Shown: positions 1 through 64,000 of the stretch, piece after piece
Layout of the letters: each line of letters starts with the position of its first letter
Numbering within the stretch: the first letter of the stretch is position 1
NCBI GenBank assembly: GCA_947561395.2
Contig: OX387183.1
Span: forward strand, 16,419,402 to 16,483,401
Length of the DNA: 64,000 nt
Direction of reading: 5' to 3'
Source of the DNA: Buxus sempervirens
Taxonomy: Eukaryota; Streptophyta; Magnoliopsida; Buxales; Buxaceae
Made by a program: the position numbers and the translations under genes
The notes under the pieces: generated by a model
Database searches by the model: none
Told to the model about the DNA's origin: nothing
The model's input: only the letters and a program-made list of their open reading frames with translations

Positions 1-19
1 TCATGACAAGATCAGGGAG

Positions 20-1636
20 ATGTGTGGAAGGAAAAGAACAAGAAAAGAAAGAGGCAGAACAAAAACAGAGGGGGAAGGCAAAGATAGGGGAAGACACCCC
101 CAGGTCGTCAATGATGAGGCAGCGGACCTCTTAAAAATACTGAAAAAGAGTGAATTCAATATTGTCGACCAATTAATTAAGGTCCCTGCCCAGATATCAA
201 TATTGGTATTGTTGCTTAATTCAGAAAAGCATAGGGACTCATTAATAAAGGTACTCCAGAGTGCTAACGTGCCTAAAACGATTGAGCCAGACCAGCTCGG
301 CATGATGATCGGCCAGATCTTATCTCAAAATGTAATAAGCTTTTCAGAGAGCGAGATAAGCCCTGGCGGATGTTATCATGTGGACCCTTTGCACATCACA
401 GTGCTTTGTAAGGGTAATATGATAGCCCGAGTTCTAATAGATAATGGGTCAGCCTTAAACGTCTGTCCCTTAGTAACATTTGTTAGACTCGGTCTGGATC
501 AATCCAAAATTAAGCAGAATGGAAGGATAGTGAGAGCTTTTGATAGCTCCAAAACACACTCCCTAGGGGAGATTGAATTTCCGATTACCATCGGACCGAA
601 TATCTTTAATATCACATTCGAAGTGATAGATATTCCAGCTGCCTTCAATCTTCTCCTAGGAAGGCCGTGGATTCACTCAGCTAGGGCGATACCATCCATC
701 CTTCACCAAAGAGTAAAATATATAAGGGGTCAGAGGGTGATAACAGTCCTAGCCGAGAGTCTAGTCCCTCCCGTCATACTACCTGACGTACCTTTTATTA
801 ATGTGGAATTAACAGCAGACAAAATTGCGTTTCATTCTTTTCAGTTTGAAACAGTCAACTTCATACCTGGGGGGTGTTTAAAAAAGAATGAGAAGCTGAC
901 ATGCGCCGACAGGATGGTGGAGAAGGTCATGAAAGATTGGGATTTTCACCCAGGAAAGGGGTTGGGAATTAATCTACAAGGAAGAGTGGAGCCCATAGAG
1001 GCACAAAGACTGGTCCCACGAGTAGGACTAGGGATGAAAATGAGAAGATGGAAGAGGGGACAACAGAAAGAAAATGGTAATGAAAGGGAAAAGAATCAAG
1101 GAAAATTCCCTCATTTAAGGGAAACTTTTCCAAAGCCCTCTCATATCATTCAACTGTCTCCTCCTACAGATTCCCCCCAACCCCCATATTTTAATGATAA
1201 TCCTTTTAGAAAACCTTTTACCTCAACCCTTCAACCTTTTATCCCCCTTTCACCCACTTTGACGCCTAAAGCCGTGGATGAACCTGAGCCACTGCCACGA
1301 GTACAGCAGGACTTCACAAAAGAGGCAGGGGCATTCTTTGCAATGACAGAGGACGAAGGAAGAAAGAAAGCAGGAAAAGAGGTTCCTTTTATTGACTGGA
1401 CCTCGATCAAGATCCCAGATGAAGTCACATCTGATCTCAGCCCAGAAGCAGAAAAGGGCAGTTTTTCAAATCCGGTAATGATGGTATTGGATCAAGAGCT
1501 TGAGGAGGAGCAGGTTTGCACTATACCACCTGCTCCAGAAGGCTTTGCGTTAAAAAATTGGGAAGAGATCCCTTTGACATTTGAGGCCGCATATGGTTGG
1601 CAATCAGCTGCGGCCTCCAAAAAAAAATTCCATTAG
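20..1636 (+). CDS. Element A: protease plus G-patch part of gag-pol (fossil)
   Basis: Open stretch of 538 codons; the true start of the polyprotein lies before the window, so the first ATG is not claimed as its start. A retropepsin-like domain has its active-site motif LIDNGSALNV near residue 140, with the hydrophobic LLLGRPW motif near 210 that closes the fold. A G-patch-like glycine-rich stretch (residues about 305-335, HPGKGLG and RVGLG) follows, then a proline-rich linker. The protease-G-patch pairing is common in plant Tat elements. The protein would cut the element's own polyprotein; the G-patch may bind RNA or modulate the protease. Confidence 0.8.
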   Translation: MCGRKRTRKERGRTKTEGEGKDRGRHPQVVNDEAADLLKILKKSEFNIVDQLIKVPAQISILVLLLNSEKHRDSLIKVLQSANVPKTIEPDQLGMMIGQILSQNVISFSESEISPGGCYHVDPLHITVLCKGNMIARVLIDNGSALNVCPLVTFVRLGLDQSKIKQNGRIVRAFDSSKTHSLGEIEFPITIGPNIFNITFEVIDIPAAFNLLLGRPWIHSARAIPSILHQRVKYIRGQRVITVLAESLVPPVILPDVPFINVELTADKIAFHSFQFETVNFIPGGCLKKNEKLTCADRMVEKVMKDWDFHPGKGLGINLQGRVEPIEAQRLVPRVGLGMKMRRWKRGQQKENGNEREKNQGKFPHLRETFPKPSHIIQLSPPTDSPQPPYFNDNPFRKPFTSTLQPFIPLSPTLTPKAVDEPEPLPRVQQDFTKEAGAFFAMTEDEGRKKAGKEVPFIDWTSIKIPDEVTSDLSPEAEKGSFSNPVMMVLDQELEEEQVCTIPPAPEGFALKNWEEIPLTFEAAYGWQSAAASKKKFH

Positions 1637-1758
1637 TGGATTGCCCTTTTCCTGAAGGCTTTAATGAACCTTCATCTTCAGGAAAAGCCTCTTTAGAAGG
1701 TTCTCAAAAAAACCAAAAAGATTTTTCAACTTTTTCTTGAAAATCTAAAGCTTTCAAA

Positions 1759-4128
1759 ATGGTCCAGACTGCTTATGAACCATATATACAGACTGAATTA
1801 GAGCAAGTTGAGTATGACTTCGACCTCGAGCTCGACTTCGACCTAATGGGGATCGAAGAGGTTACCGAGGCCGAAGACGATGACCTTCCAAGAGAAATTT
1901 CGTATCAATTGGAACGTCACGAAAAGGGTATTCAACCTAATATTGAAGAAACCATTTCCATAAACCTGGGAACCAAAGAGGACCCAAAAATTGTAAAGAT
2001 TGGTGCATGCTTGTCTGATATGCAGCAGAAGGAAATGTCCCAATTCTTGGCCGATTACAAGGACGTGCTCGCATGGTCTTATCGGGATATGCCAGGGTTG
2101 GATACAGACATGGTTGTACACAGGCTGCCAATCCTACCAGGAGTAAAGCCTATTAAGCAGAAACTAAGAAGGTTGAAACCAGAGTGGACTTTAAAAGTCA
2201 AGGATGAAGTGGTGAAACAGTTTCAAGCTAGGTTTTTGGCGGTTTCCACATACCCTGATTGGTTAGCTAATATAGTCCCGGTTCCAAAGAAGGATGGAAA
2301 AGTCAGGATGTATGTAGATTACAGAGACTTGAACAAGGCAAGCCTGAAGGATGATTTTCCTTTGCCACACATCGACATCTTGGTTGATAACACGGCAGTG
2401 CACAGCTTGTTCTCTTTTATGGATGGCTTTTCCGGATATAACCAAATCAAAATGGCAAAGGAAGATCAAGAGAAAACCGCTTTTATCACTCCTTGGGGAA
2501 CCTTTCACTACACAGTCATGCCTTTTGGATTGAAGAATGCCGGGGCAACGTATCAGCGAGCCATGACAGCCCTTTTCCATGACATGATCCACAAAGAAAT
2601 GGAGGTCTATGTGGATGATATGATCGCCAAATCGTGTGAAGAGGAAGACCACTTAATCAATCTAAAGAGGGTATTTGACCGTCTAAGGAAATACAGCTTA
2701 AGGCTCAATCCAGCAAAGTGTGTTTTTGGAGCCACATCAGGGAAATTATTGGGATTCATTATAAGCAGAAGAGGGATTGAGATAGACCTGTCTAAGGCAA
2801 AAGCAATCTTTGAGATGCCACCTCCTAAAACTGAAAAAGAAGTTAGGGGTTTTCTGGGAAGAATTCAGTACATTAGCCGGTTCATAGCACAACTCACTAC
2901 TATTTGCAAGCCGATCTTTAAGCTTCTAAGGAAGAATAACCCAACTATATGGAATGAGGATTGCCAACAAGCATTTGATAAAATAAAGGATTATCTGTTA
3001 AATCCACCTGTTCTAGTACCGCCAACTCCAGGAAAACCATTGATCCTATATCTATCGGTTTTAGAAACATCAATGGGATGTGTATTGGGGCAGCATGATG
3101 AAACAGGCAGAAAAGAAAAGGCTATCTACTATTTAAGCAAGAAGTTCACAGATTATGAGACAAAATATTCGCCTTTGGAAAAAACTTGTTGTGCTTTGGT
3201 CTGGGCAACTCAGAGGCTTAGGCACTATTTCTTAAGCTATTCAACTTTGCTGATTTCAAGGATGGATCCTTTAAAATATCTGTTTGAAAAGCCGGCTTTA
3301 ACTGGTAGAACAGCGAAGTGGCAGCTTTTGCTTTCAGAATTCGACCTGACATACGTCACTCAGAAAGCAATCAAAGGTCAAGCAATTGCTGATCATCTAG
3401 CTGAGCATCCGTTACCAGATTATCAGCCTCTTAAGACAAATTTCCCTGATGAGGCTATTTTATTTGCTGAAGAGGAAGAAAGTGAAGACTCCTGGCAGAT
3501 GTTCTTTGATGGGGCTGCAAATATGAATGGAAATGGAATTGGTGCAGTATTAGTGAAGCCGGATGGTTCACATATCCCAATCACAGTGAAGTTGAGGTTT
3601 CAGTGCACGAACAACATAGCAGAGTATGAAGCGTGTATAATTGGATTGCAAGCTGCTCTAGATCATGATATTCAAGAACTTGACGTATACGGGGATTCGA
3701 GTCTTATCATCTTCCAAACAACTGGTGAATGGAAAACCAAAGATCACAAGTTGATCCCATATCGCCAGTATTTGGAAGAAATAAGTATCAGATTTACTCG
3801 AATTTCTTTTAGCTATATGCCAAGGTCTAAGAATCAGTTTGCGGATGCCTTGGCGACATTGGCTTCAATGGTTAGTATTCCAGAAGGGGTAGACATAAAA
3901 CCACTCGAAATCGAAGTCAGGGATAAGCCAGCTTACTGTCTTGTTTTAGAAGGAGCACAAGAAACAGAAATACCATGGTTTCAAGATATCAAGAATTTCT
4001 TGAATAATCAGAATTTTCCAGAAGGCGCTAACTCTACTGAAAAAAGGATGATACAGAGGTTAGCAGGACAGTTCCTCCTAAGTGGTGGGCAGTTATACAA
4101 AAGATCTTACAACAATGTTCTACTTTGA
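1759..4128 (+). CDS. Element A: reverse transcriptase and dual RNase H (fossil)
   Basis: Open stretch of 789 codons. The reverse transcriptase core runs from about residue 130 to 310, with the catalytic YVDD at 284-287 and the upstream FMDGFSGYNQI block typical of Ty3/gypsy. A first, gypsy-type RNase H-like region covers about 430-540 (motifs VLGQHDETGRK, LEKTCCALVW). A second RNase H of the archaeal/plant type follows at about 580-715, starting with FFDGAA (Asp near 584) and including NNIAEYEA and YGDSSLII. The second domain is diagnostic of Tat elements. The product would copy element RNA into DNA and degrade the RNA strand. Confidence 0.88.
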   Translation: MVQTAYEPYIQTELEQVEYDFDLELDFDLMGIEEVTEAEDDDLPREISYQLERHEKGIQPNIEETISINLGTKEDPKIVKIGACLSDMQQKEMSQFLADYKDVLAWSYRDMPGLDTDMVVHRLPILPGVKPIKQKLRRLKPEWTLKVKDEVVKQFQARFLAVSTYPDWLANIVPVPKKDGKVRMYVDYRDLNKASLKDDFPLPHIDILVDNTAVHSLFSFMDGFSGYNQIKMAKEDQEKTAFITPWGTFHYTVMPFGLKNAGATYQRAMTALFHDMIHKEMEVYVDDMIAKSCEEEDHLINLKRVFDRLRKYSLRLNPAKCVFGATSGKLLGFIISRRGIEIDLSKAKAIFEMPPPKTEKEVRGFLGRIQYISRFIAQLTTICKPIFKLLRKNNPTIWNEDCQQAFDKIKDYLLNPPVLVPPTPGKPLILYLSVLETSMGCVLGQHDETGRKEKAIYYLSKKFTDYETKYSPLEKTCCALVWATQRLRHYFLSYSTLLISRMDPLKYLFEKPALTGRTAKWQLLLSEFDLTYVTQKAIKGQAIADHLAEHPLPDYQPLKTNFPDEAILFAEEEESEDSWQMFFDGAANMNGNGIGAVLVKPDGSHIPITVKLRFQCTNNIAEYEACIIGLQAALDHDIQELDVYGDSSLIIFQTTGEWKTKDHKLIPYRQYLEEISIRFTRISFSYMPRSKNQFADALATLASMVSIPEGVDIKPLEIEVRDKPAYCLVLEGAQETEIPWFQDIKNFLNNQNFPEGANSTEKRMIQRLAGQFLLSGGQLYKRSYNNVLL

Positions 4129-4155
4129 TGCGTCACCAAGGTTGAAGCAGAAAGG

Positions 4156-5223
4156 TTGATAGAAACAATGCATGGAGGGGTTTGTGGACCACATATGAAT
4201 GGACACATGCTCGCAAGGAAAATACTGCGATTGGGATATTATTGGTCTACAATGGAGCATGATTGTTGCATACACGTTAAGAGGTGCCACTTGTGCCAAA
4301 TATACGCTGATAATAAGCATGCACCGCCAAATGAGCTGCACAGCATGACCTCGCCATGGCCTTTCTCTATGTGGGGTATTGATGTCATTGGGATGATTTC
4401 TCCAAAAGCGTCTAATGGACACCGGTTCATCCGCGTGGCAATCGATTATTTCATGAAATGGGTTGAAGCTGCTTCATATGCAAATATTACAGGGAACCAT
4501 GTTCTTAAGTTTCTGAAGCACAACATAATTTGTCGCTATGGATTGCCAAAGGCCATAATTTCAGACAATGCTTCAAATATTAAGAACAAATATATGAAGA
4601 AGATGTGTGAGCAGTTTCAGATAACTCATCACAAGTCAGCCCCATACAGGCCAAAGATGAATGGAGCAGTAGAAGCGGCAAACAAGAACATAAAGAAAAT
4701 AATTCAGAAGATGGTAGTGAGTTATAGAGATTGGCACAAGATGCTACCATTTGCTCTCCATGCTTACAGAACCTCAATCCGAACTTCTACTGGGGCAACG
4801 CCGTATTCCTTGGTTTATGGAACGGAGGCAGTCTTACCTGTTGAAGTAGAAATCCCTTCATTGAGAGTGCTTATGGAAACAGAACTTGAAGAAGCTGAAT
4901 GGGTTCAGTCTAGATATGAGCAACTCAATTTGATAGAAGAAAAGCATTTGAATGCGCTTTGCCACGGTCAACTGTATCAGAAGAGAATGGCCAGAGCCTA
5001 CAATAAGAAGGTGAAGCCCAGAGCTTTCCAAGTGGGTAATTTAGTTTTAAAGAAGATATTGCCATTTCTGGAAGACCCTCGCGGAAAGTTTAAGCCAAAT
5101 TGGGAAGGACCTTATGTAGTGAAGAAGGTCCTGTCAGGAGGCGCTCTCATTTTGACAAAAATGGATGGGACAGATTTTCCTGAGCCAATCAACTCCGATG
5201 CGGTCAAGCAATATTTCCCTTGA
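4156..5223 (+). CDS. Element A: integrase (fossil)
   Basis: Open stretch of 355 codons. A zinc-binding HHCC region lies at the N-terminus (His residues near 10-16, CHLC near 50). The catalytic core has Asp near 76 (GIDVIG), Asp near 137 (SDNAS) and Glu near 173 (GAVEAANK), so the last two are 35 residues apart as in the D,D-35-E family. A C-terminal NWEGPYVV (GPY/F) module is present and no chromodomain follows, consistent with Tat. The reading continues almost directly from the RT/RNase H part. It would insert element DNA into chromosomes. Confidence 0.87.
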   Translation: MIETMHGGVCGPHMNGHMLARKILRLGYYWSTMEHDCCIHVKRCHLCQIYADNKHAPPNELHSMTSPWPFSMWGIDVIGMISPKASNGHRFIRVAIDYFMKWVEAASYANITGNHVLKFLKHNIICRYGLPKAIISDNASNIKNKYMKKMCEQFQITHHKSAPYRPKMNGAVEAANKNIKKIIQKMVVSYRDWHKMLPFALHAYRTSIRTSTGATPYSLVYGTEAVLPVEVEIPSLRVLMETELEEAEWVQSRYEQLNLIEEKHLNALCHGQLYQKRMARAYNKKVKPRAFQVGNLVLKKILPFLEDPRGKFKPNWEGPYVVKKVLSGGALILTKMDGTDFPEPINSDAVKQYFP

Positions 5224-6278
5224 AGGAATATCACAAAGAAATGATCTGGGGCCATTTGTTCTTTATCCCTCAAAAATTTTAACATCCCTAGCTTAAACCA
5301 AGTTGAGCCTGTTCGTGTTTTAAAGAACCCAAACTGGGTCTTACAGTGCGACTGGGGCAAAGTTAATAGAAAAGAAAAAAAACAAAGAAGGAAAAATAGC
5401 AAAGAAAGGCCAAATACAAAGAAGAGAAAAAAGGCCAATATTGGGAATGGGGAGTCGCATCCATTATAACTGTAAGCCCAGTTGTCCTATTTCAAGAGGT
5501 CAAAATTTTGAGCCTATAATAGCTTTCTTTCATAAACTTAACCCAGCCTTCATTTCGTCCTATGAGTCAAGTCCTCGGTGATCTAGGTGTATTCCTTCAA
5601 CTCGCGGTGTTAAAAGGGCAATGACGGAATAAATGAGCCGGCCCTAGTGAAAACCGTAACAGGCACTAGGGGCAATATTGGCAAAGAAAAGGCAAAAGAA
5701 AAAAGAATAAAAGAAAAGAAAGAAACAGAAAAAGAGATCACAAACCGCACTTTGGGTACAGATTGAACCAAACCACCCTTTGACTACGGTTTTGGCCAAA
5801 GGGCTAGGCAACCGCATATTGGAGACGGTTTTGGCTAAACCGGTCTGAATGCACGGTTTTGGGCAGTAGAATTGAGTTGAGCCAATTTTCCGCACAGGAC
5901 TGAACCAGTAGACTGTGGCATGACCCCTGAAGGTGGGAATGAAACTTGGGGATGAGTCTAAAGGTTCCAGGGGGGACGGAATGGCTTCTTCCTCATTAGT
6001 TAAAATACCCTTTTTGCCCAACTTACTTCAATTCATCAAACCATATGGGATTAAAGCATTATGGACTAATTTAAAACAAAAACCCACAAAAAGAAAATTA
6101 TATTTTGACCGATGATGAGAAATCAGTGACTTTTCATTAAAACTGTCAGTTTTTACAAGCATATGAGAGTTTTGAGGCCAATAGTATAAAAACCTATTTT
6201 GTATTCTTTATCTTTCCACTAGTGGAGTTTCTCTTTGTACAAAAGTGCAAAAAAGGGAAAAAAATACAATAAAAGAGG
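5224..6278 (+). other. Element A 3' spacer after integrase
   Basis: AT- and purine-rich non-coding stretch between integrase and the end of the antisense gene aORF-1. It contains the dyad array at 5743-5858 and otherwise only short chance open frames. Confidence 0.6.
5743..5858. repeat. CCG-N11-CGG dyad array, post-integrase copy
   Basis: Four 21-bp units of the form AACCG-N11-CGGTT, starting at 5743 (right half degenerate), 5771 (left half AACCA), 5810 and 5838. Start-to-start spacings are 28, 39 and 28 bp. The same dyad occurs in the element's LTR and upstream of its antisense genes. Confidence 0.7.
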
Positions 6279-6593
6279 CTAATCTCTATCCCCTAGCCTT
6301 TCCTCAAGCTCTCTGATCCGAGCCGCCTGAACCGCAACAAGCCTTTCAGCCCCCTTTGCATCTAGGTCACTGAGGAATGAGATGACGTCATCTGAGAGGG
6401 TCTGTCTGGTCCTCATATCTCTGAGCCTGGCCATGGTCTCATCATGCCTACGCCATGCGGCTCTAACCTTGAAGCAACGGGCCTGTATCTGCTCTGATAG
6501 CCGTCTCTCCAGGTTTTCCTTCTCCAATCTCAGGGCTCGAGCCTCCTCCACCCATATGTGCTGAAGCCGTATATGAGAAGCCCGCTCAGTCTC

Positions 6594-8876
6594 TGTGAGA
6601 CATGGGAAAAATCACCGGAATGATTATCCCTCCGTCAACACACGGGCTCAACGCAAAAAAATGGAGAGTCGCCACCATTCATGATTTTGGGGTGAGAATG
6701 GACACCAAAGAGTTCAAAAATAAGCAAAAATAGCCAAAAGAAACATTCTAGGATAAAAATAACCCTACTTGAAAATCAAATCCAGAGATGGGTAAGGGGA
6801 TTAGATTATGAACGGGGGAAGGTGTTAGGCACCCCCATTCATCCACACGAAGTGGTAGCCAAGTGTATGTTCATGCAAAAATAAGAAAGCTTGCTAAAAT
6901 CATAGAAAACCTTGAAAAAAGACCAATGTATGATATTTCCACATGAAGATCTAAATGGATTCTAGATCCTCTCTCATATCAATATCATTTCTGGAATATC
7001 TCAAAAGATGGAAATCAAAGCTCAAGTTGCTCAAAACCAAGTTAAATCAAATCCGGAAAATTCGGTAAAAAGTATGCCATTTGCCTTGAAATCATTCAAA
7101 TCCAATTCTAAATTGGATTTGAATGATTTCAAATCCAATTTAGGAGTCTCATGCAAAATTTCACTTCATTCCGATGAAAAATCTAGGAGTTATGCTCCTT
7201 TGAAGTTGCTGCTGGGGATTTTTAAAAGTGGTAAGTGGGCAACTTTGGAAAATTGTCTAGAAAAATCCACTACATAAAAGTCCACGAAATTTGGTTTGAT
7301 TGAAGTTTGTATGGCCATCTTTCAAAAGAAACTAGCCTCATACAAATATCCCTTCGGATGTGCCTTGGGTGGTCTCCCGAACAGGCCCCGAAGATCACAG
7401 ATTTACCCAGAAAAGTACAAATGAACAGTTCTGAGTAAATCGGCTACCAATAATTCAAATGGAATCCAAAAATTATGAAACCAACTGGATTTGAAAATAG
7501 ACTCATAAAGGAATACTCAGAAACAAAAATCACTCAAATCGGACTTAAAACTAACACATGGCGGTCCGTCGAAGTGACAAGTTCTGTACTTAAACCTGAA
7601 CTGTCCACTTAACTTCGACAGAAAGGTGTCAAAAATCCGTTCGATGGAAATTCATGAAATTTGGTGGACATAAACTATACAGCCTCACCTTTCCCATGGT
7701 TCTAGAATCGCTCCAAAATTCATCCGGACGATGAAGTTATGAGCGTCCGAAGTAAGGGTACAGGTGCTGTCCAGTTAGGCCCTTTTTGAAGAAAATCAAA
7801 TCCGAAAATTTATAAAGTGTGTGAGATTCGTGTGAGATGAATCCAAAACCTTTGAAAAGCATTTAAAACACTCCAGAATTTGATTGAGGCCATTTATTGG
7901 AGATTTATCACAATGAATGTAATAAATCCCCAAATGTGAGCCTATTCACCAAAAAAGTGTAATATGTGTGCAAGAGTGAAAAACCAAGCAAGATTAATAC
8001 AACAACATATCATGCATATAGATTCAACAAGAGAGGTTCTAGCATAGCCTAGGGTTCCGTTCCATTATCGTTTCCCTCTGTTCTCTCTCCACGTTAAACA
8101 CGGTTCTTCGAGATAATCAAGGGTACTTTGATTATAGAACGGTTTTCAATCATTCAAAAGCCTTATGCTACATGGGTTCTAGCACTAGGGTCAATCCCCA
8201 GTCTCGTTTCTCCTAGATCCGCCTTCACGTTTTACGGCTAGGGGAGTCTTGAGATACTTTGAGCCGGGGAAGGATTTTCACACACAAAGAAGGCTTTACA
8301 CTACAGAAAGGTAGAAGAAGAGATCTAGATCTAGGAATGTAAATACAGAAATTAAAGAGAGGTTTGAGGCTTACCTGGATTCTGGAAGCACTCCCGCAGC
8401 GATTTCCTTCTTCTCTTGAAGTTCTTCTTTGCGAGAATTCAAAACAAGAGTTGGTTCCAATTTGCTTAAGGTGGAGGCTCCTATTTATAGGCAAAGGCTA
8501 AGGTCATTGGTAGACACAACTTAATGTCTAGAACCCCCCAACCTTAACCCTAAGGTTATTTCCGAGATTTCCCCTCATTTAATGAGGGACATGATGGTAA
8601 CAAGTGATTTCTCTCGGAAAACCCTAATTTTGAGCAAACTTAATGTATCCGGTATATCAGACCGGATACAAAAGGGCCTTAAGGTATCCGGTACATGGTA
8701 CCGGATACACTAAGGCTCACATGTATCCGGTATGAGTAACCGGATACAGGAAGGAGTACTTGTATCCGGCCTGAGTATCCGGATACAGGTAAAAGTTTAT
8801 TTTCTTCAATTTCTGTGCTGGCTTTCAAGGAGATAATGATTTTTGATGATTGTTTGTGCAATTTGGGGTGTCTACA
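6594..8876 (-). mobile_element. Solo LTR B1 (Tat-type), inserted in aORF-1
   Basis: Starts TGTGAGACATG and ends GTGTCTACA on the + strand, so TG...CA ends. It is flanked by a perfect 5-bp duplication GTCTC at 6589-6593 and 8877-8881. A TATA-like box (CTATAAATAGG on the - strand, about 8481-8490) gives its direction. Sequence blocks match LTR B2 and, more weakly, the 3' LTR of element A. No internal region remains, so it is the product of LTR-LTR recombination. Confidence 0.92.
8645..8786. repeat. CCG-N11-CGG dyad array in LTR B1, 39-bp period
   Basis: Four 25-bp inverted repeats of the form GTATCCGG-N9-CCGGATAC start at 8645, 8684, 8723 and 8762, exactly 39 bp apart. The core is again CCG-N11-CGG. 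Loop sequences differ from unit to unit while the arms are nearly constant. The array lies about 160 bp upstream of the LTR's TATA-like box. Confidence 0.85.
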
Positions 8877-10349
8877 GTCTCCAAGAGGTCCTCATAGGTA
8901 GGACATGGAACAGCAGAAGGGTCCATTGGGATAGAAGCACAGCTCTGCACCTGCTCCTTGATCCAAAAGAGGTAGTCCTTCTCATGCAACTTGGAAAAGA
9001 CAGGACCTCTCAAGAAGCAAGCCTGCGACCAGTCCTTCAACAAGCGATAGCAGAGCCCCATGGTAGCTGGTGTGAGAGGACCAATGAGCTCTTCGTACCC
9101 CTGAGGTACCAAAATCCCCTGAGACTCCTCTCCAAATTGCTGAATGACTCTCAAAGGCAAATAGAGCAAGGTGGACCTCAAGCCTATGAGCACGGCAAAA
9201 TTTTGATCGGAGAAGCTAATCACTATCTCAGTAGAAGGTTGATAAGCACCAGGCCATCTCACCTGGTCATCCTTAAGAGTCCCCAAGAAAGTGAACCATC
9301 CCTGTTTGCCACCGTGGATGTTGGGACACCCCCTGTTGCTCATCAAAACAGGAATGTTTAATCGGGGAAAGAAGCGGTGGGTTATCTCTTCAACTTGACT
9401 CAGGTGGTCAAGTAGCTAGAGCTGCAAAGAAAAGGGAAGCATTTCTAAACTTAGAAAATCTCAATTTTACAATAAAAACTGTAATTCAAGAAAGAGTTCA
9501 GATTTTACCTGAAGGATAGAGGCGCAGGCCAAGAAGCTTTTCTTCTTCCGATGATAGCAGTCAGTCAAGGCCTGGTATATTTCAGCCAGGATCATAGGGG
9601 CAAGCCTTTCGCACTCCCTAACTTGGCAGATGACTGAAATGAGGGATAAATCAACCTCACTATCCTCTCGAGGGAATAAAAGCTGATTGACCACTATCAA
9701 GGTCAAAGCGTTGAACCGAGCCGACCGGTTCGAGTTGTTCGACAGCTTTTCAGTCAAAAATGACTTTGATAGGGTCAGTAGGGCGTCAGCTTCCCCTAGC
9801 TCTTTCTTGCTAATTCCTAAAAAGGTGGAGGCTTCCTTTTTGAAGCTTGGTTTGAGAGGTGGGTTAACTACTTTCTTGGAGAACCTAAGGTTGAGGATGG
9901 TTTCAATCTCCTCGACTGTAGGGGTCATCTCCTTCTCCCCAAATCTAAAAAGATTCAGTTGGGGTTCCCAGTGCCCAATTAGTGCCTCTATGATTTCCCA
10001 TTTCAGGGGAACCTTTGGGATTGAGAGAACATGGCCTAGATTGGTGGAATCCCAATCTGTTTCATCTTGTGGGGTCATTGAACCAACCCATCTCTCATAA
10101 TAGGCATCTACAATGGCATACCGGGTTAAATTAGGAGGTTTGGACCTAATGTTTGGCCTAGATGCTGATGTTTCAAGTACAGAAGATGAAGAGGGCGCAG
10201 AAGCTGAATCAGAGGCCATTAATGGGCAGAAGTGGGTTAAAGGCGGATAGGAGAGAGAAAATCACCGAAAAGGGGGTTTCTGACCTAAGCAATACGTCAA
10301 AGTGACGTCTTGCCCGCGATTCGTGGCTTTAAAATAACAAAAGGGCAAA

Positions 10350-10468
10350 AACCGCATACACAGAACGGTTGTGCCTGAACTGCACTCAATGTGCGGTTGC
10401 ATTCCCGCAAAGTTTAAAAACCGCGGAACAAGCACGGTTCTCGCATAACCGCTCTGTATATACAGGTT
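10350..10468. promoter_or_regulatory. Dyad array upstream of antisense gene aORF-1
   Basis: Four AACCG-N11-CGGTT-type units start at 10350, 10378, 10419 and 10447 (the last has its right half shifted by one base). Spacings are 28, 41 and 28 bp. The array sits 130-250 bp upstream of the first ATG of aORF-1 (10219, - strand). Its arms match those in element A's LTR, so it may be a copy of the LTR control region serving the antisense gene. That role is inferred. Confidence 0.6.
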
Positions 10469-12220
10469 TGCACAAAAACAGTTTTTCTTCTTTCTTTTAA
10501 TAAGTCATGTTCCCCAAAAAACCTGTTACCTATATAGCAGTTGTAACATGATAAACACAAACAAAAGAACAAAAAATTAAAAGAAAAGAAAACAAAAATG
10601 AATAATTATCTCCTTTCATACAAATGCAAATAGGATACATCATGTCATATATACATCAAATGAAAAATCCTAATCCTAATCTATCCAATATAGGTCAATC
10701 TCCTCCTCCTCGCCGTCTCCGTTGGATGAAGAAGTGATCTGAGAAGCGTGGACTGGCAGGAGAAGACGGCTCACCAAGTGAAGATGGACCAGCAGGAGGC
10801 ACAAGATTTGCAGGAGGCGCAGGCTCGACAGAAGAAGCAGGAACTGGATCCCCTGGATCATCCCGGGAGAGATCCATATAGCAGGAAACTGACGTATCCG
10901 TTGCCAGGGGAATCAGATCCAGGATCCGAGAATCCTCGGCAGGAGGAGAGGGGTCGATGGGATCCGCTGCCTCACACGTCTCTGCCATCTCAGGCCCAGC
11001 TATCTCAAGAATAGTAGGAGCCTCTGGGTCACCATCTACTGCCTCAGGCACCGCAGGAACCTCCAAGTCACCCTCCGCTGGCTCCGCGATAATCGTAGGA
11101 TCTTCCTCTGGAGCAATCTCAGGCTCGGGAGCAGTCTCAGGCACGAATGCAACCTCTGGCATCTCAGCTGACTCAGGAATGGCAGCAGCAGAAGTAGCCT
11201 CGGCCGCCATCTCAGTACCTCTCTCTGGGATCGCTGCCGCTCCTAAGGAAAGGGACAAAGTGCGGGAGCTAGAAGGTGAAGCAGCCACGTCCTCCTGAAA
11301 GCAAAGAAAGACTAATCATAAGCAGAAAATATAAAGGAAAAAATGCAGAAATTGAAAAGGACAGACCTGAACTCCTGAAGGCCTCGCCTAGCCCTGAGCA
11401 CTGGCCAACTGGGCCCGCAAGTCGGCAATAAGAGTGGCCTGCCCAGTAATGATGACGTCGCTCTCGGCTATAGCAGCATCCCTCTCAGCCAGCTGGCACT
11501 CCAGATCCGCATATCTAGCCCGGACCTCCCCTAGCTGTGCCTCCTGAAATGAGATAAGAAAAAAAGATATCAATAAACTTTAAACAAGGGAAAAAGACTA
11601 AAGGACTGCACAAGGAAAGGAGATTTGTCATACCGTGGTGTCGTACAAGCGGATCACCACCCCTCCAATCTCAGTAACTCCACCTCGAACAGGCATGGGC
11701 TACATAAGACAACTATAGAAACCCCAAAATTGCACGATTTTTGATAAATCTTGAAAAAGAGAAATATTTTATTGGAATTTTCAATTCTTGGCATTGGGTT
11801 TGAGATACTTAACCCATTTGAATCCAAAACCGTAAAGGAAAAGGCCCGAATTAAATCTTTTGTGCAAAGTCAAACTTTTTTTGGTTGAATTTTGTTGACT
11901 TTTGACCCCAGAAAATAAAATATTTTTTAAAAACCAGATTTCAAGATAATTTTTCCCGGTAATCAAGTTTTTAGCCATGTTATTGCATAAAAGAATTTTT
12001 TGAGATTTTAAATCTTGATGAATACCTTGGTTTTAACATATTGAACCTTTTTTCCAGACCTGAAAAATCGGAATTTTGCCTAGAACTGGAAAGTTGACTT
12101 TTTATTCACTTGGAATTTGGGTCTGGATCTATTTTTAATGGATTCAAATGGGGGGGTGTTTGCTTATTTACATGTAATATCTTAAGTAAATGGAGATTAA
12201 AAAATACGAGGACATTTGTT

Positions 12221-12245
12221 ATCCGGCCTGATATGCCGGATACAT
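12221..12245. repeat. Single CCG-N11-CGG dyad in LTR B2
   Basis: One inverted unit of the ATCCG-N11-CGGAT type, the counterpart of the four-unit array in LTR B1. B2 therefore carries fewer copies than its relative. Confidence 0.65.
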
Positions 12246-12354
12246 TAGTTTTGCTCAAAATTAGGGTTTTCCGAGAGATTTTCACTTTTACCATCATGTC
12301 CTTCATTAAATGAAGGGAAATCTCGGAAATAGCCTTAGGGTTAAGGTTGGTGGG

Positions 12355-13904
12355 TGATAAGAACTTAATTTGTTATATTTTTCTCTACTAATGTTTAACC
12401 TTTTGAATTTATTTTTGTGCCTAAATATACTGATTATGCTCATATTTTGATTTAGGTTACAATTGGCAGCATGTAGGCAAAATGAAGCTAAACTGAGATA
12501 CTCTTGGTGATTATAGAAGTCACGGTTCAAACGGCGTAAAAATCGGAGTCAAATTGTAGAAGATATGATCAACGTTCGCTGGCCGTTCGCCTGTCATTCG
12601 AACGTTGGTGTTCTGCAGAGAAACCTGAGAGCAGCGTGAGCTGAACGTTCGATTGACGTTCGAAAGTTGGTGAAAAAATAGAGAAGTTATGAGCAGCGTT
12701 CGCTGACCGTTCGATGAACGTTCGAACAAGAGAAGAGGAAACAACTTTTTGACCTGAACGTTCGACCCGCGTTCGATGAACGTTCGAACGATCAAGTATT
12801 AAAACCTGTTATAAAATTCCGAACTTTGCGGATTTGTTTCCTTTTTCTTGGGGATCTTCTTCTAGTTTTTAGGAGGACTTTAAAGGGTTTCTAATTAAGA
12901 AGATTAGGTCGTTTTTGGACTTCTAAGTCGTGGATATACAAGGAAAGGAAGTTCTCCCTTCCTTAGGAGTCTTGGAAGGAAAGTTTCTATTTTCTTTTCA
13001 AGGGATTTTTGGGCAAGTTTATGTGATTTATATAGAGGAGGTTTTTCTGGAGAGCTTTGGGGGAGTGCTGGAGGTCCTCTTTCTCTTCCTCTTCTTCCTT
13101 TCTTCTTCTATTTATCTTCTGAGTTTGTGATCCATGGCCATGTGTGGCTAAACTTTTATTCTTGGTCAAAGAAGGCTGAAACCTCGGAATTAATAAAGCT
13201 GGGAGATCTTAATGTTTTAATTGTTCAGTTTATACTTTAGCATTGAATATTCTTCTATGTTTATTCTCATGATTGTCCCGTCTAATTGCTAGGTGGCCTA
13301 CTAGTTCATTATTCGTTGCAATTTATTGTTAGGCTAGATATCAAATCCGTAATTGTTTGATCCCTCTAATCTGTGAAGCAACTGAGGTTTAATGATTTGC
13401 TGCGTCAGGAATTGTTAGACTTTAGGAAGAATTTTCTGCTAGATTAAATACAGACGCTTGTGATTGTATTGTTTAGATTCATCAATCTTTCTAGTCCCTA
13501 AAGCTGCTGCTGGATTAAATCTTTATCGCTTGTGTGAGGTTGTTTAGTAGTTAGGGTTAATTAGATCGCTTGTTTTCTGATTAACTATAATTGAAAGAGT
13601 TTGGAAAGTATTTCCAAGGGTGAATGTTCAATGTGTGAATTGATATATTCTAGCATCTATGATCAACTTTGATATTCCGATGGTGGATGTTAACTTAGAC
13701 CAAGGCTTGTTTTCTTGATTGATTTATTAAAGTCTTTTTAGTAATCTGTTATTTTCTGATCTCATTGTGACAAAACCCCCTCTTAATTTTGTTTTCTAAA
13801 GCATAAAAAGAGATAGAAACTCTCGGTGGAACGATCCCTACTCACCTTGCTATATGCATATTTTTAAGTAGTGGTTTATTTTTGGTTGTGTACGACAGTC
13901 ACCA
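12355..13904 (+). mobile_element. Solo LTR of a different family, nested in LTR B2
   Basis: A 1550-bp insertion with ends TGATAAG and GTCACCA, flanked by a perfect 5-bp duplication GTGGG (12350-12354 and 13905-13909). The interrupted LTR B2 sequence resumes in register with LTR B1. The end sequence ending in GTACGACAGTCACCA resembles Athila-like LTR ends, but I cannot fix the family. It contains an array of GAACGTTCGA-type palindromes at about 12568-12790. Confidence 0.85.
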
Positions 13905-15654
13905 GTGGGCTATAGACATTATGTTGTGTCTACCATTCTCACCAACCCTAACCCTAGCCTTTGCCTATAAATAGGAGGCTCCTCCTCAAGCAAATGGCCA
14001 TTAACTCTTGCCTTGAATTCTCGCCAAGAAGAGCTCCGAGAGAAGAGGGAAACCGCTGCGGAAGTGCTTCCAGAACCCAGGTAAGCCTCAAACCTCTTCT
14101 TTATTTTCTGTATTTACATTCCTAGATCTAGATCTCTTCTTCTACCTTTCTGTAGAATAAGGCCTTTTGTGTGTATGAAAATCCTTCCCCGGCTCCAAGT
14201 ATCTCAAGACTCCCCCTAGCCGTAAAACGTGAAGGCGGGATCTAGGAGAAACGAGACTGGGGATTGACCCTAGTGCTAGAACTTATGTAGCATAAAGCCT
14301 TGTGAATGATTGAAAACCGTTTCATATTCAAAGTACCCCATGATTATCTTGAAGAACCGTGTTTAATGGGGAGAGAGAACAAAGGGAAACGATAATGAAA
14401 CGGAACCCTAGGTTGTTTTTAGAACCCCATTTTTATTGATATACATGCTTGATATCTTTGCTATGCTATTGGAACGGTTTTCACACTTACACATGCATAG
14501 CACATGATTTTGGCGGGATAGGCTCATCTGTTGGGTTTATTGCATTTATTGTGATAAATCTGAAATAAATGGCCTCAATCAATTCTGGAATGTTTTTAAA
14601 AGGTTTTTAAAAGATTTGGATTCATCTTGCACGAATCACACACACTTCATCACAGTTTCGAGTTGGTTTTGTTCAAAAAGGGTTTAACTTGACAGCAACT
14701 GTACCCCAACTTCGGACACTCATAACTTCATCGTCCGGATGAATTTTGGAGTGATTCGAGAACCATGGGAAAGGTGAGGCTAGCTAGTTTATTTTCACCA
14801 AATTTCATTAATTTCTATCAAGCGGATTTTTGACACCTCTCTGTCGAAGTTGATTGGACAGTTCAGGTTCAAATACAGAACTTGTCACTTCAACGGAGCG
14901 CCATGTGTTTATTTTAAGTTTGATTCGAGTGATTTTTGTTTCTGAGCACTCCTTTATGAGTCTATTTTCAAATCCAGTTGGTTTCATAATTTTTTGACTC
15001 CATTTGTGTTGTAACCAACAGATTTACTCAGAGCTGCTCATCAGCACTTTTTTGGGTAAATCTGTGATCTTCGGGGGCTGTTCGGGAGACCACCCCAGGC
15101 ACATCCGAGTGAATTTTTGTATGAGGCTAGTTTATTTCGAAATATGGCCATACAGACTTCAATCACACCAAATTTCTTGGATTTTTATGGAGTGGATTGT
15201 TCTAGGTGATTTTCCAAACTTGCCTACCTGCCACTTTTGATTTTCTCCAGCAGCAACTTTAAAGGAGCATAACTCCTAGGATTTTAATCGGAATGGGGTG
15301 AAATTTTTCATGAGACTATTATTTACCATAATCTTTCAAATGGATTTGGTTTGATTCAATTTAGAATTGGATTTGAATGATTTCAAGACAAATGGCATTA
15401 CTTTTCACCGAATTTTCTGAATTTGATTCAACTTGGCTTTGTGCACTCTTTTGCTTGGATTTTTATCCTTTTATGACATTTCAGAAATGATATTGACATA
15501 AGAGAAGATCTGGAATCCATTTGGATCTTCGTGTGTGTAAGCACCTCATTTTTGCACTCCCAGAAAAGCCAAAAAATACGAAATCCTGCTAAAAAGTCAA
15601 ACCCAATGGGTCGAAAGTTGACCTTTAGATCAGATGAGATCTGGCTACCTTGAT

Positions 15655-16035
15655 GTATCTCAATGGATAGAGAATCTCGACACGGTTCCAACGCAACTGA
15701 GCTTGCTGGAATCGGAGTCCGGATGAAAGTTTTGCCGGCGGTCAAACTTGTGGAAGAGCTGAGAGTTGACTTTTCCTCGATTTACGTGCCAAGTACCTTG
15801 CCCTATGCCATTGGATAGAGAATCTCGACACGGTTCCAACGCAACTGGGTTTGCTGGAATCGGAGTCCGGATGAGGGTTCTGCGGGCGGTCAAACTTGAG
15901 GAAGAGCCGAGAGTTGACTTTTCCTCGAATTCCGTGCCAAGTGCTTAACCCTATGTCATTGAATAGAGGGCTCCAATACGAGTTCAACGCAATTGAGTTT
16001 GCTCAAATTGGAGATCAGATGAAAGAGATATGAGC
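15655..16035 (+). repeat. Imperfect tandem repeat in LTR C1, about 145-bp unit
   Basis: Roughly 2.5 copies of a unit containing GAATCTCGACACGGTTCC, AACGCAACTG and GAATCGGAGTCCGGATGA. The same words recur in LTR C2 (43190-43430) and in the LTRs of element E (39600-40000, 56800-57200). Confidence 0.75.
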
Positions 16036-16256
16036 TGTCGAAGTTTCCGGGCAGCAAAAGCCGGAAACTGCACACGTGGCGCAGGAACTGCACACGTGGC
16101 TGCCAACACAGCAAAATATCTCGGGGACTAAATCTTGAATATCCAAAAATCTCAAGGACTAAACAAAAATTCGCGCGGGGCAATCCGTAGATATCCAAAA
16201 GTGTCAAATCGGTCGAATCGGTCAAGTCGAAGGGCAAATCCGAAATTTGTTGATTT

Positions 16257-16502
16257 GTATCCGGTCAAATATACCGGATACACATACCCTTATGTATATC
16301 CAGACTCCAAGGCCGGATACAAAGATTTGCTCGGCGAGATTCGCGTCGATTCTCCGACAAATTCGCGGCGGAATTAAATTTTGGCAATTATTATGTTTTG
16401 TATCTGGCCTTCAAGACCGGATACAAAGGCGGCTTAATGTATCCAGCCTTGGAGGCCGGATACACTTGGTACATAGTGTATCCGGACTCCAAGTCCGGAT
16501 AC
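16257..16502. repeat. CCG-N11-CGG dyad array in LTR C1, 39-bp spacing
   Basis: Five 25-bp units start at 16257, 16296, 16400, 16439 and 16478. Within the two sub-groups the spacing is exactly 39 bp. The last unit ends about 12 bp before the TATA box. Two more units lie at about 18847-18905 further downstream in the LTR. Confidence 0.82.
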
Positions 16503-19500
16503 ATTAAAATTTCTATAAAAGGGGGCAGCAGCCCCCTTTCCAATGGTTTTGGTTGATTCCACTGTTCTTAGACCCCCTTGCCCGACCTTTGCTCATCTGA
16601 ACCTTCCCTCTCCAGCACTCATTGACCTCCACCACCTTCCCACCACCACCCCAAGGCGGCTCCACCCCTTCTCCTCCTCCTTCCTCCTCAACTCTCACTC
16701 ACCAAGTGTCAAGAAGGAGAGGTTGTTTGCTGCTGCTACTGTGGGAGGACTTACCAGCTGCTGTCCATCTTCAAGGGAGTGTCTCCACCTCCACTAAAGA
16801 GCCTAGAACCTCCAGGTAAGGTCCCCTATCATGTTGTGTACCTCATATATTAAATCTGGATTTTTTCGCTAACTTGCTTACTCTTGCGTTTCTTCTTGGC
16901 ATGGGCTCATTTCCTTGTCATGTTAAGCATGCATTTGGTTTTCTTTTCGTGGCATGGGAGGCTCTAAAGGTAAGAGAGTCCCCACGCTAAGTTCGATAAG
17001 GGAATAGAAGGAAGTCCACCCCATTTGGAGTCTCTTCAATCCACTGTTTTTTTTTTTATTTCTAGCAGCATTTTTTTGCCCACTAAAAGAGAGAGCATCT
17101 TCTCTCTAAGGCTCCACCCAACGTACCCCAAGTAACCCCACATTCCCCTTTTAAATCTGACTTTTTTGGTTTTATTTTTCCTTGCTTTGGTCTTGTCATT
17201 TTTCTGGGTGTCTTTGCTGGCCATACCACCATGTTGTTTGCTGATTTTGTTTTGTGGTTGTGTTAGCAGCATGTTCTTTGACCTCTATAAGCATGCTCTT
17301 GTTCTATTTGTTGTTTTATGTCCTCTGACACTATGTATGCTCCCTTTCCCCCCCAAGTTTGCTGCTGCCACCTTGCTTACAGCATGCCTTTTTATTATCG
17401 ATAGCTTGTGTATGCATGCATGTGGTTCCCCTTATCCTAATGTCACCCATGCTAGGATTTGATGAGCATCTAGTTACTGCTGCCTATACATGCTAATTCA
17501 AGTTTTGGTGCATGTAAGCTATTTTTCTTTGAATCACCAAGGGTCAGCCCCTGGGATCATGCTTATGTATGTGCCTGCACCTCCCTTTTTAGTGCTAAGG
17601 AAGCACCTATAAGCTGAGTTCATGGTGTGTATTTTCCAAACCGGCTGCTGTTTGTTACTTGAATCGTTGGTGGTTTCGGCAAGCTGCCCAACCAGCCATT
17701 GGTATGCTCCCCCACCTGTGGTTTGGTTGCTGCCCCACTAAACTGCATGGCAGTAATTTTAGTATATTGGGATGCCTACTTAGCCCTTTCAACTTTTCTG
17801 TTTAAGCCTTGCCAACACCTCTCATGTCCTTCTAATTTGCTGATTTTTTTTAGTATATGTATATAAGCATGCTCCCCACCAATCCCTTTCACCCCACCTG
17901 TATTTTACATGCTCTGGTATGATCAAACCCCCCTTTACAGCCGCTGTTTCCCTCCCATGCATCAGGTTTCTTGTTTTTCTCTTTTCTTCTCCTTGCTTCT
18001 CCTTTGCATGTATGCTCTACACGCTTACTTGTGCAACATGCCGTGCCGTCGCCGACCTTGGTTATATGCTTAAGTCCTTCCCTTGGTGGTTTCGGTTTGC
18101 TGCGCTGTGCATGGGCAGCAAGTTTACTTGGGTGTTTTCTTTCATTGTGTGGTACGTTCACATGCTACCCTCACCCCCACCACCCCCTGGCAATGACTCA
18201 CTGAAGTTGCTGTCCCCGGTAAGTTTGCCGACCCAAATGCCTAAGTTCCCTCCAGCCTAGCCTATTAACCCACGGCCATACCCTCTTCTTTTATTGATGC
18301 TTGCTGTTTTCCTTTTCTAGATAGAAATGCATGCCGTTCTCCTTGGTTCTTTGCTATTTGGGTGTGCGTGAGCGTGGCTTCACTTCTTTGATAAGTACTA
18401 AATTTTGGCATGCATCAGGCCCTGGGAACAGCAGCTGTCCCCAGTTGAAGTGATCATCTCCTAGCATGCCTTACCCAACTCTCATCCCATGCACAACCTT
18501 TTATTAAACCATGCATGCTTGTGTTAGTGCAACATGGTGTAATAGGCCTTGCTGTTGGGCCTTTAACTGCTCCTTGTTTATTGAAGTTAGGCCACCCAAG
18601 TAGGGGCACCAAGACCCCCACACCTTGCAGGAATTGCTGGAAAGAAAGGAGAGGGGCAGCAACCCCCATGCCCTCTTCTCATCACTCATTTGTTAGGAAC
18701 CCCCAAAAATAAAACCAAGGGAGGCTTCTCCCAAATCTGAACCAACGTGGGCCTTCCCAAGGGCCCACAAGACCTGTAGAAGGCCCTACGAAGCCCCTGG
18801 AAGCCACCCCAATGGCCAAAGCCCGAAAAGGCCATTTTTGAGGTGATTCGGTAACTCAGGCCGGATCACCTATAGCCTGCGTGTATCCGGCAACTAAGGC
18901 CGGATACACACAGAAATGTCATTTTTGTGTCTTCTTGATCCTTGGCCGAATTTTGTGATGATTTTGAGCCAAACCAAGTGAACCAATAGGGTTTCCGGGC
19001 CACCCGGAAACCCAACTTGGGACCTGGACCACCGGTCCAATTTAGCACACTAGTGGGCCTTCCAACGGGGCCCACCAAGCCCGATAAACCCAAAAGCATG
19101 CAATTAAGCAACTTAAGTAAAATCAACTAATTGAACCCGGCGGGCCAAACCCAATGTGGCCCACTCGGCCTTGTCTTGTGAAGTAGTGATGCTTAAATTG
19201 CGTGGTTTGGCCGAGACGCAGGGCAAGGGCCTATCGGGCCCGCCAAAGCCCACGAACCAAACCAAGGGTGGGTTTAAACCCTAACCTCATGGGATTCGGG
19301 CTTTCAAGCCCAAAACTGGACTACGGGCCCCAAGCCCAATGTCCAAAAGACTTTGGCAAATATAAATAAGATAAATTAAAGACATTTTGGCAACCAACAT
19401 GGGGGCCCACCCAGGGGCCCGAAAATCAATACCGGCCCGCTTCTTGCATGGAAACCACTTAAGTATCCAACTTGAACAAACTAAATAAAACCAACACACT

Positions 19501-22108
19501 TAACCAAAGCCCACAGGGCCTCCTAGGCTTAGACAGAGGCCCACATGGGCACATGGGCTTACCCAAGCCCGCCAAGGACACCGTGGGCCTTCCAACGGGG
19601 CCCACCCAATCAGACTCAAACAATTTAAGTTAAGCAAAGATAAAATCAACTAAAGGGACCCACACCACTCAGGTGGTCCCACCTAGACTTAACTTAAATA
19701 CCTGTTGGATTAGGAATCGGGTGAGAACCAAGCAAGAGAGCTGACTCAAACCAGGGAACCCATGGGACCCGTCATCCGACGGGGTGGACTGGGGTGTCTA
19801 CGGACTTCCCCAGACCACAACCGAGAACCGACTTAGAATCTCAAGCCACAGACCAAAAGCCTTAAATAGACAAGATTAGGCACCCAGGTGTCCGCCTGCA
19901 CCCCATCAGGCGGTGGCGACTCCGAATTACCCCGTGCCGCGTTTCCCACGCGCGCACAGTGTGAATATATCATACACTTGTTCCTTTTTCAAGGTTTTTG
20001 ATATTTTTTAGCAAGCTTTCTTATTTATTTTTTTGCATGAACAAACACTTGGCAACCACCTTGTGTGGGTGAATGGGGGAGCCTAACACCTTCCCCCGTT
20101 CATAATCTAATCCCCTTACTCATCTCTAGATTTGACTTTCAAGTAGGGTTATTTTTACCCTAGAATTTGCCTTTTAGCTATTTTTGATTATTTTTGAATC
20201 TTTCGGTGTCCATTCTCACCTCAAAATTCTGAATGGTGGCGACTCTCCCATTTTATGTTGAGCCCTTGTGTTGACGAAGGGGAAATCATCCCGGTGATTT
20301 TTCCCGTGTCTCACAACAACCCACTGAGACCTGCCCGAACCAGGTATCATAGTCACCATCGACTAAAATGGCATCTCCTGCCTCCCAATCGCCGAAATGA
20401 GCAAGGTCGAATGGACCAGGAGGGGTGAAGGGTGCTGTATCTAGAGGAGCCATAGGGATCCGGAGCTCGCCAGTATGCTGGAAGAAGAAACGCTTGCCGA
20501 GGTACCATATGCTACCCAGCTACCCAATGAAGAACGGGTACCTCTGGCGCCGCTGATCTAGAGCAAATGCCCCATCCACAAAGGGCTGAAAAGCCAACTC
20601 GTCATGCAGGCCGTCCAATCGAGGGACAGATAGCTGAGGATAAACAGAGGAGAATGTCAGATTTTGGCAAAAAGAAGAAAAGGAAAAGAGAGAGAGAAAA
20701 GAGGAAAGTGCTTACCTGTCTCCTGAAAGTCCTGTCCAGGTGAGCCCTGGCCAACCTAAGGCGACTCTTCTCTGAGTCGCGCCTAATCTGACTCCACCGG
20801 CGGGCCACGGGGAATGTCCCCTCAGGCAATGTGGAGGTCGGGCGAAAGTGGGCCACGTAGACCCGAGCAAAGAACTGAAAAAAAAAGAAGAAGAAGAAAA
20901 AAAGAAAGGAAAAGAGATAAGCAAAAAAAAAAAAAAAAAAAAAAAAAGAAGAAAGAGAAAAGAAAGAAAGAAAAGAATTTATACCTGCAAAAAGGGCCAG
21001 AAAAACCTGCAACCCACTCCAGCCCCTCTGGGAGAGGACAGGCCAGAAACCACTCATCGTAGGCCCGCTAGCAAGGTGCCGTAGACAAGCTAGCCCCAGG
21101 CATATTCCCTTGCTCGGGGCAAATCTCGGAGAAGGCTCAGGAAATGGGGACTGACCGAGGTAGTGTCCTCCAAGCAGAAGCATGACCCCATCATCAGGAG
21201 GAAAAGAAATCGAAAGGCCACGAGAAAACTGGGATGCTCCGCTGCTAAGGTGCTGTATCCCTTCTGCAGAAATGTCTCCCTCAACCATGTCCGAGAAATG
21301 CGGGTGATCCTGCTCCTGTCCCAGGCCGCCACGGGCATCTCATCATATCCCAAGAGCTCGGCGATCTCCAAATCCGCCAGCCGATCCATCTCAGTGATGA
21401 CATCTCCAGTCATCCTGATCCCAGTAATGAGAGCAAAGTCGAAAGGGCGAATACCAATCTCCACATCAGGCAGATGAAAGCTCAGGGTCTCTGGGAAAAA
21501 TCGCTCCATCAGGGCCAGGATCAAAGGCCGATCCTAACGAACGCCGGTGATGGTGATGAAGGGGCCAAATCCAAAACGGCCCATCTCTCGGCGCAGAGGA
21601 GTCGAACAGGCAGCCACTACATCGGCGAAAAGGGCCCAGCTCCCGCGGAAATGGGAAGACGGATAAACAAGAGGAATATCTGCCCTGACGCCCGCCGAAG
21701 GGTGCGTCCTCAAATCATGAAGGAGAGGGATGTCTCGGATCTGATCCATTATCCCCGCAGGAATGGCAACGCGAGTCACCCGGGCTCCTGCCCTATCTCT
21801 GCGGTGAGCTCCCCTACGCTCTCGAACCTCGGCAGCAGGCTAGAAATGCAAATAGGAGGGGTTCAGATAGAATGTGGTAAAAGAGAGACTTGGTTTTTGA
21901 AAAGAAAAGGGAATACCTCTGGGATCGACTCCTGCGAACCCCCAGACGCTCCAGAATCTGAATCTGAAACCTCCAGACTTCTGGGAGAAGAAGGATCAGG
22001 GTCCTGCTCAACCCTAGAAGAAGAAGCCACATCGGTCGGATCCCTCCGAACCCTCGAAGATGAAGGCTCATCTGCAGGACCCCGAGAAGCTCGACGTGTA
22101 CGGGCCAT

Positions 22109-23514
22109 CTACAGGATCAAATTGCAGGGAGAAATTCATTATGTTTGCGTCATTTAAAATCATCATATCTGCTTGCATGTTTTGATTTTCGCTAGTTTAA
22201 TCAAATTTATTTATTTGCAGAAGGAACGGAAATCAGAAGAAACACTTCAGAAAGTGCCCGACCGAACCAGGATTTAATTCCTTTTAGTCTTTATTAATTT
22301 CTTTATTATTTCTCTCGTACATAGGAATGATATATAGGAAACAAAATTTCCTACATATACCCTTCTTACAAAAAAAAAAGGGGAGAAGAAGAAAGGAATC
22401 CCTGAGGAAAGCTTTTCAGAATTTTCATTCTGACAAGCACTCAACTTGCCTAAGAGTGTTTTATTCTTAGAATGGCAGAAGATATATCAAGGATTAAAGC
22501 CTTGTTGTGTATGCTTGATCCCTGATTATTTTTCGCGATGCTGAAATATCCAATCTGTTATGTTTCAGGTACAAAACCCTTGTGATAAAACATGGAAGAT
22601 GGTTAACACTGTTTTATGAAAATGAGGGCTAGAGTGGTTGGTAGCATGTCCTATTCAACACATGGAGCAGAGCAACTTTTGAAATGAGCAGGGAAAAATG
22701 AACAGTCAACAGATACTATGTCATAAGGCACATTCAGAAGGCTAAGGTGCCCTAACATTCCATAACAAAGCACAGAATATGCATTCCAAAATCACTCTAT
22801 CAGAGAGTTCGTGCACACCTTGTGGGTAAAGGGGGAACAAGGAACAATCAGTTGATGACAACATAGACAAAGGCAAAAATTGCAGTACTATCAACATTCA
22901 AGTTCAGGAAACCCACTGATGACCAAAAAAGAAAAATCTGATTGGAACAGATAAACAAGGATATGTGGAATTCAGCAGTATTGTCCAACTAAGGAGTAAA
23001 TAATCAAGAGCATAACATCATTTGATCATGGAATCAAAGTCGTGCCTAAACCAAGAACATTCAAGCATAAAATAGATTTGTCAACTCTCAGAGGGACGGA
23101 TTACAAGAGAAATCCAAGTTTCGGCCACCTACCTGTTTCAGTCGAAAACAAGGTTTTGCAAGAAAGATGGAATTTTTGGCCTCACCGAAACCCCAACGGC
23201 ACTCGATTGATGAGGTGGTTGAAGAATAGTTCCAGTCGCCCGAATCTCACAGCCCAAACAGTGGTCAAGTCACGGCAGGAAGGAGAGATCGTTCGAATAC
23301 CCGCCGAAAGGTGCCACAGTTCACCAGAAGAAAAACAGAGATCACCGGAAAAGCGGAAGTCGCCGGAAAGTGAGTAGCTTCGCCGGAGAATATGGACGAA
23401 AAACCTGAAGAAAGACACTGTCGCGAGAGAAGACGAGGAGCTCAAGAAGTCGAGGGTTCTGCGAGCAAAGTGAAGCCAGGCACGGTCGCGGTCGCGTTTA
23501 TATGAAACCTAGAA
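22109..23514. other. Element A region upstream of aORF-2
   Basis: Mostly AT-rich with no coding sequence I recognise. On the - strand a Ser/Phe-rich open frame at 23182-23445 begins about 70 bp after the dyad array and could be leader or chance. The rest may be leader or intron of aORF-2. Confidence 0.4.
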
Positions 23515-23613
23515 AACCGTACATACAGAGCGGTTGGTATTAAACTTGTCAAAAACCGCACATACAGAACGGTTTGTATCGAAATTGCTAAAAACTGCAT
23601 GTTCAGTACAGTT
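23515..23613. promoter_or_regulatory. Dyad array upstream of antisense gene aORF-2
   Basis: Three AACCG-N11-CGGTT-type units start at 23515, 23554 and 23593, exactly 39 bp apart (the last is AACTG...CAGTT). They lie upstream of aORF-2 in its own direction, about 340 bp before the element's 3' LTR. Use as a promoter element is inferred from position and from the shared motif. Confidence 0.62.
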
Positions 23614-23954
23614 GGCACCCAAAAATGAATTTTCAAAACTTTTTCCAATCTCTTTCAAAAGATTTATGTCCAAGATAGTCATGAATTGCAAGAAACACCA
23701 CCTTATCAACTTTTGCTTTAAAAATTTACTCAAATCTCACTTCATAGTCACGAGTGCTCTGTGAGACGCGAGAAGAGGATCTGCCCTTAAAGTTAGGGAC
23801 TTTTCATCAGATCTTCTAAACAAATTCTTTTTCAAAAATCATGTTGGAGTTCTTGCAGCTCATAATTGAATGGACATGATCTTGAGGAGCACAATTTGCG
23901 GGTCTTTTGCTCTCCGCTGTTAATTGATTCCAATTCCAGCAAAGAGGGGGCAGT

Positions 23955-26374
23955 TGTAAACACCCAAAATTGCACCTCAATATAAGAGAATACTCAAAAG
24001 GGGCTTTAAATGTCTTATTTGAGCATTGACATTTGTCAAAAACTCAAAAACTCTCAAAAGTGGTGCTAACAGTACTGAATGAACGGTTTTTGTAATTTTG
24101 GTCTCAACCGCTCTGTATGTGCGGTTGTAACCGCACACACAGCACGGTTGATATCCATGCTTGTTGCGTGAGCTGCCACGTGGCTTCGCGAAGCTTCGGC
24201 CGTTGAGCCACGTCGACAGCAATCATGACGAGCGTAACTGAATTGAACCGCCCTGTATGTACGGTTTGGTTAATTTGCATAGAAACCGTACGTATAGTGA
24301 CGGTTCTGTTGAAACTGCACTGAGTATACGGTTTTGGCTGTTTCGGGGATTTGCGAAATGGCTCGATCTCTGAGCCTTATTTACGCATATTACCTCTCTC
24401 TCAGGGACTTGAACTCCCCATTTCACCCTCCAAAACTTGCTGAATTACTCCAATTCAAGCCTTGGAGGAGAATTGGAATAATCTAGAAGGCTTTTTGGCC
24501 TACCCTTGGGACTCTTCTACCCCTGGCTTGGCCTATAAATAGAGGGGTCCTCCTCTTGCAAATGGCTGAGAATTTGAAGCATTGAAGCTCTGCTGGAAGA
24601 AGGGAAGCTCTGCTAGATTGTCTACTCAACTACTCGAGCTACTAAAGGTAAAGCTCATTTGGGTTTATTGCTTCCTCTTTACATTCCAACTCCCAACTTC
24701 TACCTTTCTGTAGTGCAAGGCCAGTTTGTAGTTGTTTGCAAGCCCCAAACCCCTTCCAAAGTACCTGGGAATCCTCTCTAGCCGTAAAACGTGAAAAGAG
24801 AGCCTTGGGAAAAGGAAGGTGGAATGGATCCTCTAGGCTTAGAACCCACAAGTGATGAAGAGCATACTGTGTGGTTATTTTGAACCTATGGATGTTTGTT
24901 TTCTGATGTTTTTGCATGTGTTTCTGGAGAAGTTGAGTGAATCCTTGCTCTCAATAGCAATGGATTCCAAACTCCTCCTAGAGAGTTGATTTCCACCTAT
25001 TCACACACTTTTCACCATTTTCATCAAATAGGCTAGATCTAGGATTTCCGCGTTTAATACGGGAAATCTGAGATTATTGGCTTAAAAATGAATCTTAGAA
25101 CTTCCTGAGGGGGTTTTTGCTGATTTTCAAGTGTTTTGGTCGAATTCACTTGCACACATGCACTAGTTTTGGTTTTCTCTTCAAAAACTTCAAAACAGGG
25201 CAGCATCTGTGACCTGTCTTGGAATGCTTATAAATTCATCCTCCGGATGAATTTTTGAGTGATTCCAAAGACATGTGATAGACGGGAAAGCCTACTTCAT
25301 ATCTGGAAAATTTCGTTTACTTTTATGTAGCCAATTTTTTACACCATCTGTTCAAAATTTGTAAGTCAGTTCAGCCCAGATTGCTGAAATCGCCGCTTTG
25401 ATGGTGCACCGTTTGTTCAATTTTAATCCGTTTTGAGTGATTATAATTCCTGAGTTTTCCCTGAGAAGTCTATTTTCATTTTCAACTGGTTTCAGCAGAT
25501 TTTGATCTGTTTTGTGCCTTGGGTGCTCAGTTGACTAAGAGGTGCTCGCTGGCATAGTCCAGAGCTAACCTGTGGTCTTCTAGGCCTGTTCAAGAGAGCA
25601 TACAAGTCACATCCGGATAGAGTTTGGTGTGGGGTTTTTTTTCTTTAGAAATATGGCACCACATACTTCCTCCATACCAATTTTCATGGATTTTTATTTA
25701 GCCAAACTCCACGAATAGGATTTTGAAAATGCCTACTCAACACTTTTTCCAAGTTATAACAGCAGATTTCAGATGTGGATATCTCTCTCATTTTTAATCG
25801 GATTGAGCTGAAATTTTTACTGTATACTCTACTATATAACAGTGTTCAAATGGCTTTCGTTTCATTGGATTTGGATTTAAATTGAGTGAGTTATGGTTAA
25901 TCAAAGTTTTCAAGCTCTTTTGGTCTGATTTCTCCAGATTTGCCTTAGCTTGATTTTTCTTCATTTTTACTTTGATTTCCATTCACTCATGAAGTTTTAG
26001 AAGTGAAGAATCCATGAAGAGAGTCTAAGTTCATTGGACTTCTCATGTGGAATGGTCACACACATCGTGCTTGTTATAAGCACCTCTTTGTTCATTCTCA
26101 TTAGCAAACAATTTTTCAAACATAAGCAAGCATTTGGCAACCGTCTTAGACGGATGAGTGGGGGTGCCTAACACCTTCCCCTGCTCAGAAATAATTCCCC
26201 TTACCTAATCTCTGGATTTTTCCTTATCTTAGAGCTACTTTAGCTCTATTTGGCTTCTATGAACCCTTTGGTGCCCATTCACACCTTAAGATGGATGGTG
26301 GCGACTCTTTACATTTATCGATCCCCGCGTGACGATATCGGAAGTCATCCGAGATGACATTTCCATGTCTCACA
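23955..26374 (+). mobile_element. 3' LTR of element A
   Basis: A purine-rich tract AAAGAGGGGGCAG ends just before TGTAAACACCC at 23955. The LTR ends CATGTCTCACA at 26374, giving 2420 bp. A TATA box (CTATAAATAG) lies at about 24533-24542 and five or more dyad units at 24068-24333. The expected right-hand target duplicate is ACCAC (26375-26379); its partner is off the window. Block similarity to B1 and B2 shows related families. Confidence 0.88.
24068..24333. repeat. CCG-N11-CGG dyad array in element A LTR
   Basis: Units of the AACCG-N11-CGGTT type start at 24068 (degenerate), 24106, 24129, 24246, 24284 (spacer 12) and 24313. The CGG halves of the last three are 39 and 28 bp apart. The array lies 200-450 bp upstream of the TATA box. 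Confidence 0.78.
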
Positions 26375-26535
26375 ACCACCCACCACCACCAACTACCAGC
26401 CACCACCACTTCCCATCACCACCATCTCCCACCACCACCACTAGCCGCCGCCACCATCGCCCGCCAACACCACCACTCACTACCACCCGCCACCACCACC
26501 CACTGCCACCTGGCACCACCGCCCACCACCTCAAC
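26375..26535 (+). repeat. CAC/CCA-rich microsatellite
   Basis: Imperfect CCA/CAC triplet tract abutting the LTR of element A. It produces Pro/His/Thr-rich chance open frames. Confidence 0.85.
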
Positions 26536-26672
26536 GCAACATCTTACTAAAATATATTTTTCTTTTCTTCTCATTTCTCATCTCATCCAAACATCAGAAA
26601 AGGAAAGAAAATCAGTATTTTTCTTTTCTTTTCTCTTCTTTTCTTTTCCTTTTTAATTTTCTTTTTTTTTCT

Positions 26673-26833
26673 CACTACAAAATAGGGGGCTTTTAGCGGC
26701 GGGCTCAAACCGCCACTAAATCAGCAAAGCACGCCACTAAATCTAGCTCATCACGACACATGTCCGCCACTGATTGCTCTATCGCTGAACGTTTCAGCGA
26801 CGGATACAGTGGCGGTCACGCCCGCCGCTAAAG
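26673..26833. mobile_element. CACTA-type DNA transposon terminus
   Basis: Starts CACTACAAAATAGGGGGC, the classic plant CACTA end. Subterminal repeats rich in GGCGG/CCGCC follow, including an inverted pair TTTAGCGGCGGGC (about 26692-26704) and its complement at 26820-26832. No transposase is seen. The other end was not found with confidence; TTTGTAGTG at about 33066-33074 is a weak candidate without matching target duplication. Confidence 0.6.
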
Positions 26834-27072
26834 CCTATTTATTTATTTTTTTCAAAAGACCCCCTACTCATTCCCCCAAGCTTTTATATTTTATTTTAAA
26901 AAACCCCTGCATATTACTAGCCGTAAAGCTGCCCCTGCCCGCCCCCCAACCACCCACCCAGCTGCTCCGGTCCAGCCAGAATTCAATAGAAACAGAAAAA
27001 AAACTTGCATTAATTTATAACTTTCACCTTCCATTACAGCATTAGTACATAGCCAAAACAAAACAAAAAAAA

Positions 27073-27300
27073 AACCTATTTTATGACCATTTGATGGTTC
27101 AAAATCTATCTCCAAACCTACAAAAAATAAATTAAAAACCTATTTCATGATCATTTGATGGTTCAAAATCCATCACCAAATCTTACCCAAAAAAAAACCT
27201 ATTTCATGACCATTTGATGGTACAAAATCCATCTCCAACCCTTACAAAAAATAAAAAATAAAATACCCATGTTTCACGACCATTTGATGCTTCGAAATCC
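27073..27300. repeat. Tandem repeat, about four copies of a 60-bp unit
   Basis: Four copies of a unit with the core CATTTGATGGTTCAAAATC, starting near 27073, 27137, 27196 and 27262. AT-rich and non-coding. Confidence 0.8.
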
Positions 27301-27983
27301 ACAATTTAAACCTTCAAGCTCCACTGCTAAGACAAATCCATACAACTGAAATGAAAATGAATAAATTATTATCATGAATGTGCAGAGGCAACGAATATCA
27401 ATTAGAACTTCTAACAACGATGAAAAACACACAACAAGGATAAATATAAAAAGCTGAAAGAACCTAAATATATTGGAATACTTCCCTGACCAAATCAGAT
27501 CAATTTATTACCATGAGAATGAAGAATTGGTCATTAAATTATGGATGGAGAATCTCCTGCCTTTTCAGGCTGTCTAACATCAACAATAGCACCCAGGCAG
27601 ACCTTCACAGGACCTGCATACCATCCTATTATAGAGGATAGTGTTCATCCTTCCTGAGGCCTTAAGTTGATGGGATTTTTGTCATTTTGTAGTTTTTCTT
27701 CATTTATTTCATTTTTTAAAATTTCTGTTAGAATGCCTCAAGCATTGTTGATGTTTTAAGACTACATAAACTTTTTACATTACTTATTTGCAAATATATT
27801 AGGAGCAAACTGTAAGCACATTGTGCTTCCACCATGTCTGGGGTTTACTGCAGGTCATGAGGTCCATGGTGTGTATCCATTTCAGATTTTATTCCAGTAC
27901 CTTGATTCTTGTTTTAATATGATCCAATTACATCTATTCAAAAAAGAAAGGAGGACAAAAAATGGACTGCGAGCTTTTCTTAC
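27301..27983. other. Anonymous AT-rich sequence
   Basis: No gene recognised. A short exon-like piece on the - strand at about 27555-27630, preceded by a TGCAG acceptor-like site, could be a terminal exon of something, but I cannot name it. Confidence 0.3.
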
Positions 27984-28333
27984 CTGCTATAACAAACATT
28001 CCCTTAGGGCTGAAACATGCATCCAGAGTGGAATTGCTTGAAACTGGCTTGACATTGTATGTGGATAACTAAATCAAGATTAGATGAAAAAAAAAAAACA
28101 CATTAGAAAGCACCATATGCATGCATAAGTCCACCAATTGAAAATATTTTAATCAGATATTGTCCATGAATGTTCCATGCAAAGTCAATTTTAAAAATTC
28201 TGAAAGTGCCAAAAAGCTTACAAGTGTGCCACGGAATGAATCAAGTACATGAACATGCCCATCAGTGGTGGTCGAAAGCATAAGTCTTCCATCATTGCTA
28301 AATCCCACTGCCTCATCCCGGCCAAACCACTCC
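27984..28333 (-). pseudogene. SWD2/WDR82-like WD40 gene fragment (two exons)
   Basis: Two exon-like blocks on the - strand. The first (28222-28333) encodes 37 residues including FSNDGRLML and DGHVHVLDSFRGTL, bounded by TTTTCAG and GTAAGC splice sites. The second (27984-28068) encodes 28 residues including STLDACFSPKGMF, bounded by TTAG and GTAAG. Together they match consecutive exons of plant SWD2-like (S2L/WDR82-type) WD40 proteins, subunits of COMPASS-like histone H3K4 methylation complexes. Only about 65 of some 330 residues are present, and the stretch before FSNDG does not look like the family. It is therefore a fragment with introns kept, not a processed copy. Confidence 0.75.
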
Positions 28334-28562
28334 CTGAAAATGTTTTGAAACCCCACTACAAGTCAGTTCCTGGTAATTGCTTCAATTCAATCAAATTTCA
28401 GTAAAAGAGGTTGCATTTTTAGGCTCAATTTTTTAGGCCTCAAAAGGTTTTTTGAAGGCTTTAGGGCATGTGCTACCATTCTGAGGTGTAAATTTCAAGC
28501 TAATATATCATCAATTAGACTCTCACTTCAGCACCCAAGATCCAGGTGTAAAAATGCCCTTA

Positions 28563-29251
<689 letters not shown>

Positions 29252-29647
29252 CTTCTTGAGAGCTAATCTCTCTAATTTCAAAAGTTCTTCCAGCAATCGA
29301 GCTTTGGTTCGTCGAATCTCCGCATTCAAAGCAACTGCAGAAGCCCTGTTTTTCTCCTTAGATGCAGCCTCTGATTTCTGATTAAATAAAAAATAAATAA
29401 AACAAAGATCAAGACAAAGTGAGTGAATCAGAATAATTAACAACCATGAAACCCTAACCCTAGATCAGTTAAATTAAAGAGAGTGATAGAGCTGGAGAGC
29501 CGCATCGATGTTGGCCTCGATCGAAGCATAAAGACGGGCGAAAGCATCATCGCCGGAGACGTTGAGATCCTTCTACTCGTCAAAGTCGTACTTATCATAC
29601 TTCTTGCAGATCGAATCGACTCGCATTACAATGTCCATCACGCTCAT
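29252..29647 (-). pseudogene. SYP7-type syntaxin (Qc-SNARE) 5' fragment
   Basis: Exon 1 (29492-29647, ATG at 29645-29647) encodes MSVMDIVMRVDSICKKYDKY and, after an in-frame TAG at codon 25, VSGDDAFARLY. Exon 2 (29252-29377) follows an AATCAG acceptor and encodes EKNRASAVALNAEIRRTKARL. This matches the N-terminus of plant SYP71-73 syntaxins, membrane-fusion proteins of the ER and plasma membrane. The donor after exon 1 is CTCTAT rather than GT. The SNARE helix and membrane anchor are absent. With the stop, the lost donor and the truncation it is a pseudogene fragment; the original start region is kept. Confidence 0.85.
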
Positions 29648-30719
29648 ATCTCCCTCTTTTCCTCCACCAACAATCCTTTATTTAGAGTAATCTACTTCGA
29701 TTTCCAACTTCACAATTCAGTGGTGTAAACACCGCGCAATGACGTTTCCGGGGACGGAGACAGCGTCTTCGACAAGAGGAAGACGGCACTCAGAATAATA
29801 AAATAAGAAAGATAACAACTAGAAAATTTCCTACCTTGACAAAAGGCAGACAACTGATTCGCAACAATCAAAACAAAACGAAAAAACTAAAAGAGGGGAA
29901 ACAAGGTTAGAAAAAGGATCAGAGAAATCAGATCTTAGAATTACGGCTTCAAAAGCTTATTGAGCTTCTGAAAGGTATCTGCTCGCCAAGGCCTCAAACC
30001 CTTGATCTCGTCACCAGCAACTACCGCAAGTGAGAGAGATTGAGAGGTGGAGAAGAGAGTTTAGGTCGGTGGAGTGGAACTGATGGAGAGGTCCGCCGCT
30101 ATATCCAATCTTTTTGGTAGTGTCTCCCCAAATCCAAGGCTCCAAACACAGCACAGCCTTAGCGTTGAAAAAAACAGCGGTCATTAAAAAAAAAACTACT
30201 TTTACCACAACCCAACGCGCTCCACACCATGTGTTCCTCCCATCCCTGCCCCTACCTCTTGCCCCAATCCCCTCCCCTTGCCCTTCCTTGACCCCCTTTT
30301 CCTCTAATTGATATAAAGTAATCTTTTTTGCTGGGAACCCTTTTTTTAATCGTGTGAAAAAAGCCAACGTCCTTGTTTGGCCCTAAAAAATCAGATTATA
30401 CACAAATAAAAACCCTAGAATCTTAACCTTAATGGCCTTATATAAAAACAAACATCAAATTGCCAAAATCGAAATTTCTTTTACACATAATTTATAAAGC
30501 AAGAAGAGCTCTCATTTGTTGTCAAGGAATCTCCTTGAAACTCTGATCTCAAATGCATCAGTAACTTTTCCTAGATAATTTAGGCCTTCTCCATCCTGGC
30601 CACCACCCCAAAAGAGATCATTTAGTGAAGCTTCAACAAAACAGTTTACTAGTTAGTTCTTATCTGCTGTGGTAGAGTTTCTTATAGCCGAAATACATTA
30701 TCAGTTAAGCCTCTGTCTT
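29648..30719. other. Upstream flank of the syntaxin fragment, otherwise anonymous
   Basis: May include former 5' UTR and promoter of the syntaxin piece. A short - strand exon-like stretch at about 29942-30020 ends in a stop but matches nothing I know. No other gene seen. Confidence 0.3.
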
Positions 30720-31202
30720 TTTAAATTCCCACGTTTTCTCTCTCCTGGTGAGTTGGTTCGCATGCGAAGTTGGTCCAAACCACACTTAACTCTAGTTTGA
30801 CTTTTCTTTTGTTTTTAATTAATTTAATTTATTTAATTAAAATACCTTACTTTAAATTATCATTTTACCCCCCAAACATTCTCTCTTTTCCTTTATCTTT
30901 TCCCTATTTCATCTTTTATTCTTTATTTTTCCACTTGGAAAATGCGAATTGTACATTTGCCACATGACAGTCTTTTTGCATTTAATTACCATTTTTTCCT
31001 TGGAAGTGTTTTGACCATATCTTCTTCATCCTGACTCTGGGACGTGTTGGAACCATATCAGGATTTCTTATCCATTGGCATAGGGTATGACCATGAATTA
31101 GAACTTGAGCAAACAATCATTTTTCTTCCTTAGGGTTCAGAATTGTCTTTTAGGGTTTCACTTTTTGACTTTTCGGAAGGGTGCAAAAATGGGGTGCTCA
31201 CA
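30720..31202 (-). mobile_element. Tat-type LTR fragment
   Basis: On the - strand it begins TGTGAGCACCCCATTTTTGC at 31202, like the LTR starts of families C and E. Similarity fades leftwards and the left edge is a guess. Confidence 0.5.
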
Positions 31203-31676
31203 GAGGCAGTTTAATACATACCATAGGAATGGCAAATTTAATTAATTAAATATAGTATCCTCATTTTTACATAGAAAAGACAACTATTTATATGAATCGA
31301 TTGATTTAAGTAAAATGCCTCATCTATTGTAAACTTTGGTTTTCCTTTTTAAGATACTCAAAGGAACATTTGAACTGTATTTTATTTCTTTAGATTTACA
31401 TTTATTGAATAATTTTCGATCATTGTTGCATCCTATTTAAAATTTTAGTTCTTAAATTCTAATTTTACTTTGTTACAAAAAGATTTAAGATGCAATTATT
31501 ATGACTGTACTTTTAATTTGGGTTGGCACAAACCCAAACCAAATTCAAGAAGAAGTTTTAGGGTTGGGTTTGGGCTCACCGAGTTTGTGTTTAGGGTGGG
31601 CCAAGGTGTTGGGCCAAGTAATTTTAGATTGGGTTGAGTCTAAACTCATGAAACCCCGGCCAACCCAACCTACTTA
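31203..31676. other. Anonymous AT-rich sequence
   Basis: No gene or repeat recognised beyond a short G/T-rich stretch near 31560-31640. Confidence 0.4.
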
Positions 31677-31862
31677 CAACTCTACACACAACAAACCTCA
31701 AGGTGGTAAACCGATATTTCAAAAACCTCAAGGGGAAAGTGGGATTGTCTGAAACCTCAAGGGGTAATTGTAAGTATCCCATAAAAAATAAGATAATAAC
31801 TTGAAGTTCACCTTTGAAGCTGCCTGCAGGGCAAGTACCTAACAATTAATGCAAGAGTTCTA
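31677..31862 (+). repeat. Dispersed repeat, copy 1 (CCTCAAGG-rich)
   Basis: Contains three spaced copies of AACCTCAAGG and the words GTGGGATTGTCTGAAACC and AAGATAATAA. A second copy in the same orientation lies at 60296-60545. Class unknown. Confidence 0.65.
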
Positions 31863-32909
31863 TATACTAGTGGTGGCACGTGCATACTGCACGTCCTCAA
31901 CCCATAATGTGTTCTTAAACCTAAAACACTATTTTACCTTAATTTATTATTTTGGTTGGACATGAGGATAATTTTTGAAGAAGCTTTTTAATTTACGATG
32001 ACATTAGCATATGCCCTTCTTGTTTTAAGGATGGATAGAAGAGGAGTAATTCCGGATGGGAGAAACAATTAATGATAAATGTAGAATACAAGTTTGAAAG
32101 TGGAAAGACTGGTGATGATGGTTATAGTTTGGCATTCTTTTGGTTGTAGAGGGCAATTCTTGAGGGAAAAAAAAAAAGGAAGGCAAGAATCCGTGGAATA
32201 TTCCCCATAGTTGGCTTTACTAATAGTGTAGATTTTTGTGCGTGAATATTAAATACAATGCAAAACATCGCAAGATCATTATTCAAATTACTAGTTGTTC
32301 AAAGGACTATCCATACGCAAATTCTACCCAACGGGTGAAATCCAAATTACTGAAAGTTAAAAAAACCCCCAACACAAATAATTAGCACATCCACTGGGCG
32401 ATACCATGACACGGTAGAATGCATTGAGTTTGGTTTAGATCCATCACAATGAAGATCCGGTAACTCTTATGCCATCAACATTGGGATTGGGTGAAACAAA
32501 AGCAAGTCTTCATTACGTTCCAGCACTGTCATGATTATAAAAAATAAAAAATAAAAAAATTTGCTCAAACCTTATTGGCAAATTGACATTATAAAATAAG
32601 GCACTTTCCTTAATTTTGTTGAAAGTAGAATACCGTTGGTAACAGTATTTTTACCATTGCCAATAATGGGATGAAATCTTCTGCTATGTCTACCTGAATT
32701 GGCCCCTACTATTGCCGTGAGATGCTGCCATGTGGAGCATCTAACAGTTATGTAATTATTGTTGTTATTTCAAAGAAAATTACAAGCATTAATCTACTAT
32801 GGTAAATGTTCTTAACAATTTATTAACATAAAAAGAATCAATGGTTGTAAATTACCGCCACCTTAAATTTTAAAAAGCACATGTCTGCCATCTAGCACTA
32901 ATGGCAATA
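31863..32909. other. Anonymous AT-rich sequence
   Basis: No gene recognised. Words such as GGCAATAG and TTACCGCC recur towards the right side and around 33100-33200, suggesting a decayed DNA transposon. Confidence 0.3.
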
Positions 32910-33035
32910 AGGAGAGAGATATTTAGAGATAAAGAGAAACAGAGAGCTAGAGAGATATCTATACGCAGAGAGAGCTAGAGACAGAGAAAAGAGAGACAAC
33001 TAGAAAGAGATATAAGAGGGTTAGAAAAGTAGATA
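32910..33035 (+). repeat. GA-rich low-complexity tract
   Basis: Imperfect AGAGA repeats, purine-rich on the + strand. Confidence 0.8.
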
Positions 33036-33343
33036 GTTAATTAGCTACACTACAAAATTTATGACTTTGTAGTGAATTAATTAAGGGCGCGGCTTGTTAC
33101 CACGGTTAATTATTTAGTCATTGGCGGCAATAGTTCCCACCGAAGATATTATATTTTTCATCAGTGTCAGGAACTTTTAATTTTATTGCCGCTACATAAC
33201 TTGTAATACTTTAGATTTTTGCTTAATATCTATAATTAATTTAATCAAACATTTTGGGGAAGTGTGCATTAATCCTGACTATTATTTATTTTAAGAGATG
33301 ATGTGGAGGATTAAGACTTGAAGTTTGACAGAAATCTTAGGTT

Positions 33344-33667
33344 TGTAAACACCCCAAATTGTATGATTTTGGATAAATAATAGAGTAAAGAGATATGTTA
33401 TTAAAAATTTTTAGCTCTTAGCATTGGGTTTGAGATCGATGGCTCATTTGAATCTAAAATCACAAAATAAAAGAGCCAAAATCAACCTGCTGCACAAAGC
33501 CAAATTGTATATGTTGAAATTTTGTTAAACTTTTGACCACAAAATTACACTTTTATTAAGGTGAGATTTCAAGATAATTTTTCACCAAAAATCAAGGTTT
33601 TAGCAATGTTTTGGTATAATTGAATTTTTGAGCTTTCAAAATATGACAAATACCTTAGCATTTTATG
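33344..33667 (+). mobile_element. 5' fragment of a B2-like LTR
   Basis: Begins TGTAAACACCCC and runs parallel to the first 320 bp of LTR B2 (11714-12035), sharing GCATTGGGTTTGAGAT and ATTTCAAGATAATTTTTC. Truncated on the right. Confidence 0.7.
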
Positions 33668-34003
33668 TGATATTTCAATCAATCTTCCCATTATTAAATT
33701 TCATAATCAACTCCTTTTAGATAAATCCTCAATTATCATTACATTTGAATCATAACATCACCGATATCAAGAAAAATTTATGGAAAATCACACTATGATG
33801 ACTAACAATAAATAGGAACATACCTTTAGAATTGATAACTGCAATAAAGAAATGGGGTTAGAATACTCTCAACCTAGATAACCCTATTCAATGGTTCTAT
33901 CCAGCGTATCACTCCCCAAGACCCGCCTAAGGTTTTCCTAAAATCCAAGGGCGCATGAACCAAATGCTTTGATACCAATTGTAACGACCCAACCCAACGA
34001 TGT

Positions 34004-36817
34004 TGTAAGACCATGAAATTTTAACTAATTTTAATTAAGAGTAAATAGAGGTTAAATTATTTAATTTGATTAATTAAATCAAACTTAAAAGAAACCCTTT
34101 GGTTTGGTGGTTTGGTTTGGTTGGGTTGGTTCATTTTAAGTGGACCAGTTTAATTGGTTTAAGTTGGGTTATAAATTACTCGAGGAAGAACCTGAAGGTT
34201 CTTATCGTTCGAGGAAAGGCGGTGAGAAAGGAAGAGCAGAACTGAGAGAAGGAGAGCAAAGGAAGAAGAAGGGGGGAAGAAAAGAAGAGGCCGGATCTTT
34301 TGGATCTGTATGTAGCATCTTTTACTCTTAGATTGTATAGAAGTTTTGGTTTCAACAGAAAAATACTGTCCGTTTTGTTTTATACGAGATTTCGATAGTT
34401 TAGACATTTTGATTTGGATCGAATGAACTATACTGTGTAAATCAAGTTGTAGGTTGTTAGGTTTTTATTCCTATATGTTTTTTAATGGTTGTTAAGTGAT
34501 TTCGAGTGAAGAAAATCAGTTTTGTAGTTTGAAATCAAAAAAACAGTCTCCGTAAAATTTAGATTTTTGGTCGCTTATGTTGGTCGCTTAGGTGACCAAA
34601 GTTGGCCAGAAAATAAAAGGGGCACTCAGTTATGTCACCCAGGCGACCATTCCAAGCACCCATGCAAAAATATTTTATAAGGGTCGCTCATCCCAATCGC
34701 CTAGGCGATGGGTCAAGCGCCCTATACAAAACAAGTTTTAATGTTATAATTATAAATTAGTTTACATCATAATAAATTTTTAATGTTTAGTCATTTGGAT
34801 AATAAAATTTAGTTTGAGTGCTTAACGTATACTGTAATCGAAAGTGAGTTCTTATTTTGGAAAATAATTAATGTTTAGTCACAAAATGAGTTAGAAATTA
34901 ATAATCAGTGAAAACCCTAAATTATGCAATAAATTATACATTTTCTATATAAAAGTGATCTTTAGTAAATATTTAGATCTAATAACACTTTCATTGAGAT
35001 GCTTTGAAAACGGTTTTATCTATGAATTGTACAAGCATAGTATATGGCATGTTGATTCTGTGGGTAGTGGATCGCCGTTCACCCTTGCTGTGAGAGTTGG
35101 GGATAGTGAACTCGCATCCACCACAGACGTGGATATTTGTGGGTAGTGGATTGCTGTTCACCTTAGTTGGGGGTAGTGGACTGTTGTGCACCCTAACTGG
35201 GGGCAGTTAACCTGTATCCACCACAAATATGGATTCTGGGGGTAGTGAACTCAAGTTCACCACATGCTTTGAGGCATTATGGGTAATGAACTTAAATTCA
35301 CCCCAGAAGCTCAGAATTGTGAGATTGTTTATAATTGAGTATATGGAAACAGTGGTTTGTTTTTATAGTCTAGTGGGCTTGGTTGTAGAGTTGGATCCAT
35401 GTCTAAGCCAGATAGTGTGTTGGAGTGACTTGTGTGGAATTAATACTCTTGTCCAACATGCGTTTCATTGATTTGTGGGTGGTGGATGGCTGTTCACCCT
35501 AGTTCATGAAGAGTTGGGGGCAAGGTTTACAGTTTCGGCGGCACGCCGCGGTGTGCCGCCGAAATTTCGGTTTTTTGCCCCCAGCGATGCGTTTCACTGG
35601 GGGAAATCGTTAATTTGTATCGTTGGCGAAACGGACCGAAATTTCGAGCGAAACGGTCGGCGTGCCGACCGAAACGGACCGAAATGGGCGAAAAATGTAA
35701 ATTTTTTAAATTTTTTTAAAAATTTTTTTAGCGAAATGGGCGGCGTGCCGGCGAAACGGAGCGGCGTGCCGTCGAAATTTCGCCGAAATCTAAAAAAACA
35801 TAATTTTTTATTTTTTTTGCCATTAAAATTTTTCCGGCGTGCCGCCGAAATTCCGTTCGGTGCCCTGGGCGGCACGCCCAGGGCCACCGAAACTTAAAAC
35901 CTTGGTCGGGGGTAGTGAACTTGCATCCACCACAAAATTAAGGCCACCCTCTATGCAGGTGAGCTGCAGCAACCTGTGAGGTCAACTCAATGGTTTAGTA
36001 TATTCAAATATGCTATAATCACTAACTCCTACTAACTATTTGACTGGGTTGTACTTGCCAACTCATGCGTGTCTCATGCATGAGTACTTCGCTTTGGAAG
36101 ATCGACCCTAGCTAGGTCTTTCCTTGTAAGCTATGAAGTGGCAAATTGGACACTAGTGTTAAATCACCTAAGGTATTCTAATCCACAAGTCCTACATTGA
36201 CACATCTTTGTAATTGATTGTGGTTTACTGATACCGTGGTTTGGATTGATTTTGATTTTATCTTCTCATTATATTATGACTCTTGAATACTGCTGAAATT
36301 ACTGAACTTTCGGAGATTTTTTGAATAAGGATTTAACTGCTACATTGTATTATAATCTGCATAAATTGTATTAGCATGCATTTGCTACTTACGAGGAAGA
36401 AATTCTCACGCGTTTTGTTTTTAAAAAATTCTGCAGAGTGAATATGTGCTGGGATAGACAGAGATAATGGTTCGGATGTCTATCGTCCAGAGGATTATTA
36501 TTTTCCTGGCTAGAACTAGAGATTCTTCTCTTATAGTTTTTCTGTCTTTTTGAATCATGTAAATATTGTTTAGAGAGAGAGCGTGAGTGCAACTGAGTGC
36601 AATTGTATCTATAGACTTTTATTTTGGATGTGTATATACAGGTCTAGATTTTGACAACACTTACACCCGCATTTTACTTATTTTATTTTGTTTTAAATGT
36701 TAGTGCACTCTGATGTTAACTGGTCAATCAGGTTTAAGATGTGCTACTGGGACCTTACCTGATGTCTAGGAACCGGCATATATCTTTAATGAACATGTCC
36801 GGTTCCGGGGCGTCACA
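34004..36817 (+). mobile_element. Solo LTR D1
   Basis: Begins TGTAAGACC and ends GGGGCGTCACA. Flanks are GATGT (33999-34003) and GAGTT (36818-36822), an imperfect duplication, but the interrupted TRIM LTR resumes on both sides. It carries a GGTAGTG/CACC hairpin array (about 35058-35310), an inserted MITE, and TCGC/GCGCC-rich words at 34560-34730. Similar layout to D2 and D3. No coding region. Confidence 0.72.
35521..35904. mobile_element. hAT-type MITE inside LTR D1
   Basis: Ends CAAGGTTT and AAACCTTG with longer imperfect terminal repeats (AGTTTCGG-C/T-GGC on each side). It is flanked by GTTGGGGG (35513-35520) and GTCGGGGG (35905-35912), an 8-bp duplication matching at 7 of 8. The 384-bp body is built from GAAATTTCGG and GGCGTGCCG palindromes. 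Termini, duplication length and lack of a transposase fit a non-autonomous hAT element. Confidence 0.8.
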
Positions 36818-37089
36818 GAGTTATTGTCCGCTTTGGGCCTAAGCCCGCACGGTTTTGTCCTCAAAAGGCACCTCGCTTGGTTAAGTGTTCTCTCTAACTC
36901 TTATACCATACCGGGTATTCATCCGTTTTCAATGTAGGATCAGGATATCACAATCTCCCCCCTTCAGAGCTGCACGTCCCCGTGCAGTGGCCACCTAGAA
37001 GCCTACCAGCCCCTCATGGGCCCGCCCTCATCGGTCCAACCACCTCCTACAAGCAACGCTAGGATCCACATTAGCCATGGAGAAATTTG

Positions 37090-37409
37090 ATAACATGCTT
37101 GTTGAATGACATCAGTCCTAAGTCTTTTAATTTTTTTATCAAGCTAATTTTCAATCTCATTTTTATATTTTATAAATACTTGTTCAGCTTCATCTTTACA
37201 CTTTAGTAGATATATTTTAGTATACCTACTAAAATCATCTATGAAAGTAATAAAATATTTATTCCTTCCTCTAAACATGGTATTTTTCATATCACTGTGA
37301 ATTAGACTTAGAAGTTTTGTTTCTCTAGTTACTGATTTATGAGATTTATTAGTAAATTTTACTTCAGAACAGCATTCACATTTTTCAAAATTATTATTTG
37401 ATACCATTC
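37090..37409 (-). mobile_element. Ty1/copia integrase fragment
   Basis: The - strand reads as the end of the GAG-pre-integrase region (CECCSEVKF) and the start of the integrase core (LIHSDM, FITFIDDFSRYTKIYLL). It is cut on the right by the chromovirus LTR starting at 37410. Broken remnant. Confidence 0.78.
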
Positions 37410-37479
37410 TGTCAAGACCCAAATTTCCAAACAGATAAACTAATACAAAGCATAATCCTAGATCGTAACCTTGCCCGCC
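37410..37479 (-). mobile_element. Left end of a chromovirus LTR, rest at 57300-59018
   Basis: Starts TGTCAAGACCC. It is followed at once by the target duplicate CCGCC and then LTR E. The rest of the same LTR resumes right of element E, so element E sits inside it. Confidence 0.6.
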
Positions 37480-40110
37480 TGTGCGCACCTAAATCTGCCT
37501 AGATCGCACACGGGGCGCATGTGAGTTCGTGCGTGCCTCGGGACTTTCGGAGTCGCCACTGCCTGAGAGGTGCAAGCAGACATGGGGATAGCCTATCCGG
37601 GTCTAAGTCTGGTCTACGGCTTATTAGACATCTAGCTAAGTCCTCGATTACGTCCGAGGAAGTCCAAAGACACCCTGGTCTGCCCCGTCGGTCTGATGGG
37701 TCCCTCGGGTCTCCATGGTTTCTGAGTCAATTTCACCTTTCCTAGACCAGTATGCCACTTTTTGGTCTGGTGGGGCCCTCTGGAGGTGTGGGTCCCTTTT
37801 CTTTTATTTTATCTTTTTATTTAGATGAGGTGGGTCGGATACAGGTCCCGTTGGAGGACCCGTGGGTTCCGTTGGAGGACCCGTGGGTTGCCAAGTTTAG
37901 GCTTGTGCCTAGTAGGGTTATTGGGTAACCCTTTCTTAGTATACTTATCAAATTTAATCAAGTTAAGGGTTTACAAGGCCCAACGGGCTTGGTTTGGGCC
38001 CTGAGGCAATATAGCAAGTGGCATTGGGCCCGTTTGTTGGAAACAGGCCTGGGTTAGGCCAATTAGAGTGCGGGCCCCATAGGTGGGCACAGGGGGTCTT
38101 GGTGGGCCCATTTAGGTCCACAGTCTACAAGTGGGCTTGAAAAAGCCCAAATTGCTAAAAGGGTCGGGTCATACCAGTTGGGGTTGGTTCAAATCCATCC
38201 GAGTCAAAAAAATTGATTTTTAAGTTATTTTATGAAATGACCGCATTTACTATGCGGTTTGGTCTAAACCGCAGTTGTAATGCGGTTCAAGCCAGACCGC
38301 ATACTAAGTGCGGTCATACCTAGACCGCACTGAAAGTGCGGTATCTGTCTGATTTTTCAATTTTGCTCCAATTTCAGCCGGGATCAACTTGGTTAGTCTT
38401 TTGGGGGGTCCAGCGAGTTCTGTTGGGGTTCTAAGCTTTTCTTTGATTATGCATCTCCTTCATTTAACTCCAAATGTCCTTCTTTTGCGGTGTTTTGCAA
38501 TGGGATAAAATCCCCACTTTTCTCCACTTGATCAGATCATTTTCCGGCATACCACACAGCATTTAGAGGAAAGGAAAGAGGGAAATGGATAGGGGGTACA
38601 TTTGATAATCCGAAGAGGACAATCCATTCTTAAATTTGCAAACGATACCTAATTAATCAAACCATATTAACTTGCATATTTTATAAACTCACTCTCCTCC
38701 TTTTCCATATAGAGATGCCCATTTCCATGGGATCTCTCATGGCATGCAAAAGTAAGATAAACCGGTTAGTAACGATATAGTATAATAAGAAGAGTTTCAA
38801 ATTGTCTAAACAAGAGAATTCCCATATATGTGAGAAAAGAAGGTTACCAAAAGCACTCTTGCACTATTACCTTTCACTTTTGATGTGTTTGGGTTCTCCG
38901 AGAAATTTGGGCAGCGCCTCCGCACTCTTTTTGGTTCTTCGAAATGAACTTGAAAAGGGCTCACTAGCCTGTGTGTTGATGAAGGTGAAGAGGTTGGGAT
39001 TAGGCAGGGTTTAAGGACAAAATGAGGATGTGGGTTGACAGAGTTTGGGCAGGGCTTGGACGTGGGAAGAAGCCAAGAAAAAGAGAGAAAGGGCTGTGGG
39101 GGACCAGCTTCTCTTGAGTGGAGATCAAGGAGGAAGAGAGAAGGGAGGGGTGAGTGAAATGGGAGAGAGCAAAAAGGGGGAGAAGAGAGGGGTTTTTGCT
39201 TGGATGGAATGGGGGTGGCCCCCCTTTTATAGTTGAAAAAATGACCTAAAATGAATTTTAATCACCTTTTTTGACTGAATTTTAATTTCATGCTTCATGT
39301 AACCAAAACTTAAATATTTTTTATTCTCATCCATCCAACTCATTAAGCTTATCCATATTATTGACATGTGGTTGTTATTTTTTGTTTATTTTTTATATAT
39401 TTTAATTCTTAGATTCTTTAAGTTTTATTATTATTTTATTCTTAAGATTTTTTTTGTTAAAAACACATATGTGTTTTCTATTTTCCATTTTATTTTTGAT
39501 TTAATTTAATTGTTAGATATTTACAAAATATTATTATTTTATTATTAGATTTTTATTTTTTGTCCTTTCTTCAATCTTACCACATGTGCAGATTTTCCAA
39601 GATTTTTGACTGCTCATAACTTTCTTATTTGATATCCGATTTCAGCAAACTTAGTGGCGTTGGAATCAAATTGAAATCTTCTATCTACTGAGCTAGAGTT
39701 TGGTAGCAAATTTGGGCTTTTTAGCAGAAGTGCAAAGTTGCGTCTCGGAGCCAGTTTTGCTCATATCTCCTTATCCGGGACTCCGATTCTTGCAAACTCA
39801 GTTGCGTTGGAGTCATGTCAATGCGCTCTTTCTGCTGATGTCCAATTGAGCAGCTAATTTGGAGTTTTGCAGAAAACCGATTTTTGCTATTTCCAGATTT
39901 GACCAGCCCATAACTTCTTCATCCGGACTCCAATTTGAGCAAACTCAGTGGCGTTAAAACCGTATCGGAATCCTCTTTCTAATGGTATGAAGTTTGGTGG
40001 TCAATTCTCCTTGGATCAAAAAGTCCATTTTTGGCCCCCTTAGGGTTTGATTTTTTTTTTTACTTTTCATTTTTTTGCATTTTTAGGGGTGCAAAAATCA
40101 GGAGTCTACA
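37480..40110 (-). mobile_element. 3' LTR of element E
   Basis: Begins TGTGCGCACC and ends GGAGTCTACA on the + strand, 2631 bp. A TATA box on the - strand lies at about 39224-39232. Three copies of a CAAACTCAGT...GTTGG-type repeat lie at 39640-39980. The open frames at 38802 and 39045 recur in the other LTR only because LTRs are copies. Confidence 0.88.
38241..38341. repeat. CCG-N11-CGG dyad array in LTR E, 28-bp period
   Basis: Four units whose CCG halves start at 38241, 38269, 38297 and 38325, exactly 28 bp apart, each with CGG 11 bp further on. Adjacent units are also 11 bp apart, so CCG and CGG alternate every 14 bp. The other LTR has the same array at about 52700-52801 with some decay. 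Confidence 0.85.
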
Positions 40111-40372
40111 GCTGCCCCTCTTTGCTGGAGTCACCTTGGGGGATGAACGGCAAAGAAGAAAAAAGAACCTTATTTTTGCACCTTGCATTTCTGTCGAAAT
40201 GGTCGACGAGCTCATTTCTTGAATTGTTTTTTGTGTAAGGGAAGCGTCAGATGTCTAGTATCACTTCCTGGATTTGGAATCCCTATACCCTCTCTCGAGT
40301 TTGAATAGGGTAGCACCTTAGCTTTTTGTTTTTGGAAAGAGAGATAAGATTAGATCTGAACTCATCATCCTG

Positions 40373-43300
40373 TGTGCGCACCTGATTTCGGTCGAACGAC
40401 GAGGCGCATGCAAAATGATGCGTGCCTCGGGATTGTTTGGAGTCGCCACTGCCTGATGGGGTGCAGGCAGACACCTGGGTGCCTAAGTTCTTCTATTAAG
40501 GCTTGGTTTGCGGCTTGAGATTCTAAGCAAGTTCTCGGTTGCGGTCTGGGGAAGTCCGTAGACACCCCAGTCCACCCCGTCGGTTGACGGGTCCCATAGG
40601 ATTCCTTGGTTTGAGTCAACTTTGGTTTCTCACTCACCCGATTCCTAATCCAACATTCAAATTTGGTTAAGTCTAGCGGGACCGCCAAAATGGTGTGGGT
40701 CCCTTTACTTGATTTTATCTTTCTTAGCTTAAAATGATGTGAGTCAGACCCGACATGCCCCGTTGGAAGGCCTACAGATCCCTTGGTGGGCTTGGTTAAG
40801 CCCACATGTCCCCTGGTGGGCCTTAGTCTAAACCTGAGAGGCCCTTTGGGCTTGGTTCAAATGAATTGATTTTATTTAATGGTTCGAGTTTGATTAAATT
40901 TGATTTCCATGCAAAAAATGAGTCTGGATTGCTTTGTGGGCCCGTGAGTGGGCCACACAGTGGGTTGCCAAGTGATTTCAGTTTATCTTGGTTAACTGTG
41001 TCAAAATGATCCAGGCCTTGGGCTTGGGGCCCTTTACCTAGGCTTGGGGTTGAAAACCCAAGGCTTCCTAAGTTAGGGTTTGGAAACCCTAAGTTGGTTC
41101 GATTTAATGGGTTTTAGCGGGCCCGATCGGCCCTACCCGCAATCTCGTCCAAACCAAGCCTAGATCTGAACATACATGCTGCCCCAGTTGGGCTTTGGTG
41201 GGCCTCCAATGGTGTGGCCCACTCATTCGGTTAAATTTATCTTGATTTATCGAAAAAAGTCTGTCGGGCTTGGTGGGCCCCATTGGAAGGCCCACCGAGA
41301 ATCAATTTGGACCGGGTCGGTCCATGGCCCATCTTGGGTTTCCGGGTGACCCGGAAACCCTTCTGGTTCATCCGGATTGATCAAAAAAACCAAAAAATTA
41401 GCACAATATCACAAAATTAGCAAAAATGCAGTCTGGTAGTGTAGCCGGCCTGAGATGCCGGTTACACACGAGGCTCAGTGTATCCGGCATCTTTAGCCGG
41501 CTACGAATAAGGCTCTGTTGATCCGACCTGAGTTGCCGGATCAACATACAGAAACCTTTTTTCGGATTTTGCAAATGGGGTTGGGTTTCTGGGTCGTCTA
41601 GGATGTTCCATGGATTGTGTGGGCTCCTGTGTGAGCCCACATTGGTTCCGATGAGAGCCACTTGGCTTCTTTTTTGGGGGGTTTAAAATCAAGACCCAAG
41701 GAGAAGGCTAGGGCTTCAGCTTCTCTTTGCTTTGAACCAGATTTGGTGAAGAAACAGGAACACAAGAGTCCCTGTTTTGGTCATTCCTTCACTCCAAAAA
41801 ACCAGAACCAAGGCATATGAGTAAGAGTCAATGACATGGATTCAAAGAGATATGCTTCACTCCAAAAGTATGTGTGTGTGTGAGCTTTTCTATGCCTAAA
41901 AGCTGAAGTGAATACTCATATACAATTTACAAAAATAATGAATGAAAGGAGAAATAGCTAAAGTATTTTCCTAATGCATGGTCATGTAATCTTATACATG
42001 AGGAAAAAAGGGGGCTGATTTCTCATAGGCAAACAATGACCGATATAAGGTAAAAATATGGTGAGGCAAGAATATGCAAGATACTAACAAGAAAACCATT
42101 GCTCAATTCATATGCATGTTCCTAGTACTAATAAATGATGAGTGAACTTTATATATGCTTAAAATAGTAGTTAAACCATGCACAAGCAAACTAAATAAAG
42201 AATATGAAATTCAACATGCATCCCATACAAGTTTATAGCATATTTATATTAATCTATCTAGCTTAAGAAAAACATTTAAAGAAAGGGTAAAGGGGGGTTA
42301 CACAAGGGATACAAAAGATGAAAAAGCCAAGAGGGAACATGCTCCCCCATTAGAAACAAAGAAGGAACAGCACAATATTTGCATAAAACAGTGGCCATGA
42401 ACACTTTAAACCAAGCTTAAGACCTCTCATCCTCTCCTTAATCCAACCAAACCTTCATTTTTACCTTTGAGTGTTAACCACTCTTAGAAAACAATGAAAA
42501 GAAAGCGAGGAGTGGAGAAAAACATGCACACATACTCATAACAGAAACCTCATAACATGATTAACATCCTTCATGCTTCAAATGAGTTAATATTCATATA
42601 TGTGAAAGAAAATGACCTAAAGGAACTCACCTTGGATTTCAAACCCTTGGGGAATGGGTGTTAAGCCTCCTTGGAGTACAAATGGCTGCTGGAACAGCCC
42701 TTATACAGCACCTCCTTCACTCCAAAAAATCTCCTAGGCCTCCTCCTTGAGCAAAAATGGGAGAAGAAGAGAGTGGTAAAGGTTTAGAAGGCTTGAGAGG
42801 AGGTTTTGGGTGCTTGGGAAAGATGGGAGAGAGGTTGGAGCTCTTGGAGAAGAAAAATGGTGGGAGACAAAGTGTGCTCCACCAAAATGGGCTCAACCCC
42901 TAATGCATCCCACCCCATCCCCTTTTATAGGAGAGGTTGCTTAAGGGTTAAGAAAGACCAATTTTTAAATATTTTATCAAAAGTGACTTTTTTATTGTTA
43001 TTTTTTACTTGTGACTTATTACTTTTGCTTAATGATTAAGAAAAGCTCTTTTGTTAATATTTTTTACTTAGGGGTTAAGAAAGACTCTTTTTGTTAATAT
43101 TTTTGTTTACTTAAGGGTTAGCAAGGGGGACGTCCACATGGCGCAGTTTGCCACGTGGACAGTTTATTTTTACCAAGGATTGCCCATAACTCTCTCATTT
43201 GAGCTCCGATTCTGGGAAACTCAGTTGCGTTGGAACAGGGTCGACATCCTCTATCAACTGAGCTAGAGTTTAGCAGCAAATTCAGGGTTTAACAGAAAGT

Positions 43301-43533
43301 CAACTTTCGGCTCCCCCTCAAGTTTGACCGCCCGCAGAACCTTCATCCGTACTCCGATTCCAGCAAACTCAGTTGCGTTGGAACCGTGTCGGGATTCTCT
43401 ATCTACTGAGATAAAGCAAGGTGGCCAACTATCACTTGATCAAAAAGTCAACTTTTTGTCCCCTCGAGGTTTGACTTTCTGCCAGGGTTTTCATTTTCAG
43501 CACTTCTAGGGGTGCAAAAATAAGGTGCTTACA
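40373..43533 (-). mobile_element. Solo LTR C2 (Tat-type), nested in element E
   Basis: Begins TGCGCACC and ends GGTGCTTACA on the + strand, flanked by a perfect duplication TCCTG (40368-40372 and 43534-43538). TATA box on the - strand at about 42922-42929. Shares ends, GGGCCCACC-rich words and dyads with C1. 3161 bp, no coding region. Confidence 0.88.
41441..41543. repeat. CCG-N11-CGG dyad array in LTR C2, 39-bp period
   Basis: Three 25-bp units start at 41441, 41480 and 41519, exactly 39 bp apart, with arms GTAGCCGG, GTATCCGG and TGATCCGA. The counterpart in C1 is at about 18847-18905. Here the array lies downstream of the TATA box. Confidence 0.82.
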
Positions 43534-43984
43534 TCCTGTTTCGGCGTTGATGCAAAGTACTCGACAATGTCCTTTTCTTCTTGTTTGTTCCATTAAAGCT
43601 TTTAGTGACTTCAGCTTTTTTTTTTTTTTTTTTTTTTTGTGTGTTTAAGTTTGGGATTTTTTTTAACAGAATTGGGCCAGGCCAAGGATAGGGACTGTGA
43701 TAGGACGGGAGGAGGCTTTCCGCTGCTGTCCATCATCTCGGAGACCACACACACCTGTTCTAGCCTATGCTATTTACAAAAGTAGGAAATCAAAATTTAC
43801 AAGAGGGGGCGAAGTCGCCCATTATTCCTTTGCTTTTCTTTTTTTTCTTCATGTCTTGTTTTTTTGTCGTTTTCAGGAATGAGAACATCTTGTTCCATTT
43901 TCCGGCCTTGCTCCTTACGGACACTCTGTCCTTCAGCCTCGATTCTTTGTTATTTTGTTCAATCTTGTTCTTCAATCTCGGGGG

Positions 43985-45570
43985 ACACTCTGCTTCTTAA
44001 GGGACACATTTCCGTGTCATTCAGAAGTGGGAGACGGCTTTTATTCAAATGGTGGGAGACGTCCTGTTCCTTAGAGGACACATATCCTTGTCTTTCAGAT
44101 GTGGGAGACGCCTTACTCCAAAGAAATGTCAGATGTGGGAGTCGCCTTGCTCCTGTGGGAGTCGCCTTAATCTTTAGTGATTTCAAACGTGGGAGTCGCC
44201 TTGCTCCTTAGAGATTTCAAATGTGGGAGTCACCTTGCTCCTTATAGATTTCAAATGTGGGAGTCACCTTGCTCCTTATGGGAGTCACCTTGCTCCTTAT
44301 GGATTTCAAATGTGGGAGTCGCCTTGCTCCTTATGGATTTCAAATGTTGGAGTCGCCTTGCTCCTTAGAGATTTCAAATGTGGGAGTCGCCTTGCTCCTT
44401 AAAGACTTCAAATGTGGGAGTCGCCTTGCTCCTTATGGATTTCAATTGTGGGAGTTACTGGCTCTATTAATTTGGGGTTGCTTGGCTCCAGGACGCCTTG
44501 CTCTTTGAGAGATGTGCCTTGCTCCTTATGTCTTCAATTCTGGGAGATACTGGCTCCATTAATTTGGGGTTGCCTGGCTCCAGGGATGCCTTCTCCTTTT
44601 TTGTTTCGGAGTCACCTTGCTCCAGGGACACCTTGCCCTTTTAGTCTTGAGAAACGCCTTGCTCTCTTTTGGAGTCACCTTGCTCGAGGGACGCCTTGCC
44701 CTTTTTGGTTTCGAAGTCGCCTTGCTCCAGGGACACCTTGCCCTTTTGATCTTGAGAGACGCCTTGCTCTCTTTCGGAGTCGCCTTGCTCCAGGGACACC
44801 TTGCCCTTTTTGGTTTTGGAGTCGCCTTGCTCCAAGGACGCCTTGCCCTTTTAGTCTTGAGAGACGCCTTGCTCTCTTTCGGAGTCGCCCTTCTCCATGG
44901 ACGCCTTGCCCTTTTTAGTTTCGGAGTCGCCTTGCTCCAGGGACACATTGCCCTTTTGATCTTGAGAGATGCCTTGCTCTCTTTCGGAGTCGCCTTGCTC
45001 CAGGGACACCATGGCCTTTTTGGTTTCGGAGTCGCCTTGCTCCAGGGACACCTTGCCCTTTTTGGTTTCGGAGTCGCCTTGCTCCAGGGACACCTTGCCC
45101 TTTTGATCTTAAGAGACGCCTTGCTCTCTTGGTTTCAGAGAAGCCTTGCTCCAGGGACGCCTTGCCCTTTTGGTTTTGAGAGACGCCTTGCTCTCTTGGT
45201 TTCAGAGACGCCTTGCTCCATTAATATCTTACTTATGTTCTCAATTCTTGGAGACACCTTACTCCATTCTGTTTTCAATTTTGGGAGACAACTTGCTCCA
45301 TTAGTCTTGGGAGACGCCTTGCTCCTGCTGTCTTCAATTCTTGGAGGCACCTTGCTCCATTCTATTTTCAATTTTGGGAGGTACCTTGCTCCATTCAATC
45401 TTCAATTTTAGGAGACACCTTGCTCCTTAAATCTTGGTTTTTTGGGAAATATCTCTCTTCTATCTTCAATTGTCAGAGGCACTTTGCTCCGTTCTGTTTT
45501 CAATTTTTCGGAGACATCTTGCTTCTATCTAGGTAGGGAAACGCCTTGCTCCTTAAGGGACACTCTTTTG
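43985..45570 (-). repeat. Minisatellite in element E with GGAGNCGCCTTGCTCC core
   Basis: About 1.6 kb of diverged tandem repeats. Units of about 34 bp (44100-44450, with TTTCAAATGTGG) grade into higher-order units of 42 and about 100 bp (44580-45170) and then another 34-bp type (45170-45560). The core is itself a weak inverted repeat (GGAG...CTCC). Long open frames occur in several frames on both strands because stops are rare in the unit. I treat it as non-coding. Confidence 0.85.
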
Positions 45571-47574
45571 TATCATTCAATTTCTGTCCAACACGTGGAA
45601 TGTGCTGGGATGTCTTTGTCTTTCTGTTTCCAATTTTGTTGATACCTGCAAAAGTTCACGTAAAATCAGAATTTATTTGTTTGTTGTCAAAGTGATGTGC
45701 AAGTCCAAACAATTTCTTTGATAGAAATCTTTTTGGAATTCACCAAATATTTGGAGTTTCCTCTTTCAAGGTGGGTCCATGGCAAGACCAGCAATATTTA
45801 GGTCAGTCACCTGACACTCTCATTTAGACTTATGAAATTGTGCCTCCCGGCACTCCCTGTAAAGGTATCAACATTTTTGCCTTCAATGGCATGCCCTAGA
45901 TTAAAATGAGGGGAGATGTTTTGGTTCAGGGGGTTTCTTTGGCACTGCCCTTCCCAAGTTCTTTTGATTTTCTCTCTCATTTTTCCTTTTTCCCACCCTT
46001 AGTTGGGGCTTTTGAAATGGTTTTTCTCTCATTGGTTCCCTCACTCGGACTCGGTGCCTTGCCCCAGTCTGAGGGCCATGTCAATTTCCATGAATCACGA
46101 TCCAACGATCAGAGAGGACTTATCAGTAGGACAAAATGTAGGCTTTGGTTCCAATGTTTAGAAATAAAGGATAAACAGGTTCAAACCCTATATAGCTTCA
46201 CTCTATGGATAGCCATTACGTTTAGCCAAAGTTTTTCTCTGTCTTTTTTTGGTTCTGTCATTGCTAGTTTGTCCAAGATTCAGTGTCATATTCTCTGTAA
46301 TCAGAAAGGACTTCATAATAAGACGAAACGTAGGCCAAGTTTAGGGGACCAAAAGAAATGACATAAAGGCTCAAAATTGGTGAATAGGTCAAAAGCCATG
46401 TCCTGTCTTGTTCGGGCTTGCTTCATCTTATATTCCTCCAGCTTTGTGTTCACTTTTGATTTGTAGCTTCTTCTCCTTTTTTTTTTCCATCTTTGTTCTT
46501 TTCTTTCTTTTCTTTCTTTTCCTTTCTTGGGTTCTTTGCCCCAATCCTTGACTTTTGTTTTTGGGGTTTGCCCCAGATTTTGTTTTTCTTTCTTTTTCTT
46601 CTTTTCTTTTCTCAAAAGGAATTGCCCTAGTTCTTTCTTCACATTCCTCCTTTTTGCCTCCTTTGTTCTTAGGGTGCTTTTCTCTTTGCCCTATCTTCAC
46701 GTTCATCCTTTTTGTGTCTCCAATTACACGAAGCTTCATGCCCCAATTTTGAAGACAAGACATGGTAGGGTTAATGAAGGAATTGTTAGGCCCAAAGTGT
46801 TTTGCTAGGGTTTCATCTTGTGTCAGATGATTTTTGGAGAATATCAAGGATGGCCTTTCGTCCTTTTACAGGGGATGTAACACTTGCTTGTCTTTACACA
46901 ATTAATTGGCTCAAGAACCATTTTCATCTTTTTTCTTTTCTTTCTTTTTTTTCTCTTTGAATTTGCCCCAGTTTGGGGTGGCTAGGCATAACGTGGGTTA
47001 GAAATGAGACGATCAAGCTCAACACATTTGACTAGCGGAATTTATTTAAAGTGCTTCAACCAAAAATGGCCTCCCATCATTTCATTGGAATCATTGATCC
47101 TGGATCATGTCAGTGACCCTTGACTGGTATAGGCACCTTGCCCCCCTTTTTTTTCTCACATCACAGCTTGCCCCTATGTTTGGCAAGGTAGGCTTCAGAA
47201 AGTGGTACTAGTAGAGGATCCCTTGGCTATGTTGAGACCCGTACAGTTCATGCTGTTTGCCCTATTTCATCTGTCAAATATAATTGTTCAGATTTGTCCC
47301 AAGATCACAGTCATGCCTTGGGGTGGTTTAACGCTTTGGTGATTTCCCAAAAAGATTTTATAAGCTTGCAAAAAGAAACATGCTGTCAAGTTCTGAAATT
47401 AAAAGAAAGCATAAACAAAGTAGCAAATTATGCAAAAAGGTGGCTGATGTGAATCAGCATTCTTGGAATTCAGTTACATGCCATGGGAGGAAGCCTTCAG
47501 GTTCTCTCCTCGTCTTCCTTTTCCACGTCATCTTCTCCGTCCTATGGAAGGATGATTGATTCAGAAGTCCGAGC
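45571..47574 (-). other. Element E internal spacer
   Basis: CT-rich on the + strand, with long pyrimidine tracts near 46440-46650 and 46920-46960. A Lys/Glu-rich - strand frame at 46428-46847 is most likely compositional. No pol domain recognised. Confidence 0.45.
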
Positions 47575-48246
47575 CTAGGCTAACATGTTAGAGGCATCTT
47601 GTCTTTCAGCAGATCTTGGTTGTTCGACAAATTCCTTTAGGAACCCCTGATCAATCAAGTCTTGGATGCCATGCTGTAGACCCCAACATTGCTCCGTGCT
47701 ATGTCCTGGAGATCCCATATGATAAGCGCAAAATACATTTGGATTGTACTTGCGACTAGTGGATGCTCGCAGGTTAGGCCGCTTAGGCTGCAATAGGCCC
47801 TTCTTTAGTAAACCAGTTAGGATCTGGACTGGTTGGGTATTCAGAGGGTTGAACTGCCTATTAAGTCTGGCATGCCTTCCTTCTAGGATTTTCTTTGAGA
47901 GGGAACAATTCATCAGTCTGTCATGTTTCCCTTTGTCATGGCGAACACTCAGCTTCTTCACGAATCGAGGACTATCTGCCACCATGGCTTTCCCTTTTCC
48001 TCTTTGCTCTTGACCATCTACTAAGGTGGGTGGAAGGCTCACTTCTAGGTTACTCCGGGGTATCTCTACCTTCAAGCTTTCAATCTCCTTTTTCAGATCC
48101 CTTACTCGAGATTGCAGCTCAAAATTTTCCTTCTCCAATGCTTCCCAACATTGATTCCTGATTGTTATCTGCTGGGCTGCATCATGATTTGTCTCTGAGG
48201 AACAGTCCATGTTGGTTGTTGATAAGGTTCCTGCCATAAAGAACAA
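47575..48246 (-). CDS. Element E: gag-related region with coiled coil and zinc knuckle (fossil)
   Basis: Open stretch of 223 codons on the - strand. A heptad-like segment lies near residues 35-60 (EKENFELQSRVRDLKKEI), then a basic region, and near the C-terminus a CAYHMGSPGHSTEQC motif, a Tat-type zinc-knuckle variant (C-x2-H-x5-H-x4-C), followed by GIQDLIDQGFLKEF. This repeats the pattern ending the neighbouring gag region, so the element seems to carry two knuckle-bearing segments. Expected to bind RNA in the particle. Confidence 0.65.
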   Translation of the reverse strand: MFFMAGTLSTTNMDCSSETNHDAAQQITIRNQCWEALEKENFELQSRVRDLKKEIESLKVEIPRSNLEVSLPPTLVDGQEQRGKGKAMVADSPRFVKKLSVRHDKGKHDRLMNCSLSKKILEGRHARLNRQFNPLNTQPVQILTGLLKKGLLQPKRPNLRASTSRKYNPNVFCAYHMGSPGHSTEQCWGLQHGIQDLIDQGFLKEFVEQPRSAERQDASNMLA

Positions 48247-48434
48247 ACCTTATGAAGCAGAATACATGATAAGATGCATGGAAATGATGATTTTTTCTTT
48301 TTCTTTTTTTTTTCTATTCCTTTTTTTCTATTTTTCTTCTTTTCCTTTTCTCTCTTTTTTCTTTTTGAATTTAGCGAAGGATCGATTTTGAGTTCCCCAG
48401 CTTCAAGGAGGTCTTGGACCGCATGCCAAAGGCC

Positions 48435-49688
48435 CTAACATCCATCAGTATCATGCCCTTGTGTACCCATGTGGTATTCGCAGCTCTTGCTCGGGTCATA
48501 GTCCTTCATTTTTGAAGCCTTGGGATTTGGCGTTGCCAGTTGCAAGTGTCCCTCCCTCAAGAGAGTTGGTAACAACTCAGCCAGCATGTATAGAAGCGGG
48601 GTGAACTCCCAATTCTTTCTCTCCTCTTTGGTAAGACTCCTTTTGAGGTGAGCCGTTGTATTGTTAGCGGAGGGGAGGCTCATACTTCTTGAAGAAGGGA
48701 TGTGAAATGGCACAGGAGGTTGCACAAGGTGAACTGTGCTTGTGTTGTCATCATCCTCTTGTCTTTTGCCACTTGAGGTTATTCCATGCAACAAGCTCAT
48801 CATGGGACCTCCGAGCTTCTCCATTTTAATCGCATCTTCAATTCTACCCGTCGCCATGATTAGGTCAGTGAAATTCGCAGTGCACTGTCCCAACAACATT
48901 GTAAAGTATGGTTGCCCCAGTGATGATATGAACAAGGAAGTTCGCTCCTGTTCAAGAAGAGGGGGTCGTACCACGCTCGCCAGTTCCATCCACCTTTTAG
49001 CATAGTCTCTTACAGACTCGCTACTTTTCTTTGACAATCTCTGCAATTCTGCCCGGATTTGAACCATCTGGCTATTCAAACGATATTGTTGGATGAATAC
49101 AGCGGCAAGGTCATTCTATGTCTTAACCTTCTGCTTATCCAAACTGAGGAACCATGAGTATGCTGCCCCAATTAGAGATCTCTGGAAGAACTGCACCATG
49201 ATCTTCTCATCTTTTACGTATTGGCACATGTCGGCTAAATAAGATCTGAGGTGGTTTAATGGGCAGCTAGTGCCATCAAATTGGTGTAGCTCCGGACAGT
49301 TAAATTTGGGTGGGAGTTGTATATCCGAGAAAAAGCAGAGGCTCTCTAGAGTAGCCTCGCTTGGGATCATACTAGGTCGTAGCTGTTTCAACTCCTCCCT
49401 CATGGTGGCTAGCTCTGCTTTGCTTTCTTCCTTCACCGTCGCCATCTTTTCTTCAAACTGGACTTGCTGGGTCCTGTGCTAGTCCTCTTTGTCTTGTCTC
49501 ATTTGGACAAGCGCGGGCTGTTCTTGTGGTTGTGGGTGGATTGGTATTGCTATCGGGTGTAGGAGTGGAATGTTCTGCGATGGTAAATGTGTCGCCATCG
49601 ATGCTGGCTGAGATGGTTGCCCCTGCTGGATTTCTAGCATTTGAATCCCCATGGCATGTGTCATGGCCACTTGTTGGCTTAGGTCCAT
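48435..49688 (-). CDS. Element E: gag (capsid region) with zinc knuckle (fossil)
   Basis: Three open stretches on the - strand, in order: a Gln/Pro-rich N-terminus, the retrotransposon gag fold (LNHLRSYLADMCQYVKDE, VQFFQRSLIGAAYSWFLSL, then ELQRLSKKSSESVRDYAKRW and FISSLGQP), and a terminal CEYHMGTQGHDTDGC zinc-knuckle variant. The order and wording match Tat gag. It is broken in about two places. It would form the particle shell and package RNA. Confidence 0.75.
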
Positions 49689-51937
49689 TATGATTGACTG
49701 CTCTTCAGCCCTTTGCTGTGATGATGATGGAATTGAGGCCTCCGAAGAATCCGTTACAGTCCTTTTTTATTGCAAATGCAGCGTTCTGGGTAGTGCTCTT
49801 AATGTGAAGTATCTGAATCGTACCTGTTCATTAAAGATCTCAATCAGTTTCTTTTCAACTTATGAACAAGGTGTTGTGTGTAACGAGATCATTTTCACTG
49901 TGATTGATGCTCTTGTGCCGTGGTTGACAGAACAAATACAAAACGGTTCATGCATGAAAATCATGATTTTGACAAAACATCATTGTGAAGAGTGTGAGAT
50001 AGTGCCCCAGTCAATCAATAGTTCCTTCAGAGAATCGTGAAGTTAAAAAGCTTGTGATTTGGTCTTTCAGAGATTGAGACTCTGAAGATCATATTGTGTC
50101 TAATGGTTTTCAAAAACCATGTAACACTTAGAAAATCATGTCGCAAGGATTATACCTTGACATCCGTGCCTTTATGGGCAGCGACTGCAAATTCCTTTGA
50201 AATCATGTTAGGACAAATAAAACATGTCTGGGCAATCATGCCATCAATGGCATGGAGAATTTATGCTGCAAGATGGGCGATTTGATTTATGCCTTAATAG
50301 CTAGCTCAATATAACCACAGATGACAGTTTTATTGCGCGTAGCACGAGACAAAGTTAATGTCCATTGTGAAAGACGATTCAATGTAAGCCTGGAGGTCAC
50401 TTTATTATGTGCTTTGAAAAACAACTTTGATGTGCTCCTCGAAAGGCAGCTCAATGCATGCTCGGAAAAAAAAAATTTGTGCATTTTTGAAAACAGTTCG
50501 GCTAAACAGGTTAGTGTAAAAGATCTCGAAGTGCATGTGTTTAAGGCAAGAACAAATATATACACAAGTAAAGTGAAAGTTAAATGCTAAATAAATAAAT
50601 ATCAAAAACACCCACAAGTGTGTGCATAGTCCTAGAAGAGTTGGTGCCTGTTAAGGCACGCTCCTCGACATACTTGTGTAAGGAAGCACGTCCAAGTCTT
50701 GATCAGCCTTTGTCTTTCATCTGTCTTTCGTCTGCCCCTAGTGTCGAACCACGGCAAAAGTATTTACAACTTGCCATCGAGGGCGAAATTAACGTGATAT
50801 TTACAAAATCTGAAAAGAATTTATCTTCAGGGCTGTTGAGAGCCCAAAAGAAGGGTACAAATTTGCTTACAAAACGGGTGAGCTGGATTCCTAGATCTAG
50901 CGTTTTATGCCCCTATTTTGATCTGGCCTGTTTCTGTATGATTGTCTGATCTGGCCGGCTTTCATCTGCTCAAAAGGCTGACCAGGACTTAGGGTGTTTC
51001 CACCGGACTCAATGGGTCGAGGCCCACGGCTCACAGGACTCAAATGTATGGATCTGGGGTAGCACCCCTGATCGAAATTGGGTTATCTTCCTGATTTAGG
51101 GCTGAGTCAGCCCATGATCTAGGGCTCACTCAATTTGATGCAAAAAAAAGTGGGGGTTGCTACCCCTGATGAACTCTTGGGTTTTAAATTGATTTTACCC
51201 GTATTTGCATTCACATTCTCATCTGCATTCGCATTCACATTCAGCATAAGGTTTATCAGAAGCAATGGGTGGGGAAGGATACCCAACCCGATACATTTGC
51301 CTACAAGGGTCTGAGCCAAATACTAGACCCTTCGCATACCACAGAAAGAAACCGGTGGCGCTTAAAGAATCCAGAAACCTGGGGATATGGGTTTACCCTG
51401 CTTTCCCCAGCAAGCCACGGGAGCGTAAGGCTAATACCATCCCAAAAGTAAGTTCATCGTTTCAAGAAGGGTGGCTGTTAGAGAGATCTAGGTTTTGGTT
51501 AAGGAGAACATTCACAGAGATTTAGAAACATTCAATTTCGGATCATCCATGCGGACTTCCTCGGGCATGTCACCCCACGCAGTTAAAAGTCCATTCATGG
51601 TGTAGTGAAGTGCCCGTGTGTGCAGTAGGGCATAGTACTGTAACTATTCGGATGATTCTTGGATACTGAGCTGATAAAGGTTTCCTTAATGTCTCTTTAT
51701 AGTGAAAGTACAGAACAACATGCAATACGACGTCTGGGTGGATCCCCAGGTAAGTGGACGGGTCACATTGGTCCCATTAAAATCCACTTGCCTTAGGCGA
51801 TTATCATGTCCGTTTGATAGGATCCCCCAATATCACATAATTGCAAGCATTCCGTAATTCATTAAAGTTGGACAAGAAGTACTTCCTAAATCTGCTTATA
51901 TACTCCTAGGTTGACTCATTCTGACTGGGTTGAGGGA
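49689..51937 (-). other. Element E leader between primer site and gag
   Basis: AT-rich, no coding sequence recognised. Consistent with the long 5' untranslated leader usual in large Tat elements. Confidence 0.5.
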
Positions 51938-52913
51938 TCCCCAGTGGAGTCGCCAAGCTGTGCACACCTAAATCTGCCTAGTTCGCACACGGGGCGCACG
52001 TGAGTTCGTGCATGCCTCGGGACTTTTGGAGTTGCCACTGCCTGAGAGGTCCAGGCAGACACAGGGATAGCCTATCCGAGTCTAAGTCTGGTCTGCGGCT
52101 TATTAAAGATCTAGCTAAGTCCTCGGTTACATCCGGGGAAGTCCGAAGACACCTCGGCCGGCCCCATCGGTCTGACGGGTCCCTCGGGTCTCAATGGTTT
52201 TTGAGTCAATTTCACCTTTCCTAGAACAGCATGCCACTTTTTGGTCTGGTGGGGCCCTCTGGAAGTTTGGGTCCCTTTTATTTTATTTTATCTTTTTATT
52301 TAGATGAGGTGGATCGGATATAGGTCCCGTTGAAGGACCCATGGGTTGCCAAGTTTAGGCTTGTGCCCAATAGGGTTATTGGGTAACCCTTTCTTAGTAT
52401 ACTTATCAAATTTAATCAAGTTAAGGGTTTACAAGGCCCAACGGGCTTGGTTTGGGCCCTGAGGCAATATAGCAAGTGGCATTGGGCCCGTTTGTTGAAA
52501 ACGGGCCTGGGTTAGGCTAGTCAAAGTGTGGGCCCCATAGGTGGGCACAGGGGGTCTTGGTGGGCCCATTTAGGTCCACAGTCTACAAGTGGGCTTGAAA
52601 CAGCCCAAATTGCTAAAAGGGTTGGGTCATACCAGTTCGGGTTGGTTCAAATCCATCCGGGTCAAAAAAATTAATTTTTAAGTTATTTTATGAAATGACC
52701 GCATTTACTATGCGATTTGGTCTAAACCACAGTTGTAATGCGGTTCAGGCCAGACCGCATACTAAGTGCGGTCATACCTAGACCGCACTGAAAGTGCGGT
52801 TTCTGTCTGATTTTGCAATTTTGCTCCAATTTCGGCCGGGATCAACTTGGTTAGTCTTTTGGGGGGTCCGGCGACTTCTGTTGGGGTTCTAAGCTTTTCT
52901 TTGATTATGCATC

Positions 52914-55651
52914 TGTAAAACCCCAGTTTTGAGTAGAGAAAAAAATATGGAGATTGTATATATATAAAATAATATTGATAATAGAAATAATAGTAGATAA
53001 AATAAAATATATATATATACATAAATATGGACACCTGGATTTATTGATAGGTTTAATCAAAATTTATTTATTGCTGGAGATCGTGGTCATTAGTTGGCAA
53101 GGAAAATGAGGTGGAATATTATTACGTAATTAATTTCGAACTTAAAAATATTGTAGTAAATAGGGAATTAGTAAATAAGTAATCCGGGTAAACTCAAGTG
53201 AATGAGGGGTAGATAAGGAATCCCGAGGGTTAATTGAACACCGGAGGGAAAATTAGGTTTTTGGTTTCGAAAGCTCGTATCGTATTTTTGTAACTGAAGA
53301 AGTTTGGTGTTTTGCGGCTACTGGTGTGGCGATTAGGGTTTCACTGGGAAGAGACGAGAACCGCAAGAGCTACGACCGGATTAGTGGAGTCGGAGATACA
53401 GATTTGAGTGGGTTATTCCTCTCGCGAACAGGGGATCAGTTCGGCTACCTTCGCATCCACACACGCGGTCGGAGTCGGTGATCGGCCATGGTTTGGAATA
53501 ACCTTCTTCTGGGATATAAGCGTAAAAGAGTGAGTAGCACTGATTTACAACTGAGGTTTTAGTTTATTCGTGATGTATTTTGAATTGCATGGTTGTATTG
53601 TGAGTTTCTGGGTTTTCTGGAATACCATGAGTCCGAACATGAGATTGAAATTCAACTTGAAATTAAATGTGTTTAGATTAACTCCAAAACTGGTTGGGAA
53701 GTATTCTAGGAACATTGGGAGTGTATTGGAACAATTACAGACCGAAACAAATCGGCCAGACATAGAGATCTCGAAATAACAGAGACCCGAAAATCGCAGT
53801 GGGTATCCGCCGAGTTGGCGCCCACTTGCGCTCACTTAGGAAGTAGGCGCCCTTTAAAAATATACCATCCGCCGAGCTGGCGCCCACTTGGCGCTCAGCT
53901 CGCGCTCACTTAAAAAGCATGTGTGAATCTCGCGCGAAGCCAGCGCCCATCTCGCGCCCATCTCTCGCTCAGCTCGCGCTCACCTAGCTTCGAGTGAGCG
54001 CATAGTCGATTTTAGCCTGTTTCCTATCCGCCGACTGGCGCTCACCTGGCGCTCACTTCAGGAAGTGAGCGCATACCCAATTATACTTGCCGAATTTGAT
54101 TTTCGACTGAACCAAGAGTATTTTGATGACTTGAGGATTATACCATTTAACCAATCACTTGTTTGGGAACCTTAGAACCTGCATTACTTATTAAATTCCT
54201 AGAGGAAATTCTAGTGGCGAATTCTTAAAGGTTTCTAAGGTTGAGCTTAGGTTAATTGTATGTGTTGTGCTGGATACCAAAACAATAGGAGTTCCTAGTT
54301 TGTTTTATCTTTGAATTTATACACAGTTTTGATCGAGAAATTATTGACTTCTGGTTTCACTTGTTTGGAAAATTCTGAATGTATTGTCTTGGTATAAATA
54401 ACTGTGTTTTGTATTCAAATGGCATGGTTTGCGGAAATGAGAAAATACTGAAAGTATTGAGATACTGCTTGGTCCAGAGGGACAGGTGATGAACTGTGAT
54501 GAGATATACATGATGTGGAATGAATGGTTTTACTTTGATGTTGGAATTGAGATTATACGATGTTTTACTGTTTTGGTTTAGCTTGTCCTGGATCCAGAGT
54601 CTAAGCTTAGTAATGTAATGTTATTGTTGGTTGTTGAAATTGCATGGCCTTGTGTGTTGCCACGACCGGTGTAGAGCAGCCAGAAACCCTGAGTAGGCCT
54701 GGTTGTCAATGCAGAAACCCGGGGAGTAGGCCTGCATTGGATGACGAAACCCTGAGTAGGCCGTCATTTCAGAGTTTCCGAAACCCTGAGTAGGCCGGAA
54801 CTGTGTACATGGAGGTGTGGAGTGTCCACTTGGCATGTTTAATTTATCAACTAAACAATAGTCATGACATTGACCAATGTTGGTATTTGATTTTGTTCGA
54901 CGTGATATGTTTTATTCGCTGGTTTGTTGGTATTTATGGTTCATGGAATATCGTTTACCAATTATTGGGTATTGTACCTCCCGCCGGTGTAGAGCAGCCA
55001 AAAACCCTGAGTAGGTCTGGTTGTCAATGCAGAAACCCGGGGAGTAGGCCTGCATTGGATGACGCGGTCATTTCAATATTCGAAACCCTGAGTAGGCCGA
55101 ATATACATTTGGAGGCGTGGGCATGGTTATGAGAAGACTTTGTGTTATATGATATTGGTATATCTGGAATTATATCTTGAGATACGAAATTATGGTTAAT
55201 TGCTATGTTGTTGTCAGTTAATCATTATTTTATCGATAGCTTCGGGATTGAAAACGGATTGTTATTGCTTGATTTACCTGATGGTTTTCCGCTCTGATAT
55301 GAATTGGATTATTGAAGTTTAGTCGGATTATTCGGAATATGTGTGTTATCATCATTGTATATGGTTTATAACCGTGGCATGTTTTAGAACTGAAATAAAT
55401 GTATTTGTGCATGCATGTGCTGCTCACTGGGATATTCGTATCTCACCCCGTTGCTTTCGTTTTGTTTTCAGATACTCTTCGAGAGCTCGATACTTGCGGG
55501 TAGTTACTTGGACATGTGAGTTTTATTTTAGTTTAGGGAATATTTTAGCGTACTCTGTTATATAGCTATTGTTGTATTCATGTTTTTCCTTCACTCTGAT
55601 TCTGCAGACGAGTTACGGGTTTTTCATGTGACTCGGATCCGGGGCGTTACA
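52914..55651 (+). mobile_element. Solo LTR D2
   Basis: Begins TGTAAAACCCC and ends GGGGCGTTACA, flanked by a perfect duplication GCATC (52909-52913 and 55652-55656). The other LTR of element E shows the empty site. 2738 bp, no coding region. It carries a GCGCTCA/GCGCCCA-rich block (53810-54070) and two constant-loop hairpin arrays (54677-54802 and 54995-55104). Confidence 0.92.
54677..55104 (+). repeat. Constant-loop, variable-stem hairpin arrays in LTR D2
   Basis: Units have the loop AAACCCTGAGTAGGC (15 nt, one variant 17) closed by different self-complementary stems: CAGCCAG/CTGGTTG at 54677-54705, CAATGCAG/CTGCATTG at 54707-54739, GATGACG/CGTCATT at 54740-54768, and AGTTTCCG/CGGAACT at 54773-54802. 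A second array has two of the same units at 54995 and 55025, a unit without its loop at about 55058-55072, and a new stem ATATTCG/CGAATAT at 55076-55104. Confidence 0.88.
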
Positions 55652-57299
55652 GCATCTCCTTCTTTTAGCTCCAAATATCCTTCTTTTGCTGTGTTTTGCA
55701 ATGGGATAAAATCCCCACTTTTCTCCACTTGATCAGATCATTTTCCGGCATACCACACAGCATTTAGAGGAAAGGAAAGAGGGAAATGGATAGGGGGTAC
55801 ATTTGATAATCCGAAGAGGACAATCCCTTCTTAAATTTGCAAATGATACCTAATTAATCAAACCATATTAACTTGCATATTTTATAAACTCACTCTCCTC
55901 CTTTTCCATATAGAGATGCCCATTTCCATGGGATCTCTCATGGCATGCAAAAGTAAGATAAACCGGTTAGTAACGATATAGTATAATAAGAAGAGTTTCA
56001 AATTGTCTAAACAAGAGAATTCCCATATATGTGAGAAAAGAAGGTTACCAAAAGCACTCTTGCACTGTTACCTTTCACTTTTGATGTGTTTGGGTTCTCC
56101 GAGAAATTTGGGCAGTGCCTCCGCACTCTTTTTGGTTCTTCGAAATGAACTTGAAAAGGGCTCACTAGCCTGTGTGTTGATAAAGGTGAAAAGGATGGGA
56201 TTAGGCAGGGTTTAAGGACAAAATGAGGATGTGGGTTGACAGAGTTTGGGCAGGGCTTGGACGTGGGAAGAAGCCAAGAAAAAGAGAGAAAGGGCTGTGG
56301 GGGACCAGCTTCTCTTGAGTGGAGATCAAGGAGGAAGAGAGAAGGGAGGGGTGAGTGAAATGGGAGAGAGCAAAAAGGGGGAGAAGAGAGAGGTTTTTGC
56401 TTGGAATGGAATGGGGGTGGCCCCCCTTTTATAGTTGAAAAAATGACCTAAAATGAATTTTAATCACCTTTTTTTGACTAATTTTAATTTCATGTTTCAT
56501 GTAACTAAAACTTAAAATTTTTTTATTCTCATCCATCCAACTCATTAAGCTTATCCATATTATTGACATGTGGTTGTTATTTTTTGTTTATTTTTTATAT
56601 ATTTTAATTCTTAGATTCTTTAAGTTTTATTGTTATTTTATTCTTAAGATTTTTTTTTGTTAAAAACGCATATGTGTTTTCTATTTTCCATTTTATTTTT
56701 GATTTAATTTAATTGTTAGATATTTACAAAATATTATTATTTTATTATTAGATTTTTATTTTTTGTCCTTTCTTCAATCTGCCACATGTGCAGATTTTCC
56801 GAGATTTTTGACTGTTCATAACTTTCTCATTTGATATTAGATTTCAACAAACTTAGTGGCGTTGGAATCAAATTGAAATCTTCTATCTACTGAGCTAGAG
56901 TTTGGCAGCAAATTCGGGCTTTTTAGCAGAAGTGCAAAGTTGCGTCCCGGAGCCAATTTTGCTCATATCTCCTTATCCGGGACTCCGATTCCAGCAAACT
57001 CAGTTGCGTTGGAGTCATGTCGATGCGCTCTTTCTTCTGATGCCCAATTGAGCAGCTAATTTGGAGTTTTGCAGAAAGCCGTTTTTTGCTATTTCCAGAT
57101 TTGACCAGCCCATAACGTCTTCATCCGGACTCCAATTTGAGCAAACTCAGTGGTGTTAGAACCATATCGGAATCCTCTTTCCAATGGTATGAAGTTTTGT
57201 GGTGAATTCTCCTTGGATCAAAAATTCAATTTTTTGCCCCCTCACGGTTTGACTTTTCATTTTTTGCATTTTTAGGGGTGCAAAAATCAGGTGTCTACA

Positions 57300-59018
57300 C
57301 CACCCGAGCAAAATATGGAATAATTAAATCAAACTTTAAGTTGATAAACCTAAATAACCGATTGGTTCTCCAAAGAAACCAATTGAAACACTAAAAGTCA
57401 TAACTGCTACTACAATCTCTCTCCATAAATATAAAATAAAATAAATTAATGTAAATACAAGAAAACCCTACATCTTCTAAAACTGCAACTCTAAGTCCTC
57501 AACTGCTTCCGTGGTTCTGTTGCTGTGGTAACTGACCTGAAATAATAAATAAGGGTGAGTACAACAACTCAGTAAAGGAAACCACTAGTTCCCTGGTGAT
57601 GCAGATATAATCTAATAGAATAATTTTATACAATAATAAATACTAGCATATAATCTTTTGTTCCTCATCAAAATCATAACATAGTATTCTTCACATATCG
57701 AAGATCACAAAATATGATAAACAATCCATCTCACCTCGCACCTTCACTACCACGTGCCCTACACCAGTATCCTCCATCACCACTGGTAGTGTATTGACAC
57801 AGGTAAGACCATCATGTCCTGCACCGGTTACCCCCATCTTTACTGGGAGACACTGACATGTGGTTCACAACACAATCTATCCTCAATATTTTTATGATGT
57901 CAATCATAATCCCATAAATATTTCTACACATAATATGGATCATACTAAGACATGTCGGGTATCAAGAATTCGCAAATATAATATATATCGATTTCAAATG
58001 CTAACATAAACATCAATATGAGCTTTAAGTTTAAATTATTTGGTTAATTGATACACAAAAGATATACAGCATTTAACATGATAGGACTAAAATATTAAGT
58101 AAGCAATTATAATCTACATATTACGACATAGCGTCACATGCCATTGTTGTTTACTTCATTTGATTTTATTTACTTATTTTATACATATAAACCTCACAAA
58201 CAAAGACAAGCCATTACATATTTATTTATTCATATTATTATAAATATTTTTTTTTTTAAAAAAAATCATAGCATTCGGTGATCATAGTTTTCAACCATGT
58301 GACCATGTCTTTTATTTATTTAGTCTTCAATCATTCGGTTATGTTGTTTTCTCCCAAACCACTTCATTGTTTTAAAAAAAATTTCTTTTTCCATTAACAA
58401 GCCATGGCCGAATAAACTCACACCATGGCCATTCGGCCATGGTCTCAATATTCACACCATGCCCATTCAACCATGGTTTCAAAATTAACGCCATGGCCAT
58501 TCGGTCATGGGTTCTAAAAAATATAAATACAGCACCATGGCATTCGACCATGGTGGAATTCAATGGTGGAGTTCAACATAATAATGAAAAATAAATATGA
58601 CTAATCATGATTAGGGTTTTTAAACAACTAATTTGATAGGTACTAAATCAATCAAGGATTCTACATTAGAATCATAAAAGAAGTAGTAGAAACCCTTACC
58701 AGTTTGAAGAAGATCCTCAATCAGCACCATTCAAATCTTCGAGTTGGATCTGGTACAAGAAAACCCTAATTAGCAAAACCCTAAAACTTCTGATATTTCC
58801 TTCTCTCACTCACGCCCCCTTTCTTTATGTGTTTAGAAAAAAAAAGATACAACGAACCCTAAAATTCCTATTTAGACTCACAATAGAATGTGATTCCGTG
58901 TGTGACCCTATAGGATACTAACGTACACCAGCCAATCAAAAGAAAAGGATTTAAAGACCTTGACTAGTCTACGGTCTGACTCAGGTCAAAGTCAAAGTTA
59001 AATTTTTGGGTCATTACA
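57300..59018 (-). mobile_element. Chromovirus LTR, main part
   Basis: On the - strand it starts TGTAATGACCC at 59018, directly after a purine-rich tract (59019-59031), and runs to the junction with element E; its last 70 bp are at 37410-37479. Total about 1.8 kb. It includes words typical of plant chromovirus LTRs (GAGTTGTTGTACTCACCC on the - strand, near 57553-57572) and a CCATGG hairpin array. Confidence 0.72.
58422..58553. repeat. CCATGG hairpin array in chromovirus LTR
   Basis: Four inverted units like ACCATGGCC-ATTC-GGCCATGGT at about 58422, 58456, 58490 and 58533. Copies differ in one or more arm bases and keep the central ATTC. The first three are about 34 bp apart. Confidence 0.75.
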
Positions 59019-59029
59019 TTTTACCCCCC

Positions 59030-59356
59030 TTAAAGGAAATTTCGTCCTAGAAATTTAAAACATACCTGATCTTCAAATAAATATGGGTGTAACTCCCTTA
59101 TCTTAGACTCTGGTTCCCACGTTGCTTCTAATTTTTCGTGATTATTCCATTGCACCTTGACTAAGTATATTGTCTTTCTTCTCATGACATGCTCCTTGCA
59201 ATCCACAATACGCACAGGCTGTTCCTCATAAGTTACATTCTCCTTAAGCGATATGGTTTGCCAATCAACTACATGTAAAGGGTTAGGTTCATGTTTCTTA
59301 AGCATAGAAATATGAAACACATCATGGACCTTAGATAATTGTGCTGGCAATTTCAA
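59030..59356 (-). CDS. Chromovirus integrase C-terminus with chromodomain (fossil fragment)
   Basis: The - strand encodes LSKVHDVFHISMLKKHEPNP, the conserved end of chromovirus integrase, then a chromodomain (VTYEEQPVRIVD, YLVKVQW, EATWEPE and the closing HPYLF). Such domains steer insertion to marked chromatin. Only this C-terminal part remains; it abuts the polypurine tract and LTR on one side and TRIM sequence on the other. Most like the Tekay/Del group, a tentative placement. Confidence 0.85.
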   Translation of the reverse strand: MKLPAQLSKVHDVFHISMLKKHEPNPLHVVDWQTISLKENVTYEEQPVRIVDCKEHVMRRKTIYLVKVQWNNHEKLEATWEPESKIRELHPYLFEDQVCFKFLGRNFL

Positions 59357-59383
59357 ATTCTAATAAATATTAAATATTAAAAA

Positions 59384-60138
59384 TGGTATAGGAGCTGGAT
59401 CTAGGTCCAGTAGTCCGTGGCTGGTGTGGGTCCTAGCGTTGCCCATAGGAGGTAGTTAGACCGATTAGGGCGGGCCCATGAGGGGCTAGCAGGCTTCTAG
59501 GTGGCCACTGCACGGGGACGTGCAGCTCTGAAGGGGGGGGGGGGGGAGATTGTGATATCCCAATCCCACATTGGAAATAGATGAATACCCGGTATGGTAT
59601 AAGAGTCAGGGAGAACACTTAACCAAGTGAGGCGCCTTTTAAGGACAAAACCGTGCGGCCTTAAGCCCAAAGCGGACAATACTTCGTTTGGTTGGGTCGT
59701 TACAAACTGGTATGGTATAAGAAACTAGGAAAACACTTAACTTAGCGAGGCGCCTTTTGAGGACAAAACCATGCTGGCTTAGGCCCAGAGTGGACAATAC
59801 CTCGCTGGGTTAGGTCGTTACAAATGGTATCAGAGCTAGATTCGGGTCCAATAGTCCGTGGCTAATGTGGGTCCTAGCATTGCCCGTAGGAGGTGGTTGG
59901 TCCGACGAGGGCGGGCCCATGAGGGGCTGGCAGGCTTCTAGGTGGCCACTGCATGGGGACGTGCAACTCTAAAAGAGGGGAGATTGTGATATCCCAATCT
60001 CACATTGGAAACTAATGAATACCCGGTATGATATAAGAGACTGGGAAAACACTTAACTTAGCGAGGTGCCTTTTGAGGACAAAACAGTGCGGGCTTAGGC
60101 CTAGAGTGGACAATAACTTGTTGGGTTGGGTCGTTACA
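59384..60138 (+). mobile_element. TRIM cluster: two internal parts and three LTR copies
   Basis: Order: internal part (59384-59550) ending in a G tract, full LTR (59551-59704, 154 bp, TGTGATATCC...GTCGTTACA), a second shorter LTR copy (about 59709-59822), a primer site AATGGTATCAGAGC (59823 on, initiator Met tRNA type), internal part, and a third LTR (59985-60138, 154 bp). No coding capacity. The arrangement suggests unequal recombination between TRIM copies. The same family is at 33900-37080 in reverse. Confidence 0.8.
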
Positions 60139-60295
60139 TTTTAAATAGTGAAATTTTACACCCGACTCAAAAGACATATGCTAACAACTAATAGTGGGCT
60201 ACCCTTTAGTGGGTTAGAATAAAAGGGGCAAAGTTGTCAATATATGTCTTTTTCTCTTACCACTCGTTGGAAAAACCTTTAGAAGGGAGATACTA
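60139..60295. other. Anonymous AT-rich spacer
   Basis: Nothing recognised. Confidence 0.4.
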
Positions 60296-60545
60296 TTACA
60301 CACAGCAAACCTCAAGGTAGTAAACCACTATTTCAAAAACCTCAAGGGGGAAGTGGGATTGTCTGAAACCTCAATGGGTAAACTATAATTATTCCTTAAA
60401 AATAAGATAATAATTTGAAGGACCTTTCTGCCTTTTATTCTACCAAAAAAAAAATAATAATAATAATAATAACTTGAAGTAAACCTTCCAAGCAGTCTCC
60501 AGGGCTTATACCTGTCAATTAATTCAGTAGTTCTATATATTCTAT
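60296..60545 (+). repeat. Dispersed repeat, copy 2 (CCTCAAGG-rich)
   Basis: Parallel to 31677-31862, with an extra A-rich/AAT microsatellite stretch near 60448-60472. Same orientation. Confidence 0.65.
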
Positions 60546-60589
60546 TGCATGAATAATATTAAGTAACCCATATGCACGAATAATAACTG

Positions 60590-61774
60590 CAAGAGTCAAA
60601 GCTATGGCACCTTACAAATTTCCAGGACCCGACGGCTTTCAAAGAGTCTTCTTTCAATCCTTTTGGGATGTTTTTGGTGGTGATATTGTTAACATGGTTC
60701 AAGATTTTTTCACCTCAGCCCATATGCCTCCTAAACTAAATCATACATACATTGTTTTGATCCCCAAGATAGCGTCGCCGAGGAGATTATCGAACTACTG
60801 CCCAATTTGTGCAATTTCTCATACAAGATTATCACCAAACTACTTGTAAACCACATCCAGCCTTTTCTTACTAAGCTGATCTCTCCAAATCAAGGGGCAT
60901 TTGTTCCAGATCATTATATCAAGGACAACATTCCGGTCATGAAATCTACCATCATTTTCACAAACAGAAGAAGCCGCAGAAGCACACTTCAAGAAAATTT
61001 ACAGGGAATAAAGGTATGTTTGCACTTAAAGTGGATTTCTCAAAGGCATATGATCGATTGAGTTGGCGATTCCTTCAACAGGTCCTGCAAGCTTTTGGTT
61101 TCTCTACTAATGTATCTTCTTTAATTATGACATGTGTTAGTACTGTTTCGTATAGTATTTTATTAACGGCTCACCTATGGGACACATCCAAGCAACAACA
61201 AGACTCCGACAACGTGATCCCTTGTCGCCATATCTTTTCATTATGTGCCAACAAGTTCTATCGGTAGCTATCACTCGATTGGAGTTGGATGGGCGTTTTC
61301 AAGGCATAAAAATCCGGCGTGGAGGTATATCAATATCACACCTTATGTACGCTAATGAAGTTGGCATATATGGCCATACTTCGGAACGAGAAACTCACTA
61401 TTTGATACAGCTCATCCACAAGTATTGCTGTGAATTTGGCCAAGATATAAACCCTAATAAGTCTTATCTTATGTTCAGCAAGAATACACCTAAGGCCAAG
61501 CATATTAAAATTGTTCAAATGTTAAACATTCCATCGCAAAAGGGCCAAAATAAGTATCTAGGTATTCTAGTCCTCATAAAGAAGCCGACACCTAAGGACT
61601 ACAATGGGCTAATTGATCGAGTGACTAAACGGCTAGCCAGATGGAAAGGATTATTATTATCTCAAATGGGCCGCCTTGTGCTGATTAAATCTATTTTAGG
61701 GGCCCAAGCTAATCATTTTATGCAATGTTTTATGCTTTCATAGGTTGTGCTTAATAAGTTGGATCAGATTTCTT
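60590..61774 (+). mobile_element. LINE reverse transcriptase fragment, cut by LTR D3
   Basis: Non-LTR retrotransposon RT of the plant L1 type. Motifs in order: PGPDGFQ and FFQSFWDVFG (60604 on), LIPKI and NYCPI, ISPNQGAFV (60880s), VDFSKAYDRLSW (61027 on), LRQRDPLSPYLF (61198 on) and the catalytic region HLMYANEVGIY (61335 on), where the usual ADD is ANE. The reading moves between frames near 60820-60850, near 60990-61015 and near 61175, and meets a stop at 61741-61743. It continues as VLNKLDQIS to 61774, where LTR D3 begins. The endonuclease and the C-terminal half are absent. Confidence 0.87.
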
Positions 61775-64000
61775 TGTAGAATCCTAAATTTTAGAAAATA
61801 ATAAATAAATCTAGAAATTTGAAATAAATCTAATGGTTAAATATGGTATAAATAAAGAAAGGGTATTTCAATCTTTTCCCAATGGCCAATTACTAAATTC
61901 ATTGAATAAATAATTATTAGAATTAAAATAATCAATTAGATTTAAATTGGATTAAATTTGGATTTAAGTAGCTTAATTTATAGCTTAAAAGATTAGAAAA
62001 GGGCCTAATTGTAATTATACTTAATTAGGGGCCTTAAATTTGAGGATAAGAGGAGTTTTGGGGTGTTTTGGTAATATTTGAAAATGAGGAATTAAATTAG
62101 CACGAAAATAAATAAAAATAGAAGTTTCTTATAAATTAGATTTAAGAGAAAAGAATTAGAATGAGAGTTGTCCTGAAATAGGGAAGTTTTCCAAATAGAA
62201 TTAGGAATCCTAATGGGGTTAGTTGAAAAGTTTCCTAATCCAATGAGAACTTCTATTTGGGTGAGTCTATATAAGGAAGGCATTAGGGAAGATTTTGGGT
62301 TGTTACTAATTCAAACGTGTGGAGATCCCTAGAGTTGTGCGGAAATTTCAGAAAATTAGCTATACCTTGAGGTTCATTGGAAAAGAAAGATTTCATGTTA
62401 TTAAGGCAAGTAGTAACACCCTTTTTGTTTAATCGATGCATGGTTTTTATATTTGGTTGTTTAAGAGTGATTAGAAAAGTATGTGTGATGATTTAGATGC
62501 AAAACCCTGTATTTAAGTTTTATTTATTCATAGATTTGAGGGATTTCAGGCAAATTTCATAAAGCTGTCAAGTATGAGTAAAATATGGTTTTTTAGTAGA
62601 TTTTGTATGAGATTTATTGTAAAGCCATGTTTTGATGTGTTTGGTATGATCTAGCATGTTTAAAGAATGATAATACATGATTTAGAAGTGACTTGAGAAG
62701 TTGGATTGGTGTTATTTGAATTTAGTTTGAAAATTTTCAAAATTTCAGATTTTTCCAGATTTATAAAGACGCCTAGGATCATGCTTGAGCACTAGGCCAG
62801 GCCCCATAATATTTAGGCAGGTCGTCCAACGTCTCTCGAGTTCTAACTCAAGCGCTCCGCTTGTGTTTTTTTTTTAAAAAAATTAGAACCCAAAACCTAG
62901 AATTTGATTTAAGCCGAACACCGGGGATGTGGCTCGAGCGCCACGTCAAGCATCCAACCCAGATTTGTTTATTTTAACCTTTTGACCTAGTTTTTTATTC
63001 TAAAATGATTTTTATGGAATTCCAACTCATGTACCAACTATATTAGGGTATTTTGAGAGTGGTTGCACTGGCCAAATAATTTTATCCAATTTATTGAATA
63101 TTTTGGGTACATTTTGGTGGAATAGGTAGAATAGGACTAGAATAGTGGACTTGGTGGATTCAAAGGGGTTTTTATTATTTCTTTTTTATTCCTATAGCTT
63201 TCTAAGATGGTTTTAAACATGTTTTGATCTCTGGAATTATTCAAATTCACATTTAATAGATTTTGGGTATTTGATTAGATATTTATGGTTTATTGAACCT
63301 TGTGGACTTATGAAATATGATAGGATTTTCAATGTAAATAGTGTTATTTGTTATCTCCATGGGAGAGTATTTCTACCAAGAGGGCAGTGGTTGTTGATTT
63401 ATATCTATGAAGGAATGATTTAAGTTATGATGGCAATTATTGACATGTATTTTGAAACTATATAACTGTTTTTGGTTGACTTGTGTCTTGCGGTCTTAGC
63501 TCATTATAGATCTATAGTTTAGCTAGATAGTGAGATCTATATATCTTTGTTTGGATTAATTTTAGTTCCATTTATGTGTTTCCTCCGAGAAGGAGAGACT
63601 ATTCCAAGAGGGAATGAGCTGCAGTGATCTGTTTCCACCAAGATTTTGAGGTCTTTTGTTGGATATGTTGCAGCGTTGTTCTTTGACTGAATTGTAATTG
63701 CCAACTTAATATATGTATCAAGTTTAAGTGATCCGTTGTGTAAAGCGAAGTCCAAAACCTAGAGTAAGCTGGCTTCGTGATGACCGAAACCCAGAGTAGG
63801 CCGATTCATCACACATAAGAGCGTGAGGGGGCGATTGTAACTAGGGTTAATCTCTCAAAGTGGTCATATTTTACGAGTCCTGTGATGTCACAATTGTATG
63901 GCCTTGTTGTGTGAAGATTATGTTGGTTTTGGATTGTAACTTGTTGGATTTGGATTTGGATTTTTATATTATTTTCTGGTTATGAACTTTTAGTTTAATC
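61775..64000 (+). mobile_element. LTR D3, right end outside window
   Basis: Begins TGTAGAATCC inside the LINE; the five bases before it (TTCTT, 61770-61774) are the expected target duplicate. A TATA box (CTATATAAGG) lies at about 62268-62277. Like D1 and D2 it has a block with GCGCTC/GAGCGCC words (62765-62960) and constant-loop hairpins near 63746-63812. Only the first 2226 bp are in the window, so solo or full element cannot be told. Confidence 0.72.
63746..63812 (+). repeat. Constant-loop hairpins in LTR D3
   Basis: Unit 1 (63746-63777) has stem CGAAGTCCA/TGGCTTCG (one bulge) and loop AAACCTAGAGTAAGC. Unit 2 (63777-63812) has stem GTGATGACCG/CGATTCATCAC (internal mismatch) and loop AAACCCAGAGTAGGC. 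Confidence 0.78.

Follow-up and report, generated by a model that had tools for sequence, protein, structure and literature searches.

Two LTRs in the window analysed here, a 64,000-nucleotide stretch of Buxus sempervirens DNA, carry short hairpins that present one loop on stems of different sequence, each stem pairing with itself. That the loop stays constant while the stems covary is a genuine and well-supported feature, and the arrangement is seen again in another array and another LTR. The window contains nine copies of the loop, all on the plus strand and every one flanked by self-complementary arms. Seven of them lie in two arrays within one LTR (LTR A), and two lie in an LTR-like repeat further downstream (LTR B). 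Five of the nine loops are exactly AAACCC[T/A]GAGTAGGC, two have two extra bases and one has an altered last base. The loop at 63755 in LTR B departs most, with three differences from the first-noted loop; the other LTR B loop is the T-to-A form.

LTR A (52914..55651, plus strand) is a solo LTR of 2,738 bp, running from TGTAAAACCCC to CCGGGGCGTTACA and nested inside a larger repeat. It has TGT...ACA ends and a 5-bp GCATC on both sides, features that were checked on LTR A only. The target-site duplication copies occupy 52909..52913 on the left and 55652..55656 on the right, and are recognised by comparison with an empty site: near 38441 the host repeat is present without the insertion, and its sequence runs straight through with a single GCATC. 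By eye, a GC-rich run with GGCGCTCACTT and GCGCCCATCTC repeats is visible in LTR A at 53800-54060, and a GC-rich stretch with GAGCGC lies in LTR B at 62770-62970, at a similar distance upstream of the hairpins. Elsewhere in the window, positions 1744-5223 hold a retroelement pol with RT_RNaseH and RVT_3 (two RNase H-like domains) and an integrase, which from its domain make-up we take to be of the Tat/Ogre type.

Array 1 (54676-54803, plus strand) comprises four hairpins and is preceded by a 5' box, CCGGTGTAGAGC, at 54666..54677. The arms are GCAGCCAG and CTGGTTGT in hairpin 1 (54676..54706), CAATGCAG and CTGCATTG in hairpin 2 (54707..54739), where the loop is two bases longer, GATGACG and CGTCATT in hairpin 3 (54739..54769), and AGTTTCCG and CGGAACT, with a one-base bulge, in hairpin 4 (54773..54803). 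An earlier note on this DNA had described four adjacent units sharing the same loop; three of the four do carry AAACCCTGAGTAGGC exactly, and the second (54707-54739) has AAACCCGGGGAGTAGGC instead. TRF reports a weak 33-base repeat.

Array 2 (54994-55105, plus strand), likewise preceded by CCGGTGTAGAGC (54984..54995), contains three loop-bearing hairpins and one loopless hairpin; its loops are one altered at the last base, one longer variant and one exact copy. The first hairpin (54994..55024) is a near-copy of hairpin 1 of array 1 with two changes and the innermost pair gone, and the second (55025..55057) is identical to 54707-54739. Compared with 54740-54768, the third (55058..55073) is missing its loop and reads GATGACG-CGGTCATTT; its arms are retained, being paired in the fold of array 2 and unpaired in the short single-unit fold. 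The fourth (55075..55105), with arms ATATTCG and CGAATAT, is still paired though unlike hairpin 4 of array 1. Several paired positions differ between these two hairpins (e.g., C-G to T-A and T-A to A-T, as judged by eye) and their loops are identical. The arrays are further linked by an 81-base near-copy (54666-54746 versus 54984-55064, 98% identical). Since hairpins 1 and 2 are near-identical in both arrays, and since part of a stem is common to 54740-54768 and to 63777-63813 in LTR B, the independent stems number only about seven.

LTR B (61775..64000, plus strand) begins with TGTAGAATCC and runs off the end of the window. Its start (~61775) was placed from the sequence, and neither a target-site duplication nor a second LTR partnering it was seen within the window. 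Hairpin 1 (63746..63777, plus strand) has arms CGAAG(T)CCA and TGGCTTCG around the loop AAACCTAGAGTAAGC, and hairpin 2 (63777..63813, plus strand) has arms GTGATGACCG and CGATTCATCAC around AAACCCAGAGTAGGC. A possible 5' box, CCGTTGTGTAAAGC, is present at 63733..63746 (plus strand); as a pattern it is no better than chance, with two matches when one mismatch is allowed versus 1.95 expected.

Anchored stem scores of all nine loop-bearing units fall between 5.0 and 8.5 (mean 7.06), G-T wobbles included, which agrees with the suggestion of the earlier note that the unrelated stems each pair with themselves. The control set consisted of 113 loci with exact-loop matches, 13 from viral contigs and 100 from bacterial genomes, all of which were used; their stem scores average 1.32, with a maximum of 5.5. 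These matches are taken as chance copies because each locus holds a single match. One control locus (L056) shows two relaxed motifs, 78 bases apart. As the search patterns had fixed part of the innermost pair, the score was also computed with that pair excluded, giving 5.5-7.5 for the units and at most 5.0 for the controls. The same geometry applied elsewhere in both LTRs (4,482 positions) reaches 5.0 at 5.5% of positions and 6.5 at 1.1%, with a maximum of 8.5. When arms were re-assigned among the eight distinct units, two of 40,320 permutations equalled the true total, one of them being the identity; according to the score matrix, the other swaps units 54684 and 55002, whose 3' arms are identical. 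Chance palindromes were rejected on the basis of the stem scores against the 113 controls, the arm swaps and the 4,482-position background.

The arm-swap, alignment and covariation analyses used eight of the nine loop-bearing units. Unit 55033 was left out because its loop and arms are the same as those of 54715, and the loopless hairpin at 55058-55073 stands outside all stem counts. Paired cells make up 84.4% of the eight-unit alignment versus 52.6% after shuffling, with none of 500 shuffles as high; the observed figure is a low one because the columns are ungapped over the bulges in 54773, 63747 and 63779. The earlier note had held that pairing no better than in shuffled flanks would count against its reading, and that outcome was not seen in these copies from one window. 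Double changes occur in all eight outer stem pairs (2/500 shuffles match), among few independent copies. The covariation score of the eight units is 0.768 versus 0.227 when shuffled (0/500 reach it), and is at most 0.268 when the partner is slid by 1-3 columns. For the six LTR A units alone, with the inner helix included, it is 0.760. The controls for pairing and covariation model relatedness only partly, and all copies come from a single 64-kb window. Independently of the motif, a scan for hairpins with a common loop of at least 7 bases and differing stems ranked the AAACCC-type loop first, with four stems; the same scan on five shuffles gave no loop with more than two stems.

When LTR A and LTR B are aligned locally, the top-scoring match is a portion of the hairpin module itself, and a self-comparison of the window (pieces >80 bases, E 1e-8) found no other similarity between the two. 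A covariance model of the six LTR A units, searched against 55652-64000, recovers both LTR B units with 28.0 and 22.7 bits (E 6e-07 and 3.1e-05). A sequence-only model from the same alignment gives them 20.1 and 8.6 bits, the two kinds of model being calibrated differently. In 93 of the 113 control loci the covariance model scores up to 27.5 bits, and eight of these matches attain at least 22.7 bits, the level of LTR B hairpin 1. Because the control loci were chosen for the exact loop, the bit score alone cannot set this hairpin apart from them; the stem test, unlike the bit score, does separate it.

The outer stem is the MFE structure of all eight distinct units when folded singly. A small inner helix forms in seven of the eight, five in one register and two shifted by one base, and is absent from the single fold of LTR B hairpin 1. 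The sole double change in the inner helix, one C-G to U-A, is also found in that hairpin. The consensus anatomy consists of a stem, an AAAC bulge opposite one C, a CC/GG pairing and NGAGUA. Single-unit folds have z values of -0.43 to -3.02, the weakest being 54773-54803 (z -0.43, 62/200 shuffles equally good). At the level of whole arrays, MFE folds show no gain in stability over shuffles (z -0.35, 0.36 and 0.25), which disfavours a very stable structure.

A possible relative of the LTR A arrays, with another loop, is found on the minus strand in LTR C (59018 to ~57300). Two tandem units there (57725..57870, minus strand) carry the box CYGGTGYAGRRC at 57816-57827 and 57756-57767, and have arms CCACATGTC / GACATGATGG and CACTACC / GGTAGTG. 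The box pattern, which was composed after the sites were seen, has four matches in the window, all at LTR A or LTR C modules, versus 0.14 expected; none of 100 shuffles reaches four. The LTR C fold is mildly better than shuffles (z -1.23, 22/200 equally good). That the LTR A loop and the LTR C box may be one motif is a guess. Several palindromes of the kind ACCATGGCC-GAAT-GGCCATGGT, with similar stems and the loop GAAT, were also seen by eye in LTR C at 58403-58575 (minus strand).

Another retroelement in the window holds an array at 44142-45541 that is unrelated to the LTR A arrays but obeys the same rule of constant loop and variable stem. The loop pattern [AT][CG][AG][CA]C[TA]T[GT], mostly in the form [AT]C[AG]CCTTG (loop CRCCTTG), matches it 40 times; the match at 45012 is an overlapping one and does not represent a unit. 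The innermost four stem pairs are GGAG/CTCC in 19 cases, AGGG/CCCT in 7, AGAG/CTCT in 4 and others in 10, and none of 20,000 arm permutations matches the observed pairing. As many of the units are near-copies, the evidence is weaker than that for LTR A. The reverse design, hairpins of the form GTATCCGG...CCGGATAC with constant stems and changing loops, is present at 8645-8786, 16257-16502 and 18883-18907.

The matrices used to score splice sites were approximations for plants based on general knowledge. With these, 3' candidates in LTR A lie ~365 bases (55471) and ~430 bases (55536, score 10.6) past array 2, the nearer one being ATCTCACCCC...TTTTGTTTTCAG (55440..55471, plus strand; score 9.7; last base 55471), and the 5' candidates are weak only. 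The best-scoring 5' and 3' sites of LTR C (58699 and 57537) stand in the correct order around its units. The scan misses the 3' part of LTR B, beyond the window end. The order of sites in LTR C and the 3' candidates in LTR A raise the possibility of an intron within the LTR that would include the arrays, which would then persist only in unspliced RNA. In both LTR A and LTR C a hairpin, its stem unlike that of the other, covers the likely branch site just upstream of a pyrimidine tract: TGGGATA-TTCG-TATCTCA at 55428-55445 (plus strand) in LTR A and TGAGT-TGTTGT-ACTCA at 57556-57571 (minus strand) in LTR C, each before the tract of a presumed 3' splice site. As possible start signals, TATA-like matches lie upstream of the hairpins in 9/10 cases in LTR A (including 54393) and 6/6 in LTR B (including 62268). 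AATAAA is found at 55394, downstream of the LTR A arrays, and also upstream of the hairpins in both LTR A and LTR B; given these upstream copies, the arrays may lie outside the genomic RNA.

It is somewhat probable, in our view, that transcripts of a group of plant LTR retrotransposons carry these arrays as a structured RNA element, which serves as a recognition platform for Gag or a host factor. Among the accounts that the earlier note offered for a constant loop on covarying stems was selection for a structured RNA, and this one gains from the recurrence in a second array and a second LTR. The reading draws on one window, two to three LTRs and ~7 independent stems. We infer that the arrays are transcribed and act as plus-strand RNA. 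Each unit would comprise an outer stem of ~7-9 pairs whose sequence varies freely so long as pairing is preserved, a bulge, AAAC, with one C opposite it, and a small conserved head, CC-NGAGUA-GG. Because the stems are free while the head is fixed, the head would be the part that is recognised, and the stems would merely hold it up. Two to four units side by side could together make each array a multivalent platform for binding. The element's own Gag would be its likeliest reader, the array then marking genomic RNA for packaging or for the pairing of two genomes, although this Gag and packaging reading, taken by itself, is tentative. A host export or splicing factor would be the next most likely reader, and is considered because the arrays of LTR A and LTR C, at their putative intron position, seem to lie a few hundred bases upstream of a 3' splice site and hence in unspliced RNA only.

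The main rival for the matched stem changes is template switching during copying, which rewrites one arm from the other, so that mutation alone would keep the stems paired with no structural selection. Retroelement copying is prone to template switching, and slippage or copying did happen here, as seen in the lost loop at 55058-55073 and in the 98% identical 81-base copy. Such a mechanism has been proposed and supported for RNA genes, according to the available part of one report (PMC8794818). However, it leaves unexplained the near-unchanged loop in LTR B, a repeat otherwise without a match to LTR A, as well as the common bulge and the inner CC/GG. We regard it as unlikely in place of selection; the two may coexist, and the palindrome-repairing copying raised in the earlier note may in that sense accompany a selected structure. 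If a short repeat had simply been duplicated in tandem and its flanks paired by chance, the adjacency of the units and the weak TRF repeat would fit, but the arms vary while the loops stay, and 9/9 units reach a score seen at 5.5% of comparable positions. This account is scarcely credible, and simple duplication was rejected because arm swaps abolish pairing; the earlier note had likewise held that it would keep stems alike.

A DNA-level element, in which cruciforms or single-stranded DNA hairpins are landing sites or protein targets and RNA is irrelevant, is decidedly improbable. Palindromes function in DNA too, and Watson-Crick cores are kept in 9/9 stems (Watson-Crick-only scores of 3.5-8.0). 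Against this, G-T pairs raise the stem score in 6/9 units (5/8 distinct units) and A-C pairs used instead in 2/9 (2/8 distinct), as a plus-strand RNA predicts; the numbers are small and the preference for plus-strand RNA is mild. Stems this short, closing loops of 15 bases, are poorly suited to forming cruciforms. The cruciform alternative of the earlier note is the less likely one. A role in splicing only, with the array inside an LTR intron showing or hiding a 3' splice site and no part in packaging, would accommodate the ordered sites around the LTR C units, the 3' candidates in LTR A and the hairpins before pyrimidine tracts; set against the weak 5' candidates in LTR A and the approximate matrices, it is quite unlikely.

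The structured-RNA reading has parallels, each of them partial, among known systems. According to the available parts of two papers, several RNA viruses and HBV package their genomes via repeated stem-loops with one loop motif, e.g., -RGAG- in HBV (PMC7612645, PMC6281560). There, as here, several hairpins with unlike stems show one short loop motif, which in those viruses is read by the capsid. The present units differ in standing side by side in an LTR and in their longer loop (15 bases, with a bulge and an inner helix), and their protein reader is putative. A protein search with the pol of another element in the window against viral contigs gave no match.

Retroviral Psi hairpins are few and are not known to form a run of like loops. 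BARE is said, in the available part of PMC3735527, to carry dimerisation and packaging signals. Like Psi and the BARE signals, the arrays would be cis-acting signals in an LTR or leader, with spliced RNA to be kept from particles; unlike them, LTR A is a solo LTR, with no primer-binding site or gag tied to it. In some retroviruses, conservation of a long R region has been linked to stem-loops in an LTR comparison (PMC3601003, as far as its available part goes).

Among plant elements, the Retand tandem arrays are likewise short repeats in non-coding parts of Gypsy elements, but they lie between pol and the 3' LTR and not inside the LTR (PMC11963269, available part). The array at 44.1-45.5 kb may be of the Retand kind. 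The words hairpin, stem-loop and secondary structure are all absent from the available part of the Retand text. Plant retroelement repeats can also contain structured RNA in the form of retrozymes, with their hammerhead ribozymes (PMC4918200, available part). Unlike what would be expected of these, no Rfam family reaches the gathering score anywhere in the window. At E 5 the hairpins remain unmatched, the sole weak match being a bacterial sRNA at 54829-54881 (minus strand, E 0.45), outside the hairpins. A hammerhead or other known Rfam RNA was rejected, there being no family-model match to the hairpins. In a literature largely without subscription journals, none of six strings written out from the loop occurred in any paper, and among the matches listed no earlier description was recognised of plant LTR arrays that combine a constant loop with variable stems. 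Whether plant elements possess CAR-like export motifs, or one kind of them, is called unclear in a 2025 review, whose text, in the part available, does not mention hairpins or secondary structure (PMC12786077).

A more general design is suggested by two unrelated examples in one window, the loop AAACCCNGAGTAGGC of LTRs A and B and the CRCCTTG loop, with perhaps a third in LTR C. It is possible, if doubtful, that plant LTR retrotransposons commonly bear element-specific arrays of fixed loops on drifting stems, which would be multivalent protein-binding platforms, tagging the unspliced genomic RNA to be packaged or exported. Little is known of how plant LTR retrotransposons recognise their own genomic RNA among other RNAs, and these hairpins, short, repeated and covarying around a fixed head, offer binding and packaging assays a concrete candidate signal. 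Stem evolution in the arrays also lends itself naturally to telling selection apart from repair by template switching.
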